The notes beneath the pieces are model-generated. The model was not told the DNA's origin. It did not search any database and was given only the letters and a program-made list of their open reading frames with translations. A stretch of 64,000 nt of DNA from Mesostigma viride (taxonomy: Eukaryota; Streptophyta; Mesostigmatophyceae; Mesostigmatales; Mesostigmataceae), in assembly GCA_009746045.1 (NCBI GenBank), contig RPFO01000213.1, positions 10,691,853-10,755,852 of the forward strand, written 5' to 3'. Positions 1 to 64,000 of this stretch are shown here, one piece after another. The position numbers and the translations under genes were made by a program. The first letter of the stretch is position 1. The number at the start of each line of letters is the position of its first letter.

Positions 1-2
1 TG

Positions 3-1787
3 TGCTTACCAGGGGTGAGGATATCCTCTGAGGAGCTAGCATTAGAAGGGCAGGGCCGCCTTCCCTTGCAGAGATATCGCTACTCCCAGGGTCTTAGTGT
101 GGCTGTAAGGGCTGTGAGGGGTCTAGAGGCAGAGGGTCCTGATACAAAGGAGCCCATTGCTGGGGACCTGCTGATCCTCCCTACTACGTTTGACCCACGT
201 GAGTTGGGTGTGCAGAGGTACCAGATCCCAGGAACGAGTCCTGTACCTTGGCGCAAGCTAGTGGAGATGATGCAAAGCCCCAAGATGGCTAAGGCATGGA
301 CTCTTGGCTTTGTTGCTTCTGGGCATGAGTGGATAGTTGCCAACTGTGCAGAGCCTGTGGATGTCCTCCCTGAGGATCACCAGCTGCTCAGATTGATGTT
401 TGTCCTCAAGCTCAAGGAGTAGATGGCGTGCAGGTGCCACATGTTAGACCAGTTGTGACTGAGTACCATGGCACTGGACAGTTAGCAGATGAGGAGCTTT
501 ACACACCAGGGATGCTGCATGATACATGGAGGATTTTGTTGTGCATTTATTTGTCTTTTCTGCAGAAGGGGATACCCTATAGCTCTGTGTTGGTAGATTT
601 CAAGAGGGCTTTTCTTAAGGGTGATCAGCAGGAAGCACAGGATACTTGGCGCACAATACCCCCTTTCTTTGTTAAGGTGCCTGCAGTGTGGAGGGCAGAG
701 CTGAAGACGAGGTATTTGAGGATTCTCAAAGGCGTGGAAGGCCTTAGATCGAGTCCCATCATCTGGAGGAAGAGCTTGGAGAAGTACCTCAGGTCTGTCT
801 GTGGTCTCTCAGTCTCTCCAGTTGATCCTTGTCTGTTTCAGGGTAGCTATGAGGGGCTGCCAGCGTTTGCCTCCCTGCATGGTGATGATCTGCATCTCCT
901 GGGCCATCCCACTTGGCAAGAGTTGACTCTGGCCAGGATCCAGAAACGGTTTGAACTGGGTAAGATCCAGTACATGGTTGAGAATGAGCCCATGGTGTTT
1001 TGTGGAATGCAGGCGACCTTGGTCCAAGCAGGGTACATGGTCCATCCAGCTGGAGGGTGGTAAGGATTATCCTCAGCAGATCATAGATGCCTTGCAGGAG
1101 CCCATCACCCAGGCCAGATGTGCAACAATACGAGGTATGTTGGCATGGCTGGCCAGCATTTGTGCTCCTGACCTGTTGGTACTGAGTCGGTTGACCGATT
1201 CCCAACTGGTTGAGGTGGGTGCTGAGAGAGTGGTAGAGGCTGTTCGCATGTCTCCCCCTCTCATGCTGGGTCCTTTGGATTTGTACAGGCCTTTTGACAT
1301 GATGCTCTATGTGGACAGTTCTATGGATAGTAGGAAGGTCACAGAGGTCAGGGGCCGTGCAGCAGCATTAATATCCCTGGTGCAGGAACAGTCCTCTCTG
1401 GTCTGCTGGTACAGTCGGTTGCAGAACAGGGTAACTCCCAGCAGTGACATTGCTGAGTGCAGGGCAATCTGTGAAGGGCTTCATACTGCTCTTTACTTGA
1501 GGGAGCTATTTTACCAGCTATGTCAAGTGGCTTCCTGTCGGTTGCAGATGCACACACTGGTAAGAACTGACAGCATGGGCATGGTGCAGTTTGTGCACAG
1601 GCAGCTGGCCAGGAGCAGGGACCTTGATTATTTGTTGCTCAAGGAAATGTCTTGCTTAGCTAACATTGAACATGTGGCTGGCGTGGACAACCCTGCAGAT
1701 GCTCTCACCAAGCTGGAGGAGAAGGCTGAGCTGCAATACCCTTTGCTTCGTGGGCTCATGGCCTCCAAGGGGGGAGGGCCAGAGTAG
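3..1787 (+). pseudogene. pol: Copia-like pol fragment: protease tail, RT and RNase H, frameshifted
   Basis: This is reverse transcriptase and RNase H of an RVT_2 (Copia) type polyprotein. It starts in the tail of the aspartic protease (SEELALEGQG) and runs through the RT: motif A is VDFKRAFLKGD, the conserved EGLRSSPIIWR block matches the usual YGLKQAPRAWY, and the active site is HGDD at 878-889. RNase H has its acidic residues in YVDSSMD, AECRAI, RTDSMG and DNPADALTK. Two single-base frameshifts break it, one near 420 (KLKE then stop) and one near 1025. Comparison with CD shows that nothing else is missing. The product would act in the virus-like particle, copying element RNA into cDNA. As it stands it is not translatable. 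Confidence 0.88.
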
Positions 1788-2062
1788 ACCAAACAGCCTT
1801 GCTCTAGGTGGGAGGCATCCCAGTGGGCTGGGCAGCCACGTGGTGGCTGACAGCAGGTCCTTCAGAGTTCAGACACACTCTGCTGGACAGGGGTCAGGGT
1901 GGAGTCACTCCCCTGGCTGAGAATTTCGCCTGGCTCTGTCATGGAGCTGCAGAAGAGTCTTAAGGACTTTGTAATGGGCCTTGGGTCTTCATGGAATGGA
2001 CCCTGCAAGGGCAGCCCAAGTGTTGGCTCTAACAGGTTGCTGTACATTTGTATATATTCTCT

Positions 2063-2854
2063 ATTTGCCCCGCAGCCTCTTGTTCCGGCCGGGCGGCCTT
2101 GTGGTAGCTGTGGGCAGCCGCTGGATCCCACGGGGACTCACTACCTTGCCTGCATGGGGGGCCAACAGAATCAGAATTGGTATTTGTATTTGCACACTGT
2201 CCTCCTGACGGTGGTGCTCGCCATGATTCGGTCGGTTTTCCCCCACGCGAACATCCGGTCCGAGGATGCGGATGGCGCTGCCTTCTATTCCCCCAACCAC
2301 CGGCCTGACATCGTGGTGCTGGACTTTGAGGGGGGTGGCCGGCATCTGCTTATTGACGTTTCGGTGGCGCGGCCCTTGGCTCTTAGCCACGTGGCTGGGG
2401 CCTCCCTCACGGCAGGTTACACGGCGGACCGGGCGGAGCGGGCCAAGCTCCTGGCCTACGGCGACGTCGGGCACCATCGTGTGGTGCCCTTTGTCCTGGA
2501 GGAGTTTGGGGCCATGGGGCCCCTGACCTCCGCCTTCTTCAAGGAGTGTTGCCGGCTCCGGGAGGATCGGCTGGACCTGGAGGGCCAGCGGGCCCCATGG
2601 TCGGCGCGGACCTGGACGTCATATTGGCGTCAGCGCTTGTCGGTGGCGCTGACTCGGGCCATGGCTGACATCATGCTCCGCCGTACGCGGGCTGATTTTG
2701 CGGTGCAGCAGGGCTATTAGGTTCCTCCCGTTAGGCGTTTCCATTGGTCTTATCGTAGTATAGAGCTTTGACATGGCTCTGTATATAGGTTTATAGCTGG
2801 GCGTTTGCTTTGGTTTGAGTGATTTCACTCTGCTGTAAGTAATTATATTTTTAA
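2063..2854 (+). mobile_element. Short LINE copy with restriction-like endonuclease domain
   Basis: This 0.8-kb insertion lies in the UTR of element A. The flanks repeat TATATATTCTCT (2051-2062 and 2855-2866), and the empty site in CD near 35125-35140 reads straight through, so this is a target-primed insertion with a duplication of 10-12 bp. The body ends in an AT-rich tail (GTAAGTAATTATATTTTTAA) without poly(A). A second copy with a different duplication lies inverted at 11104-11893. Both begin at the same internal point (CCCCGCAGCC). Confidence 0.85.
2074..2720 (+). CDS. C-terminal zinc-knuckle and restriction-like endonuclease domain of a non-LTR retrotransposon
   Basis: The reading frame is open from the 5' junction of the LINE copy. 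It begins with a Cys-Cys-His-Cys cluster (CGSCGQPLDPTGTHYLAC), followed by a PD-(D/E)xK-like core: RPDIVVLDFEG, then GRHLLIDVSVA. This is the layout of the endonuclease end of R2/CRE-type site-specific LINEs, whose role is to nick target DNA for reverse transcription. The first in-frame ATG (2154) lies after the zinc cluster, giving 188 residues, so a complete domain would need an upstream start. No reverse transcriptase is present. The encoded 188 residues are identical in the second copy (11241-11807), so the source was active recently. Assignment to a named clade would need a tree. Confidence 0.72.
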
Positions 2855-2997
2855 TATATATTCTCTGTAACCAACCTGTTGCATGCTAATAAAATCCCTG
2901 GTTGTGTGACCATGTTGGACATGGTTGCCAGGGGCCTCACTATGGGTTATACTCCTTTATAATAAAACATACTCTTGTTATTGTCATGTTTTGTTGT

Positions 2998-3070
2998 TTG
3001 TGATGCTCAGTTCCAGGAGCTGATCCAAACCTGGAGGATATGGGGTGGGGTTCGATTCCCCAGCTGACCT
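2998..3070 (+). other. tRNA-like segment (D-arm and T-arm) in element A 3' UTR
   Basis: A D-arm-like hairpin GCTC-AGTTCCAG-GAGC lies at 3005-3020. About 25 bases later comes a perfect T-arm, TGGGG-TTCGATT-CCCCA, at 3046-3062. The second matches the Pol III B box. No 5' acceptor strand pairs with the 3' side, so this is not a tRNA gene. The same T-arm recurs in the UTRs of CD, B and FH. Confidence 0.6.
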
Positions 3071-3526
3071 CAGCCTGGCATGTATGAATCCTGAGTGAGA
3101 CTCAGTGAGGACATGGGCTCCCCATGTGTTGGCTAACATTTGTCAGGGCTCTCTCAGTCTTTGGAAGGATTTAAAAGATAAAGGAGGCTCCGTGGCGGGC
3201 GCCATATGAACGGGCGCCTGTGATAACTGGATGACCAGGAACTCACAATAGTACGTTCATGGACTCCTCTATCCAAACTCCTCTGACTAAGTGAAGACCT
3301 AACTTTAATCTACACCAGGTTCCCAAAGAAAGGGTTGGGATGTCATGTGGGTCAGAGGGCAACCTTTGAACCAATGAGCAGGCCTAGCTAATATTTGGAG
3401 GCACCTCAGGTTCCAAAAGAAAAGGCAGGTCTGGTCTCTGGGAGGGATCAGATGTCTGAAGGCTTGTGGGGACAGTGGCTGATAGGTTCTCAGGCTGGTC
3501 CAAGCTCCAAAACAAGAAAGGGTTGG

Positions 3527-4180
3527 AGTTAGCATATTGGGGCACCAATGTGCTAGATGGATGCAGGTTGAGGAGACCTTTCCAACGCCGTGTCAACCGC
3601 CTAGAACAGACAAGGGACGAGAAAGTTATCAAGTCCCGAAGTACTGCCGACCGGTGGGCGAGGGCGGTGCACACTCAGGGCATAGTGGACAGGACACGTG
3701 GCAGGCCGTGCCTGCACAGGCTTAGCCTGGACTCTCACGTGACTGGGACACAGTGTACTGAGGGCTCAACGGTACTGTGGCTAGTAGAAGCCAGTAACCA
3801 GCCAGCAGGTCTGCAAGGATATAAGTCCTTGCAGGACTGTGGCAGGTCCTGTGCTGTCCTAGACACAGGATAGCCAGAGATTCCTGTATGCTGCCTGCAA
3901 CGAGGATGCAAGGCAGCGATACGAGGCTCTGGCAATGTAGCGTTGCCCAGCGTTGCTCATGACCGAGGAACAAGGATGGAACGAGGTTGCATATAGCTCG
4001 AGGCTCAACGAGGCAACGAGCGTCTTCACACACGAACCTTAGTCGTCACGACGAGTGGCGAGCCTATCGAGGGTCGTAGGCCTGGTGTGAGGATAAAGGT
4101 TGCTAGCCAGCAGCCTAGGGTCATTCCAGCCGGCAAGGACCAGGAGCTCACAAGCTCTGCTGACGAGTTGCTGCGCAAAT
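3527..4180 (+). repeat. 3' LTR of element A
   Basis: This 654-bp LTR starts AGTTAGCATATTGGGG directly after the purine tract and ends near GCGCAAAT. It is homologous over its length to the CD LTRs (33788-34452 and 50765-51429) and to the E 5' LTR (57012-57658). The end is the least certain boundary. Confidence 0.75.
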
Positions 4181-7010
4181 ATATTGGCCGCCCTGCCGCC
4201 AACGACGACACCCCCCTACATGGCGCCATGGCCCAATACGGGTGGTGGGATTGGCGAGTCGTCCCCTTGGAACATGTCCCCGGCACCTTTACCGGCGCCG
4301 CTTTTCGCAAAGCCGCAGGGCATCGGGAAACGTTTTGGAAACGAATGTTACATGCATTTCTGCCCCACGGTTTTTGCATTGAAGGCAAGAGTTTCAAAGC
4401 TCGGTCTCGCCGCCGCCCGCCTCCCCTCCGTCCCCGCCCTCTTATGTTCATCCGTGCCTGGCGTCTGAAGCACAATCTCCACCCATATCGCCCCTATCCC
4501 CCCAGCGTCACCCCGGCCCCTCCACCTTCCACACATGTGTCCACCGATCCTTCCCTTTACTCCACCAGTCTCCGTTGCTTACGTCACATGTCTCGGCTTA
4601 TGCAACGCGGCAACTTTCATGCATCCTATCTCGAAGCCTGCAGCTTGAAGAAGCTTACCAGCTTACACATTGCCGTCGGGTCGTGCTCCCCAGCTGATCT
4701 GCAAGTCCCCCGCTCCCATGCCACTAGTCTGCGAGGCCTTCTCTCACGTATCATTCGGCACCGTGTCAATGGGAATGCAGATGCACTGCGTCCGCGCCGT
4801 TTACTGATCTCACCTTTCATTCATGCTGCGATGGATGCGCTGTGTTTGCCACACATTCTGCATTTGCCGCAAGTGCAGGCTGCGATGCCGCTCGTGGTGC
4901 GCAACACTTTCGGCACTCCCATTGCCGCCTGGCATTACTCTCCCATGCACCTTGGGACAAATGGTTTTCAGCAACGGGAAGGTCAGCCGCGATACAACGC
5001 CCACCGAGCTGGCCACCATCTTGGCAGGGCCCTGCCCCTGCCAACAACAACGGTATTTCAAGTACCTTGATCCCACCTCACAGCACGTCATGACCGCTGA
5101 CCTCAGCATCCTGCCGAGCCACACGCTTGTAGACCTTTTTGCCAAAGGCACCAAGTTTCGGCCGTGGGTCCAGCGCACATGTGCCAAAGAGGTGAATGCA
5201 CTGCTCTCCACATCACTACGCAAATTCTGCAATGCCATGAGCACGGACCTACAGCTTGCTCCCCTTGCCATGGAACCGTGGTTTCGCGCCGTCATGCACG
5301 AATGCAATGCACGTCTCACCAGGCTTGATTACCGTCTCCAGCAGGTCCACCGCACCACCTGGCTCAACACCACAGATAAAGCACTTCTTGACCACTTCAA
5401 GCAGGACTTTATCATCACGTGTGTTGACAAGAGTGCCAACAACTTTGCTTTTATATGCAAGAAGCACTACCTTGCTACTTTGCAACACGAGTTGGCGTCC
5501 AGCCCTACCTATGTTCAGCGTGCACAGTCCACCGCCAGTATCACTGCTGCTCATCGGGCTTTTCTGCACAGCCAAAACATTTTTGCTCGGGCATTCCTTA
5601 AGCGGCAGCGACGCGCCACCACCACTACGTTCCCATATCTGTATCTCACTCTTAAGCTGCACAAAACTCCTGTTGCTTTGCGCACCATTGCTGCGTCGCA
5701 TTCAGCCCCATGCACTGATGCCTCTCTCGAAACTCATCTGCCATGCTTTGAATGCTCTTCTCCCCGAAGCCAATGCATTATGGGTGGAGGTGCTGTCGAA
5801 TGCCGGGTATGAATGCGCTGGTAGTTGGATCGTCATAGACTCAGCCCAAGTACGCCTACGCCTTGCCGCCCTTAGCCGTTCTAAGACAGCAGCAGAGAAA
5901 CGTATACCTATGCCCATAGCCACCTATGATTTCACCACTCTATATACCACACTAGATTTGCACGATTTGAAAGCTCGTTTAGATAGCCTCCTTACTCGTC
6001 TGTATGCACGTAGGCCTCACGGGCGCAACCACCTGCACGTGCGTGTTTCTCAGACCAAGCCCACGGCAACGTGGCTCTCAGGGATCGCGGCAGGTGCTAT
6101 CGTGCGGGATGGTTATAATTATATTATCACGAAGGCTGACCTTGTTCATTGGATCTCTTATCTTGTTGATAACACCTTCATCTGTTTTGCGGGCGATGTA
6201 TACCAACAAGCTATCGGCATCCCTATGGGCACTAACTGTCCCGGGCTCCTTGCAAACCTCTATCTATACACTTATGAGCTTGCATTCATGGAGAATCTCA
6301 TTGCCTCAAACGATGATGTTCTCATCAGGCGTTTTATCCATACATGTCGATACATTGATGATGTCATCGCTTTCGACAACCCTGATTTCGCAACCCATTT
6401 GTATATCACCGCTGGTCTGCCTGGCATCTACCCGCAAGCGTCCCTCACATTAAAGCTCACGTCGGAGGATACTCATTGCAATTACCTCGATCTTAACATT
6501 ACCCATAACAAGAAGGGCTGGCGTACGGCTGTCTATGATAAGCGCAAGGATCCTAAATAGCAGCAAATTCCTTTTATTCGTTACCCCGATATTCACAGTC
6601 TCCTTTCCCACACAGCAAAATATGGTGTTGTTCTTTCTCAGTTACATCGTTTTTCCCGTCTTTGTTCTTATCGTGTTGATTTCATCACGACTCTTGTTGA
6701 ACTCTTGCAGCGTTTATTGGTCAAAGACTATGACCGAGCCATTATGCTCCGTCAAGTGGCCGATGTTTTTTGCAACGTCACCCACATCTGTTCGGTGCTG
6801 CCCCTTGGCACAAGCTCTACAAACAGGTCGTGGACCGGCTGGATCGCATAGTATCTCCGCACATCTGAACCCTGTGATGCCAGATCTCCTTTGCGGCCGT
6901 TCCGAGCTTGGCACTGGATTCGTTGTCCACATCGTCGCGTCGCTGCCGCAACACGATGTTTTCTGGCATCCGCGGGCGTTTGGTTCCCGCCGCACATTTG
7001 AAATTAAGTG
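4181..7010 (+). mobile_element. Penelope-like retroelement, decayed
   Basis: The block abuts the right end of the element A LTR. Its one long open stretch is interrupted by several frameshifts, and its RT has Penelope/telomerase-type motifs. No terminal repeats are visible. The right limit is set where sequence shared with 44875-45190 begins (about 7010). Confidence 0.6.
4190..6840 (+). pseudogene. Penelope-like reverse transcriptase, frameshifted
   Basis: This protein is read in pieces from three frames: about 4190-4950, about 4950-5700, about 5700-6560, then a further shift to about 6840. Motif A is ATYDFTTLYTTL. The strand-defining motif IGIPMGTNCPGLLANLYLY is at about 6211-6267 and the active site RYIDDV at 6346-6366. 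All three are typical of Penelope-like elements, whose RT is the closest relative of telomerase. The C-terminal thumb-like region follows after 6560 (RYPDIHSLLSH in another frame). I found no GIY-YIG endonuclease motif downstream, so this is an endonuclease-less type or has lost that end. The basic, Pro-rich N-terminal third is not recognisable. Not functional as it stands. Confidence 0.72.
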
Positions 7011-7434
7011 CTGTCCTCCGGCTTTTTGCCTTTGCACCGTGTGCAGTTTCTTGGACGTTTGGAATCATGGCATGGCTAACGTGATGACTGACTAGCTAGA
7101 CCTTTTCAGTGGTTTTCCATTTGCGGGTATTTCCTCGTAAATGGTGGGAGAGCGATCGCAGCAATGGTGCTCACCACTAGACACTCCCGGCCAGTTAGGC
7201 TCGAAACACACGCCCTGATCAAGCATGCTGTTTCCGGCCCCACCGTCTAGGTCATCTAGTCGCTCCACACGTAAGCCAGCCATAATTTCAATGCACAAGG
7301 ATACACATTTCCATCACCATTCATCTTCATCATCCTGAACGACTCGAAAACGCGGAAAAGATAACGGCAGGCTCGAGCTACCATGGTCCGGATTCTCCCG
7401 ATTTCTGGCCTGCGCTGGTTGTCTCTTTGATATT
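7011..7434. repeat. Dispersed repeat segment shared with the CACTA interior
   Basis: This segment (TGTCCTCCGG ... GGTTGTCTC) recurs in the same orientation at about 44875-45190 and inverted at about 44010-44230, both inside the CACTA element at 41939-45990. It therefore belongs to a related DNA transposon. Short reading frames in it are not convincing. Confidence 0.6.
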
Positions 7435-7640
7435 TTTTTATCACAAAATTTCACTTTTGTGACATTTTGTGATAAAAAAATGATAAAACGTGACCAAATG
7501 TGATAAAACTGTGACAAATTGCATGTGATCGAGACATGTCATGCATGATTGTGACAAAACGTGACAAACGTGATAAAACCAGCATATTTTGTGATAACGT
7601 CACTATCACAAAATGTCAAAGTGTCACAAAATGTCACAAA
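7435..7640. repeat. Array of TGTGACAAA / TTTTATCAC short repeats
   Basis: About 200 bp of degenerate 9-11 bp repeats (GTGATAAAA, GTGACAAAA and their complements), many in inverted orientation. Further units appear at 9436-9490, on the other side of the insertion at 7675-9413. The pattern resembles the subterminal repeats of CACTA-type transposons. Confidence 0.6.
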
Positions 7641-7674
7641 CTCACAGAAATGTTAGCGCTACCACGGTCCTTAA

Positions 7675-9413
7675 TTTAGGACAAAGTCCTAAATTAAGGA
7701 CCAATTTACTATAACCGAGGTACCGGGGGGGGGGGGTTCACTATATGGACCGTACCCCATGTGGACCGTACCCGGCATGATGTACCCGACCCGTGGTACC
7801 GGCACATGGTACCCGGATTCCGTACCCGGGTACCTGGCATAATGGCGGGAAAGTAGGTACCTCGACCAAAAATATAACCGATTTTGGAGCGAAAAAGTGG
7901 GTGCGGGAATGATCTGAGGTGGATATGGCGACCTGACAATCGTGGCCGGCGTTTTCACGTGCTTTTATCATTTCGGGCGCCCAGTAGCAAAAACGAAAGG
8001 TCGTTAGTTATGCTTAAAGGCTGTGAAATTTTCTGCGCAAGTTTTAATATGTAGCGCTGTAGCACAGCGGCACAACACAAATGGGTCGCAGATCGCCTGC
8101 TCGCGGAGGGTTGATTTTGGCACAAACATGTTAGTGTATTAGCAATGGTGGTGCGAATCAAGCCAGGAAATTTTTGTGGACGATTTTGATTATAGTCTGG
8201 AGCTTAGAAACGGAGTATTTGACATGGGAGCGCCTGGGCCGTGATATTCTTGCCCGATTTCCATTGTCGACCATGTTTTAGGGACATTCAGGCTGGGCAG
8301 CGAGCGCACCTTATAGGTCTTCACTTTCGGTATTTCTTGGACCTAGAACGCAGCACAAGCGTGGTAATTTATATCATTTTCGAACCGGTTGGCCAGCTTT
8401 GGTGCGCTCAGCTCTCGGAAAGCTGACCTCGCTGCGGATTTCAGCGACTTTTTTGCAACCATCTGGAATGAGGCGACGTAAGTAGCAGGTACGTGCCGGG
8501 GTGCACTAGATCATGAGTGTAACTGGCAACGCTGTCGTGGTGTTTTGAGTCAGCCAGCTATGCCTAAAAAGAGGGGACGCTCTCTGTGCACATAACTGTC
8601 ACACATAGTTGGTTTACGTCATACAATTTTTTACGTCTCTATCTTCGTCGTCCGCTGCAGCTAAAACACACATGCGTAAGAGCAGTTTTACTCATGTGTT
8701 AGTTATAAACCATGGTCCTATTGCCTGCAGTCGTTCAGGGTGTTCTCAGACAGTATATACAGTATGGTTTACGTGTTACATGCACCCTGAATTCGCTCAT
8801 AAAGCGTTGCATGTTAGCACAACGTTGTTCTGTAACTTGATTTGGCTGCATTCATGTGTTAGTTGCAATGCAAATGCATTGTTTTTTCATCGCTGGGTGG
8901 TGGCCAGCATGTCGGTGATGTCAAAGAAGGTTTGGCATATGCTTAGAGAAAGTTTACCGCAAGGGGTGGGCCATGTTCAAGCCGGGCAACCTCAGCAACC
9001 ATGCAACCGTATATTGCATTACCTGCACCATCTGTGACACCGTTAAGCACGCGTATATATAGAGGCAGCCACAGCAGGGTATGGCCTTGTTATACGCTGC
9101 CCCGCCATCCCAAGGCCTCGTAGGGTCCCCTAGCGCTTGTAAGATGCTCAAGGGACCGTGTGGATAGCATGGTCATGCGTTGACACTAATTGGTCCTATT
9201 GGTCCTAAATTCTCATTTTTATTAAATTCGCGGTTTGAGGCCTGCCATGGGCCAGGGTCCATTCAGGCACTAAATGTAATTATTTGAACCCAGGTTTTTG
9301 TCCAAAATTCAAAAAGTGTGTTATCTGTCAGTGGTAAAAATGCCAGGGTCAAAGTTTGATGTTTGCACATATATTTTTTAATTCAAACTGGTCCTAAAAT
9401 AAGGACTTTTCTT
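7675..9413 (+). mobile_element. Palindromic-end repeat element, copy 1 (putative DNA transposon)
   Basis: A 1.74-kb repeat homologous end to end with 48541-50284 (opposite orientation). The left end is a palindrome-rich block (AATTTAGGAC-AAA-GTCCTAAATT) and the right end carries GTCCTAAAATAAGGAC. No transposase is recognisable. Frames near 8870-9040 are conserved with copy 2 but carry a stop. Target duplication not resolved. Confidence 0.6.
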
Positions 9414-11021
9414 GGTAACATGGACAGAAAAACAAAATGTGACAAGGTGATAAATCACAACCACTCAGGGGAAGTGATATATCACAAAGCACGCATAATG
9501 CACATCCGCAGCAAGGAAGTGCGTGCCGCAGCAGAGACTGAGAAGGAAAAGGCCAAGGTGGGACACGACAAGGTGGCAATGCCAGGAGAGACAACACGTG
9601 CAGCGGTACGTACGGGGCAAGCGTACTGAAAGGAACTGACAAAACAAGCTGGAAACACTCTCAGGTGCATGATAAAATGCACCACAATGTCATGAGCCGT
9701 GGGAGACATGGTTTATTGCAAAAATATCGACTGGGATGTTAAGAAAAACACCAATATTGAACATTCAGGGCAATGATTCGTCATGACGGTCATCAAGTGT
9801 CAACCTCCGACCCATCGCTGGCCAAGCATCCATCATATGCTGATCCGGCAAAGGTGGCATCGTCAATATCTACGCTGAATCACAACACTGCATCATGCAT
9901 CCATTGCTCTGAGCTCACAACACTAGTATGATAAACTGGCAACGGGGAGTGAACATATTCAGCAGATGGCATGCAACAACCCGATGAAATGGCACAACTG
10001 ATCAAATACGAACACAAACTGTACTGATACACACACAAGGAACGGTGCACTCAAGCATGGCTGTGGGTGGTGTGCAAAATGGACACCCACATTGAATCAT
10101 CTCACAAATGCAATATAAAATCTGTTGACCGACAAGCACAACGGGGCTCAACATCCCTCGTCATCAAAGTCATCATCCTCATCATCTGACACTGAAACTG
10201 TCACGAGGGCTGTCCCAGCCACCATTGCTGAAATAACTGGATGACTCTCTAGAAACAATCACAGGACACTGTCGAGTGCTACGGCAATGTGACCAACGCT
10301 CAGAGCCTACAAAATCTGCATCCGCATGTGGCCTCTCGCCGTGTTGGACTGACGGATGTGCCCAGCCCGACTGTGTTAGGTATATTGCCTGCATGCGAGA
10401 CAAAAATACATCATCCGGCAAAGCACGCGTCGGTACACACAAAAATTTGTTAGTGAGATGAACGCTACGCGCTAAACGTGCCAACAACTTTGCATGACTT
10501 CAGTTCACTTGTATGTAAGGATGCGGGGGAGATCGCAGCAGTTGCGTGGCTATCTATCAGTACTGGCCTAGTTTTAGGACAAAGAAAGGTGAGATACTGG
10601 GCCAAGAGAGAGACAGGGGTGCTCGAGAAAAAAATTGGCCATGAATGTTCACCTAAATTGTATCTACATGCCTCACAAGTTGTAGGGAATTGCACAAAAA
10701 TCCTGGAGTCGCAAAGGTTCCCTAACATGCCAAGAGGCCTCACAATCTACTTCATTGCAATCTCTGTATGGTTAATACGGCAATAAGAAAGAAACGCCTG
10801 ATTAGTGCCAAGAAAATGCAAGGCCAATCAACCAACAATATGCCCCATTACAGGTAGGATGAACTTTAACGAGGCTGAAGGCTCTACGTCAGTTAACGTT
10901 TTTAAACGCAATGTATAGGATATGGTTGCAATGCAGCAATAATGTGTGAATATGGTTGGAACGGAGCTTTGTTAAAAATTGGATAATGTTACAGCGCTCA
11001 CACGCTTGAGGCTTGTGCACG
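9414..11021. other. 1.6-kb stretch without recognisable genes
   Basis: The first 80 bases continue the TGTGACAAA-type array. Beyond that only short frames occur (for example 10478-10786 on + and 10182-10487 on -) with no family resemblance. It may be the remainder of the DNA transposon split by the 7675-9413 insertion, or old unique sequence. I see no tRNA or clear exon. Confidence 0.4.
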
Positions 11022-11103
11022 AGTTTGCCAAGTCAAGGCAACACACGTGAGGCGGGCTCGCAAGAGATCTGCCCAATTGGCACTGGCCTATTCTTTATAT
11101 ACT

Positions 11104-11893
11104 ATATTAAAAATATAATTACTTACAGCAGAGTGAAATCACTCAAACCAAAGGAAACGCCCAGCTATAAACCTATATACAGAGCCATGTCAAAGCTCTA
11201 TACTACGATAAGACCAATGGAAACGCCTAACGGGAGGAACCTAATAGCCCTGCTGCACCGCAAAATCAGCCCGCGTACGGCGGAGCATGATGTCAGCCAT
11301 GGCCCGAGTCAGCGCCACCGACAAGCGCTGACGCCAATATGACGTCCAGGTCCGCGCCGACCATGGGGCCCGCTGGCCCTCCAGGTCCAGCCGGTCCTCC
11401 CGGAGCCGGCAACACTCCTTGAAGAAGGCGGAGGTCAGGGGCCCCATGGCCCCAAACTCCTCCAGGACAAAGGGCACCACACGATGGTGCCCGACGTCGC
11501 CGTAGGCCAGGAGCTTGGCCCGCTCCGCCCGGTCCGCCGTGTAACCTGCCGTGAGGGAGGCCCCAGCCACGTGGCTAAGAGCCAAGGGCCGCGCCACCGA
11601 AACGTCAATAAGCAGATGCCGGCCACCCCCCTCAAAGTCCAGCACCACGATGTCAGGCCGGTGGTTGGGGGAATAGAAGGCAGCGCCATCCGCATCCTCG
11701 GACCGGATGTTCGCGTGGGGGAAAACCGACCGAATCATGGCGAGCACCACCGTCAGGAGGACAGTGTGCAAATACAAATACCAATTCTGATTCTGTTGGC
11801 CCCCCATGCAGGCAAGGTAGTGAGTCCCCGTGGGATCCAGCGGCTGCCCACAGCTACCACAAGGCCGCCCGGCCGGAACAAGAGGCTGCGGGG
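11104..11893 (-). mobile_element. Short LINE copy 2 with restriction-like endonuclease domain
   Basis: Near-identical inverted copy of 2063-2854. The flanks repeat CTTTATATACT (11093-11103 and 11894-11904), an 11-bp duplication different from that of copy 1, so this is an independent insertion. The 5' end again lies at CCCCGCAGCC. Confidence 0.85.
11241..11880 (-). CDS. Zinc-knuckle and restriction-like endonuclease domain, LINE copy 2
   Basis: Same coding unit as at 2074-2720 on the other strand. The 188-residue part from the ATG at 11807 is identical in protein sequence, with RPDIVVLDF and HLLIDVSVA as the nuclease core. The CCHC cluster lies upstream of the ATG in the same frame. No RT domain accompanies it. 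It is either a fragment of a truncated LINE or the product of a non-autonomous derivative with a fixed 5' end. Confidence 0.72.
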
Positions 11894-12395
11894 CTTTATA
11901 TACTTGTGCACTGTGCTTTGCTAGTCCTGAGTAGCCTAGGAGGCCTGCTCAGTAATAACACTCCCGGTACAGTATTCACTACCTGTACAGCGCCCAGTTC
12001 CTATACAGTAGGTCTGCCATACAGGAGTTACAGTGACCACAGAGCACAGTCCACAGTGACTATTGCGTCTGCACAGCTAGAAGTCCAGGACTAAGCCTGC
12101 GGTACCAACAGACCACAGGTTAAGGTTCCTATTTCCTGCGTACGACGTATTAATCCAATACCGTCGTAGGTTCAGCACCTAATTCCTGTCAGCCCCGGAA
12201 TTACTGTCGACCCCATATGTCGTCGGCAAATATTCACGTCCGACTTAGAAGAACAGCCGGCTCGCGCTCGCGCGCGACCGGGAAGTCGGAACGCCATAAC
12301 TTTCTGGATACTTGTCGGAATGAACTCGTTCCGGTGCCGCTGGAATCGCAGAGATATGCCGAATCAGGTACACGCCAATGCGCTTGGCGTTAACT

Positions 12396-13147
12396 CCAAT
12401 CCTTTCTTTTCTTGAGCTGTAGCAGCTCACACAAGTCTACATACAAACACACACAATGGGTACTGGACATCCTCCCCGACTACAAGTCACAACCCACTGG
12501 GCATGACAGTCAGCTTGGATTCCTTATTATATGTACATAGCACCCATACTGGTTCAGGAGCACAAACAAATTACAATGAGTCCCTATCCCTTCCCGGGAG
12601 GCTCGTTGTGTTACCCATGTACAAGAGGTTGGCCAACTGTGGCAGCCCATAGGTGTTCAGTGAAGAACTTGAGAAGTATGTACAACCTTCAGGACCTTAG
12701 GCGAAACCCCACAGATCACCCACAACAGCTCATCAGAAAACATTGCTGACCCCCAGACGGGAGTCGGCGCCGGTCTGCTGCCCCGGCCTTATTGAACCAG
12801 ACACAACATCTACGCGAAGCACATGCAAAACACAAGCTCCTATACTCATTCCAACCGTGGAAAATCAGGGGACCTGTCGCCACCTCACCAGCGTGGTGGA
12901 TGGGTCAGCCAGTCCGTGAAACTCCGCCTTAAGACGGCACCAGGGAATCGAACCCCGCTCACAAACCACAGATCTGGGGAAACCTCAGACTGAGATGAAA
13001 ACCCCAGATAGACATCTCTCCATCAGAGACAACGTCAGACATTCCCACACCAGAGACATGTCTCACCCCTCAAGGTGTGCTCAGGATTATGTACAATCAA
13101 GCTCCCAAGCCTGATATCCAGAGACTTAAGCACCCAGCTCTCAGCTT
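12396..13147 (-). other. 3' UTR of element B with T-arm-like motif
   Basis: Non-coding, between RNase H and the LTR. It holds a T-arm-like hairpin at 12941-12957 (CGGGG-TTCGATT-CCCTG on the minus strand) like those in A, CD and FH, and a polypurine tract just right of 12395. Confidence 0.6.
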
Positions 13148-13965
13148 TTAGACAGATAGACCGACTTGACAGTCAGCATTCATGAGCTTCAACTGCTTCC
13201 TCAGTACATTGTACTGGGCTGGGGCCTTGTGTGGCAGCTTGGTCAATGCATCAGCAGGGTTCTCCTCGCCAGGGATATGCTTCAAGTCAACCAAACTGGC
13301 CAACTCCTTTAGCAACAAATAATCCAGGTCCCGGCTTCTGGCCAGCTGCTTGTGAACAAACTGGGCCATACCCATGCTGTCTGTTAGCAACAACGTCTCC
13401 ATCTGCAAGGTCCAAGGGGTAACTGAAGCCAGCTCCAGCATTAACTCCTTTATGTACAAGCTGGACTGGATCCCCTCGCATATTATGGCCCTGCATTCTG
13501 CCACATCTGAACTGATACAGACCCTCTTCTGCAGTCTGCTGTACCAGCTGAACAAACTTGCCCTGCTCTGATAAAAAGCAAACAGAGCAGCAGATCTCCC
13601 CCTGACCTTGGTAACCTGGCGAGCATCCATGGAACTGCCAACAAAGATCTCCAAGGTGATAGGCTGGGCAAAGTCAATCCCAGACAAAATCAGATCAGGG
13701 GTACTCTCCACCAATCGGGCTATGACTCGAGGCTTCTCATCCTCAAGCACCTCATCAGGCATTCTGCTATGGACCATCAAAGACGGACCACAGATGCTGG
13801 CAAACCAGGCCCACATGCCTCTCAACTCAGGTCCTGCAGCCTGGGTGATCTTCTCTGGCAAGGCCTTCACAATGGTCTGTTTATAATCTCCTCCAGCCTG
13901 AAGCCTGATACTCCACTCCCCATCCCTCCTGAACAGGGTAGCCTGCATTCCACAGAACACCACAG
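13148..13965 (-). pseudogene. pol: Copia-like pol C-terminus (end of RT and RNase H), truncated
   Basis: An open 271-residue frame covers the end of RT (VFCGMQATL) and RNase H. The acidic sites are AECRAI, LTDSMG and NPADALTK. The first catalytic aspartate, in a VDSSMD block in the other copies, is a glycine here (FVGSSMD), so the enzyme would be inactive even if intact. The frame is cut on its 5' side by the TGTTACG end of element P. Confidence 0.82.
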
Positions 13966-13982
13966 TGTTACGTCGCGTAACA
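13966..13982. repeat. Terminal palindrome of element P
   Basis: TGTTACG TCG CGTAACA: a 7-bp inverted repeat around 3 bases at the element end, conserved at 62712-62728. Confidence 0.65.
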
Positions 13983-14375
13983 ATTCGTTGTAGTTACGGA
14001 CGTAAATTAGGCCTTTTGCCTCGGTCGTTCCTAGGTTTACGTGTAGTTCCAACTGGGACACTGTTGTCCTCGTAACAGTACTGTGGTGCAATGGGTGCTT
14101 TTGGGCGTCGCGCCGCGTACTTTATTAGTGGTCCTTATCCTTTGGTAGAATGTAGCGGACCAGCGTGCATCTGTGCATCTGTCTGTGCATCTGTAGGCGA
14201 GGGCCAGGTCGGCCCGAGCATGCTGGACCGTTGGTGACCATTTATGCACGTTCTACCCCTCGTGTGGTTACTCGGCGTGTGTTAAATGAATTAACACATA
14301 TAGGCTTGGGTCACGGCAGTGTAGTGTGTTTCCTTCCTCTATTCCTGGAATAAACGGGTTCGGGTAAATGGTTGT

Positions 14376-14678
14376 ATGGCGTATTATAGCAACACATACG
14401 TGAATGCATTGAGATCAGCTCCGTCTCGTTCGTCTTTCGCTAGGGGTTTGAGTAGAGGAGGCCTGACCAATTTAGGTAGTATCAGGCCCAGTAGAGGTAG
14501 AGGTGGAGGTAGAAGTTTAGGACGTAACAATGGTTCCGGAGGAACTTTCGTAGGTAGAGAACGAGACGACGGTCCTTTGTCACATACGCCTTTGCAAGAA
14601 CCCTTCCGCGTCCAGGGATACGAAGACGACACTTTCTTGACAGGTAATGGGCGGGTCGCCGTCAAGCTGGGAGAGTAG
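14376..14678 (+). CDS. RGG-rich small protein of element P (ORF-a)
   Basis: A 100-residue protein from an ATG at 14376. It opens MAYYSNTYVNALRS, has a Gly/Arg-rich middle (SRGRGGGRSLGRNN) and ends in an acidic, hydrophilic tail (YEDDTFLTGNGRVA). The second copy at 63101-63430 is clearly homologous, with the start, RGG region and DDT.LTGNGRVA tail conserved, so it is a real gene. RGG regions commonly bind RNA, so a nucleocapsid-like role is possible but is inference. No zinc knuckle or other domain is seen. Confidence 0.68.
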   Translation: MAYYSNTYVNALRSAPSRSSFARGLSRGGLTNLGSIRPSRGRGGGRSLGRNNGSGGTFVGRERDDGPLSHTPLQEPFRVQGYEDDTFLTGNGRVAVKLGE

Positions 14679-14782
14679 TGCTGCCCGGTTCGGGACACGA
14701 TCTGCCTAGATGCTAGACCTGCTCGTAGCGGATAAACCCTTTCTTAGATAGCTCCTTCGCTTTGTTTTCCTGCGCATGTTTT

Positions 14783-14838
14783 CTTCCTGTCGTAGATAGA
14801 GGATAATTGTCTTCCTGTCGTAGATAGAGGATAATTGT
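14783..14838. repeat. Tandem 28-bp duplication in element P leader
   Basis: CTTCCTGTCGTAGATAGAGG plus ATAATTGT occurs twice in tandem (14783-14810 and 14811-14838). The second P copy has a single diverged unit near 63510. Confidence 0.8.
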
Positions 14839-15069
14839 TTGGTTCGGCAACAGTGAGACGAGTAGCGTCGTGGTAGACTATACCTTTTCCTTCGTGCTGC
14901 TGTTTTATTAGACGGCCGCACCCGCAGAGGGACTGGTCGCTGATTTTAGGACGAGCGCTGGACTATTGCCGCCCTCGTGCTGCGTTCGGTGCTCCAGATC
15001 AACCAGATAAGTCGCCTATACTCCTCCTACTGCTAGCGTGACGTCACAAGACCCACCAGGTGCGTTACC

Positions 15070-15140
15070 ATGAGCCAGCGTCGTGCTTTTACTGCTCCTT
15101 CCCATTCTTCCAGCGATAATAGCTTAGCCAAATATTACGT
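15070..15140 (+). pseudogene. Start of hybrid-binding-domain ORF of element P, split by DIRS
   Basis: The ORF starts at the ATG at 15070 (MSQRRAFTAPSHSSSD...LAKYYV) and is cut at 15140 by the DIRS element. The frame resumes at 54461-54781. The uninterrupted homologue at 63780 shows that nothing was lost. See the entry at 54461 for the domain. Confidence 0.75.
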
Positions 15141-15344
15141 AATCCATTTCTGGCCTTGCCTTGCTTTGCATGCATCACCACAAAACATCAAATTTATTAC
15201 AATATGTGTGCTAGCTCTATACGGTGGAATAACACAGACATGTCTACCAGATGGCAACACGGCCATCTGTATGCTAGGGTGAGCACACTATGTGAATGTG
15301 CAGGGCCAGCCCACAGCAGCTGTGCCCCTGCTCTACCCCTTTTG
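15141..15344 (-). repeat. DIRS split direct repeat B2
   Basis: Nearly identical to 15571-15775 (starts AATCCATTTCTGGCC, ends CTGCTCTACCC). It forms the outer 3' end of the element. Confidence 0.85.
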
Positions 15345-15366
15345 CCAGGGTGGGTGGGTGGGAGGT

Positions 15367-15570
15367 CAAAAGAAACAACCTGCTTCCCTAGAATGGAAGC
15401 CCACTCTTTATAGCAACCACCTCTCCAGCCAACCCCTACCTGGGTGGCTGGAGTACGGGTGCCAGCACAAAAAATATTTTTTCTAAAATTATTATTTTCT
15501 TTTGGTGCTATACGGCGTTGCATTCTCCGCTCAGCAGGTTAGTCATAGATAAAATGAGCATAGCTCACCA
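15367..15570 (-). repeat. DIRS split direct repeat A2
   Basis: Nearly identical to 54253-54460 (CAAAAGAAACAACC ... GCTCACCAA). It directly joins B1, as expected for the circular-junction region of PAT-like elements. Confidence 0.85.
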
Positions 15571-15775
15571 AATCCATTTCTGGCCTTGCCTTGCTTTGCA
15601 TGCATCACCACAAAACATCAAATTTATTACAATATGTGTGCTAGCTCTATACGGTGGAATAACACAGACATGTCTACCAGATGGCAACACGGCCATCTGT
15701 ATGCTATAGGGTGAGCACACTATGTGAATGTGCAGGGCCAGCCCACAGCAGCTGTGCCCCTGCTCTACCCACATC
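15571..15775 (-). repeat. DIRS split direct repeat B1
   Basis: Partner of B2 at 15141-15344, lying between the pol stop and A2. It differs from B2 by small indels (for example GCTATAGGG against GCTAGGG). Confidence 0.85.
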
Positions 15776-15968
15776 TCCTTACTACATGGCTAACAGCCGA
15801 AAATACGTAGGACATGCAAAAAAGAAAACTTAAACTACCTAGCTATGGGGGTACTTTGTCCCAACCCAGGTTCACCCTCGGGTTAGTTAAACCATTTCCC
15901 CCCTGACCTCCCACACAAGGGTGAGGTCAGTTGATAGCTAAAAGACGAGAGGTAAAAACAGGAGGACG

Positions 15969-18934
15969 TCAAAACTCGACGCCACCGAAGTGGCGCCGGA
16001 AAGCCGCTGGGTCAAAACCCAGGGCCTGAGCCCAGAGGGCGGGTGGGATGTCGCGCCCCAGGAGGCTGCGGTGGAGGCCAATGTAGCGCGTGACCGAGAG
16101 GGCCGAAGCCCACCGGCCGCGCAGCTGGATGGCCTCCGGCGACTCGCCAGCGATGGCGTCGTGCGTCGCCCCCCCATGCCGGAGGCTGTGAAAAGAAAAC
16201 ATCCCTGGGATGCCCATGCGGGCCTGCACAGCCTCCCACTGCTGCCTAGCCTGGCTGTACGTTAAGCCTCGAAAGAGGAGTGCATCCGGGGGCTGGCCAG
16301 CCGTCAGACGTCGCAGGAGCCACAAAGAAAGTGGATCCCGGACGAGGACGTGCTGGGCCGCCCCCTGCGCAGTTTTGGGGTTGCGCAGCACAAGGGCACC
16401 GACCATGGGCCCTGGCTCGAGAAGGGGGTGGCCGGGATGAGCCACATCCCGAACCCGCAGCCCTAGCGCCTCGCTAATGCGTAAATACTGCTGGAAAGCA
16501 ATAATAATCAACGCACTCAAATGCACCTGTCGACGTGAAACTAGCAACAGGGCAGTGAAATAGCAAAGGCGCCAGGGCATAGGCGGAGGGCTGACAGCCG
16601 GAACAAGCCGCTGCCAACCTGCTAGCAGGCGGTCCGCCAGTACCCAATTCCGAACAATGTCGGGGTAGTACAGGTGCAGACAGGCCTTGGCATGCTGGCA
16701 TAAGGTACGCCCCCGCCCGCCTCTGGCATGGTAGACAGCAGAAATCCACTCACAGAAAATGGCTTCGGCGTCAGCTGGGTCGACAGGGCCAGGTGGCGCC
16801 CACGCCACGTAGACAGCCGCCGCACGCCGGTACGCTGGCAAGGTAGACACAGGGTTGACTGTGCCCTCCAAAAGTGCCAAGTCCCGAGGGCGTCGCGCCC
16901 CCTCAGGCCCAGGGTTGGGATGCACGTCACCACACCGGGTCAAGTCAGGAACCCAAGCGCCACGCCGACTGGCCTTGTCAGCTGGGTTGTGGTCGGTAGC
17001 CACCCAGACCCAGTGGCTCTGCATGTCGCCAGCCAGTGACAGAGCGCAGTAGCGCCGAACCAGCTGGTTGAGACGGTAGGAAGACGACCGCCCTCTGACA
17101 AACGCCCCCACCACAGCACTGGAGTCTACGAGCCGGACGACTCGCTTACCCCGACACGCCTTGGTCCGGCACGACCACTCGACCCCCTGTGTCGCAGCAA
17201 TCGCCTCCTTGACGTTGATGTGGTTAGGCTGCCCCCGCCACCGGTAGGACAGTGCCGTACGCCAGTGGCCACTATCCAGCAGGCTGTAGTCCCCCTCCTC
17301 CATGCGCTCCAGGTCCCAGTCCTCCCCAGACGTTAAAGCTGTCGTCCGCCACCCCCGCGCTTCGCGCCGGGTCGCCAGCCGGGCACAATCGGCCCCAGGC
17401 AGGTCCCTGTAGACCACCCCACCGCCGGAGCCGCTCGCATCACTTGCGACGACCCGGTCAGAAAGGGGCCGGGCCCTGGCCGCCCTCAAAAAGGGGGCCA
17501 GGTCGATCGCCGCCTGAAGCTCCTGGCGGGCCCCCGCAGGGAGGCGCCAGCGGCGCCCAGGCAGGGAGGCATTCATGGCTGCTAGCAGCCGGTACGTCTC
17601 AGACCACACCGAAAGCATGGGGCGGCACAGCAGATGCATCCACACCCACTTCCCAAGCACAGAACTAAGTTCGCGGTAGTATGTAAACCCGCGATCTAAG
17701 ATTCTATGAGTAGCGGCGATAACTGCCACCACACGCTCAGGAACAGGCACCACGTCACCATCCCTTTGGTGAATGACCCCCACCGCCTGCACACCAGTCT
17801 GCTCTGCTGTCGCCCGTACCACCTTGTCAGACTTCTGCACCAGCCCAACAGCGGCGTAGGCAGCCTGAACACGATCTAGCTGCTGATTCACCCCATCCAC
17901 CGACGCACAGTGGGTGAAATGGAGGTCATCGATCGTCACAGCATGCATACCTTCCAGATCCTGCCGAGATTCGAAGCACGGCGAGGGCGCCAAGGGCGCA
18001 GCAGGGTCCTCCTCCAGCCTCAGCCGGACGGTCTCCCCCGCCTCGTTGGCCTCCGCCACCAGGATCAGCGCGGACATGTTGATGCTCAGCCCACGACTAG
18101 CCTCCAACGGCGGCTTGGGGCCACAGCGGTACAACACAGACTGATGCACACACTGGGCCACCGCGACGGCCAGCTTGTTGCCCATTGGCCAGCACAACAT
18201 CCACGGCCACACCTTCCGACGAGCCCCACTCAGGCCCACCAGATCCGACCACACCGGCATCCACGCACAGTACCGCCGCATCCAAACTGGCAGGCGGAGT
18301 CTGTTGTAGTACGAATCCAAATCTGATACGCCCCCAAAAACATCCTCCCCAGCGCGCGTGGGCAAATCGCAAATCACGCCAAGGTGTGGTAAAAAAGCGG
18401 GCATAGGATCTGGTAGTGGCATGTTGCCACGCCGGTTGTCCACAATCAGCCGTATACGGCCGTCGGGCTTTCCGACCCCAAAAGTACCGTTCACCATAGG
18501 CGGCTCCTCCTCAAAAAATCCACCCAAAATCCCCCTCTCCACACACACCGTGCAAACCCGCGCGAACTCCTCCATGCTACACCCCCGCGAGATCCGCATC
18601 GACTTCTGCAAGATCCGCTCTGCTGGGCTCAGCGTCCGTACCATCCTAATCTCATGATCATTCAAAATTGCTCCCCAAGAGGGGGGTGGTAAGTTCAGCA
18701 CATCCACTTGGCCACCTTCCCCCGGACCAGGCAAAGCCAAGCGTGCGGCCACTAACGGTTCGTAAGGGGCTCCTTCAGCATAGTCACCCCCATCCACTAC
18801 AGATCCTGCCATTGCCGCTACGGAACCACCGTTCCGGCGGACAAAGGACCTGCAAGCATCATCGATCCCATCTAGGGCCGCCTGCTGCAGAGGCCCGGGC
18901 ACACGGGCTGAATCTACAGCAGGCGGGTCTCGCC
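15969..18934 (-). CDS. DIRS pol: RT, RNase H, 2A-like peptide, tyrosine recombinase
   Basis: One long open frame, counted here from the GTG codon at 18902 (977 residues); the frame extends through 18934 into the FH insertion site. RT has SDLDSYYN (about 193-200) as motif A and TIDD (323-326) as active site. RNase H has D488 (ASDAS), E566 (NVKEA), D593 (LVDSS) and D637 (ATDHN). At 659-666 lies DVHPNPGP, a 2A-like ribosome-skipping motif. The recombinase follows, with R808 (YLRISEALGLR), H905-x2-R908 (HSLRHGG), W931 and Y940 (TRYIG), so every catalytic residue is present. The true start is probably the ATG at 52928 beyond FH, with a poly-Gly leader. The enzyme would copy the element RNA and integrate a circular intermediate. 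FH has disrupted the 5' end. Confidence 0.9.
16905..16928 (-). other. 2A-like ribosome-skipping motif in DIRS pol
   Basis: The codons read DVHPNPGP, preceded by RCG. This matches the 2A consensus D-(V/I)-E-x-N-P-G-P except His for Glu, a variant common in retroelement 2A-like sequences. It lies just after RNase H and before the recombinase, where it would release two proteins from one ORF. Confidence 0.75.
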
Positions 18935-19553
18935 AGTTGCGAGAGAGTTGCCCTGAATTCCGCCATGGTTCTTGCAGGAATGTTGCCTTTATTAAGAATA
19001 AGGAACACAGACGTAAGTCACGTCACTTCCAAGACTGCACGCAGCACAGGCGACAGGGTCGCAGTGCCAAGAGAACGTGCACGCAAGAACTGGCGTCCTA
19101 GAGCTACCTTGGAAGTCACACATATAGGTTGCTAGGGACGCGTCCAAGTATTCAGCTGCACTGTCACAGCTGAACTGTCAATCAATTGATTACACAGACT
19201 CTGGCACGCCTTTGGCGCGCAGATCTATCAATTGTCCATACGGCTAGTCCTGTGGACCTATCCGTACACTGCTCAGCATCAATTGTCTCATAGGTCCTGG
19301 CGCGCTACAGCGCGCCTACCTATCAATTGACCATCAAGTCCTGTACAAGTCCTGTCAACGTCCTGCGGACTATCAAAGTGACACTTGTACATCCTGTGTC
19401 CGTACGCGCCCACAGTGGCGCGCCGGGTACTGTCGGCACAACCTAGGAAACGTCATAACTTTTACGTTCCTTGGCCAAAATGAGGTGTTCAAGGTGCCGT
19501 TGGAAAGAGCGTAACAATCTCTATCCATCTAACGTAAATCCTTTACGTTAACT
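18935..19553 (-). repeat. 3' LTR of FH
   Basis: 619 bp; on the plus strand it starts AGTTGCGAGAG and ends ACGTTAACT. It differs from the 5' LTR (52275-52892) by about two substitutions and three small indels. Confidence 0.9.
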
Positions 19554-20485
19554 CCATTCACATCACCTGCCAGGGACCCTTGAAGTAGCTTGAAATGTCC
19601 TTCACTCCAGCTTGAAGCTTGAACAGATGTCTTTAATGGCCATTGCCATTCCCCCAGCCTTTTCTTTTAAAGAACTGGAAAAGAAACAGATCTGCCACAG
19701 GGAAAACCATTCCATGAGAAATGGATAAAAACCTATGGAAGTGGCATTACAGAGTACCACCAGATATTAGAAACACACAAAATTAAATACATACAGGTTA
19801 ATTCTATGAGGTCTTCTTCAGGAATTAATCCCATCACCTCGGTAGAGCCTCCAGTACAATGACCTTCTGGCGGTGAGTTACATTAATCCCAGATACTAAT
19901 CTCATAAAACCCAGTACATATTCAATATAATACAATAAATCCATGACAATTAAAATACCACTTGACAAAGTAAGGCGTATTACAATAGTTTGCCTGTCAT
20001 TCTCTCAACAGGGGTCTATTGGCGCCCGTCTTACGGCGCCCGTCTACTTGCCAGATGGTAAACTGCCACAGCAAACAAATGACAAAATGAAACACATAGG
20101 CAACAATTAAATCCTGCCCTGGGGAACTAGGGAAGTCTGAACAGGCAAACACCTGAACAGGCCAGCTTGTAGAAACATAATACCAGGGAATCGAACCCCG
20201 CCTTATAAACCCCAGTATGAAGGTTCCCAGACCATTGTGAGAAGTATGTACAGATATACATTTCTTTTAAAATAGAATACATGGTCTGTAATGGACCTGT
20301 GAACCTTGTGTAGTCAACAGCAAGAACTCCAGCCAAAACCTGGCTGTATCCTGAATAAAATCAGAGTGAGTGTACCATGGTCCATGAGCCTTAGTACAGA
20401 CTAAAATACAGGTATTATTATGCCAGTCACAATGCTGACACTACCACACAATCTGCTCTCCAATGCCCTATAACCAGGCACCAGC
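19554..20485 (-). other. 3' UTR of FH with T-arm-like motif
   Basis: Non-coding, between the RNase H stop and the LTR. A T-arm-like hairpin (CGGGG-TTCGATT-CCCTG on the minus strand) lies at 20184-20200. The sequence next to the LTR (AGGTGATGTGAATGG) is a weaker polypurine tract than in the other copies. Confidence 0.6.
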
Positions 20486-23400
20486 TTAGACAGCTTGCTG
20501 AGATGGGTCCATCAGAGACTGAAGAACCTTGTATTGCACTGCTGCCTTCTGCACTAGCTTGGTCAAAGCATCAGCAGGATTGTCAACCCCAGGGATATGC
20601 TCAATATTGGCCAAGGAGGACAACTCCTTAAGAAGGAGATAATCCAAGTCCCTACTTCTGGCCATCTGCCTGTGCACAAACTGCACCATCCCCATGGAGT
20701 CTGTTTTGAGAAGAGTGGTAACCTGAAGTGGCCAAGGAGTGTTAGAAGTCATCTGATGAAGCAACTCCTTCAGATAAAGGCTTGTGTGAATGCCTTCACA
20801 AATAGCCCTGCATTCTGCCACATCACTGCTGACAGCCACCCGTTTGTGCAGGGGACTAAACCAGCTCACCAAACTCCCCAGGCCTTCCTGTCTGAGCACA
20901 AAGAGCCCTGCAGCCCTGCCCCTGACCTTGGAGACCTGCCTGCTGTCCATTGAGCTATCCACATACAGCTCCATGCAAATGGGTTGTGATAAATCCACTG
21001 CAGACAACAGAATGCCAGATGAAGCCCTGACCTGATCAGCCACCTTGGCAGACCCTAGCTCCATCAGCATGTCATCAGGCAACCTGGCTATGACCATAAG
21101 GTCTGGCCTGGAAATGCCTGCCACCCAAGCAACCATGCCCCTCACCATGGGACACAGTGCCTGTGTGATGACTGGAGGAAGCTTGCTAATGAGGGTCTCT
21201 TGATAATCATTGCCCCCCACCAGCAGCATACGCCACTCCCCCCCCTTCTTCACCAGTGTGGCCTCCATGCCCACATTAACAGCAGAGGCTCATTCTCCAC
21301 CTGCCATTGCTCCCTACCCAGAGGAAACTTGGACTTAATGATGGAGACCAGCCACGACGTGGGAGCCAGCAGGTGCAGGTCGTCCCCGTGCAGCGAAGCA
21401 TACACTGGTAGGCCTTCCCATTGCCCCAGAAACAGACAGGGGTCTACAGGAGAGACCTTCAAGTTGCAATGCTCCTTCAGGAAACGGTTGAGAGTCTCCC
21501 TCCAGATTATTGGACTTGACCTCAGGCCCTCCAGGCCCTTGAGGATTTTAAGGAACTCAGTGTGAATGTCCCTTTTCCATACAGCAGGCACCCTGACATA
21601 GAAAGGCGTCTTGCCCTCCCACTTTTCCTGTGCCACATCTGCATCCCCCTCCAGAAATGCCCTCTTGAAGTCTACCACCACTGAGCCATAGTCCAAGCCC
21701 TTGTTGAGAAGGCCTAGAAATACACACAGCAGCAGCCTCCAAGTGTCATGCAGCATGCCAGGGGTATACAACTCCTCATCAGTGCACTCACCAGTACCCT
21801 TGAACTCATTCAGCACTGGCCTGATATGTGGTACCTTGACCCCGTCCACCTCCTTCATCTTGATGACAAACTTGAGCTTGAGTAGACGTCGTGCAGGAGG
21901 CAGGTCATTGACAGGTTCCACGCATTTCTTGGAGATCCAATCCCCCCCAGATTTAATCAGACCCAGTGTGACCTGGGGACACATAATGGGAGAGGACATG
22001 AGCTTCACCAGGCCTTGGTAGTTGATAGGGCTGTGTCCAGCAAGTGAGTGAGGACCAATGCCCAAACTGCTTGGATGACTAGCAGCTGGCAATATGAGGT
22101 CATCTACCAAGGGTTCCTGCCCCTGGCACACTTGCACACGCTTAACCGTCCTGGTTACTGCACGTGATAGGTGAGTGGTCCTGAAATTAATCAGTGGGAC
22201 CTGACCAGCCCCTTCCTTAGTCAGGAGAGAGGACGTGATCACTACCCCATCCTGGCATAGGAAATTCTGCCCCAGAAGAGCAGGTCCCTGATAGCCCTCC
22301 AAGACACAAAATGCAGTGTCCTGTCCAAGGATAGGAATAGATACCTCACCCAGTACCTTCACGTGTACCCCGCCACTGAAGTCAGACACAAACTGATAGC
22401 TGGGCTCAGTCATGCTGTACCCTGCTGCAGCTCTGGTCCCAATGATGGAAACCTGAGAATTAGTGTCTACCTCTAAGGCAGTGTCCAGCCCCAGATTGCC
22501 ATGCCACCTGAGCTTGGCTACCTTGGGCTGCTTCTTGGCCCTTTGCAGAGCCCCAATCAATCCAGCCAAACTTGTCCCCCTGGGCTTGGTTAGAGCCTTG
22601 GGCTTGACAGTTGACTCCCCAGCTGTTGACCTTGCAGCCTGTTCAACAGGTACCTCTGCAACCTGGCCAGGGCTGACAGATTCCCCTGCAACAGATGTGG
22701 TCGTTGCGTCAGTGATGTCACTTGGGACCTGAAAATCCTGCAGATCCTGTGAGCCTTGTGCCTGACTGCCCTCATTCATCAGGTTAGGCTTGACATATGA
22801 CCAACTCAGCCGGTGCACATGCTTTGGTTCGTCCTCCATGCTGACCAAGCATGCGTGGCTAGCTTCATCAACCTGGGTAACCACCCCAGGACTCCAGCTA
22901 CCACGTTTGCCATACAGGCTCGGTTCCTTCCAAGCTAATACCCTCTGACCCACTGTTGGCTCCAGCATCTTCCAACCCCGGTCCTTCTCCCTCAGCTTGG
23001 CAAAGGTGACAGGTGCAGCATGTTTCCAGCCCTCCAGCACATGTGGGGGGCACAGGCCATGATATAGGCCCATTGGGCTGACAGCAACTCCATCATAGTA
23101 GAAATTGACCCTGCTGTTCAGCTGCTGCTCCACGTTCCTCAACCATGCACTCCTGACAAGTGCAAGTGCAGACAAGGGTACCCAGTCTTCAGAGATGATC
23201 AATTTCTTGACCTCCTGGATTGCCCTCTCTATAGCACCCTGCTGCCAATGAGCCTCCCTAGGTGTAACCAGCAACTCAGGAAGGGTGGGATCACCCTTGA
23301 GATGCTGAAACTGCATGTCCACCTGGATCCTTGTGGTAGGAAACTTGGCTCTTACATTCTGCAGGGCAGCCAGCAAGTACCTGTTCTTCATAGAAGGTAA

Positions 23401-24116
23401 ATGCTATAGCACCTTGTACTTTGTGTACCTGTCCACGCACACCAACAGTTGCATGCCCCTGATGTGTTGGATATCACACTGCAGATCACCAATGCTCTGA
23501 GGTAGAGCTTTGGCATGTGATTTCCTGGGCTTGTTGGAGGACAACTGGCACTTACACCGTGAGGCAGCTTGCTGACACGCCTTGAGAAGGGGTGCCCTGC
23601 CCATACGGAAGGCAAAGTTGTTTGACAGAGAAGTGGCATGCCCAAACATGTTGTGGATTCGGGCACCCAACTCCTGGTACACGGAGGAAGCAGTCCCTGG
23701 CACAGTCAGGACTGTGCTGTCAGGTTGTCCAGCATCACCATGCTGACTTCCATCCTGTTCTGACTCAGAGCTTGAGTCACCCTGCTCATGCCCAACACCT
23801 GGACCGCCAGCAGGGACCACATGCACACCACCAGAGGCCTTCACACCCCTCTGTGGTTGTACATTGGTTTCTCTCATAATGAGAGGTCCACCCTCGTGCC
23901 CAGCACGAGGATGCATGGGGTCAGACATTCTTACAGCTGCACCAGCTGTCAAGGACGTCTTCATAGGAACCTGTACCTCTCCAGGTGACCTGGGGCCATC
24001 CTGAACCTGGAGATCACCCTCTTGTTGCCCAGATATAAAATCTGCATTGGAGCACCTGGCCCCCCCCTTGGGTGAATTCAGGTGTGTAGGGGTTGCCTCA
24101 GACAGTCATTGCTCCT
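20486..24116 (-). pseudogene. pol: FH pol: integrase, protease, RT, RNase H in that order
   Basis: Reads from about 24105 down. The integrase zinc region (IHNMFGH ... CKC, about 23590-23680) is followed by catalytic CDIQHI, D at 23317-23319 (QVDMQFQ) and E at about 23227-23229 (GAIERAI), then an SH3-like tail (KRGSWSPGVV). The aspartic protease core comes next: VDTNSQVSI (D at 22465-22467) and ALLGQNFL. RT has VDFKRAFLEGD and HGDD (21379-21390). RNase H has YVDSSMD, AECRAI, KTDSMG and DNPADALTK. Breaks: an in-frame TAG at 23404-23406 and a one-base shift near 21270. The protease lies after the integrase, not before it as in ordinary Copia elements. Confidence 0.88.
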
Positions 24117-24693
24117 TGTTGTCTTCTTGTTGACTGCCCTTTGAAGGCTGGCCTGCCTGGGACTTGTTGTTGTTTTTGTTGTTGTTATTCTTGTTGCTGC
24201 CCTGGCCCTGGGTCTTCTTGAAGCTGGGACACTCCTTCTTGATGTGCCCCCACCCCTTGCACAGGTAGCACTGGATCTTTGACTTGCCCTGGCCTCCTCC
24301 CCCGTTGTCAGGCGCGTTACCCTGCCTGGGCTTGCCACCCACCCTCCTGAACACCGACTTGGCATGTGATTGCCCGTCAGGGTCGGGTGAATGGTTGGCC
24401 TTCCGCTTGTTGTGGTTGCCCCCACGCCTTCCTTGGCTTCTGTCAGCCTCAGACGCCTTGGAGCCCCCCTGGGCACGCCCACCTGCGTGGGTAGCCTTCA
24501 CAGCTGGCACTCCACCCTCAAACAGCTCCTCTGCCTCGAGTGCTTGTTTGATTATGACCTTGTAGGCCTTGAGGGTAGAGTGTGGGGCACACATGACCTT
24601 TAAAGAGCCACGTGTAGCCTTGTCCAGCCCAGAAACCTTAAGCCAGTTTGTCAGGGCTATGTTGTCAGCAACATTGAAGCCATGAGCCCTGCC
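24106..24693 (-). CDS. gag: FH gag, C-terminal half with CCHC zinc knuckle
   Basis: Continues the gag frame from 33167 across the G insertion. It contains TRGSLKVM, a basic linker rich in Gly, Arg and Lys, one zinc knuckle CYLCKGWGHIKKEC (CX2CX4HX4C) and an Asn/Lys-rich tail. It ends at TGA (24106-24108) followed by CTG, and the same frame stays open into the integrase. Gag packages element RNA into virus-like particles. The stop may be a programmed readthrough site or a mutation; E has a stop at a similar place, CD has none. Confidence 0.75.
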   Translation of the reverse strand, partial: GRAHGFNVADNIALTNWLKVSGLDKATRGSLKVMCAPHSTLKAYKVIIKQALEAEELFEGGVPAVKATHAGGRAQGGSKASEADRSQGRRGGNHNKRKANHSPDPDGQSHAKSVFRRVGGKPRQGNAPDNGGGGQGKSKIQCYLCKGWGHIKKECPSFKKTQGQGSNKNNNNKNNNKSQAGQPSKGSQQEDNKEQ

Positions 24694-24698
24694 CTCCT

Positions 24699-25156
24699 AG
24701 TTGGATGGAGACTAGCGACGACGAACAACTGCTGAAGCTGAAAGCGAATGATGATTGTATTAGCAATAATACAATGAGAGAGCAATGGAAGCTGAGGGCT
24801 CAGAATGGAACGTCTGGGCAAACTCGGGTGCTGCGGCACTCCCCAGTGCTACGCCTATATGCCTATGGCGGTGCTACCTGCAGCACCGACCAGTGGACAA
24901 CTGTACACTGCAATGCCATGCGACCACGTCACTAGCAACCAGCTAAGACTCGGCCCGTCAGGCCCGGCTACACCGGACCTGGCGGGTCGAGCTAGCACCT
25001 AGGAACAGTCTGGCACTAACCGCACATCGGTCCACATGACACCTCAGTACCGTACACCCTGCCGTACTGTACTGAGGTGTCCCGCTCAGCCGCGGTAGGC
25101 AATACGCGGCGCGCAGGCCGGAAATCCGTGTGTCAGCCTAAGCATCTCATCTAACT
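24699..25156 (-). repeat. 3' LTR of G
   Basis: 458 bp; on the plus strand AGTTGGATG ... CATCTAACT, an imperfect inverted terminal repeat. On its right (upstream on the minus strand) AAAGGAAAACATAATGGG is the likely polypurine tract. Confidence 0.88.
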
Positions 25157-26216
25157 CCCATTATGTTTTCCTTTCAGGTTGAAGGCTAGCGACTTCAAGC
25201 CTGACCCTGCCCAGCTAGGAGACTGACTCCAAGCTGACTGAGGTGCTGAGCAACTGACACCCATACTGCAACATCTGGACTGAAAAAGATGGGCCCCAGA
25301 ACTCGTGCAATACTTGTGATGGCATCACGTTTAGCTCAACATGCCCGGGGAGTTCCTCCTCCTCGCGAGCTCACAAGGGAGATAGCTATGCCTGTCTGCC
25401 TATCCAGGGAGTGCATCACCAGCCAAGAGAGCCATTGTAAAAATGCCAAGGTAACCGTTTAAGAGGTTCCATGTTGTTCCATCATCATCGCCCACTCAGA
25501 GAAAAATACCCAGCCAGGCTGGGTCAACTGAGCTCAGGTTACCTGCAACCTGAGGAGTGACAGTGGACAGGTTTATTGCACCCTGCACTGTCCATGTTGT
25601 ACCTGCACAACATGTGAGGACCAGCCACCCCTGCCCTGCACAGAGGGGGCTGAAGTCCGAGTGACAGGTGACAGGACTATGACATCCTGGACCTGGCCAC
25701 ATTGCACCTGCACAACGTGTGAGACCAGCCACCCCTGCCCTGCACATGGGTGACTGAAGTCCTGGTGACAGGTGACAGGAATATTTCATCCTGCACCTGT
25801 GCTGAGCACGTTGTACTAGACAACATGACAGCACCCATGCCTTACTGCCACTGAACAGTAAGGCCAGGTGGCCCAGGATATCCACAGTGAACTGGGGTCC
25901 TGGGTAACCACCTGTCAAGGGAGCTTTGACCCTCCACTTGAATGGGGGCACCTGAGCCACTGAGCTCAAGGCCAATCCACCAAGGCATACGCCCTAGGGA
26001 AAAAGGTGTGAGATACATCCCATGCCCACCTATGAAGGTGTGCATAACGAAATTCCATGGTGTTGAAAAAATCAAAACAGATTTTATTGGGCATAGGGCA
26101 CGCAGATGTATGAAAACAGACTCCAACCAACCCCCTTGCTGGAAGCCACAACCTACCCCTTGGACCTGCCCAAGGGGTACTGGGTGACCTAGGCGGCCCT
26201 GGTGAACAGGACCCTG
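25157..26216 (-). other. 3' UTR of G with tandem duplication
   Basis: Non-coding. A unit of about 115 bp containing CCAGCCACCCCTGCCCTGCAC and GACAGGTGACAGGA is duplicated in tandem between about 25560 and 25800. I did not find the T-arm-like motif seen in the other elements' UTRs. Confidence 0.55.
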
Positions 26217-28686
26217 CTAGGCGTCCCCCCTATGGGGCAGGGTTGCCTGCTTGCCATAGGGGTTCATCAAGTGGTACAACAGCTGATATTGTTCAGCTGC
26301 CTGCTGAGGCACTTTAGTGAGTGCATCAGCAGCGTTGTGTTTGTCCTCCACGTGACGGGTGGACTCCCAGTAGGTGGACTCCTGTTTCAGGACCACCCAG
26401 TCAAGATCAGTGTGCACAGCATAGGGGTTAGCAAGGAAACTGAGGACTGACTGACTGTCAGTGAGCAAGTGTGCCACCACCCCAGCATTGCTGCCTGCTT
26501 GCATCTGCAACCAAACCAGCACATGATTCAAGTACCTGGCATGAAGCACTGCTGACACCACTGCCCTGCACTCAGCAGCATTGCTGCTGACAGCCTTGCG
26601 TCTATGCAACCGGCTGTACCATGAAATGAGAGACAAGGGTGCATCATCATTCTGCACAAAATACAAGCCTGACTCCCTTGCCTGCAACTTGGTAATCTGC
26701 CTGGACTCCATGGAACTATCCATCATAGCTTGGATGTGAATGGTTTTGTGGAGATCCAAGGAGTGCAAGATAAGGGGAGGGCCTTCCTGGAGAGTTTTGG
26801 TGATGGCTTTGTGACCTACTTGCATCAAGACATCATCATCAACTCTGCTAACCACAGCCAGGTGAGGTGCACACGTTGAGCACAACCACCCCAGCTTGCC
26901 TCTAATGGTAGGACAGGCTCCAGGTTTGATTTTTGTTTGCAAAACCTCCAAGCAGCTGTGCATGTAATCATTGGGAGAGTAGAGTGCACACACCCACTGG
27001 TTTTGATGCTGCTGGAGTTGTAACATTGTGCCACAAAATTTTATGGCAGTGGTGCCCAGCTCTACTTGCTTGCCAATCTCAAAATGCTGTGACACTTGTT
27101 GAATAAAATCATCCACAGCACGCCTTGGCCCAGCAATCAGCTGATCATCCCCATGCCACACAAAGGTGAGAATGCCATGAGGGTGTGGGACCACAAAGAA
27201 GCAAGGGTCTATGTCATCATATCTAGCCCCTAGCTTTTCAAACACAGCCTGAGCTGACATCCTGAAAATGCGAGGAGCTGATTGCAGCCCTTCAACACCT
27301 ATGTTAGCTTTCAGGTACTGCTGAGGGATGTGTTTTGCCCAAACTCTGGGAGTGGAGACTACATACACCTGACCATGCCACACTTGTTGTGCTATCTCAG
27401 GTGAGCCTTTCAGGAAAGCCCTTTTAATGTCTGTAGCCTTACATACATAGTCATCCCCATCATTGAGATGACCCACAAAGACAGACAGCAAGATTTTTAG
27501 GGATGTTTGCTGAATGCCTGGCGTGTACAACTCTGCCTCTGTCAGATCAGTGGTGCCCTTGAACTCTGTCACACAAGGTCTAGCATGAAAATGACTGACC
27601 CATCTGCTGCTGGCTTATGTTTACACACAAACTTCAGGCGCAAGTGCTTGCACCCTGCAGGCTTTTTGTCAATAGGTGTGACAGGTGGAGTATGAGAAGG
27701 ACTAAGAGGATCTGGCACTACCCATTCTTCCCTGGCCTTGTTAAAGGCCTCCACCCATTTTAGGAATCCTATGTGTGTGCGACAGTCTTGCTCTATCTGT
27801 TCATAAGAAAGAGGAGACATTTTAGCCACATCATGCTTGCCCAATCCAAATGAGTTGGGATGAAGTTTTTGGTTGTGAACCAAGTCTGCCACACAGGGTT
27901 CTTGCCCTGGGGCATACTTGGGTGTAGCAAATTTTACAGAAGCAATGTTGGTGTTAAGAAGTTTTTCAAGAGAAATTTTGAAATGATTCAGATCAACACC
28001 ACCCATGTCCTGGATGGATAGTCTATCACTGGAGATATGACACCAGGGTAACAGAGAAAAGGATCCCCCAACAAAGCATTCCCTTTATAACCTTCCAATA
28101 CCTGAAAAGGAGTGGGGATACCGAGTATAGTCAACATGACCTGACCTAATACCTTGAGGGATGACTGCCCTGAGAAATCAGCCACATGGTGCCAGGGTGA
28201 AGGTTCCAAAGGCAAATGGGGCACAGCCAGGGCACTGATAATGCTGACCTGGGCTTGTGTGTCCACTGCAACCATAAATGGGCTATTGTCATTCTGCCCA
28301 ACCTTCCCCACCTTAGCTGATCCTGCAGCAGTTTGAGCTTTGGCTCTATGAGCTGCTTGTAAAATGCGAACAGCGTCTGCTAGGCTGCGTTTGGAAGGTG
28401 CAGCTAGTGGCTGAGCTATGTTCACACTTGAAGAGGTGATAGGTTGCTGATCACCTGTTTTGCCAATGTGACCCTCTGCTGCAGGGGGCCAAGCCTGCAG
28501 TGACTGCCTGCAATCATCAAGGGTGACCTGGGTGTCACAGTGGGTGTGGCTCTCACACTCACCAGTGGGTGTTCCAAACAACCACTCACTGGGCAACGCT
28601 GGGATGCCAGGCAACTGTACAGGGCTGTCGGCCAACAGCTCTTCCTCCTCTGCCACGTCTGACACAGTTGGAAAATACAATTTCAT
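26217..28686 (-). pseudogene. pol: G pol part 2: protease, RT, RNase H
   Basis: Begins at an ATG (28686) that overlaps the stop of the integrase frame in ATGA. The protease core is AVDTQAQVSII (about 28235-28268) with ALLGDPFL. A frameshift near 28000 and another near 27570 lead into RT: ELYTPGI, TDIKRAFLKG, active site WHGDDQ (HGDD at 27144-27155). RNase H is intact with MMDSSMES, AECRAV, LTDSQS and NAADALTK. RT and RNase H form one open frame of about 450 residues (26217-27572). The order protease after integrase is the same as in FH and CD. Confidence 0.85.
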
Positions 28687-29978
28687 CCTGTGAGGTGAAC
28701 ACCTGTGAATTTTCCCGTGTCATTGTGTTTAACTAACACTGTCCTGCCAGTGGTGTTAAACTTTAGGATGGTGGCTGGCCCATGCCAGGTACCCACCTTG
28801 CCTAGTCCCGACTCCTTGTAGAATAGGACCTGATCCCCTTCTCTGAAGGTGGGACGTGGATGCTTTGCATCCTTGACAGCTAACCTGCTAGCTGTCTGTG
28901 CTCGCTGTGCGTTGTATAGGGCTAGTACCTCAGGTGGATAAATGCCTGCATGCAATCCATCTGGTGTAATGACCACCCCTTGTGGGGTTTTCATGAGTGG
29001 CCTCCTGTTGAGGACTTGGCACAACCTGGTGGACCACAGAGCTCTGTCAGCATATGACCCACTGTCAGCCAGCAGATTGCCATCTTCTTTGGCTACAAGG
29101 GTTTTAATGGACCTGATGGCCCTTTCAATAATGCCTTGCCTCTCATGATCTTCTAGCCCAGCCAGATCAATAGCCTCACACCCTGGTTCATTGGCAAGAC
29201 ACGTGAACTGCTGATCCAGTAACAATGCCTCCACAGGGTAGTACCTGGCCTGAGCAATCAAGAGAGCCCTGAGCAACTGTGTCTTGTCCATTCCAGGTAA
29301 TGGTTCAATGGTTGTGTACCTTGACCATGCATCTTTAAGTGCCAAGTAAGATTGTCCTTTGATATGAAAGACATCTCCTACCACCCTGCCCTTGCTCTTA
29401 GGTGGGGTAGCTACATGCCACTTAGGGGGTTTGGGTGCATTGAACTGACAATGCTGGCAGTGGGATCTGACCACCTGGCATGCACGTCTGAGTGCTGCCC
29501 CCCCTATTGCTGCTGCCACCACCTCTGCACTCACTTCATGCCCATAAAGGAAATGCAACTGCAAAGCAAGCTCCTGAAAACTGATATGAGCATCCTCTGC
29601 TGGGGACACTCTGCACACCTTGGGAACCATAGATGTGAAGGTTGGTTTAGAGACATAATCTTCTGAAACCAGCTGTAGCACCTTTCCAGAACTGCTCACT
29701 GCTCTGACAGTGGGGCATGCAGATGAAAGAGGTGAAGCAGGCACACTCAAGCCAGCATGAGAGGGAGACTCACACTTCTTGCCGTAAGGAGGCCGCTTGC
29801 AGTCCTTGGGGTCACCGTGGGGCGGCCCGTGGCACTTGTGGCACAGGACGTCCAAATGCCCCAGCTCGTCCACGTTCTTGCGGCAGGTGGGCCGCAGGTG
29901 GTACTTCATGCCACAGCGGGTGCACCGCTGAGAAGACTTGTCCTCCTTGTCCTGCTTCTTGTTGTTGTTGTTGTTGTT

Positions 29979-30044
<66 letters not shown>

Positions 30045-30341
30045 GCTGGAGCTGCCCCCCTTGGAGGGAGACTGCCCCTTACCCTTGCCCTTGCCCCAGC
30101 CCCTGCCCTTGCCCTTGCCCTTGCCCTTGCCCTTGCCCTTAAACATTTGTCCCAGCAGGGACTTGACTTCTGCCATAGTGACAGGTCTCTTGCTCCTGTC
30201 TTCCCTCTCCCTATCCTCCTCCTCCCTCTCTTCCCCCCTGACCCTCTTTACAGAGGTGCCCATGGCCCCCTGGCTAAGGGGAGCCAAGGCCAGCTTGATA
30301 TAATCCAATGCCTCCTTCATGTCCTCCCAGTACTTTGCCAT
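28683..30341 (-). CDS. G gag C-terminus and integrase
   Basis: A 552-residue frame. It begins with a gag segment, then a basic GKGKGK tract, a long poly-Asn run, and two zinc knuckles: CTRCGMKYHLRPTC and CHKCHGPPHGDPKDC. The integrase follows: zinc region LHFLYGH ... CQHCQF, catalytic DVFHIKG, LLDQQF and IIERAIRSI, and a C-terminal SH3-like part (LGKVGTWHGPATI). The second aspartate and the glutamate are separated by only 29 residues. It ends in TGA within ATGA, overlapping the protease frame. The N-terminal boundary with gag is set by a frameshift near 30340. Confidence 0.82.
29959..30044. repeat. (GTT)n microsatellite encoding poly-Asn
   Basis: About 28 repeats of GTT on +, read as AAC (Asn) codons in the G gag frame on -. 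One unit is interrupted by ATT. It is likely to be length-variable. Confidence 0.95.
30100..30141. repeat. (CCCTTG)n hexanucleotide repeat
   Basis: Seven units, read on - as alternating Gly-Lys (GKGKGK), the basic tract of G gag. Confidence 0.9.
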
Positions 30342-31130
30342 TCCTGTGCAAGCATAGCGTAGGTGTTTTTGTCAAGTTTGAGTTTCTCAAGGAAGAACGC
30401 AGCAAGAACTTGTGATCTAGCTGCTGGACATCAGGACGTGCTTTGATGGCTAGCTCATATTTCTTTGTCTCAGCCACATAGTCCACTGATGTGACCCTGT
30501 ATTCCTCTACCCACCTGAATGCCCCATATATGTCCACAGATGAGGGGGTGGAGAGGAGGTCAGTTAGCTCCTTCATGAAAGCCTCCCAAACTGCCCTAGC
30601 CTGCGTGTCCTGCCACTTGGGATACCTACGCTGGAAGACAAGAATGAGATTCTGAATCTGAGAGGAGGACTGATGGTAAAATCCCCCTGCATGAGAGATC
30701 CAAACCAATTCTTGACATTCAGTTCCTCCCTAGCCAGCTGCAGAGAGAGAAGTGCATGATTCCCCTGCTCCCTAGTATACCCCTCAGGCAGCCCCCTGAC
30801 ATTAATCCTATCCACAGGACGGTTTTCATTGTAAGTGGGCAACCTAGAGGGGGATGCAGGGGGAGAGGGAGAAGATGGTGTTGCTGCTGCAGCATTCACA
30901 GGAGAGACATGCTGAGAGGGAAGTGCTACTTGAGTGAGCTGAGCAGGATGGGCAAACATGGGCTGTGTAGGAGGGTTAGACAACATAGGGGTGGGCTGGG
31001 TGGGGGTGTGAGTGTGTGTCACTTCCCGCCTCCTGCTGCGGGCCTCCTCCCAATCATGGAAGGTGGGAGAGAGGGACACTTCATCGTCAGTAGGGTTAGT
31101 AAGATCATGATGCAGCCAGGTAGGCAGCCA
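30274..31130 (-). pseudogene. gag: G gag N-terminal part, frameshifted
   Basis: Two overlapping frames (about 30573-31130 and 30274-30708) together give a gag-like protein. A Pro/Thr/Ser-rich start (THTHTPTQPTP, SSPSPPASPS) is followed by a helical region (FQRRYPKWQDTQARAVWEAF, MKELTDLLSTPSS, AETKKYELAIKARP) that resembles Copia gag helices in character. Shifts near 30690 and 30340 separate the pieces. No ATG opens the first frame; the overlapping upstream frame is ORF1. Confidence 0.6.
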
Positions 31131-31131
31131 C

Positions 31132-32661
31132 CTACCCGCCCCTCAGGATGGCGTTGTGCAGGAGCTCCAGACGCACCAGACGCACCCTGCTGCCCTGCAC
31201 CCTCCTCCCTGAGAGGAGAGCCTGCAGGGCAGGCAGCAGGTCGTCGCACACCCTGCGTGTGCCCTCTTGGAGGTTGGGCAAGCCCAGGATGTGCGTGATG
31301 ATTGCACACACCAGGCTGCCCGCCTCCGCGACGTGCATCTGCTGGCTCCTGTCGGCCAGCCCACGGAAGGAGGCTGTGGCTGTCTGTATGGCACGCCACA
31401 CGGCCTCATCACCCAGGGTGATGAAGTCCGACCTTCCAGGTCGCCCTCCAGCAGTGCTGGTTGCTGCCCAGCTGGTGGGACCCTGAGGCCCCTCCGGCCC
31501 TGCCAGGGACTTGTCCTTGTTGCGGCTAGAGGGGGCCTGCCCCCCAGAGCCGCTGGAGGTGCCCGTGACACCCTCCATGGGGGCTGCATCCCCCGCCAGC
31601 GCCGGAGGCGCCGGCGTCGCTGCCGGGGTCCCTGCGACCCCGGGCGCTTGTGTCGCCGCCGGGGTCCCTGCGACCCCGGTGGCCTCCTCAGCCACCTGGC
31701 CCCCCACGCTGGGCGGGGGAGCCTGCGGCTGAGGTTGGACCCTCTGACCTGCCAGAGGGTCCTGGGTGGCTTCACCACCCATGGGCGTGTTGGGGCGTCT
31801 GCCGCCCCGCGCTCCGTCGCAGGCGGCATCGCAGCCGCCTCACGCCTATCCGGGCCCCAGCCAACTGGCGTGACTTGGGGCCACGGCCCAACGGAGTCAG
31901 CGGATCTCCTGTCTGGCGACCACGCGCAGCGCCTCTCTCTGGCGCTGCCTGGACGCCCACTGATCAACAGTGCCGGGTTGTGCCTCGGCCGATTGGCGAA
32001 ACAGTACAGCCAAACTGCCACCTGAACCAGGGGAACTGCATCCTCAGACGCCCCTCGATCAGCGTTGCACCCGATGAACCTCTATCGCGTGATCCTCATC
32101 TGGAAGCAGCTGAAAACGTTGATGTATGATCCGGCCGTTCACCGAAATGAACGCCGGGATGTCGTCCTCCCCAATGGGGAGAAAATGGGGTGGGCGCCCG
32201 AACGCGACCGGGGGCGGAACATGTTCCCCATACCGGTCAATGTCCATGATGGCCATCTGTCGGCCCACGGAAAGGTTACCAGACGTCGCAGGTGTCTGTG
32301 ACGAAATCTCGAGCGAAGGCCGACCTCGCAGGCTGCACCTCCCATCCTCCTCGAGGAATCACTCCGCTCACGACCCCCGTCACCTGCGACGGGGGAATTA
32401 CGTGCCCGGGGGACCTGCCCCCCAGGTGCCATGGCGGACGAACCGCCAGTGGCAAACGGACGACCGCTCGCCATCCCCGGGCGCCGGGCCCCACCTGCGG
32501 GCCCCGACGCCTGGGTGGTCAGCGACCACCGTGCGGAAGGTGACGTTGGGCGTCACCCTCGCATCGTTGGTGGAGGGCGTGCCCTCCGGCGAAAGTCGGG
32601 GTGAGGTGCGCCTGGCAGGCGCCTTCCCCTTGTTGTTGTTGTTGTTGCCGTTGTTGGAAGC
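31132..32661 (-). pseudogene. G ORF1-like region upstream of gag, frameshifted
   Basis: Starts at MASNNGNNNNNKGKAPARR (ATG at about 32661) just inside the 5' LTR and ends at LLHNAILRGG (31132). The middle (YGEHVPPPVAFGRPPHFLP, about 32059-32220) and the C-terminal half (GDEAVWRAIQTATASFRGL, VCDDLLPALQALLSGRR) are in different frames. It occupies the place of ORF1 in CD, E and FH but shares no clear sequence with them. It includes a duplicated GVAGTPAAT unit. Function unknown. Confidence 0.5.
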
Positions 32662-32689
32662 CATATTTTTTTTTTGCGAAAAAAATAAA

Positions 32690-32704
32690 GAACTTTTCAG
32701 TCCA
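32690..32704 (-). promoter_or_regulatory. Candidate primer-binding site of G
   Basis: Directly after the 5' LTR the minus strand reads TGGACTGAAAAGTTC, starting with the usual TGG. This differs from the CGTATTA sequence in CD, E and FH. Confidence 0.45.
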
Positions 32705-33161
32705 AGTTGGATGGAGACTAGGGACGACGAACAACTGCTGAAGCTGAAGCGAATGATGATTGTATTACAATAATACAATGAGAGAGCAATGGAAGCTGAG
32801 GGCTCAGAATGGAACGTCTGGGCAAACTCGGGTGCTGCGGCACTCCCCAGTGCTACGCCTATATGCCTATGGCGGTGCTACCTGCAGCACCGCCAGTGGA
32901 CAACTGTACACTGCAATGCCATGCGACCACGTCACTAGCAACCAGCTAAGACTCGGCCCGTCAGGCCCGGCTACACCGGACCTGGCGGGTCGATCTAGCA
33001 CCTAGGAACAGTCTGGCACTAACTGCACGTCAGTCCACCTGACGCCTCAGTACCGTACGCCCTGCCGTACAGTACTGAGGTGTCCCGCTCAGCCGCGGTA
33101 GGCAATACGCGGCGCGCAGGCCGGAAATCCGTGTGTCAGCCTAAGCATCTCATCTAACCGT
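32705..33161 (-). repeat. 5' LTR of G
   Basis: 457 bp; pairs with 24699-25156. Its outer end reads CATCTAACCGT where the partner has CATCTAACT, followed by the target duplication CTCCT. Confidence 0.85.
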
Positions 33162-33166
33162 CTCCT

Positions 33167-33688
33167 CAACCATTTTACAATTGTTGAGGAAGTTTTGGAT
33201 AAGGTCTCCTTTCACCTCCCACCCCTGGTATTTATCCTGCCAATGGATCCCCACTTTCTTCCGTTGATCCTCTAGCAGCTCCCTTAGTTCTGCCACGTAG
33301 AGTGCCCAGGCCTTGTTGGCCTTCTTGCACTCTCTAGTGAGGTCCTTTATCTGATCTGTACACTTGCCAAAAGTCTGGCTGCCTATCCAGATCTGATAAT
33401 AGTTTGTACCATGCACCGTACAAGCTTGGAAACCCCTCTAGCCCCTCCACAAACTCCTCAGCCTGCTTTGGCTTTGAGTCTGACGTGACAGGTTGCAGTT
33501 GATTAACAATAAGTAGCCCCTGGGTGGTGAGATCATATCCAGAGACAGCATGTGTATTATTATTAATTAATAGGTACATTGGTAATCTCGCCGGTAACCC
33601 CCACGTCATCTACGTGGGCGGTTCCACTACCTGCACCTCCATTATTACCACTGGCTGGAGCACCCCTGCTACGGCGCCCGTCCGCCAT
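33167..33688 (-). pseudogene. gag: FH gag, N-terminal half, frameshifted
   Basis: ATG at 33688 (MADGRRSRGAPASG), Gly-rich start, then after a shift near 33565 HAVSGYDLTTQGLLIVNQL and YGAWYKLLSDLDRQ, and after another near 33400 KCTDQIKDLTRECKKANKAW to NNCKMVEE. The frame then meets the G insertion and continues at 24693. The Trp-rich helical content suits a gag capsid domain, but the family match is not direct. Confidence 0.6.
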
Positions 33689-33787
33689 GATGTACAACAA
33701 GCTGTCTTAGCAAACACCTGAGTAAAGCAGCAAAAGAAAGTATGTACAACTGTCGACTAATGCCGCCTGCACCGGTGTCGCCGCCGC
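33689..33787 (-). other. FH spacer between ORF1 and gag, interrupted by CD
   Basis: Short non-coding stretch upstream of the FH gag ATG. Its right end GCCGC (33783-33787) is the CD target duplication, repeated at 51430-51434. Confidence 0.7.
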
Positions 33788-34452
33788 ATTTAGCGACTCC
33801 GGCCAGGCAGCTGCCGTGAGCTCCTGGTCCTTGTCGCGACTGTTAGGACCTAGGTCGCGTAGCTTGCAACCTTTGCTCCTCGCCCCAGGTAACGCTCTCG
33901 CTGGCTTGCTCACTCCAAGTGACAACCACGGTGCGTCGGCAAAGAACTGCCTTGACCTGCCTTAGGCCATAGCTTTATGTTACCTCATTTCCATCGTGCC
34001 CTAAGGCATCGCCCATCGGCTTCGCACAGTGCACCGCTACCTTGCCAGAGCTCTTCTTACCGCTACCTTGCATCCTTGCTGCAGGCAGCGTTAAGGATCT
34101 CTGACATTCCGCGACTAGGTATCACCAGTTCCTGTCACAGCTCTGCACGGATGCGCATCCTTGCAGAGCCCGCGACTGGCCTACTGGTCTCTACTTAGTC
34201 GCCGGACCGTTGCGCCCTCAGCCTCCATGGACCTGAGTCACGTGCTGGTCCAGGCTAAGCCTGTGCAGGCCCTGCCTGCCACGTGTCCTGTCCACTGCGG
34301 CCTCGGTGTGCACTGCCGCCGCCGCCGGTCGGCAGGACTTCGGGACCTGATAACTCTCACGTCCCTTGTCTGTTTCAGGCAGTCAGCACGGCGTTAGAAA
34401 GGTCTCCTCATCCTGCATCCAACTAGCACATTGGTGCCCCAATATGCTAACT
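33788..34452 (-). repeat. 3' LTR of CD
   Basis: On the minus strand AGTTAGCATATTGGGG ... GTCGCTAAAT. Nearly identical to 50765-51429. Confidence 0.93.
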
Positions 34453-35347
34453 CCAACCCTTTCTTGTTTTGGAGGCTGGACCAGCCTGAGATTCCAATCA
34501 GCCATGCTCACTCATGCCACAGACTCCTGACCTCTCCCAGAGGCCAGGGCTGCCCTTCTTTTGGAACTTGAGGTTTTACCCGAAGATTAGTCCAGAGCCA
34601 ACATTGGTTCCAAGGCCCAGCCCTGACCCAGATGTCAGCCCCCAACCCTTTCTTTTGGGAACCTGGTTGAGGAGAAAAGTGAGGTCTCTACATCCAGGCA
34701 GCTGAAGTTGGACAGAGGAAGTTATGATACGTATTATTGTGAGTTCCTGGTCCTTTCCAGTTATCACAGGCGCCCGTATCAGAGGCGCCCGCTCACAACC
34801 ATTCCCCTTCCTTTTCATTCAACAGACACGGATAGAGCCCAGTTAATGCTTGCCAAGCTGGGGAGCCCATGTCCTCACTGAGGGATAAACTCAGGATTCA
34901 CACATGCCAGGCTGTGGTCAGCTGGGGAATCGAACCCCACCCCATATCCTCCAGGTTTGGAACAGCTCCTGGAACTGTACATTACAAACAAACATGACAT
35001 ATGGAGATAACATGATTATGTTTTATTAATATAGAGAAAATAACCCATAATGAGGCTCCCTGGCAACCACGTCCAACATGGTCACACAACCAGGGTTTTA
35101 TTAGCATGCAACAGGTTGGTTACAGAGAATATAAACAAATGTACAGCAACCTGTAAGAGCCAACATTTGGGCTGCCCTTTCAGGGTCCATTCCATGAAGA
35201 CCCAAGGCCGGTTACAAGGTCCTTAAGACCCTGCTGCAACCCCATGACAGGGCCAGGCGATATTCTCAGCCAGGGGAGTGACTCCACCCTGACCCCTGTT
35301 CAGCAGGGTGTACGAACCCTGAAGAACCTGCTGTCAGCCATTTCTGG
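34453..35347 (-). other. 3' UTR of CD with tRNA-like segment and repeated purine tracts
   Basis: Homologous to the UTR of element A. T-arm-like hairpin at 34923-34939, CCAGGAGCTGTTCCAAACCT-type arm just right of it, and three purine-rich blocks (near 34453-34475, 34553-34575 and 34640-34665). The first abuts the LTR as ACAAGAAAGGGTTGG on the minus strand. Confidence 0.65.
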
Positions 35348-37409
35348 CTACCCAGCCCACCGGGACACATCCCACCTCAGAGCAAGGCGTTGGTCTCCGT
35401 AGCACCCCACCATGGGGCCCATGAGCCCACGGAGCAGAGGGTACTGCTGCACGGCCTTCTCCTCAAGCTTGGTGAGAGCATCTGCAGGGTTATCCAGGCC
35501 AGCCACATGTTCAATGTCAGCTAAGCAGGACATTTCCTTGAGCAACAGATAATCAAGGTCCCTGCTTCTGGCCAGCTGTCTGTGCACGAACTGCACCATG
35601 CCCATGCTGTCAGTTTTCACCAGTGTGTGCATCTGCAACCGACAGGAAGCTACCTTACATAGCTGGTAGAAAAGCTCCCTCAAGTAAAGGGCTGTGTGCA
35701 GCCCCTCACAGATTGCCCTGCACTCAGCAATGTCACTGCTGGGGGTTACCCTATTCTGCAACCGACTGTACCAGCAGACCAGAGAGGACTGTTCCTGCAC
35801 CAGGGTGATTAATGCTGCTGCCCGCCCCCTGACCTCTGTGACCTTCCTACTATCCATAGAACTGTCCACATAGAGAACCATGTCAAAGGGCCTGTACAAA
35901 TCCAAAGGACCCAAGATGAGAGGTGGAGACAATGATCCTCACAGATTGCATCACACTCTCAGCACCCACCTCGACCAGCTGGAAATCTGTCAACCGACTC
36001 AAGACCAGCAGGTCAGGCGCACAAATGCTAGCCAACCATGCCAACATACCGCGTATGGAAGCACACCTTGGCTGGGTAATGGGCTCCCGCAGGGCATCAA
36101 GGATCTGCTGAGGATAATTGTTACCACCCTCCAGCCTGATGACCCAAGAACCCTGTTGTTTAATCAGTGTCGCCTGCATCCCACAAAACACCATGGGCTC
36201 ATCCTCGACCATGTGCTGGATCTTACCCAGCTCAAACCGTTTCTGGATCCTGGACAAAGTCTTCTCAATCCAGGAGGGAGGACCCATGAGATGCATATCA
36301 TCACCATGTAGGGAGGCAAATACAGGCAGGCCACCATCGCTAGCCTGGAACAAGCAAGGATCAACTGGGGAAACAGTCAAGCCACAGACAGTTTTGAGAA
36401 ACTTCTCTAGGCTCTTCCTCCAGATGATGGGACTGGACCTAAGACCCTCAACACCCTTGAGAATCCTTAGGTACCTTGCCTTGATTTCTGCCCTCCACAC
36501 AGCAGGCACACTGACAAAGAAAGGTGGTATCGTTCGCCATGTCTCCCTATAGCCTCTTCCTGGTCACCCTTGAGAAAAGCCCTCTTGAAATCTATCAAAG
36601 CAGAGCCATAGGCAATGCCTTTGACCAGGAAGGATAAGAAAACACACAACAACATTCTCCACGTGTCATGCAGCATCCCTGGTGTATAGAGCTCCTCATC
36701 TGCTAACTGTCCAGTGCCATGGTACTCGGTTACAACTGGTCTGACATGTGGCACCTCGACACAATCTACCTGTTTGAGCTTGAGGACAAACATCAATCTG
36801 AGCAGCTGGCCGGTGATCCTCTGGGAGGACATCTACAGGCTCTGCACAGTTGGCAATCATCCACTCATGCCCAGAAGCAATGAAGCCAAGAGTCCATGCC
36901 TTAGCCATCTTGGGGCTTTGCATCATCTCCACTAGCTTGTGCCAAGGTACAGGACTCGTTCCAGGGATCTGGTACCTCTGCACCCCCAACTGGCGTGGGT
37001 CAAACGTAGTTGGGATGATCAGCAGGTCCTGAGCAATGGGCTCCTTAGAATCAGGCCCCTCCACTGCAACACCCTTCACCGCCCTTACAGCCACACTAAG
37101 TCCCTGGGAGTAGCGATATCTCTGGAGGGGTAAACTACCCTGCCCTTCTAGTGCCAATTCCTCAGAGGTTATCGTCACCCCCGGCTGGCATAAGAAATTC
37201 TGCCCCAGTATGGCTGGACCCTCATAGCCCTCTACCACACAGAACACAGTGGGCACCCCCAGAATAGGCACACTCACCTCCCCCAGAACTTTCATGGACA
37301 CATTCCCCGAGAAATCAGACACGGCTGGGCAACCGGCTACAGACATCCGCAACCCTGCAGCATCCTCAGCCCTCAGAATGGACACCTGCGAGTTGGTATC
37401 CACCTCTTA
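35348..37409 (-). pseudogene. pol: CD pol part 2: protease, RT, RNase H, broken
   Basis: Starts right after an in-frame TAA (37407-37409). The protease has VDTNSQVSIL and AILGQNFL. The linker and RT follow with IDFKRAFLKGD, EGLRSSPIIW and HGDD at 36297-36308. RNase H has YVDSSMD, AECRAI, KTDSMG and DNPADALTK. Breaks relative to A: the TAA, a 4-base insertion near 36830, one-base shifts near 36525 and near 35930. The LTRs of this copy are almost identical, so the breaks were inherited, arose very recently, or are assembly errors. Confidence 0.87.
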
Positions 37410-38643
37410 TGTTGCTGCCCAGCATGACCCCCACCCCGTGAGCTTAGATACCTTGGGATCACGCTTGCCGCTCATCAGTGCCCGGATGACGTCCGCCATG
37501 AGGAGCCCCTTGGGCTTTGGTCCAGCCCTGGCCCCCACTGGCCTTGTGACAGTTGCTGCAGCAGATTCCAGCTCACCCTCGTCCATCCAGGACAGACCAT
37601 CATCCAAGCATGGAGGGTTAGCATCTACTGCCTGGCTCTCCTCCTGAGCCTCAACCTCCAAGGGAGGCTCAGGGCCGTCTACAGGCCAGATTGCACATGG
37701 CCTCTTCTCTCGGATGTGAGCCCAGGACAACCTGTACACGCGCCTAGGATCCTTGTCCAAGGCTACCAGACAAGAATGGTTGGCCTCATCCAACTGGGTT
37801 ACCAGCCCATCCTGCCACTTGCCACGCTTGCCTGGTATTGATGGCTCCTTCCACATCCTGACCCCCATTCCCACATGGGGCCTCAGCATTTTCCAGCCCT
37901 TGTCCTTGCGCCTCAGCCGAGCAAACACTCTATCTGCCTTTCTCAGGCAGGCACCCACTACCTCTGTGGTAAACAACCCAAACTGCGCTGCTAAGGGAGA
38001 GACGGCCACACCATCATAGTAATAGTTTACCCTGTGGTTAAGCTGTTCCTCAATCCCCTTGCACCAGGCTGCCTTTTCCAAAGCAGATGCTACCACTGGC
38101 ACAGTCTTTGCTGCTAGCACCACTGTCTTTACCTCACGGATAGATCTCTCTACAGCCCCCTGCTGCCCATGACTCTCTCTAGGGACCACTACCAGCTTAC
38201 ACGGAAGCTGATCAGCATGCTTTCTCAAGCAGTCAAACTGCAAGTCAGCTTGCACCAAGGTGTACACCCCAAAGCATGGCAACAAAGACTGGAGACCCAA
38301 CAACAAGTGATGCTCATCCATGCCAGGCAGGATGGTCAACAGCCTATACCGGCTGAACCTATCCACCCCCACCAACAGATACAAACCACGAATGTGCTGT
38401 ATATCTACTTGGATATCTCCCCGCCCTCTAGCAGGCTCTCTAGCGTGGGACCGTGGTGGGTGAATCTGATTCTCCTGACAGACACAGTTCTCAGCAGCTG
38501 CAGTGCAGGCCTCCAACAGAGGCTGCTTACCTAGCTTCCAAGCAAACATTTCTGCCTGTTTAGAGTGCCCAAATACATGGTGTAGAGTATGCCCAGCGGC
38601 TGCATAGCTCAACCCCCTAGCAGTCTCACTGCATAAGGAGGAA
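37410..38643 (-). CDS. CD integrase
   Basis: Continues the gag frame after element M. Zinc region HTLHHVFGH ... NCVC; catalytic core QVDIQHIRG and VGVDRFSRY, then QADLQFD and GQQGAVERSI, with 31 residues between the second D and the E; C-terminal tail with KRGKWQDGLVTQLDEANHS and VYRLSWAHI. It inserts element cDNA into the genome. The protein runs on in frame to the TAA before the protease, so in an intact relative integrase and protease would form one polyprotein. Confidence 0.85.
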
Positions 38644-38648
38644 CTAGG

Positions 38649-39276
38649 TGTCAAAAATGTCATGCTGTGACCATGGGAGGTTGTTGATATTACATTAATA
38701 ATGATGACCTCATTTACGACTTTGTCATGATGGAAATATTTTGTCAACCACCATGGCTGAAAGGTGCCATTTTCTAGAACAGTGGTGGTCAGAGAAGATG
38801 TCTGGCGTGTAGCCCAGCCACCACCTATATGGCTGGTCGGCAGGACCACAACATAATTAACTTAACATGACAGCTAGGCAACACTTAACCAGTGCTATCT
38901 AGATGCTGCCTGCTGGCAAATCATGGTTGTACCATGGCAGACAGAATTAGGTACGCCTAGCTGACGGTCCAGGTGCCACGAATTGAATTATTGGCGCCTG
39001 TCCTATATGGGCCATGCGCCACATGACACGACATGGATTGTACTACAGTGCCGTATAGTGACCAGGCACATATATATGAAAAGACTCATAACTTTCTACC
39101 TAGTGGCACTAGAGCTCAGATCAAGGTGATTCTAGTGGCAAAGTTGTAGCCAAACATGAGCTCTACGCAGTCATACTGGCGTTGTAGGTTGTTCTGACTT
39201 AACTACGGACTACCCGAACTTTATCTAGATTAGTAAGTGCTAGACTTGTCAGGCATATTGGGGCATATTCCTGACA
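38649..39276 (-). repeat. 3' LTR of M
   Basis: 628 bp, uninterrupted reference for the other LTR. On the minus strand it begins TGTCAGGAATATGCCCCAAT, itself a near-palindrome with the following 14 bases. Confidence 0.88.
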
Positions 39277-40753
39277 TGCCCCTTGCACCAAATGCCGTAT
39301 ACAAGCTCACCCCCCCTGGCAAGTAACACATGGATAGTGAGGGTAGTCGGGTATAAAGAAACCCAAGCTCTCCCCCCCTTACACGGCTAACCCGGTCATG
39401 CTGAAAGGAGAAATAGGCAAGAGTAGCAGTTGGAGCTAAGGGTCACATGGCCCCCAAGTGGCCCTGGGAGTGCGCCAGGTGAAGAACAGGGTGCCCCAGG
39501 TCACGTAGAAATACTGGGAAAAAAAAAAAAAACAAGGACTGGATCCAGCTCGGCCCCGTGTGTAGATGCCCCTGGAAGGGTGCCCCCCTTGGAGTAATAA
39601 TCAGCAGAAATCGTGGACGTAAAAGCTGGTAATGGCAGGAGTCGCTCTGGAATCATTTATCAGGAGCTGGCGACGACCGCAGTGGGTGTGAGCAGCTACA
39701 GGCACCTAGCTGCAGTGACTACTAACCGCTGACTAGACGGCTGCGTACTGCTGGCTGGTGGCATTGATGCTGGTCTGAAGTGGCGATTTGGCTGGCAGGT
39801 ACGTGCAGCTGGCTGCAACTACTACTAAGAGCTGATCAGGCTGCTGTGTGTTGCTGGCTGCTGCGACTGTGTGCTGCCATGCTGATGGGGTGCTGGTAGG
39901 TATCTGCAGCTGGTTGCAACAACTACCACAAGCGAGTCAGGCTGTGGTGTGTGGCTGACTGCTGCTACTATATCCTATCATGCTGTATGGCGCGTGCTGG
40001 GTACTGCACTACGGCTGCGTGCGGCAGTTGGCTGTCACTGGCCACTTAACTAATGACGGCTGCTGCGGCTGGCGAGCGGCATTTAAACGAGCTGTTTCCC
40101 ATTGAAGAAAAGCCAAGGGTGCGAGAGGAGAACCAGGTGGATGCTGCAAGATTTCCCCGCACCGACGTGGGATGGAGCATTGTAGTTGATGCCGTTGTAG
40201 TGGTCCGTGCATAGCTGCTCATGTACGATGGTGCTTCCAAACCATGGCGACTGGCAAAAAATCTGAATAATGCTTGGCTGGAACTAGGAAAAAGAAACCC
40301 CATGTCGCCTGGAAGGTGGCCCACCGTTTAAAACATTTGTGGTCGCTTTATATAGGCGCCATCAAGCTCGTTGTATTCTCAGAAGAACAAAGGGGTCTTG
40401 GGCTTTGCAAGACTGGTCACGGCTGGCAACCGGTAGTCACCCAGGGTAATAAAATAAAGCGTGAACCGCTGCGCCCAAGTGCCGACAATGTAGAAATCTG
40501 AATGTTTAGTGAAGCTCATGCAAGAGGTCGTTGAAGGTCGAAATTCGGAGCAAACAGGGCCTGCCGCAAGAAAATTCGTAGCCGACGCAATACTCCACGG
40601 AATGACGCCGGACTTGGTTCAATATGATGCTGATTCCGTGGACATGTTGAGTGGCACCAACGGATTAGAATTCCGAAAGTTCTTGCCGAAATGCTGCCCA
40701 GGCAAAAATTTGCCCGATTTGGAAAGATCACAACCCCCCTCATTCCGATGCCA
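39277..40753 (-). other. Internal region of M
   Basis: 1.48 kb without a convincing ORF. Holds a poly(A) run near 39520 and degenerate tandem units of about 110 bp between 39780 and 39990 (GCAGCTGG.TGCAAC). Small frames such as 40046-40324 on - have no recognisable domain. Confidence 0.6.
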
Positions 40754-41177
40754 TGTCAAAAATGTCATGCTGTGACCATGGGAGGTTGTTGATATTACAT
40801 TAATAATGATGACCTCATTTACGACTTTGTCATGATGGAAATATTTTGTCAACCACCATGGCTGAAAGGTGCCATTTTCTAGAACAGTGGTGGTCAGAGA
40901 AGATGTCTGGCGTGTAGCCCAGCCACCACCTATATGGCTGGTCGGCAGGACCACAACATAATTAACTTAACACATTGACAGCTAGGCAACACTTAACCAG
41001 TGCTAGATGCTGCCTGCTGGCAAATCATGGTTGTACCATGGCAGACAGAATTAGGTACGCCTAGCTGACGGTCCAGGTGCCACGAATTGAATTATTGGCG
41101 CCTGTCCTATATGGGCCATGCGCCACATGACACGACATGGATTGTACTACAGTGCCGTATAGTGACCAGGCACATAT

Positions 41178-41838
41178 TCTGATCAGACACTCCGCAAAGG
41201 TGAAAACCTTTGCGTTCAGTGCCGGGCCGCGGAAAACGCGGAAAACGCGATCTACAAATGAATCCGACCTGAATCGAACTGGGGACCTCTCGCACCAAAT
41301 TTTGCTGACAATAGGACGGACGTCTCCGGTTACCATGGCATCGCCAACTTACACCTACAGTCATCCGCAAAATTTCTCCTGTCCGGGGAGTGATGCAAGC
41401 CTTTCGGATTTGGTACTAGATAAATCACTCGAGATCTGTGTGTAGGAGTACTACACACGTGTCTGCACGCGAGACTTGTTCAGTCTCGCACCGTGAGACG
41501 GGCTGAACACGGCTGAATCCTTGTTTAGAAGGGGGCGTAGCCGGTACTATCGAAATCAGCCAAGCGTATATTCTGATCAGACACTCCGCAAAGGTGAAAA
41601 CCTTTGCGTTCAGTGCCGGGCCGCGGAAAACGCGGAAAACGCGATCTACAAATGAATCCGACCTGAATCGAACTGGGGACCTCTCGCACCAAATTTTGCT
41701 GACAATAGGACGGACGTCTCCGGTTACCATGGCATCGCCAACTTACACCTACAGTCATCCGCAAAATTTCTCCTGTCCGGGGAGTGATGCAAGCCTTTCG
41801 GATTTGGTACTAGATAAATCACTCGAGATCTGTGTGTA
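41178..41838 (-). mobile_element. Dimeric SINE- or TRIM-like insertion
   Basis: Two near-identical units of about 268 bp (41178-41445 and 41572-41838) separated by 126 bp; the flanks repeat GGCACATAT (41169-41177 and 41839-41847). On the minus strand each unit has a TGGTAACCGG (A-box-like) and AGTTCGATTC (B-box-like). Each also has a 9-bp hairpin with a GAAA loop (41193-41214 and 41587-41608). No coding capacity. Confidence 0.65.
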
Positions 41839-41949
41839 GGCACATATATATGAAAAGACTCATAACTTTCTACCTAGAGCTCAGATCAAGGTGATTCTAG
41901 TGGCAAAGTTGTAGCCAAACATGAGCTCTACGCAGTCACACTAGGAAGT

Positions 41950-42220
41950 CAGGATTGAGAAAACTGAGAAACCCTGAGAAAAATTGAGAAAAACCTGAGA
42001 AGAGCCGAGAAAAACTGAGAAGTAACTGAGAAGAGCTGAGAAGTAACTGAGAAGAGCTGAGAAAAACTGAGAATCACCTGAGAAAAGGGGGTGAGAAAAA
42101 TTGAGAAGAGCTGAGAAGAAATTGAGAATTTGAAAATCTGAGAAAAGTGAGACTTCACTCGGACTGAGAAAAGTGAGAAATCACAAGAACTGAGAAAAAT
42201 GAAAAACCACGAGAGAGTGA
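41950..42220. repeat. Left subterminal GAGAA repeat array of CACTA element
   Basis: About 20 copies of (C/T)TGAGAA(A) in one orientation, spaced 9-12 bp. The right array (about 45690-45980) has both orientations (TTCTCAG and CTGAGAA). Confidence 0.85.
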
Positions 42221-43170
42221 AAAACAGATTATGATAGCAGCAAGCACTGCCAACATAATTTCAGCAAGGCAATCAAGGCAACAGGTTTTTTTTATTAAAA
42301 CATAATTTATTTACGTATGAAAGCCGTCCTTTTGTGCATGTATTTCTTGACATGGCCCTGCCATAAACTCGTCTAATTCTCTAGCTTGCTGGAAATTTTT
42401 CAAAGAAGATGGCTACAACTATGTTGCCATGGCTGTCTTTCACAAGGCCGCTTGCATAGCTTGATGCCCCAAATTGAAGATGTCGGTGCCGTTTGTATGC
42501 GCCACAAACTGAAAAGAATGCAAAACAAAAGCAGAACACAGGAATGGAAAATCAGCACCATACATAAGAAAGCATTTTATGTGCAGTCACAGAAGCCACA
42601 ACTTGAAAAAATACCGGCACGACATCCACCTAGGTCTGACTACATGGTGGCGTTAAACGGCCAGACCAGCACTGTGGTGCACATCACAAGATGAACATGC
42701 ATTTGAAATCCACATCTCAAAACATACCTTAATGAGTCGCTTGACGCATTGCCGGTGTCCTGTACTTCTGCAAAAAAAAGAATCCGTTGTGCAACCAGAA
42801 CATGCATGAAATAGCATAAGGCTAGGTGACTGTACTAGATTTATAAAGCCGTCAATAACCCATTGATTCATACTGACCATTCAGCGGCGGTTCTGAAATT
42901 GTAACCATTGATCATTTAATGAATACTATACAACACTGTTATGGCTTTATGACACATCTGTCATTGCCTTTCATCAAATACGATGACAGCTGGTTAACAA
43001 AGCTGGTCGCTTGCTAGGGCATCATGCTGGCCGCTCCCATTTCATTCTATTGGTGCTTGCAAGAATCCAAGCAACCCGCGACACAATATGCAAGAGAAAA
43101 AAAAGATATCAGATCCTTGACATAGACCTCACCATTCTACAAGGAAGAGCTCACCAGCACCTAACCGTCC

Positions 43171-43907
43171 ATGCAGCAAATGTGTAGAACACGATTTATG
43201 ACCCAATACTCACTTTTATGGCAAAGCAGCCCATACACATGAATCACACCATGCACCAGATGTCACACGAGCAAGCCACAACATGGTCGTCGGATCAGAA
43301 AGCAACAAACGTGAAAACGATAGCGGCCCGAATCTGAGATTCCGCGGCACACAGAAAATAAGAAGGCTCAGAAGCTACCAGCAAGGGATCGAACATAGGA
43401 CCTTAGGCATGATTTCATGCAGCAAATGTGTAGAACACGATTTATGACCCAACACTCACTCTTATGGCAAAGCAGCCCATACACATGAATCACACCATGC
43501 ACCAGATGTCACACGAGCAAGCCACGACATTGTCGTCGGATCAGAAAGCAATAAACGTGAAAACGATAGCGGCCCAAATCTGAGGTTCCGCGGAACACAG
43601 AAAATAAGAAAGCTCAGAAGCTACCAGCAAGGGATCGAACATAGGACCTTAGGCATGATTTCATGCAGCGAATGTGTAGAACACGATTCATGACCCAACA
43701 CTCACTCTTATGGCAGAGCAACCCATACACATGAACAACACCATGCACCAGATGTCACACGAGCAAGCCACGACATTGTCGTCGGATCAGAAAGCAATAA
43801 ACGTGAAAACGATAGCGGCCCAAATCTGAGATTCCGCGGAACACAGAAAATAAGAAAGCTCAGAAGCTACCAGCAAGGGATCGAACATAGGACCTTTGGC
43901 ATGATTT
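43171..43907. repeat. Tandem repeat of a 246-bp unit, three copies
   Basis: Units 43171-43416, 43417-43662 and 43663-43907, each starting ATGCAGC(A/G)AATGTGTAG. Each includes AGGGATCGAACATAGGACC, which resembles a B box on the opposite strand. A partial inverted copy lies at about 44737-44860. Confidence 0.88.
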
Positions 43908-44009
43908 CGCGGCTGTGTGAGTCTCCAGATCCGAAGGCATCTCACTTAATTAACGTTTCGAAACAGCCAAACTGCGAAAAACCTCTTACCGGAGGGAGTC
44001 GCCAATATC

Positions 44010-45190
44010 AAGGAGACAACCAGCGCAGGCCAGAAATCGGGAGAATCCGGACCATGGTAGCTCGAGCCTGCCGTTATCTTGTCCGCGTTTTCGAGTCGTG
44101 CAGGATTATGAATATGAATGGAGATGGAAATGTGTAGGCTTGTGCATTGAAATTATGGCTGGCTGACGTGTAGAGCGACGAGATGACCTAGACGGTGGGG
44201 CCGGAAACAGCTTGCTTGATTGTGTTTCTCGTGGGGAACGAGTCCAACGACTACTTTCTCTGGGCGGCAAACTGCGGCAAATTGAACGCAAGCCTCATCT
44301 TGAAATCTTGACCGTCGAAATGTAACGATCCGACGACTTCTGCAGTATGCCGCAATATTTTTCTGTTGCGGAAGAGCCGTTGGGCCGGTTCCCGACGCGG
44401 GCGACCAGTGGTTTGCATTAAGTTAACTTACCTGAAGTTCTCCAACAGAAATGACCCAAGCCGCATGATGGCACTCATCGACGGCCTCAGTTCGGCCCGA
44501 TTTTGGCGGCACCCAATTTGACCCCAACGGCACCTACCGACAAATACATACGTTTCATGCGCACCACGACCCCTTTGAGCTCTGCTATGGCGGTGGTGCT
44601 GTGGGGCCCGCATCAGACTGGGGGCCCTTATCTGCTATGGCGGTGCTGCCGTTGAGCCCGCATCAGACTGCAGGCCCTTTATGCAGGCGGGCCCTTAATG
44701 CATGTTACTTATTTATTCTTGTGCATACAAATATGAAGCAATGAAGTCCTATGTTCGATTCCTTGCTGGTAGCTTCTAGGCTTTCTTACTTTCTGTGCTC
44801 CGCGGAATCTCAGATTTGGGCAGCTAGCGTTTTCACGTTTGTTGCTTTCTGACGACAATGAAGCAATGAAGTCGTGTCCTCCGGATTTTTGCATTTGGAC
44901 CGTGTGCAGTTCTTGGAAACATGCATGGCATATGGCTAATGTAATGACTGACTAGCTAGACCGTTTCAGTGGTTTTTCATTTGCGGGTATTTCCTCGTAA
45001 ATGGTGGGAAAGCGATCGCAGAAATCGTTCTCACCACTAGACACTCCCGGCCAGTGAAGCTCGAAAAACACGCCCTGATCAAGCAAGCTGTTTCCGGCCC
45101 CACTGTACAGGTCATCTTACAGTCGCTCTTTGCGTAAGCCAGCCATAATTTCAAGGAACAAGGCTACACATTTGCATACGCTTTTCTTGG
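44010..45190. repeat. Inverted pair of a dispersed segment inside the CACTA element
   Basis: About 44010-44230 (inverted) and about 44875-45190 (direct) match 7011-7434. Confidence 0.65.
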
Positions 45191-46095
45191 TTATCGGTGT
45201 TCCTCTGTTTGAATGCAGGGGGGATCGCTGTGCCGACACAACGCGTTCAACGTGCTGGGCATCAAATGAGGGATCTGGGCGACCACCAGTGCGCGACTAG
45301 TGTCGCCACTTCTTTCCGGACCTGAGGGCGAGGCTGCAGCCGGAGCTGCAGACGTACTTTCAGGGCTTAGCGCAGCTGCCAGGCTGCGTTGCGTCGAGGA
45401 GCGTTTGCTCGTCATATATTGCGCAATAGCTTCGGAAAAGTATATCAGCGTGTGCGTCTTAGAAAGACGAAGTGATTGTGATATTCACAGCCGAATTGGG
45501 TGCCCAAACGTGAAAGTTATGAGCTCCGTTGTCAGCCATGGCTACCTCGTGGCTCGTGGCTTGGATGGTACATTGGCTATATTGTATGATAACCCTATAT
45601 TTTTCACATTCCATCTCTACCATGCTCACCGCTTGCAATGTGATGCGTTTGTATCAAGTGTGTGAATCTCCGCGTTCTCAGTCCTTGTGGTTTTCTCTGC
45701 TTTCTCAGTTCTTGCGGTTTTCTCAGTTGTGGCCTTGGACTTGTTTGAGAAAATTGAGAATGATTCTCAATTCTTCTCAGCACTTCTCAGGCCATTTCTC
45801 AGGTTTCGTGAAAATTTTCTCAAAAACTGAGACCAATCTGAGAATTTTCTCAGTTCTTCTCAATCGTCCTGAGAAAAACTGAGATTTTTCTCAGTTCTGC
45901 TCAATTTGCTGAGAAAATTCTCAGAAAAACGCCCAAATTGAGAAAAACTGAGAAAAAAGTGAGAAATTTCTCAACCCCCTCTTCCTAGTGCATACTGGCG
46001 TTGTAGGTTGTTCTGACTTAACTACGGACTACCCGAACTTTATCTAGATTAGTAAGTGCTAGACTTGTCAGGCATATTGGGGCATATTCCTGACA

Positions 46096-47783
46096 CTAGG
46101 ACCTGGCTGTGTGCGCGGGACCGCACGACCCACCTCCTGCTCCTTGGAATCAGGGACCTCCACAGCTTGACTCCCAGAGCCAACAGTGGTTCCCTCGGCG
46201 CCAGCAGGACTTTCCAGCTGAGCTGCTTGACTCCCAGAGCCAACACTCACTGAAGACCCTGTACCTGCCACAGGCCCAGGGAATTGCACTGCTGCAGCAG
46301 CGACATTGCAATCATGTGGAAGAACAAGCCCATCAGTATTCCCAACCCCCTGCTGCTGAACAGGAGGTGCACCCCTATCATCCATATTTACAAGTGCCAC
46401 CTGCCCCACCTGGGGTGGCTGACTATTTACATGGGGCACTGCACTAAGTCGCGGCTTCCTGGACTGACCACCTGCTCCTGCAGCATTGGCCAGATCAGGG
46501 CAATCACGGCGCCAGTGACCTGTCTTACCACAGCCAAAGCACTTATCCTCCTTCCCAGCCTGGGCCTTCCTCTGACTCCCCTGGTTCTGGTTGCCTGGCT
46601 TATTCTGGTTGCCTTGGCCCTGGCTCTTGCCTTGCCCTTGGCTACCTCCCCCCTGTTGTCCCCCTTGGTGACCACCAGCCTGCTTCTGGCCCTTGTTCTG
46701 AGCCCCTTGCTGCTGGCCCTTGCCACCTTGGTTCCCACCCCCCCTGCGCCTCCCAGCCCTCTGACGCCTGCTAGGACGAGGACCTCCCTGGGCTGCCTGC
46801 CCTGGGGCATCCCCCTGCACCTGGCTAGCGGAGGCTGAAGCACCTGAGGTCTGAATGGTTTTACAAGCAGGGGCAGATGGGCGAATGCTCAAGACTACCC
46901 TCTCTAAGGCAGCCAGCGACCCATCTGTCTGATCTGCAAACAGCCTAGCTGCATTGCGACCATCCACACTGAGCCCCATACGATCCATGAAATAATCCAC
47001 CACAGCCCTGATGGGGATCTTGAAGCCCTGGCTAGACCCCTTCTCCACAATGCGAAGGAGCCTCTGCCATTCCTCAGCTATGGTGCCCCTGATCTCAAAC
47101 GTATCATAGGCCAGCTTGTAGTGATTAGTGAGGTTGAGGACTTTGTCAGAAAACTCTTGACGCAGGCCCAGGAGAAACTGCTCCCAAGAGAGCTTATCCT
47201 TCACTGCAGACCTGGCTTTGTCCCTCACACGCTCAGAAGAATCCCTATTCACTGAGGAAGCATGGAACACCTGGACGAGATTGACAGTGGGATCTACGGA
47301 GTAGGTGACTAGCTCCATATCCTCTAACCACTTGTCTAACTCCTCCTGACTCACGGGTGGCTTCAGAGGCTTCTGGCCGTTCATCACGGCTACAGCACTC
47401 ATGTGGGGTCTAGTTCCTGGCAACGCGCGAGCATCACTACCCACAGCAGAAGCCCCAGCACCCCCAGCCATAGCGTCTACAGAAACATGAGGAGGAACGA
47501 CTGCCTCGGCCACACGGGCCGTCTTACCACCGTTGGCCTGCAGCCCCTCCCCTTGGCCTTCTCCAGTCAGCTCAATGCTGTCCGTTGGCCCTTCTGCGCG
47601 CTCCTTCCCCCGAGCTTCCTCCTTTCGCTTCCGGTACCGCGTCCTTTGCCCCGCCACGCCCTCCATCGTGGGAATCGCCTCCCCTTCTGGCTGGCCGACT
47701 GCTGGCACTGACGCTCCCGCCTCTCCACCCTCCATCGCAACCGCCTTGCTCCCGCCGCCGACCCCGTTCTTGCCCTTAAGCAT
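46096..47783 (-). CDS. gag: CD gag with CCHC zinc knuckle
   Basis: ATG at 47783 (MLKGKNGVGGG). A hydrophilic N-terminus is followed by the capsid-like region SQEELDKWLEDMELV, RDKARSAVKDKLSWEQF, LRQEFSDKVLNL and DYFMDRMGLS, then a Gln/Gly-rich basic linker and one zinc knuckle CFGCGKTGHWRRDC. The frame passes without a stop into the integrase once element M is removed, so gag and pol would be one polyprotein here. The capsid region is well conserved with E (about 60080-60570). It binds and packages element RNA. Confidence 0.87.
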
Positions 47784-47880
47784 TATGGGCACAGACACAA
47801 GATGGCAGCAATGAAAGCAACACCCTCACGAAGCCTCCCCACCTGGCTCGGCCTCCTGGCTCAGCCTGGCTTGTTTGGAC

Positions 47881-48540
47881 TCATGCACGCTCCTGCTGCT
47901 CTCTCACGCCCGCAGGTTCTGCAACCGGTGTAACAGGACGACGCGCGACTGCCAAGTCCGCGTTGAAGACACCGTAGACGCACCCCACCGGTCGCTGGCT
48001 GTCTTGTTGACGTTCCACAGCGACCCTGGGCTCACTAGGATTCCGGAACCACTGCTGGTTCCTCACCCACCGCGTGTCTCCGTTAGCGAGCTGGTTCTGC
48101 TCACCTCGCCCCGCCCGATCGTATTCGTGCACTGAATCCCTAGGAAGGTTTAGCTCTGAGCCCTGCTCAGCCTCGCGGATCTGCTGCGCTGTCCTCACCA
48201 CTATCCCCCTCGGGCGATCAGTGTAGGTATGGAAGATGTTATCTGGCGACCTCGCAGCCCCGGCCTCAATCGTTACCGACAGACCTGGTGCCGATGCCGC
48301 CCTCGCGCGTCGAGGAGTATCCAAAAATGTGAAGATTCCAGGTGGGTTGGTGGTGATCACAAACCTGTCTGCCTGCCCCCTTGCCTCTTGCAAAAGCACA
48401 GCAACTAAATTCTCAACAGTTTGCGAAAACACTTCAGCCGATACCCACGGATTGATCTCCTCACGTCTCCTCGCTTCCCGGATCTCGTCTGTCTCTGGAA
48501 TTCCCTCGCCCAGCACCGCCGTAGTGTCCAAAAGCCTGCA
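47881..48540 (-). pseudogene. CD ORF1, C-terminal part
   Basis: Continuation of ORF1 after the 48541-50284 insertion. It aligns with E ORF1 (58870-59584): WVSAEVFSQTVENL, QADRFVITTNPPGIF, TYTDRPRGIVVRT and WVRNQQWFRN have clear counterparts in E. It ends about 100 bp before the gag ATG. Function unknown; no known domain. Its conservation between CD and E points to a real protein. Confidence 0.72.
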
Positions 48541-50284
48541 AAAAGTCCTAAATTTAGGACGCTGGGGAATGCGTATTTAATCATGTAAACAGTAACATTT
48601 GACCCTGCCATTTGTGCCACTGAGAAATAATATAGTTTTTTAATTTCTATCAAAGACCTAGGTTCAAATTACGACGTTTAGTACCAAAACTGGCCCTGCC
48701 CCATGGTAGACCTCGAACGAAAAAAATGGCCCAAAATTGAAACTAGGACTTTTTAGGACCACCATGTATATCACCCATCACCACGCCACCCACGCAGTCC
48801 CATGAGCTTCTTACCAATCCTCAGGGCCCCACGGGACCCTACGCGGCCTTGGGGAGGTGGGGCAGCGTATAACAAGGCCGTACCGTGCTGTGGCTGCACG
48901 TATATATACGTGTGCCTAACGGTGTCACAGATGGGGCAGATCATGCAATATAAGGGTGTATGGTTGCTGAGGTTGCCTGGCTTGAACATGACCCACCCCT
49001 TACGGCAAACTCTCTCCAAGCATATACCATAGCTTGTTTAACGTCACGGGCATGCTGGCCACCACCCAGGAAGGAGAGGACACCACATTTGTATGGCAAC
49101 TTACACAGGATAGCAGCCAGATGAAGTTGTTAAAGGGCACTGTCCAACATGCCACACTTTGCATGCATTCTAGGGGGGGGGGGGGCTGTAAAAGCATCAC
49201 ATATAGGCAGCATAAGAACAGCTAGAACAACTGCAAGCGATGGGCCCATGGCTGATAATGAACGCAACCGTAACATAGCTGGGAAGCATGCGTAACTTAG
49301 CAGCAGCGAACAAGGAAGCTTGCGACGATAGAAGGTACATGCTGTAAACCAACTACGTAAGCCATGTACATGCACAGAAACTGTCCTGTCTTTCAGGCAT
49401 AGCCGGCTGACACTTACTGCTACGACTACGCTACCCCTTACACCTAACCACAGAGAGAACCCGGCACAAAACTGCTTGTTACGTCGCCACGTCCAGGTGG
49501 ATGCATTAAGAATCGCGGATATCCGCAGCCAGCCAGCTTTCCGGCACAAGAACGCAGCCAAACTTACAAAATGGTTCGAAAGTAACGTAAGACACGCCGG
49601 AGCATTGTTCTAGGCCCAAGAGAGATAAAAAGACAAGTCCTGTCACGTGCGCTCGCTACCCAGCCTTGACGTTCTGTAAAATGGTCGACAGTAAACTTCG
49701 GGCAAGAACACCCAGGCCCGGGCGCTCCCTTGTCAGATATACCGTTTCCAAACTCTATACTACGATCAAAATCAAGCGCAAAAACTGCCTGGCCTGGTGC
49801 GGGCAACGTTTCCTCACGCACTGACATGTTTGTGCTCAAAATCGACCGTCCGGGCGCAGGCGATCTGTGACCTACTCATGTTGAGCAGCCGTGCTACACA
49901 TGCAAACGCAAATAATTTCGTAACCAAATTCAGACCCTTTAAGCATAAGTACCAAGCTTTCGTTCTTGCTACTGGGCGCCCAAAACGATAAGCTCACGTG
50001 AAAATGCCGCCCATATTTGTCAGGTCGCCATATCCGCCGCACATCATTCCCGCACCCACTTTTTTGGCCCAAAATCTCTATATTTTTGGTCGAGGTACGT
50101 ACATTCCCGCGCATCTACCCGGTACCCGGTACGGAATCCGGGTACGATGTACCGGTATCACGGGTAGAGTACATCTTGGAGGTCACGGTCCACTAGGGGT
50201 ATGGACCATATAGTGACCCCCCCTGCCCGGTACCTCAGTTATAGTGACCTTAGGACTTTTTAGGACGAAGTCCTAAATTTAGGA
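48541..50284 (-). mobile_element. Palindromic-end repeat element, copy 2, inserted in CD ORF1
   Basis: Homologous to 7675-9413 in inverse orientation. Both ends carry the palindrome GTCCTAAATTTAGGAC (48545-48560 and about 50270-50285). Exact ends and target duplication are not resolved. A frame at 48771-49019 on - (MFKPGNLSNH ... CMICPICDTVRH) has a partial counterpart in copy 1. Confidence 0.65.
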
Positions 50285-50731
50285 CGGCCGGCTGATTAAC
50301 AGTAGCCACCCAGTGGTTATAATAAGGCGCGTGCTTCCCAAGGCTATAGCCACAATCTGGCTACACGCTTCTCTCGCAAGGTCAAGGCTTGCTGGCGTAA
50401 TATGACCCCCCTGATACGCCACCTCAACGCCGCTAGCTGTGATAGCCAACGCGTCGCGTAGCCGCACCAGTTCTTCAATGGCCACCCGCCCAGCTTCCCC
50501 TGGCGCGCTTGTCACGCGGGCCCTTTGCACTATAGGATCCGCTGCAGCCGCCCGGTTGCCCCCACCCGAAACTGCGACCCAACCCTCGTCGGCAAGCCCT
50601 CTCGCAATGTATGCCGCCTGCACAAACGTAGGCTCACTTGCTGGCTGCCGGTATGGGTAAAAAGGAGCTTCTTGCGAGCTCTGACCTTCGTCTCCCGCGG
50701 CTGGATGGCCCGTAGACGATGCGCCAGACAT
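50285..50731 (-). pseudogene. CD ORF1, N-terminal part
   Basis: ATG at 50731 (MSGASSTGHPAAG), 33 bp inside the 5' LTR end. Conserved with E: FYPYRQ, FVQAAYIARGL, WVAV, VEVAYQGGHIT and LDLARE. A one-base loss near 50325 shifts the frame just before the insertion. It lies where Copia elements usually have leader or gag, so this is an additional protein. Confidence 0.72.
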
Positions 50732-50754
50732 GAAATGGCAGGAAATCACGAAAC

Positions 50755-50764
50755 CAATAATACG
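50755..50764 (-). promoter_or_regulatory. Candidate primer-binding site of CD
   Basis: CGTATTATTG on the minus strand directly after the 5' LTR. The same block follows the LTRs of E (57659-57668) and, as CGTATTACTCG, of FH. Confidence 0.55.
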
Positions 50765-51429
50765 ATTTAGCGACTCCGGCCAGGCAGCTGCCGTGAGCTC
50801 CTGGTCCTTGTCGCGACTGTTAGGACCTAGGTAGCGTAGCTTGCAACCTTTGCTCCTCGCCCCAGGTAACGCTCTCGCTGGCTTGCTCACTCCAAGTGAC
50901 AACCACGGTGCGTCGGCAAAGAACTGCCTTGACCTGCCTTAGGCCATAGCTTTATGTTACCTCATTTCCATCGTGCCCTAAGGCATCGCCCATCGGCTTC
51001 GCACAGTGCACCGCTACCTTGCCAGAGCTCTTCTTACCGCTACCTTGCATCCTTGCTGCAGGCAGCGTTAAGGATCTCTGACATTCCGCGACTAGGTATC
51101 ACCAGTTCCTGTCACAGCTCTGCACGGATGCGCATCCTTGCAGAGCCCGCGACTGGCCTACTGGTCTCTACTTAGTCGCCGGACCGTTGCGCCCTCAGCC
51201 TCCATGGACCTGAGTCACGTGCTGGTCCAGGCTAAGCCTGTGCAGGCCCTGCCTGCCACGTGTCCTGTCCACTGCGGCCTCGGTGTGCACTGCCGCCGCC
51301 GCCGGTCGGCAGGACTTCGGGACCTGATAACTCTCACGTCCCTTGTCTGTTTCAGGCAGTCAGCACGGCGTTAGAAAGGTCTCCTCATCCTGCATCCAAC
51401 TAGCACATTGGTGCCCCAATATGCTAACT
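50765..51429 (-). repeat. 5' LTR of CD
   Basis: 665 bp, AGTTAGC ... GCTAAAT on the minus strand; partner 33788-34452. Confidence 0.93.
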
Positions 51430-51500
51430 GCCGCCCCCCGCGAAACGCCGTTGAAAAGTTGACTAAACGCCGACGAGCACTGGAAGAATGGCCGACTTAT

Positions 51501-52250
51501 TCAGTAGTCGAGGCCGCGAAAATCACAGTACTCATATGCGAACTCAGGATCCTCCATTTCCGGCGTGTGAGCCGGACCTGCACCGGTATGGATCAAAACC
51601 GGTGTATTCGCCGAGTTTTGCGTCGGGTCAAAAATTGCAATTCGCCGACGCGCGACGAGGCGCAGAGGATGAGTAAAAATGGAAAGAAGCTCCCAGCCCG
51701 CTGGGATCCACTCTCGCAAGGCTGCGAGAAATGCGACCAGGTTGATGAGGACCTGTCGCTCTCGAGTGCGAACGCCGCGTGTAAGCAGCGACAGCAATGC
51801 GAGGTCTTGAAATAAATTTGTAGTGACCACCGGCGCGCCCCCCGTGCGCGTCGAGGCCCAGTTTTGCCAGTTGCGCTGGTACCCGGTGAGCGAGGAAATT
51901 GCGTTGTCCACCTCCTCAATGGCGGTGGTGACTTCGTTCACCGAACGCAGGCCGCCTCGGACCTGAACCGTAAAAGCCGAAAGAATATTTCGGATTTGGT
52001 CTAATGGCCCACGAATGGCCGGCACCAGCTGCGGCAGGCGGGGGTCCTCGGGAAAATCGCCGAGCAATGGGAGTGCTGCTCGCTGACGACGATGTAATTC
52101 GTCGAGGGAAATCGTGACTTCGTCAAGCAGAGCTTGCCACGATGGAGCAGCCGGCGTTGGCTCACGCCGACGCGGAGTCGGTAACGGATCAGCCGGCGGA
52201 GCAGCTACCTCCTCATCCCGGGGAATGCGGAATTCTTCGGAATTTGGCAT
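51501..52250 (-). CDS. FH ORF1, unknown protein upstream of gag
   Basis: An open frame of 249 residues starting at MPNSEEFRIPRDEE, 25 bp inside the 5' LTR end. It is mostly helical in character (WQALLDEVTISLDELHRRQ, VNEVTTAIEEVDNAISSL, RQVLINLVAFLAALREW) with an acidic, Tyr-rich end (FAYEYCDFRGLDY). It sits in the same place as ORF1 of CD and E but has no obvious sequence match. Intact here, so likely translated in the source element. No domain recognised. Confidence 0.65.
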   Translation of the reverse strand: MPNSEEFRIPRDEEVAAPPADPLPTPRRREPTPAAPSWQALLDEVTISLDELHRRQRAALPLLGDFPEDPRLPQLVPAIRGPLDQIRNILSAFTVQVRGGLRSVNEVTTAIEEVDNAISSLTGYQRNWQNWASTRTGGAPVVTTNLFQDLALLSLLTRGVRTRERQVLINLVAFLAALREWIPAGWELLSIFTHPLRLVARRRIAIFDPTQNSANTPVLIHTGAGPAHTPEMEDPEFAYEYCDFRGLDY

Positions 52251-52263
52251 GTTCGTGAAAAGG

Positions 52264-52274
52264 CGAGTAATACG
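52264..52274 (-). promoter_or_regulatory. Candidate primer-binding site of FH
   Basis: CGTATTACTCG on the minus strand directly after the 5' LTR, nearly the same as in CD and E although the LTRs themselves differ. Confidence 0.55.
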
Positions 52275-52892
52275 AGTTGCGAGAGAGTTGCCCTGAATTC
52301 CGCCATGGTTCTTGCAGGAATGTTGCCTTTATTAAGAATAAGGAACACAGACGTAAGTCACGTCACTTCCAAGACTGTACGCAGCACAGGCGACAGGGTC
52401 GCAGTGCCAAGAGAACGTGCACGCAAGAACTGGCGTCCTAGAGCTACCAAGTCACACATATAGGTTGCTAGGGACGCGTCCAAGTATTCAGCTGCACTGT
52501 CACAGCTGAACTGTCAATCAATTGATTACACAGACTCTGGCACGCCTTTGGCGCGCAGATCTATCAATTGTCCATACGGCTAGTCCTGTGGACCTATCCG
52601 TACACTGCTCAGCATCAATTGTCTCATAGGTCCTGGCGCGCTACAGCGCGCCTACCTATCAATTGACCATCAAGTCCTGTACAAGTCCTGTCAACGTCCT
52701 GCGGACTATCAAAGTGACACTTGTACATCCTGTGTCCGTACGCGCCCACAGTGGCGCGCCGGGTACCGACTGTCGGCACAACCTAGGAAACGTCATAACT
52801 TTTACGTTCCTTGGCCAAATGAGGTGTTCAAGGTGCCGTTGGAAAGAGCGTAACAATCTCTATCCATCTAACGTAAATCCTTCACGTTAACT
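52275..52892 (-). repeat. 5' LTR of FH
   Basis: 618 bp; pairs with 18935-19553. Followed on the right by the duplication TCGCC and a run of about 30 C. Confidence 0.9.
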
Positions 52893-52928
52893 TCGCCCCC
52901 CCCCCCCCCCCCCCTCCCCCCCCCCCAT
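52893..52928 (-). pseudogene. Start of DIRS pol with poly-Gly tract
   Basis: ATG at 52928 followed by a G-rich homopolymer (C on +) encoding mostly Gly, up to the FH insertion. The frame through the homopolymer cannot be trusted. The rest of pol is at 15969-18934. Confidence 0.5.
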
Positions 52929-53080
52929 CCAGTTTAACGCCCTAACCGTCTGACAGGCTAGTGTGCGAGCATTAAAAGCCCGACTCATCCTATCGCGCCT
53001 ACGGCCTGAGCGTACCTGCTGCCACCAGTCACGAGGTGGCAGGGGTGCTGGAAGAGGTAGTGGAAGAAGGCACCGCTCCC

Positions 53081-54185
53081 TCACTTGTTGTTGTTGGACG
53101 GGCCGCCCTGCCCCTTCTTGCCGGGACCCTGCTCCAGCTTGTGCTGCAGCTTCCCCATGCTCATCGCTGCCCGCACCGCCGGAGACGCCAGCATTGCTCC
53201 ACCCTCCTGGAATGGCAGCATTGCCGACGGCGTCCCCTTCCACCCCGTCGACCCCACATCCACCAGCTGGCATGCAGTGATCAGCTTTGCCAGGTACTCG
53301 GCTGCTGCCAGCTCCCGAGAATTACTTCGGAGCGTGGCGTGGCCCAGTAGCCAAATTCTGTCACCATCGTGTCCAGAATTCTTGCCATCTGCAGGAGCAG
53401 CATCCGCCTCTCCCCGCTGGCTGAGCTGCCGTGCATCGTCAGCATTAACGATGCACGGATGGACTTCCCCCCACGCTCTCCGCGTAGTCCAGCATTCCCG
53501 GCAGCACCGCCTCCAGCATGTTGCTCACCAGCACCGGCACTGCATGCCCACTCAGCGCCACCCCCTTCGTGCGCGACAGCCTGCCAGCAGTCGTCGCTGC
53601 GGCTGGGCTTGCAGCTGCTGGAGTCTTTGCCTGGTCCAGCAGCTTCGACATGGCCGATATCAGGTCGCCAATATCTCCGCCAGTGCGGGCGTTGCCCGGC
53701 CGGGATGGAAGCCCTCCAGCTGGCGTTGCATAGCCCGTCTCGGTCCCCAGCAGCCGACCTAGGTTTCGGTCCAGGTCCGCCACAGCCTGGTCGATCGCCC
53801 CAAGAGCGCCATCGTCCTCCCCAGCGCCCGCTCCACCATGCCCCGCCCCTCCGCTTCCACCTGCCGAAGGGGGAACACCCCCCGTTCCCACCGCACCTGC
53901 TGACACTGGTGGATCCGGCTCCGCAATAGCCTCCCCCAGTTGCGCTGCTAGCACATCGGCCAGGGCCTCCTCCCCATCCCAGTCGCTGACAAACCCCCTT
54001 TCCTCCAGTACGTCCATGACGTTCTTGGCACGCCCCGGAGTGAGCTTCTGGATCCGCTCTAGCCAGTTCCCCTCCCCTAGGATCTTCTGGACCGCAGTGG
54101 CGGCCTCCTTTGGGGTGCATCCCTCCTTGGCTGCCTGCTTGAGTTTCGCTAGGAAATTCCGGTCTGGGGCTGTCACTGTGGTCAT
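53081..54185 (-). pseudogene. gag: DIRS gag (ORF1), one frameshift
   Basis: ATG at 54185 (MTTVTAPDRNFLAKLKQAAK). The helical N-terminal domain (GNWLERIQKLTPGRAKNVMD, VLEERGFVSDWDGEEAL) and Gly-rich linker are followed by a C-terminal region in another frame after about 53450: SRELAAAEYLAKLITACQL, TPSAMLPFQEGGAMLASPAV and an end in KKGQGGPSNNNK. It lies just upstream of pol, as in DIRS-type elements. No zinc knuckle is visible. It would package the element RNA. Confidence 0.65.
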
Positions 54186-54252
54186 GGTGGGTTATACTGC
54201 TTGATGTGTTATCTTGCGTTTTGTTTTTTGTGATGTTCGTGAGGTTCTCATC

Positions 54253-54460
54253 AGGCAAAAGAAACAACCTGCTTCCCTAGAATGGAAGCCCACCCTTTAT
54301 AGCAACCACCTCTCCAGCCAACCCCTACCTGGGTGGCTGGGGTACGGGTGCCAGCACAAAAAATATTTTTTCTAAAATTATTTTTTTCTTTTGGTGCTAT
54401 ACGGCGTTGCATTCTCCGCTCAGCAGGTTAGTCATAGATAAAATGAGCATAGCTCACCAA
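54253..54460 (-). repeat. DIRS split direct repeat A1 (5' end)
   Basis: Partner of A2 at 15367-15570; ends at the junction with element P. Confidence 0.85.
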
Positions 54461-54781
54461 GTGATTACGCCTCAATGGTCCGCCATTTTCCTTTCTTGGT
54501 CCGACGCTAGGAAGATAGTTCAGAACCGTGTATACAACGTAATTAGGTATAAGAAATTTGTGACCTTTGAAGAAGCTCAGCAGTTCCTTATAGACCATAG
54601 TGAATCAGATTTAGGCCTACATGTGCGCTCTATCCCTCATGGTCGTCCTCCAGTGGAATCTCTAGTCTTTGCTACCCCTCCTTCTTCTCCCCCTAAACGG
54701 GCTGCATCCTCATCTAGCTCAGATACTCCTCTCACCTTAGAGTTTGGTTCCCTATCCATTACTGTGGTTAAAAAGGATTGA
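54461..54781 (+). pseudogene. Hybrid-binding (RNase H1/viroplasmin-like) ORF of element P, second part
   Basis: Continues 15070-15140. Joined across the DIRS insertion, the domain reads KYYVVITPQW ... IFLSWSDARKIVQNR ... YKKFVTFEEAQQFL. This is the pattern of the RNase H1 N-terminal hybrid-binding domain, also called viroplasmin-like in caulimoviruses: an aromatic YYVV strand, G/S-W-x-x-(A/C)-(R/K), then F-x-(S/T)-x-EEA. The C-terminus is a Ser/Pro linker and ends SITVVKKD. No RNase H catalytic domain follows. Such domains bind RNA/DNA hybrids. Protein of about 130 residues. Confidence 0.7.
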
Positions 54782-54866
54782 TTTTAATTGTTTCTTTGCT
54801 TAAGACATTCAAGGTTTTTCCTTTTTCCTTTATTGCTTCCATTTAGATTCCTATTTCTTTCTTAAG

Positions 54867-56789
54867 GGGACTCGGCGCGGCGAATATTTTCCGCGCCAAA
54901 AAAATTCCGCGGTACCCTCCGTACCGTGAAAAGTGGGTGCACGGTGCGCGCACCCCTTGCGGAAGTGGCCATGGCGACTGCTTTTAGACGAAACGTGACA
55001 AATCTGGCTCGCGGAAAGCAGAAAAAATGCTCGATTCTTGGAGAAAATTAGTTACTGATTCTAATTTATGGTGGGATAGTTGCGATCTATAATGTCGCGG
55101 GCTCTTTTTCTTTACCATCGACAGGGGGGGTACCGGCCTGAATTTCTGTCGGGATGAATAAAGTATAATTGATGCCTGCAGGTGTGTCAGATTGTCGATT
55201 GTTGCCAGTTTTGATGGTCCTAATGGAAGCTAGTTTAATGATGTTTCTAAAGCCGTAAAAATTCCCGCTGCTATCTTTACCTTTCCCGTCATTTTGCGGT
55301 AAGAGAACATTAGGCCTGCGCGATGCGCGCCCGACAGCTCTCCATGAAAGGGTGGCCTTTCTTGTGCGCCTGGGCACGAATAAATGCCCGTTATGGTACG
55401 TTCTTGTATTAAACGTCCTAAGATAGCGCTTTCCTGCTTTCTTAGCTCGTGGAGCGTAAGCTTTTTGCCTTCTTTCCGGCCAGATGCAGCCATGAAGTTG
55501 CGGGTCCTGGCGCTGCATCGCTGGATTCCTGGATGTTTTTTAGCAAGTTCGTCTGTGACGTGGCTGGCTTGCTGCAGCGCGTGGCCCACAACCTGTCGGG
55601 AAGGTGTAATGCTTTTATTTCCATGCTTCTCTGAAATTTCTTTTGCTTTATAGACAGTTGTGTTCGAGGAAATTCACGCGGTCTTCCTAAGCAGCGGCAT
55701 CATTTTCCCCAGACACTGACGAGCTGGCACCTGTCTCCTAAAGAAAGTGGCTCGTGCTTGTTAGAAAGGAGGCAGTGTGCATTTTGCGGGACACAATGCT
55801 TTGGTGGCACATGCGTCAGGTAGGTTGTTCCAATGGTCTCTTCACCTTTCCCACTGAGTAAATGATAGCCTTTGTCATGCTAACCAGAGCAGCTAGCCAC
55901 AGGTTGGCTGGATAAAAAGTCAGCTTATTTTCTCTTTATATACTGCGTGTGTGGTCCTCCACATGTCCGGCTTGTTGGGCATTTTGGAAGAGGGTTTTTA
56001 ATGTGTTGTTGGGTGGAACAACTTGGTTGTTGGCACAAAATCACACATTATTAGCCTGAGATAGGCATGACATATGCTGCTCAGCAGGCGTGTCGTCCTA
56101 CCAGCCTTGTTGTTAAGGGTAGACTCACAAGGCTGGCTGTGACGATGGAGGGGTGGGGCGTATGACGCTCCGGACATCCTCCTCACACTCCGTGATCAAA
56201 GTGGGCATGTTTTTGGGTGTCTAGGGTAGCAAAACAGATGTCATTTTGGCTCAGCACTAGCTCAATTCTCTTTTAGCGTCTACCCATGCAGGTGGCATCA
56301 CAGGAAAATCAATAATAACTTGAGCTACGCTTGTCAGAATGAGCTCAAACTTTGGGGTTGTGTTTCCCCCCACTCAGTATAATTTAAAATGTATGGATGA
56401 CCCAATCTGATGTGTTAATGATTTGATTTATTTTTTCTGGCTCAAAAAAGTACCCATTTTGCGGGAAAATTAATAACTCAAACAAATGTGACCATTTTGG
56501 CCATGTAAATAGCCCAGCTTTTTAAAAAGTGGGGGAACTTTGCAGAAATGTATGGGCAGGTCATTTGGATAAGTGGTTTGTCTTGGGCAAAATATCTCAT
56601 AAATAGCGTCTTTTTCTATTTTTAGCTCGCCACCGGTGCGTGGTTGGGCGTAGTACCCCCAACAAGTGGTGGCATGAATGTCCAAACATCATATTTATGG
56701 TACTCAATCATCACTAGATGGTTCCCGAGTGCATTGGAACTGAAATTCATTAAAGTCAGTTTTTCAGGCTTTTGGACGTGCGAGTCCCC
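54867..56789. mobile_element. TTAA-flanked DNA transposon (piggyBac- or Kolobok-type target)
   Basis: Inverted ends GGGGACTCG ... CGAGTCCCC with TTAA on both sides (54863-54866 and 56790-56793). Next to the left end GGCGCGG ... CCGCGCC forms a 7-bp hairpin. Reading frames inside (55087-55518 and 55230-55589 on -) are not recognisable as transposase, so it is probably non-autonomous or decayed. It lies in element P downstream of the hybrid-binding ORF. Confidence 0.72.
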
Positions 56790-56832
56790 TTAAGGCAACG
56801 TTTGTTGTTTTCTTTACTTTACTTAATTAAAG

Positions 56833-57011
56833 ATGGATCCAGTGGGTGGAGATATTTCGCCTATACCTACCAATACTACTACTACTACTAATAATACTAC
56901 TACTAATAACAATAACAATACTCGTGGTAACCGACGGGACTCCTTGGAAACGGTGCACCATCTCACTCCTCAAGGTAATCTACGTACCTCACCTCCTTCC
57001 CCTGTTACTGG
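56833..57011 (+). pseudogene. Third ORF of element P (start only)
   Basis: ATG at 56833, MDPVGGDISPIPTN, then Thr/Asn-rich low-complexity residues and HHLTPQGNLRTSPPSP. Cut at 57011 by element E. Its place after two small ORFs and its Asn/Thr-rich start would suit a gag-like protein, but this is inference. Confidence 0.45.
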
Positions 57012-57658
57012 AGTTAGCATTTTGGGCAACCAATATGCTAAGTTGATGCAGTTTGGAAAGACCTTTCCAACGCCGTGCTGACCGCCCGAAACAGACAAGG
57101 GACGAGAAAGATATGAGGTCCCGAAGTCCTGGCCGTCCGTGGCCGACTAAGGTGCAGTCCTCTGGTATAGTGGACAGGACACGTGGCAGGCCGTGCCTGC
57201 ACAGGCTTAGCCTGATTATCACGTGACTGTGGTCCACGTAGGCCAGAGGTGCAGCAGCCTGTGACTGGTGGAATACTGGAGCTGGCACAGGGCTGCAAGG
57301 ATACTAGGCCTTGCAGGCTTGTGACAGGTCCTGTACTTCCTAGGTTGCAGAGTCTAGGCAAATCCAGTTCGTCCTGGCTCTGCACTGATGCCAGTGGACG
57401 TTGAGGATTTACCTGTCCGCCTGCACGTGCCTCGTCACGCCGATGGGAACGAGGAACAACACAAAGGATATAGCTTGGTCATGGGGGATGACCAGCTATC
57501 TTGGCAAGCACGAACCGAGGCTCCCACATTGGACGTGGAAACGCTCACCGTGGTCGTGGCTTGGTGCACGGGTTAAAAGGTTGCTGCCTTGCAACTTTGG
57601 CTCATCCCGTTGTGCGCGTGAAAGACCAGGAGCTCACAGCTCGGGCTGGTCGCTAACT
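57012..57658 (+). repeat. 5' LTR of E
   Basis: 647 bp, AGTTAGC ... GCTAACT: a perfect 7-bp inverted terminal repeat. Homologous to the LTRs of A and CD. Confidence 0.88.
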
Positions 57659-57668
57659 CGTATTATTG
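57659..57668 (+). promoter_or_regulatory. Candidate primer-binding site of E
   Basis: CGTATTATTG directly after the LTR, identical to CD. Confidence 0.55.
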
Positions 57669-57689
57669 CATTCCTGTTTGCGGGGTTTC

Positions 57690-59584
57690 ATGTCGGCCGA
57701 GGCTCGGGTTGAAACACCTGAGTCGTCTCCCAGGCGCGAAGCAGCACCAGAGTTGCCGGCGCGCGAGAACGCCTTCTATCCCTATACCCACCAATCCAAC
57801 GCTTCCACCTTTGTGCAAGCTGCCTACGTTGCGCGGGGCCTTGCGGAGGGCGGTTGGGTAGCTGTGTTTGGTAACGCAGCAGGGCCGTCGGCGAACGACC
57901 CCGTGGTGATGAGGATCCGGGCGACGACGTCGCCAGGAGAAACAGCATTACAATTCGTTCAAGTGGCCCGCCGGAGCGGCTGTACAATTTTTCCCAGTGA
58001 GCGCGCTGCCAAGTGTACTTGTGGGCAAATTTTTAGGTGCCCTGTCACTTCGAGGTACTAAAAATTAGGCTACGGTACGAATTCAGCGAATTTCAGCGAA
58101 TTTTCAGTCGAACCAAAGGAAGTGACGCCAACTACCAAAAAGTTTCCGTTACGAATTTTCATCCCAACACTCGCGCAAAATGAAGTGACGGCAACTACCA
58201 AAAAGTTTCCGTTACGAATTTTCACTCCCACACGTTTGCACAAGAGGAAGTGACGGCAACTACCAAAAAGTTTCCGTTACGAATTTTCAGTCCCACACTT
58301 CGCGCAAATTTTAGTAGGGCTGCACGCAAGCTACCTTTCAAAATTTTGCGCTAGTATGGAACGCATTTCATTCGTCTGGAGGAACGCTGCCCGCCAACTA
58401 CCCCCGTTCAGAAAGTTCTGCCGAAATTTACTTGAGATTTGGAAATCTGAACGTCCGCGCAAATTTTAGTAGGGCTGCACGCAAGCTACCTTTCAAAATT
58501 TTGCGCAAGTATGGAACGCAATTCATTCGTCCGGAGGAATGCTGCTCGTCAACTGCCCCCGTTCAGAAAGTTGCGCCGAACTTTACTTGAGATTTGGAAA
58601 TCTGAACGTGCGGTTGGAGTTTCGCGGGGAAACCCAAGTTCCCCAGTAATTCACCAATGACGCGCTTCGAACACTTGGCTTCAAACAGGGAGGGTGTGCA
58701 CGGAGCGTCTCGTTGCCATACGAGACGAGATAGCTTCGTTGATCTACAGTTTAGAAGTTGCGTACCAGGGCGGGCACGTAACCATCCAGGCGCTTGACTT
58801 AGCGCGAGAGACGCTGGGCCAGCTGGTGGCCATCTGCTTAGGTGGAACCAGGTTGTATAATAATCACTGGGTGGCGACAAGCTCGCTGGGGGAGGGGACC
58901 GACGCATCGCACATCATTCGGGACGCGCAGACGCGCGAAGCGGATAGCCCGTGGGATTCCGCCGAGGTGGTTGCTCAAACTTGTGAGCATTTGGTTAACA
59001 TTCTGATCCAGGAGTCGCGTGGTCACGCGGATCACTGGGTTATCACTACACGTCCGCCAGGCATCTGGTCGACCTTGGACACGCCGAGGTTACAGAGCAG
59101 GCCAGGGGCGACTGGGCCAACGGTGACGGTAATCACCGGTCGGGAGGTCACCGACGAAGACTTCCACGAGCAATTCGTGGACAGACCGACGGGCATCATA
59201 GCCAGGTCGTCACAGCAGATTGACGAGGGTGACGGCACGAACGAGGGGTACTCAGCTCGGCGCAGAGCAGAGTTGCACATTCCGTTTGAGCCAGAACACG
59301 ACTTTGCTGAAATCGGTCGGGGGTCTCGCAACGATCGGCGAGGTGGTGGTAGCAGGTGGGTCAGGAACCTTCAGTGGTATCGCCGTGGCAGTGCGGCCAG
59401 ACTGCCGGCAGAGCAGACAGCAGCCGGGAGGCCGGTGAGCCGTGTGCTAGGTCCTTACAACGCCGAGGAGGTCCGCTCAGTTCCACGAGTGGGGACACCG
59501 GTGGCACGCACAGCGCAGGAGCGTGAGGAGGAGGCAGCAGCTGGAGAGCAGCCAGCGGCTTCTTCAGGCAGCACCAGCGCTTGA
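57690..59584 (+). pseudogene. E ORF1, split by a tandem-repeat insertion
   Basis: ATG at 57690 (MSAEARVETPESS). First part to about 57965 matches CD ORF1 (FYPYTHQ, FVQAAYVARGL, WVAV). After the insertion it continues from about 58692 (ERLVAIRDEI, LEVAYQGGHVT, LDLARE) to 59584: VAQTCEHLVNILIQESRGHA, DHWVITTRPPGIW, DRPTGIIAR and WVRNLQWYR. The C-terminus is Glu/Ala/Ser-rich. Intact it would be about 390 residues. No known domain. Conserved with CD along its whole length, so it is a genuine component of this lineage. Confidence 0.72.
57966..58691. repeat. Tandem-repeat insertion in E ORF1
   Basis: About 0.73 kb. It contains three units of about 66 bp (GAAGTGACG(C/G)CAACTACCA, 58120-58310) and two units of about 155 bp (CGCGCAAATTTTAGTAGGGC, about 58302-58456 and 58457-58610). 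No terminal repeat or duplication resolved. Confidence 0.7.
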
Positions 59585-59637
59585 GCCTGTTCTTCCTTGT
59601 CTATCGCCTGTTTTGTTTTGCCATCCCACTGTATATA

Positions 59638-61006
59638 ATGCCTCGTGGCAAACCGGGCGGGAGACGGCGACAAGGGCGAGATGGAGGCACCGGCTGGGGC
59701 AAGCCAGGAGCCTCGGCAGGACAAGGAGCAACTGGTGGGGGAGGCAATCCCTGCCAGCGACGGCGATGGGGGAAAGCGACCAGGCAGCAAGAGGCGGCAC
59801 GAAGACTCGGTGGAGGAGGCGCGCAAGGTGCGGGCGACAGGGCCATCTGATGCAATAACGGTGGCGAATGGGCAACCAGCCGTGGAGAAGCGTAAGAGGG
59901 ACACCTCCGCTGACGGCAATGGTAAGAGGCCTCATGTGGATGTGCTCTCCCCTAGCTGTGCCTGCTGGCCCAAGTGGCGTTGTTGCTGTGACACCCACTA
60001 TGGTGGAGCCGGTGAAGGCGCTGCCAGGGTCGAGGCCTCACATGAGTGCAGTCACTCTTATGAATGGACAAAAGCCTCTTAACCCACCACTAGCACAGGA
60101 GGCTCTAGACAAGTGGCTAGAGGACATGGAGCTGGTTGTACTCTCCGTGGACCCCACTGTCAACCTATAGTGCAAGTGTTTCACTCGTCCACGTGCAACA
60201 GGGACTCATCAGAGCGTGTCAGGGAAAAGGCTAGGACTGGGGTCAAGGATAAGCTAACCTGGGCACAGTTCCTGGATGGTTTGAGGGAGGAGTTCTCTGA
60301 CAAGGTTCTCAACCTCACCAACTACTATAAACATCAGTATGACACCTTTGAGATAGTGGGTCCTGTGGCAGAGGAATGGGCTAGGCTCAACCGTATCAGG
60401 GACAAGGGGGCCAAGTATGGCTTCCTGGTCACAGATAGGGCCTTCTTGGCAGACTATTTCCTGGACCGTATGGGTTTGAGTGTGGATGGGAGGAACAGTG
60501 CCCGCATGTTTCTTAACCAGACTGATGGCTCCTTGCGTGCTCTGGAGCTTGTAATCCTCAGCATAAGGAAGCCAGATCCTGCCTGCAAGGCTATCCAGTC
60601 CCATGGCAGCAATGCCACCTCCGCTGTGCAGGGCCAAGGAGATGTCCCCGGGTACCCAGCCCGTGATGGGGCAAGGCCCAACAAGCGTAAGCGCTTCAGG
60701 CGCCAGAGGCAGGGGGCTCAGGGTGGCAAGGGTGCAGGTTCCCAAGGAGGGATTGGGAGCCAGCAAGCTGGTGGTCAGCAGGGTAAGGGTGGCCAAGGGC
60801 AAGGCAAGGGCCAAGCTCAAGGCAACCAGGGCAAGCAGGGTGGGCAGTCTCAGGGAGGCCAGGGGAAGCCTGGCAAGGGTGGGGCTGGGTCTGGGAAGAA
60901 GGGTGGAGCATGCTTTGTGTGTGGCAAGGAAGGTCACTGGCGTCGTGAGTGTCCTGACAAGAAGGCCAAGCCTGCTGGGGCAGGGGGCCAGTCTGGGCAG
61001 CCGTGA
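59638..61006 (+). pseudogene. gag: E gag, frameshifted, ending in UGA-CUAG
   Basis: ATG at 59638 (MPRGKPGG), but the gag-like frame is the one from about 59645 (VGEAIP, RHEDSVEEARK), then another (RPHMSAVTLMNGQKPL, DKWLEDMELV), then 60170-61006. The last holds the capsid region (ERVREKARTGVKDKLTWAQF, DYFLDRMGLS), a Gln/Gly basic linker and the zinc knuckle CFVCGKEGHWRREC. It ends in TGA followed by CTAG, where CD has a CGA codon and reads on. Three or more frameshifts relative to CD. Confidence 0.75.
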
Positions 61007-62159
61007 CTAGCTAAACCATCCCCTGTAAATAGTCAATCACCCCTTCTTGGGGAAGGTGTGCTGGATGTACATAAGGACGGGGGTGTGCCCCTTGTGCAGC
61101 ACCAAGGGTGTAAAGATGTTGTTCTTCCACTGGATTGCAATAACAATGCTGCAGCTGAATTCCCTATGCCTCATGCAGGTGGTGGGTCTCCAGCAGGTGC
61201 TGGCCTGGAGGGCCAAGGAACCTTGCTGGAAGGGCCTGGAGCGGTCCAGGGTGCAGGGCCTGACTTGGGGCGTCAGGATGGCCTTCAGGGAAGCCCTGGA
61301 ACATCAGGAGTGGATCATGTGTCCCCACACACGGTTCAGACGTCTCGCCAGGTCAGTACTGAAAGGGTGCTGAGCTATGCTGAGGCTGGCCATAGGTTGC
61401 ATCACATGTTTGGTCATTCTGGGCAGGCAGCAATGTTTGCTTGGAGGCTAGGTAGGGAGCCTTTGTGGGAGGCTTGCCAGGCTGCTGCTGAGCAGAGTCA
61501 GTGCCACTTGTGACATCTGCCTTAGAGAGGGCAGCCTGGTGTAAGGGGATAGAAGAGCAGCTGAACCACAGGGTTAACTATTACTTTGATGGGGTGGCTG
61601 TCTCTCCCCTGGCCCTGCAGTATAGCTTACTACCTGAGAACGTGGTGCAGGCCAGTCTTAGGAAGGCAGACAGGTTGTTTGCCCAGCTGAGACGTAAGGA
61701 CAAGAACTGGAATGTGCTGAGGCCTCAGGTGGGGCTGAAGGTCAGGATGTGGAAGGAACCATCTATTCCAGGCAAGCGGGGGAAGTGGCAGGATGGGGTT
61801 GTCACTCGTGTGGAGGAAGCTAACAGATCTTGCCTGGTGGCTTTGGAAAAGGATCCAAGGCACGTGTACAGGTTGTCCTGGGCTCATGTCAAGGAAAGAA
61901 GGCCACATGCAATCTGGCCTGCAGACGGGCCGGGCCCTCCCAGCTGGGTTGAGGAGCCAAGCCAGAGCCAGGCAGCAGCAGCTAACAATCCTCTGGTGGT
62001 GGATGATGGTCTGTCCCTGCTGGAAGATGACGAGCAGGAGGAGGCTGCTGAAGCAACTGTCACAAGGCCAGAGGGGACGGGGCAGCCACCTAAGGCCCGG
62101 GGGCCTCTCATGGCGGACGTCATCCGAGCACTCATGCGCAGCAAACATGATCCCAAGGT
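61007..62159 (+). pseudogene. E integrase remnant with core deletion
   Basis: The frame after the gag stop matches CD: VNSQSP, VLPLDC and the zinc region HRLHHMFGH ... SQCHL. At about 61512 roughly 0.36 kb is missing relative to CD, including all catalytic residues. The match resumes at ALERAAWCKGIEEQLNHRVN and continues through the SH3-like tail (KRGKWQDGVV) to MADVIRALMRSKHDPKV, where the element is cut. Confidence 0.82.
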
Positions 62160-62680
62160 AGTTATGGCACTCGTGCAATGGATGCGAACGTGTGTTGGAT
62201 TATGCAATGGCTGGCATAATATCAACCCATGCAAGCTTGCCAAGCTGGATTGCATGGGCACGTAGGTTAGGGTAACCTAGCTGTCCTGCACTAGTGCTAA
62301 CCAATGAGATGCTGGCTCCGTCCAGCTAGATCTACTCCAGCTAGGACTGATACGATGCCCACAGGCACAGACTGCCTAACAGCACTACGTGGATGGTCCT
62401 GGACCTCCCCTAGGACCTCCGTACAGGACTAGCACTGCAACCACCTTGTGGTCTGCATCACAGCTCATGAACCCTACCACGTGAATACCCACGTGCGTGT
62501 GCCCTACATATCTCAGTGCTAATATCTAGCACCCACGTGCCCAATATGGCACGTGCGGATCTAAACCCTAGTAGAGATATGTCCAGTGTACTACACCACC
62601 GTCCATGTCCGTATCCCACTTGGGAGACGGGGACAACGCCACGTGTACTGATAGTCTAGGCCTGAAGTCCTAGAATAACT
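62160..62680 (-). repeat. LTR of a further Copia-like element
   Basis: 521 bp with inverted ends AGTTAT ... ATAACT. To its right the minus strand reads AAAGAAAAGTAATAATGGG, a polypurine tract like that of G, so this is the 3' LTR of a minus-strand element whose body is displaced by element P at 62712. Confidence 0.68.
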
Positions 62681-63100
62681 CCCATTATTACTTTTCTTTG
62701 GGGAGTGAGGGTGTTACGTCGCGTAACAATTCGTTGTAGTTACGGACGTAAATTAGGTCTTTTGCCTCGGTTGTCCCTAGGTTTACGTGTAGTTCCTACC
62801 GGGACATTATTGTCCTCGTAACAGTACTGTGGTACATTGGGTGCCTTTGGGCGCCGCGCCGCGTACTTTATTAGTGGTCCTCATCCTTTGGTAGAATGTA
62901 GTGGACCAGCGTGCATCTGTAGGCGAGGGCCAGGTCGGCCCGAGCGTGTTGGACCGTTGGTGACCATTTATGCACGTTCCACCCCTCGTGTGTGCACTCG
63001 GCGTGTGTTAAATGAATTAACACATATAGGCTTGGGTCACGGCAGTGTAGTTGTGTTTCCTTCCTCTATTCCTGGAGTAAACGGGTTGTGTAAATGGCTT

Positions 63101-63430
63101 ATGGCGTATTATAGTAACACTTACGTTAATGCATTGAGATCTGGATCGTCTCGTTCGTCTTTCGCTAGGGGTTTAACTAGAGGTGGCTTGACTAGTTTAG
63201 GTAGCATCAGGCCAGGTAGAGGTAGAGGTAGTGGTAGATACCCGCGGCGTAACAATGGACTCGGAGGAATTTTAGGTAGAGAACCAGACGACGATCCCCT
63301 GCAACATACGTCATTGAATCAACCCTTCCGCGTCCGGGAAAATGAAGACGACACCTACTTGACAGGTAATGGGCGGGTCGCCTGCAAGCTGGGGGGTAGT
63401 GCTGCCCGATTCGGGACACGCCCTGCCTAG
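63101..63430 (+). CDS. RGG-rich small protein of element P (ORF-a), copy 2
   Basis: ATG at 63101, MAYYSNTYVNALRSGSSRSS, then RGRGSGRYPRRNN and an acidic tail (NEDDTYLTGNGRVA), 109 residues. Homologous to 14376-14678 with a slightly longer C-terminus. The frame is open further upstream to about 62837 with conserved residues (TIYARSTPRV, RVLNELTHIGLGHG), but no ATG is shared there by both copies. Confidence 0.68.
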   Translation: MAYYSNTYVNALRSGSSRSSFARGLTRGGLTSLGSIRPGRGRGSGRYPRRNNGLGGILGREPDDDPLQHTSLNQPFRVRENEDDTYLTGNGRVACKLGGSAARFGTRPA

Positions 63431-63779
63431 AAGATAGACCTGCTCGAAGCGGAAAATCCTTTTATAGATAGCTCCTTTTCCTCGTTTTGTTTTCTGAGAC
63501 ATGTGGCCTACTGTCGTAGATAGGTGATGGTTTTGGTTCTACGTTAGAGAGACGACTAGCGTCTCGTAGATTACACTTTTCTGCATTCTTGCCTGCGTTG
63601 TATTTAGACGACCCATCGCCAGACGCAGAATTCTTGAAACCGGATACTTACGACCACCTGGCGCTGGAAACCTCGTCCCTGCGTGCGTCGTCAATCTGGT
63701 TCGGTTTCAGACACCCGAGATAAGTCGCCTTCCCTCGTTCTCCTTATTTGACTACTCAAGACCTACCAGGTGCGTTAAC

Positions 63780-64000
63780 ATGAGCCAGCGACGTCCTTTT
63801 CCTGCTCCTTCTCATTCGACTAGTAATAATAGTTTAGCAAAGTATTACGTTGTTATTACCCCTCAATGGGCATCTATTTTCTTATCGTGGGCCGATGCTA
63901 GGAAGTTCGTTCAGTCACGTGCTTATAACGTCTCCAAATATAAGAAGTTTATGTCCTTTGAAGAAGCTCAGACCTACCTCTTAAAGCATAGTGAATCAGA
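63780..64000 (+). CDS. Hybrid-binding (RNase H1/viroplasmin-like) ORF of element P, copy 2, partial
   Basis: ATG at 63780 (MSQRRPFPAPSHS). Uninterrupted domain: LAKYYVVITPQWASIFLSW, ADARKFVQSRAYNV, YKKFMSFEEAQTYLLKHSES. It runs off the window end. The uninterrupted form shows that the domain is real and that the DIRS insertion in copy 1 fell between the first and second halves of the YYVVITPQW strand. Confidence 0.75.
   Translation, partial: MSQRRPFPAPSHSTSNNSLAKYYVVITPQWASIFLSWADARKFVQSRAYNVSKYKKFMSFEEAQTYLLKHSES

Follow-up and report, generated by a model that had tools for sequence, protein, structure and literature searches.

The DNA considered here, the window, is a stretch of 64,000 nucleotides from the streptophyte green alga Mesostigma viride (positions 10691853-10755852 of contig RPFO01000213.1; the assembly searched comprises 440 Mb in 2,243 contigs). 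The window is rich in nested repeats, and three of its LTR retrotransposon copies, designated FH, CD and G, hold a retropepsin-like core between integrase and reverse transcriptase (RT), with motifs lying where the initial annotation had placed them. On the minus strand, FH reads from a gag end with one CCHC zinc knuckle (24106..24696; zf-CCHC E=0.0014, below cut-off), through a TGA stop at 24106-24108 with CTG as the next codon, in the pol frame, into a spacer and an integrase with zinc-binding H/C motif, catalytic core and C-terminal tail (22700..24105, the lower boundary being approximate). This integrase has no Pfam match; it is recognized through alignment with P0001, a database protein of 1,214 amino acids (tblastn places P0001 residues 154-958 at 23670-21274). 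Next come the retropepsin-like domain (22183..22575), in which EVDTNSQVSI (Asp codon 22465-22467) is followed by LLGQNFL (22258-22278); RT (21364..21909; RVT_2 E=1.3e-5, 25.4 bits against a cut-off of 31.6); and, in a frame that differs from that of the remaining pol, the end of RT together with RNase H (20486..21289), which matches P0001 residues 958-1214 at 60% and no Pfam family.

The other two copies lie on the same strand. In G, the gag end with its zinc knuckles and the integrase share a single frame (28683..30371; rve E=0.011; L041 is an open-frame relative), followed by the retropepsin-like piece (27991..28389; gag-asp_proteas E=0.1), with AVDTQAQVSI (Asp 28261-28263) and then LLGDPFL, and by RT and RNase H (26217..27614; RVT_2 E=7.1e-7). 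CD has an integrase (37407..38861; rve E=0.018) whose relative in the C family is an open frame 81% identical; a retropepsin-like piece (37116..37406), with EVDTNSQVSI running from 37406 downward and then ILGQNFL; a frame-broken RT and RNase H (35348..36563; RVT_2 E=8.9e-4, RVT_3 E=0.0096); and part of a 3' LTR (34031..34452), about 79% like that of the C family. Two further members lie on the plus strand. A C family copy is cut by the window start (1..4180; RT 374-1063, RNase H 927-1787, 3' LTR 3527-4180); it is 99.9% identical to the C copy L042 over 2,065 bp and matches its LTR. The other (60083..62265) consists of gag with CCHC (zf-CCHC E=2.4e-6), a TGA CTA junction at 61004-61009 and integrase pieces (P0001 314-549 at 61492-62187 by tblastn); the retropepsin-like domain was not seen in this window copy. 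A repeat of about 390 bp (97-100%) lies behind the FH gag end (24764-25155) and again beyond G (32768-33158).

Domain searches with HMMs, by which the proposed arrangement was to be checked in FH, CD and G, give RVT_2 in all three and rve in G and CD; every rve and RVT_2 match in these copies falls below the Pfam cut-off. The copies are also decayed. In FH the integrase is interrupted by an in-frame stop (23404-23406), and the frame shifts near 21250-21289; in CD a stop (37407-37409) lies just upstream of EVDTN; G is split across frames. For that reason, the window taken alone would leave room for an artefact. The order does not depend on these copies, however, because it recurs in open-frame copies elsewhere in the same genome, belonging to four families, A, C, G and S, each with a pol of integrase, protease-like domain, RT and RNase H; the order proposed from the window, gag-IN-PR-RT-RH, is confirmed in their frames.

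Family A has a 1,196-aa frame in 38 of 38 scored places, about 63% identical to P0001. Its copy L034 has LTRs of about 700 bp at 98%, with ends AGTTAACG and CGTTAACT, and a 5-bp target duplication, GTGCG. The run of bases after the 5' LTR (L034:1227-1300) does not begin with TGG, so that the primer binding site does not obviously correspond to the 3' end of a tRNA. Family C, 81% identical to CD (for which a query scored 88 places), is represented by L042, with a 1,197-aa pol frame, LTRs at 97.7% and the target duplication GTACC; it is inserted within a tyrosine-recombinase element, for which the matching empty site lies in the window near 17816-17821. (The window also has, at 15969-19022, a 1,017-aa frame with a Phage_integrase, i.e., tyrosine recombinase, match at E=5.4e-7, to which the host element of L042 is related.) Family S has at least 65 near-identical copies, database protein P0004 (labelled Mesvir1 by EukProt) matching 65 of 65 scored places at about 100%. 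Its copy L036 has identical 178-bp LTRs, no target duplication seen, and a gag frame with three CCHC knuckles overlapping a 1,344-aa pol frame; directly behind the 3' LTR is a tandem array of units of about 40 bp (L036:6548-7498). In the S integrase (L036:1763-5797; HQAQGKVDR), Asp replaces the last Glu of the D-D-E seen in the other families. For family G, 150 places score at 95-100%, and stops occur in two of these; in L041 a single 1,787-aa frame runs from gag and knuckles through integrase and DTQ domain to RT, after which an insertion breaks the copy ahead of RNase H (the G RNase H is visible in the window copy). Paired LTRs are found in A, C and S, and 5-bp target duplications in A and C. 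In the one species covered, gag-IN-PR-RT-RH is a real, conserved, numerous and young variant of the LTR retrotransposon. The families are large and recently copied, and gene order thus probably has a third form beside those of Copia and Gypsy.

What kind of elements are these? RVT_2 exceeds its cut-off in G (L041, 36.6 against 31.6 bits) and stays below it in FH, CD, C and P0001. The pol frames of A and S give no RT match in Pfam (that of S gives no family whatever); there, RT and RNase H were identified by aligning the frames with FH, G and P0001. Pfam scans of the odd elements (as those with this order will be called) report RVT_2 or nothing, never RVT_1, and give no gag_pre-integrs or SH3_retrovirus match. 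Searches by sequence for solved relatives returned one meaningless match for the integrase (E=0.29) and none for RT. P0001 has weak matches to rve (214-265, E=0.15), gag-asp_proteas (557-628, E=0.086) and RVT_2 (751-923, E=0.014), in that order. As had been claimed from the window, the order is common to strongly diverged members: RT is only 39% identical between A and S and 35% between A and G, and on this sequence divergence the order is judged to be old within the lineage. An RT tree separates seven odd rows from three canonical rows with support of 100/100, its references being canonical Copia elements of the same genome, with no outside reference, and the program warning of long branches. 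The RT motif, usually YxDD, is HGDD in the odd lineage (FH, G, CD; L034, L036, L041, L042) and HVDD in the canonical Copia elements of this genome (L037, L038, L040). Within the reach of word-based searching, no relative outside this genome was found: protein database searches (two of which scored about 8,000 top word-sharing candidates) yielded four proteins, two of them labelled Mesvir1; a pattern search of viral contigs gave no match, and one of prokaryote contigs gave seven matches, none confirmed.

The middle domain is predicted to have the retropepsin/Ddi1 fold. That much of the original assignment stands, as a prediction; however, no family read has the Gly of D[TS]G, and "protease" is likewise a predicted function. 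The fold model used five rows (mean pLDDT 65.9; three of the five models are poor). In each of the fold searches, all 50 rows listed are retropepsins or Ddi1, with nothing at E<=0.001 in Foldseek; Copia proteases are absent among the matches listed, which excludes nothing. A match of the FH domain to HIV-1 protease (E=0.0053) spans only the half without the active site, and Pfam gag-asp_proteas matches three of five rows below cut-off (best E=0.019). Conservation argues against a chance resemblance. Between A and P0001 the domain is 61% identical and the integrase core 64%; from A to S or G the values are 34-36% and 36%, so that the two are conserved alike, whereas the stretch before integrase stands at 33% for A and P0001 and at 12% in the other comparison. 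The active site reads DTN in FH, CD, A, C and P0001 (IDTNA in 30 of 30 fetched A loci), DTQ in G and DTK in S; Asp and Thr are invariant across the aligned rows, and the flap and ILG landmarks are also kept. Within family A, the domain has 0 synonymous and 0 nonsynonymous variants, which says nothing on selection. Because the active site is DTN, DTQ or DTK, and never DTG or DSG in any family read, catalysis by the middle domain is unproven, and it is the weakest step of what follows.

The same genome provides a control. The Copia order is gag-PR-IN-RT-RH and the Gypsy order gag-PR-RT-RH-IN. RVT_2 is found in 150 scored places of the genome (best 177.9 bits, a canonical Copia element), as is Pol_BBD, and L037, L038 and L040 carry Pol_BBD, gag_pre-integrs, rve, SH3_retrovirus and RVT_2 in the textbook Copia order. 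Many Pol_BBD places lie in frames of about 300-750 aa; the sole such frame read (L039:1093-2799) has gag and protease and no integrase or RT, and these are possibly non-autonomous elements. The canonical Copia protease rows have LLS in four of four cases, the odd rows ILG, LLG or LIG in six of six; PMC2642776 describes Copia proteases as usually having ILS, and almost all others ILG. Pol_BBD has no match in the odd domain. The canonical rows found no solved retropepsin up to E=10. Alignment with hhalign of the odd domain and the canonical Copia proteases of the genome gave no match (probability 0.1%, both profiles being shallow, Neff about 2); with the Gypsy protease of the genome (three near-identical rows) it was collinear and not significant (0.35%), and no donor was found. 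The odd domain is therefore likely not of the Copia protease type, and captured rather than merely moved.

Against this stand several other explanations. An artefactual order, produced by nesting, decay or misassembly of copies, was suggested by the state of the window, in which every copy is decayed and nested repeats fill the sequence; it is rejected, with next to no probability remaining, because four families carry the order in single open frames at numerous sites and the independent database protein P0001 shows it too. It is also quite improbable that the true protease is hidden in gag or in the spacer between gag and integrase, the post-integrase domain being an extra. This explanation draws on the coverage of gag by Pfam and motif patterns only, and on a spacer model of just three rows. 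A retropepsin, though, comprises about 90-100 aa, and in G just 81 aa separate the last knuckle Cys from the first integrase His; A and C have 140 and 138 aa of pol before that His (C adds a 17-aa gag tail), but these spacers are of low complexity and poorly conserved, and the A/C type was modelled without secondary structure (weakly so, with those three rows). Before integrase, Pfam reports knuckles and no protease, and the S and A gag frames scanned have no D[ST]x[AS] motif. The initial annotation had seen no second protease-like motif between zinc knuckle and integrase in CD, and no second protease was found here by Pfam, motif scan, spacer length or spacer model.

Two other explanations accept the domain where it is. 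In one, it is the old Copia protease of the lineage, moved behind integrase (e.g., by template switching) and diverged past recognition. A single event would suffice, the clan AA fold would be expected equally, and the missing match to the Copia proteases is weak evidence because of the shallow profiles. Its ILG-like motif in every odd row, its resemblance to retroviral and gag-asp_proteas models rather than to Pol_BBD, and the different behavior of the canonical rows in the solved-structure search nevertheless make a moved Copia protease unlikely. In the other, the domain is a dead retropepsin fold with another role, pairing Pol chains or supporting RT, and a host enzyme does the cutting or no cutting is needed. 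The missing Gly in every family read speaks for this reading, which is a minority prospect; against it, Asp and Thr stay invariant, flap and ILG landmarks are conserved like the integrase core, and numerous canonical Copia copies here are likewise without the Gly. L037, L039 and L040 have DSA and L038 has DTG, so that the Gly position is not fixed in this genome.

The preferred reading, to which we assign a probability of roughly 0.6, is that these are elements with a Copia-like RT and the order gag-IN-PR-RT-RH, in which the middle domain is likely a working protease from a non-Copia source that replaced a lost Copia protease. The ILG-like rather than LLS motif and the lack of alignment to the Copia proteases of the genome suggest that an ILG-type retropepsin was probably captured from a putative outside donor and that the Copia enzyme was lost. 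The stronger version, in which a protease swap produced a third pol architecture, the Gly-less DT[NQK] enzyme works and the lineage deserves superfamily-level rank, is tentative, falling somewhat short of even odds.

How might such an element work? In A, C, FH and the copy at 60083, gag and pol are in one frame, separated by UGA and then CUN: CTG in FH, CTA in the 60083 copy, and CTT in L042 (2459-2464) and in 30 of 30 A loci (L001-L030). UGA-CUN resembles known readthrough contexts. Gag-Pol would be made by stop readthrough in A, C and FH, by a frameshift at the overlapping junction in S, and as one frame in G, and would be packed into particles. There the middle domain might pair up and then free itself by cutting, or remain joined to RT; it would cleave Gag and Pol (the least secure step, given its DTN/DTQ/DTK active site), and the integrase would then insert the DNA copy.

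The odd elements resemble Ty1/Copia (Pseudoviridae) in having LTRs, a 5-bp target duplication, a gag with CCHC, the integrase ahead of RT, RNase H in last place and, over cut-off in G, an RVT_2-type RT. They differ in having the protease-like domain behind rather than before integrase, in its ILG type as opposed to LLS/Pol_BBD, in lacking gag_pre-integrs and SH3_retrovirus matches, and in HGDD where the canonical Copia elements of the genome have HVDD. With Ty3/Gypsy (Metaviridae) they share an ILG-type protease directly preceding RT and RNase H; their integrase precedes that protease, whereas the Gypsy integrase ends pol, and their RT, where Pfam matches it, is RVT_2 and not RVT_1. With retropepsins and Ddi1 (clan AA), the domain shares its predicted fold, D-T start, flap and ILG motif, but its active site has Asn, Gln or Lys in place of the Gly of D[ST]G. 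In spumaviruses (vertebrate viruses with a retroviral RT) the protease also lies immediately ahead of RT, possibly fused to it, but their integrase ends pol. In Gmr1 elements the protease stays directly after gag and the RT is Gypsy-type; that order, gag-PR-IN-RT, is not the order of the odd elements. PMC2774666 mentions Gmr1 as a group of Gypsy elements whose integrase is placed as in Copia; the likeness is a nonstandard pol order with integrase before RT.

A literature search, in titles and the starts of abstracts, with most subscription journals outside it, found no description of the order gag-IN-PR-RT-RH. Two Mesostigma genome papers report LTR elements, but the words "Copia" and "Gypsy" do not occur in the main text of either. 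Pol domain order serves to divide LTR retrotransposons between Copia and Gypsy. One survey, covering 80 green-plant species, sorted 13,863 elements into the two orders and discarded those of unexpected order as likely mispredictions (PMC6317226). A numerous lineage that has a third order and shares its genome with ordinary Copia families would show that filtering by order can conceal genuine elements, and that the protease module is replaceable and can change its place. Whether a retropepsin works without its active-site Gly also becomes testable.
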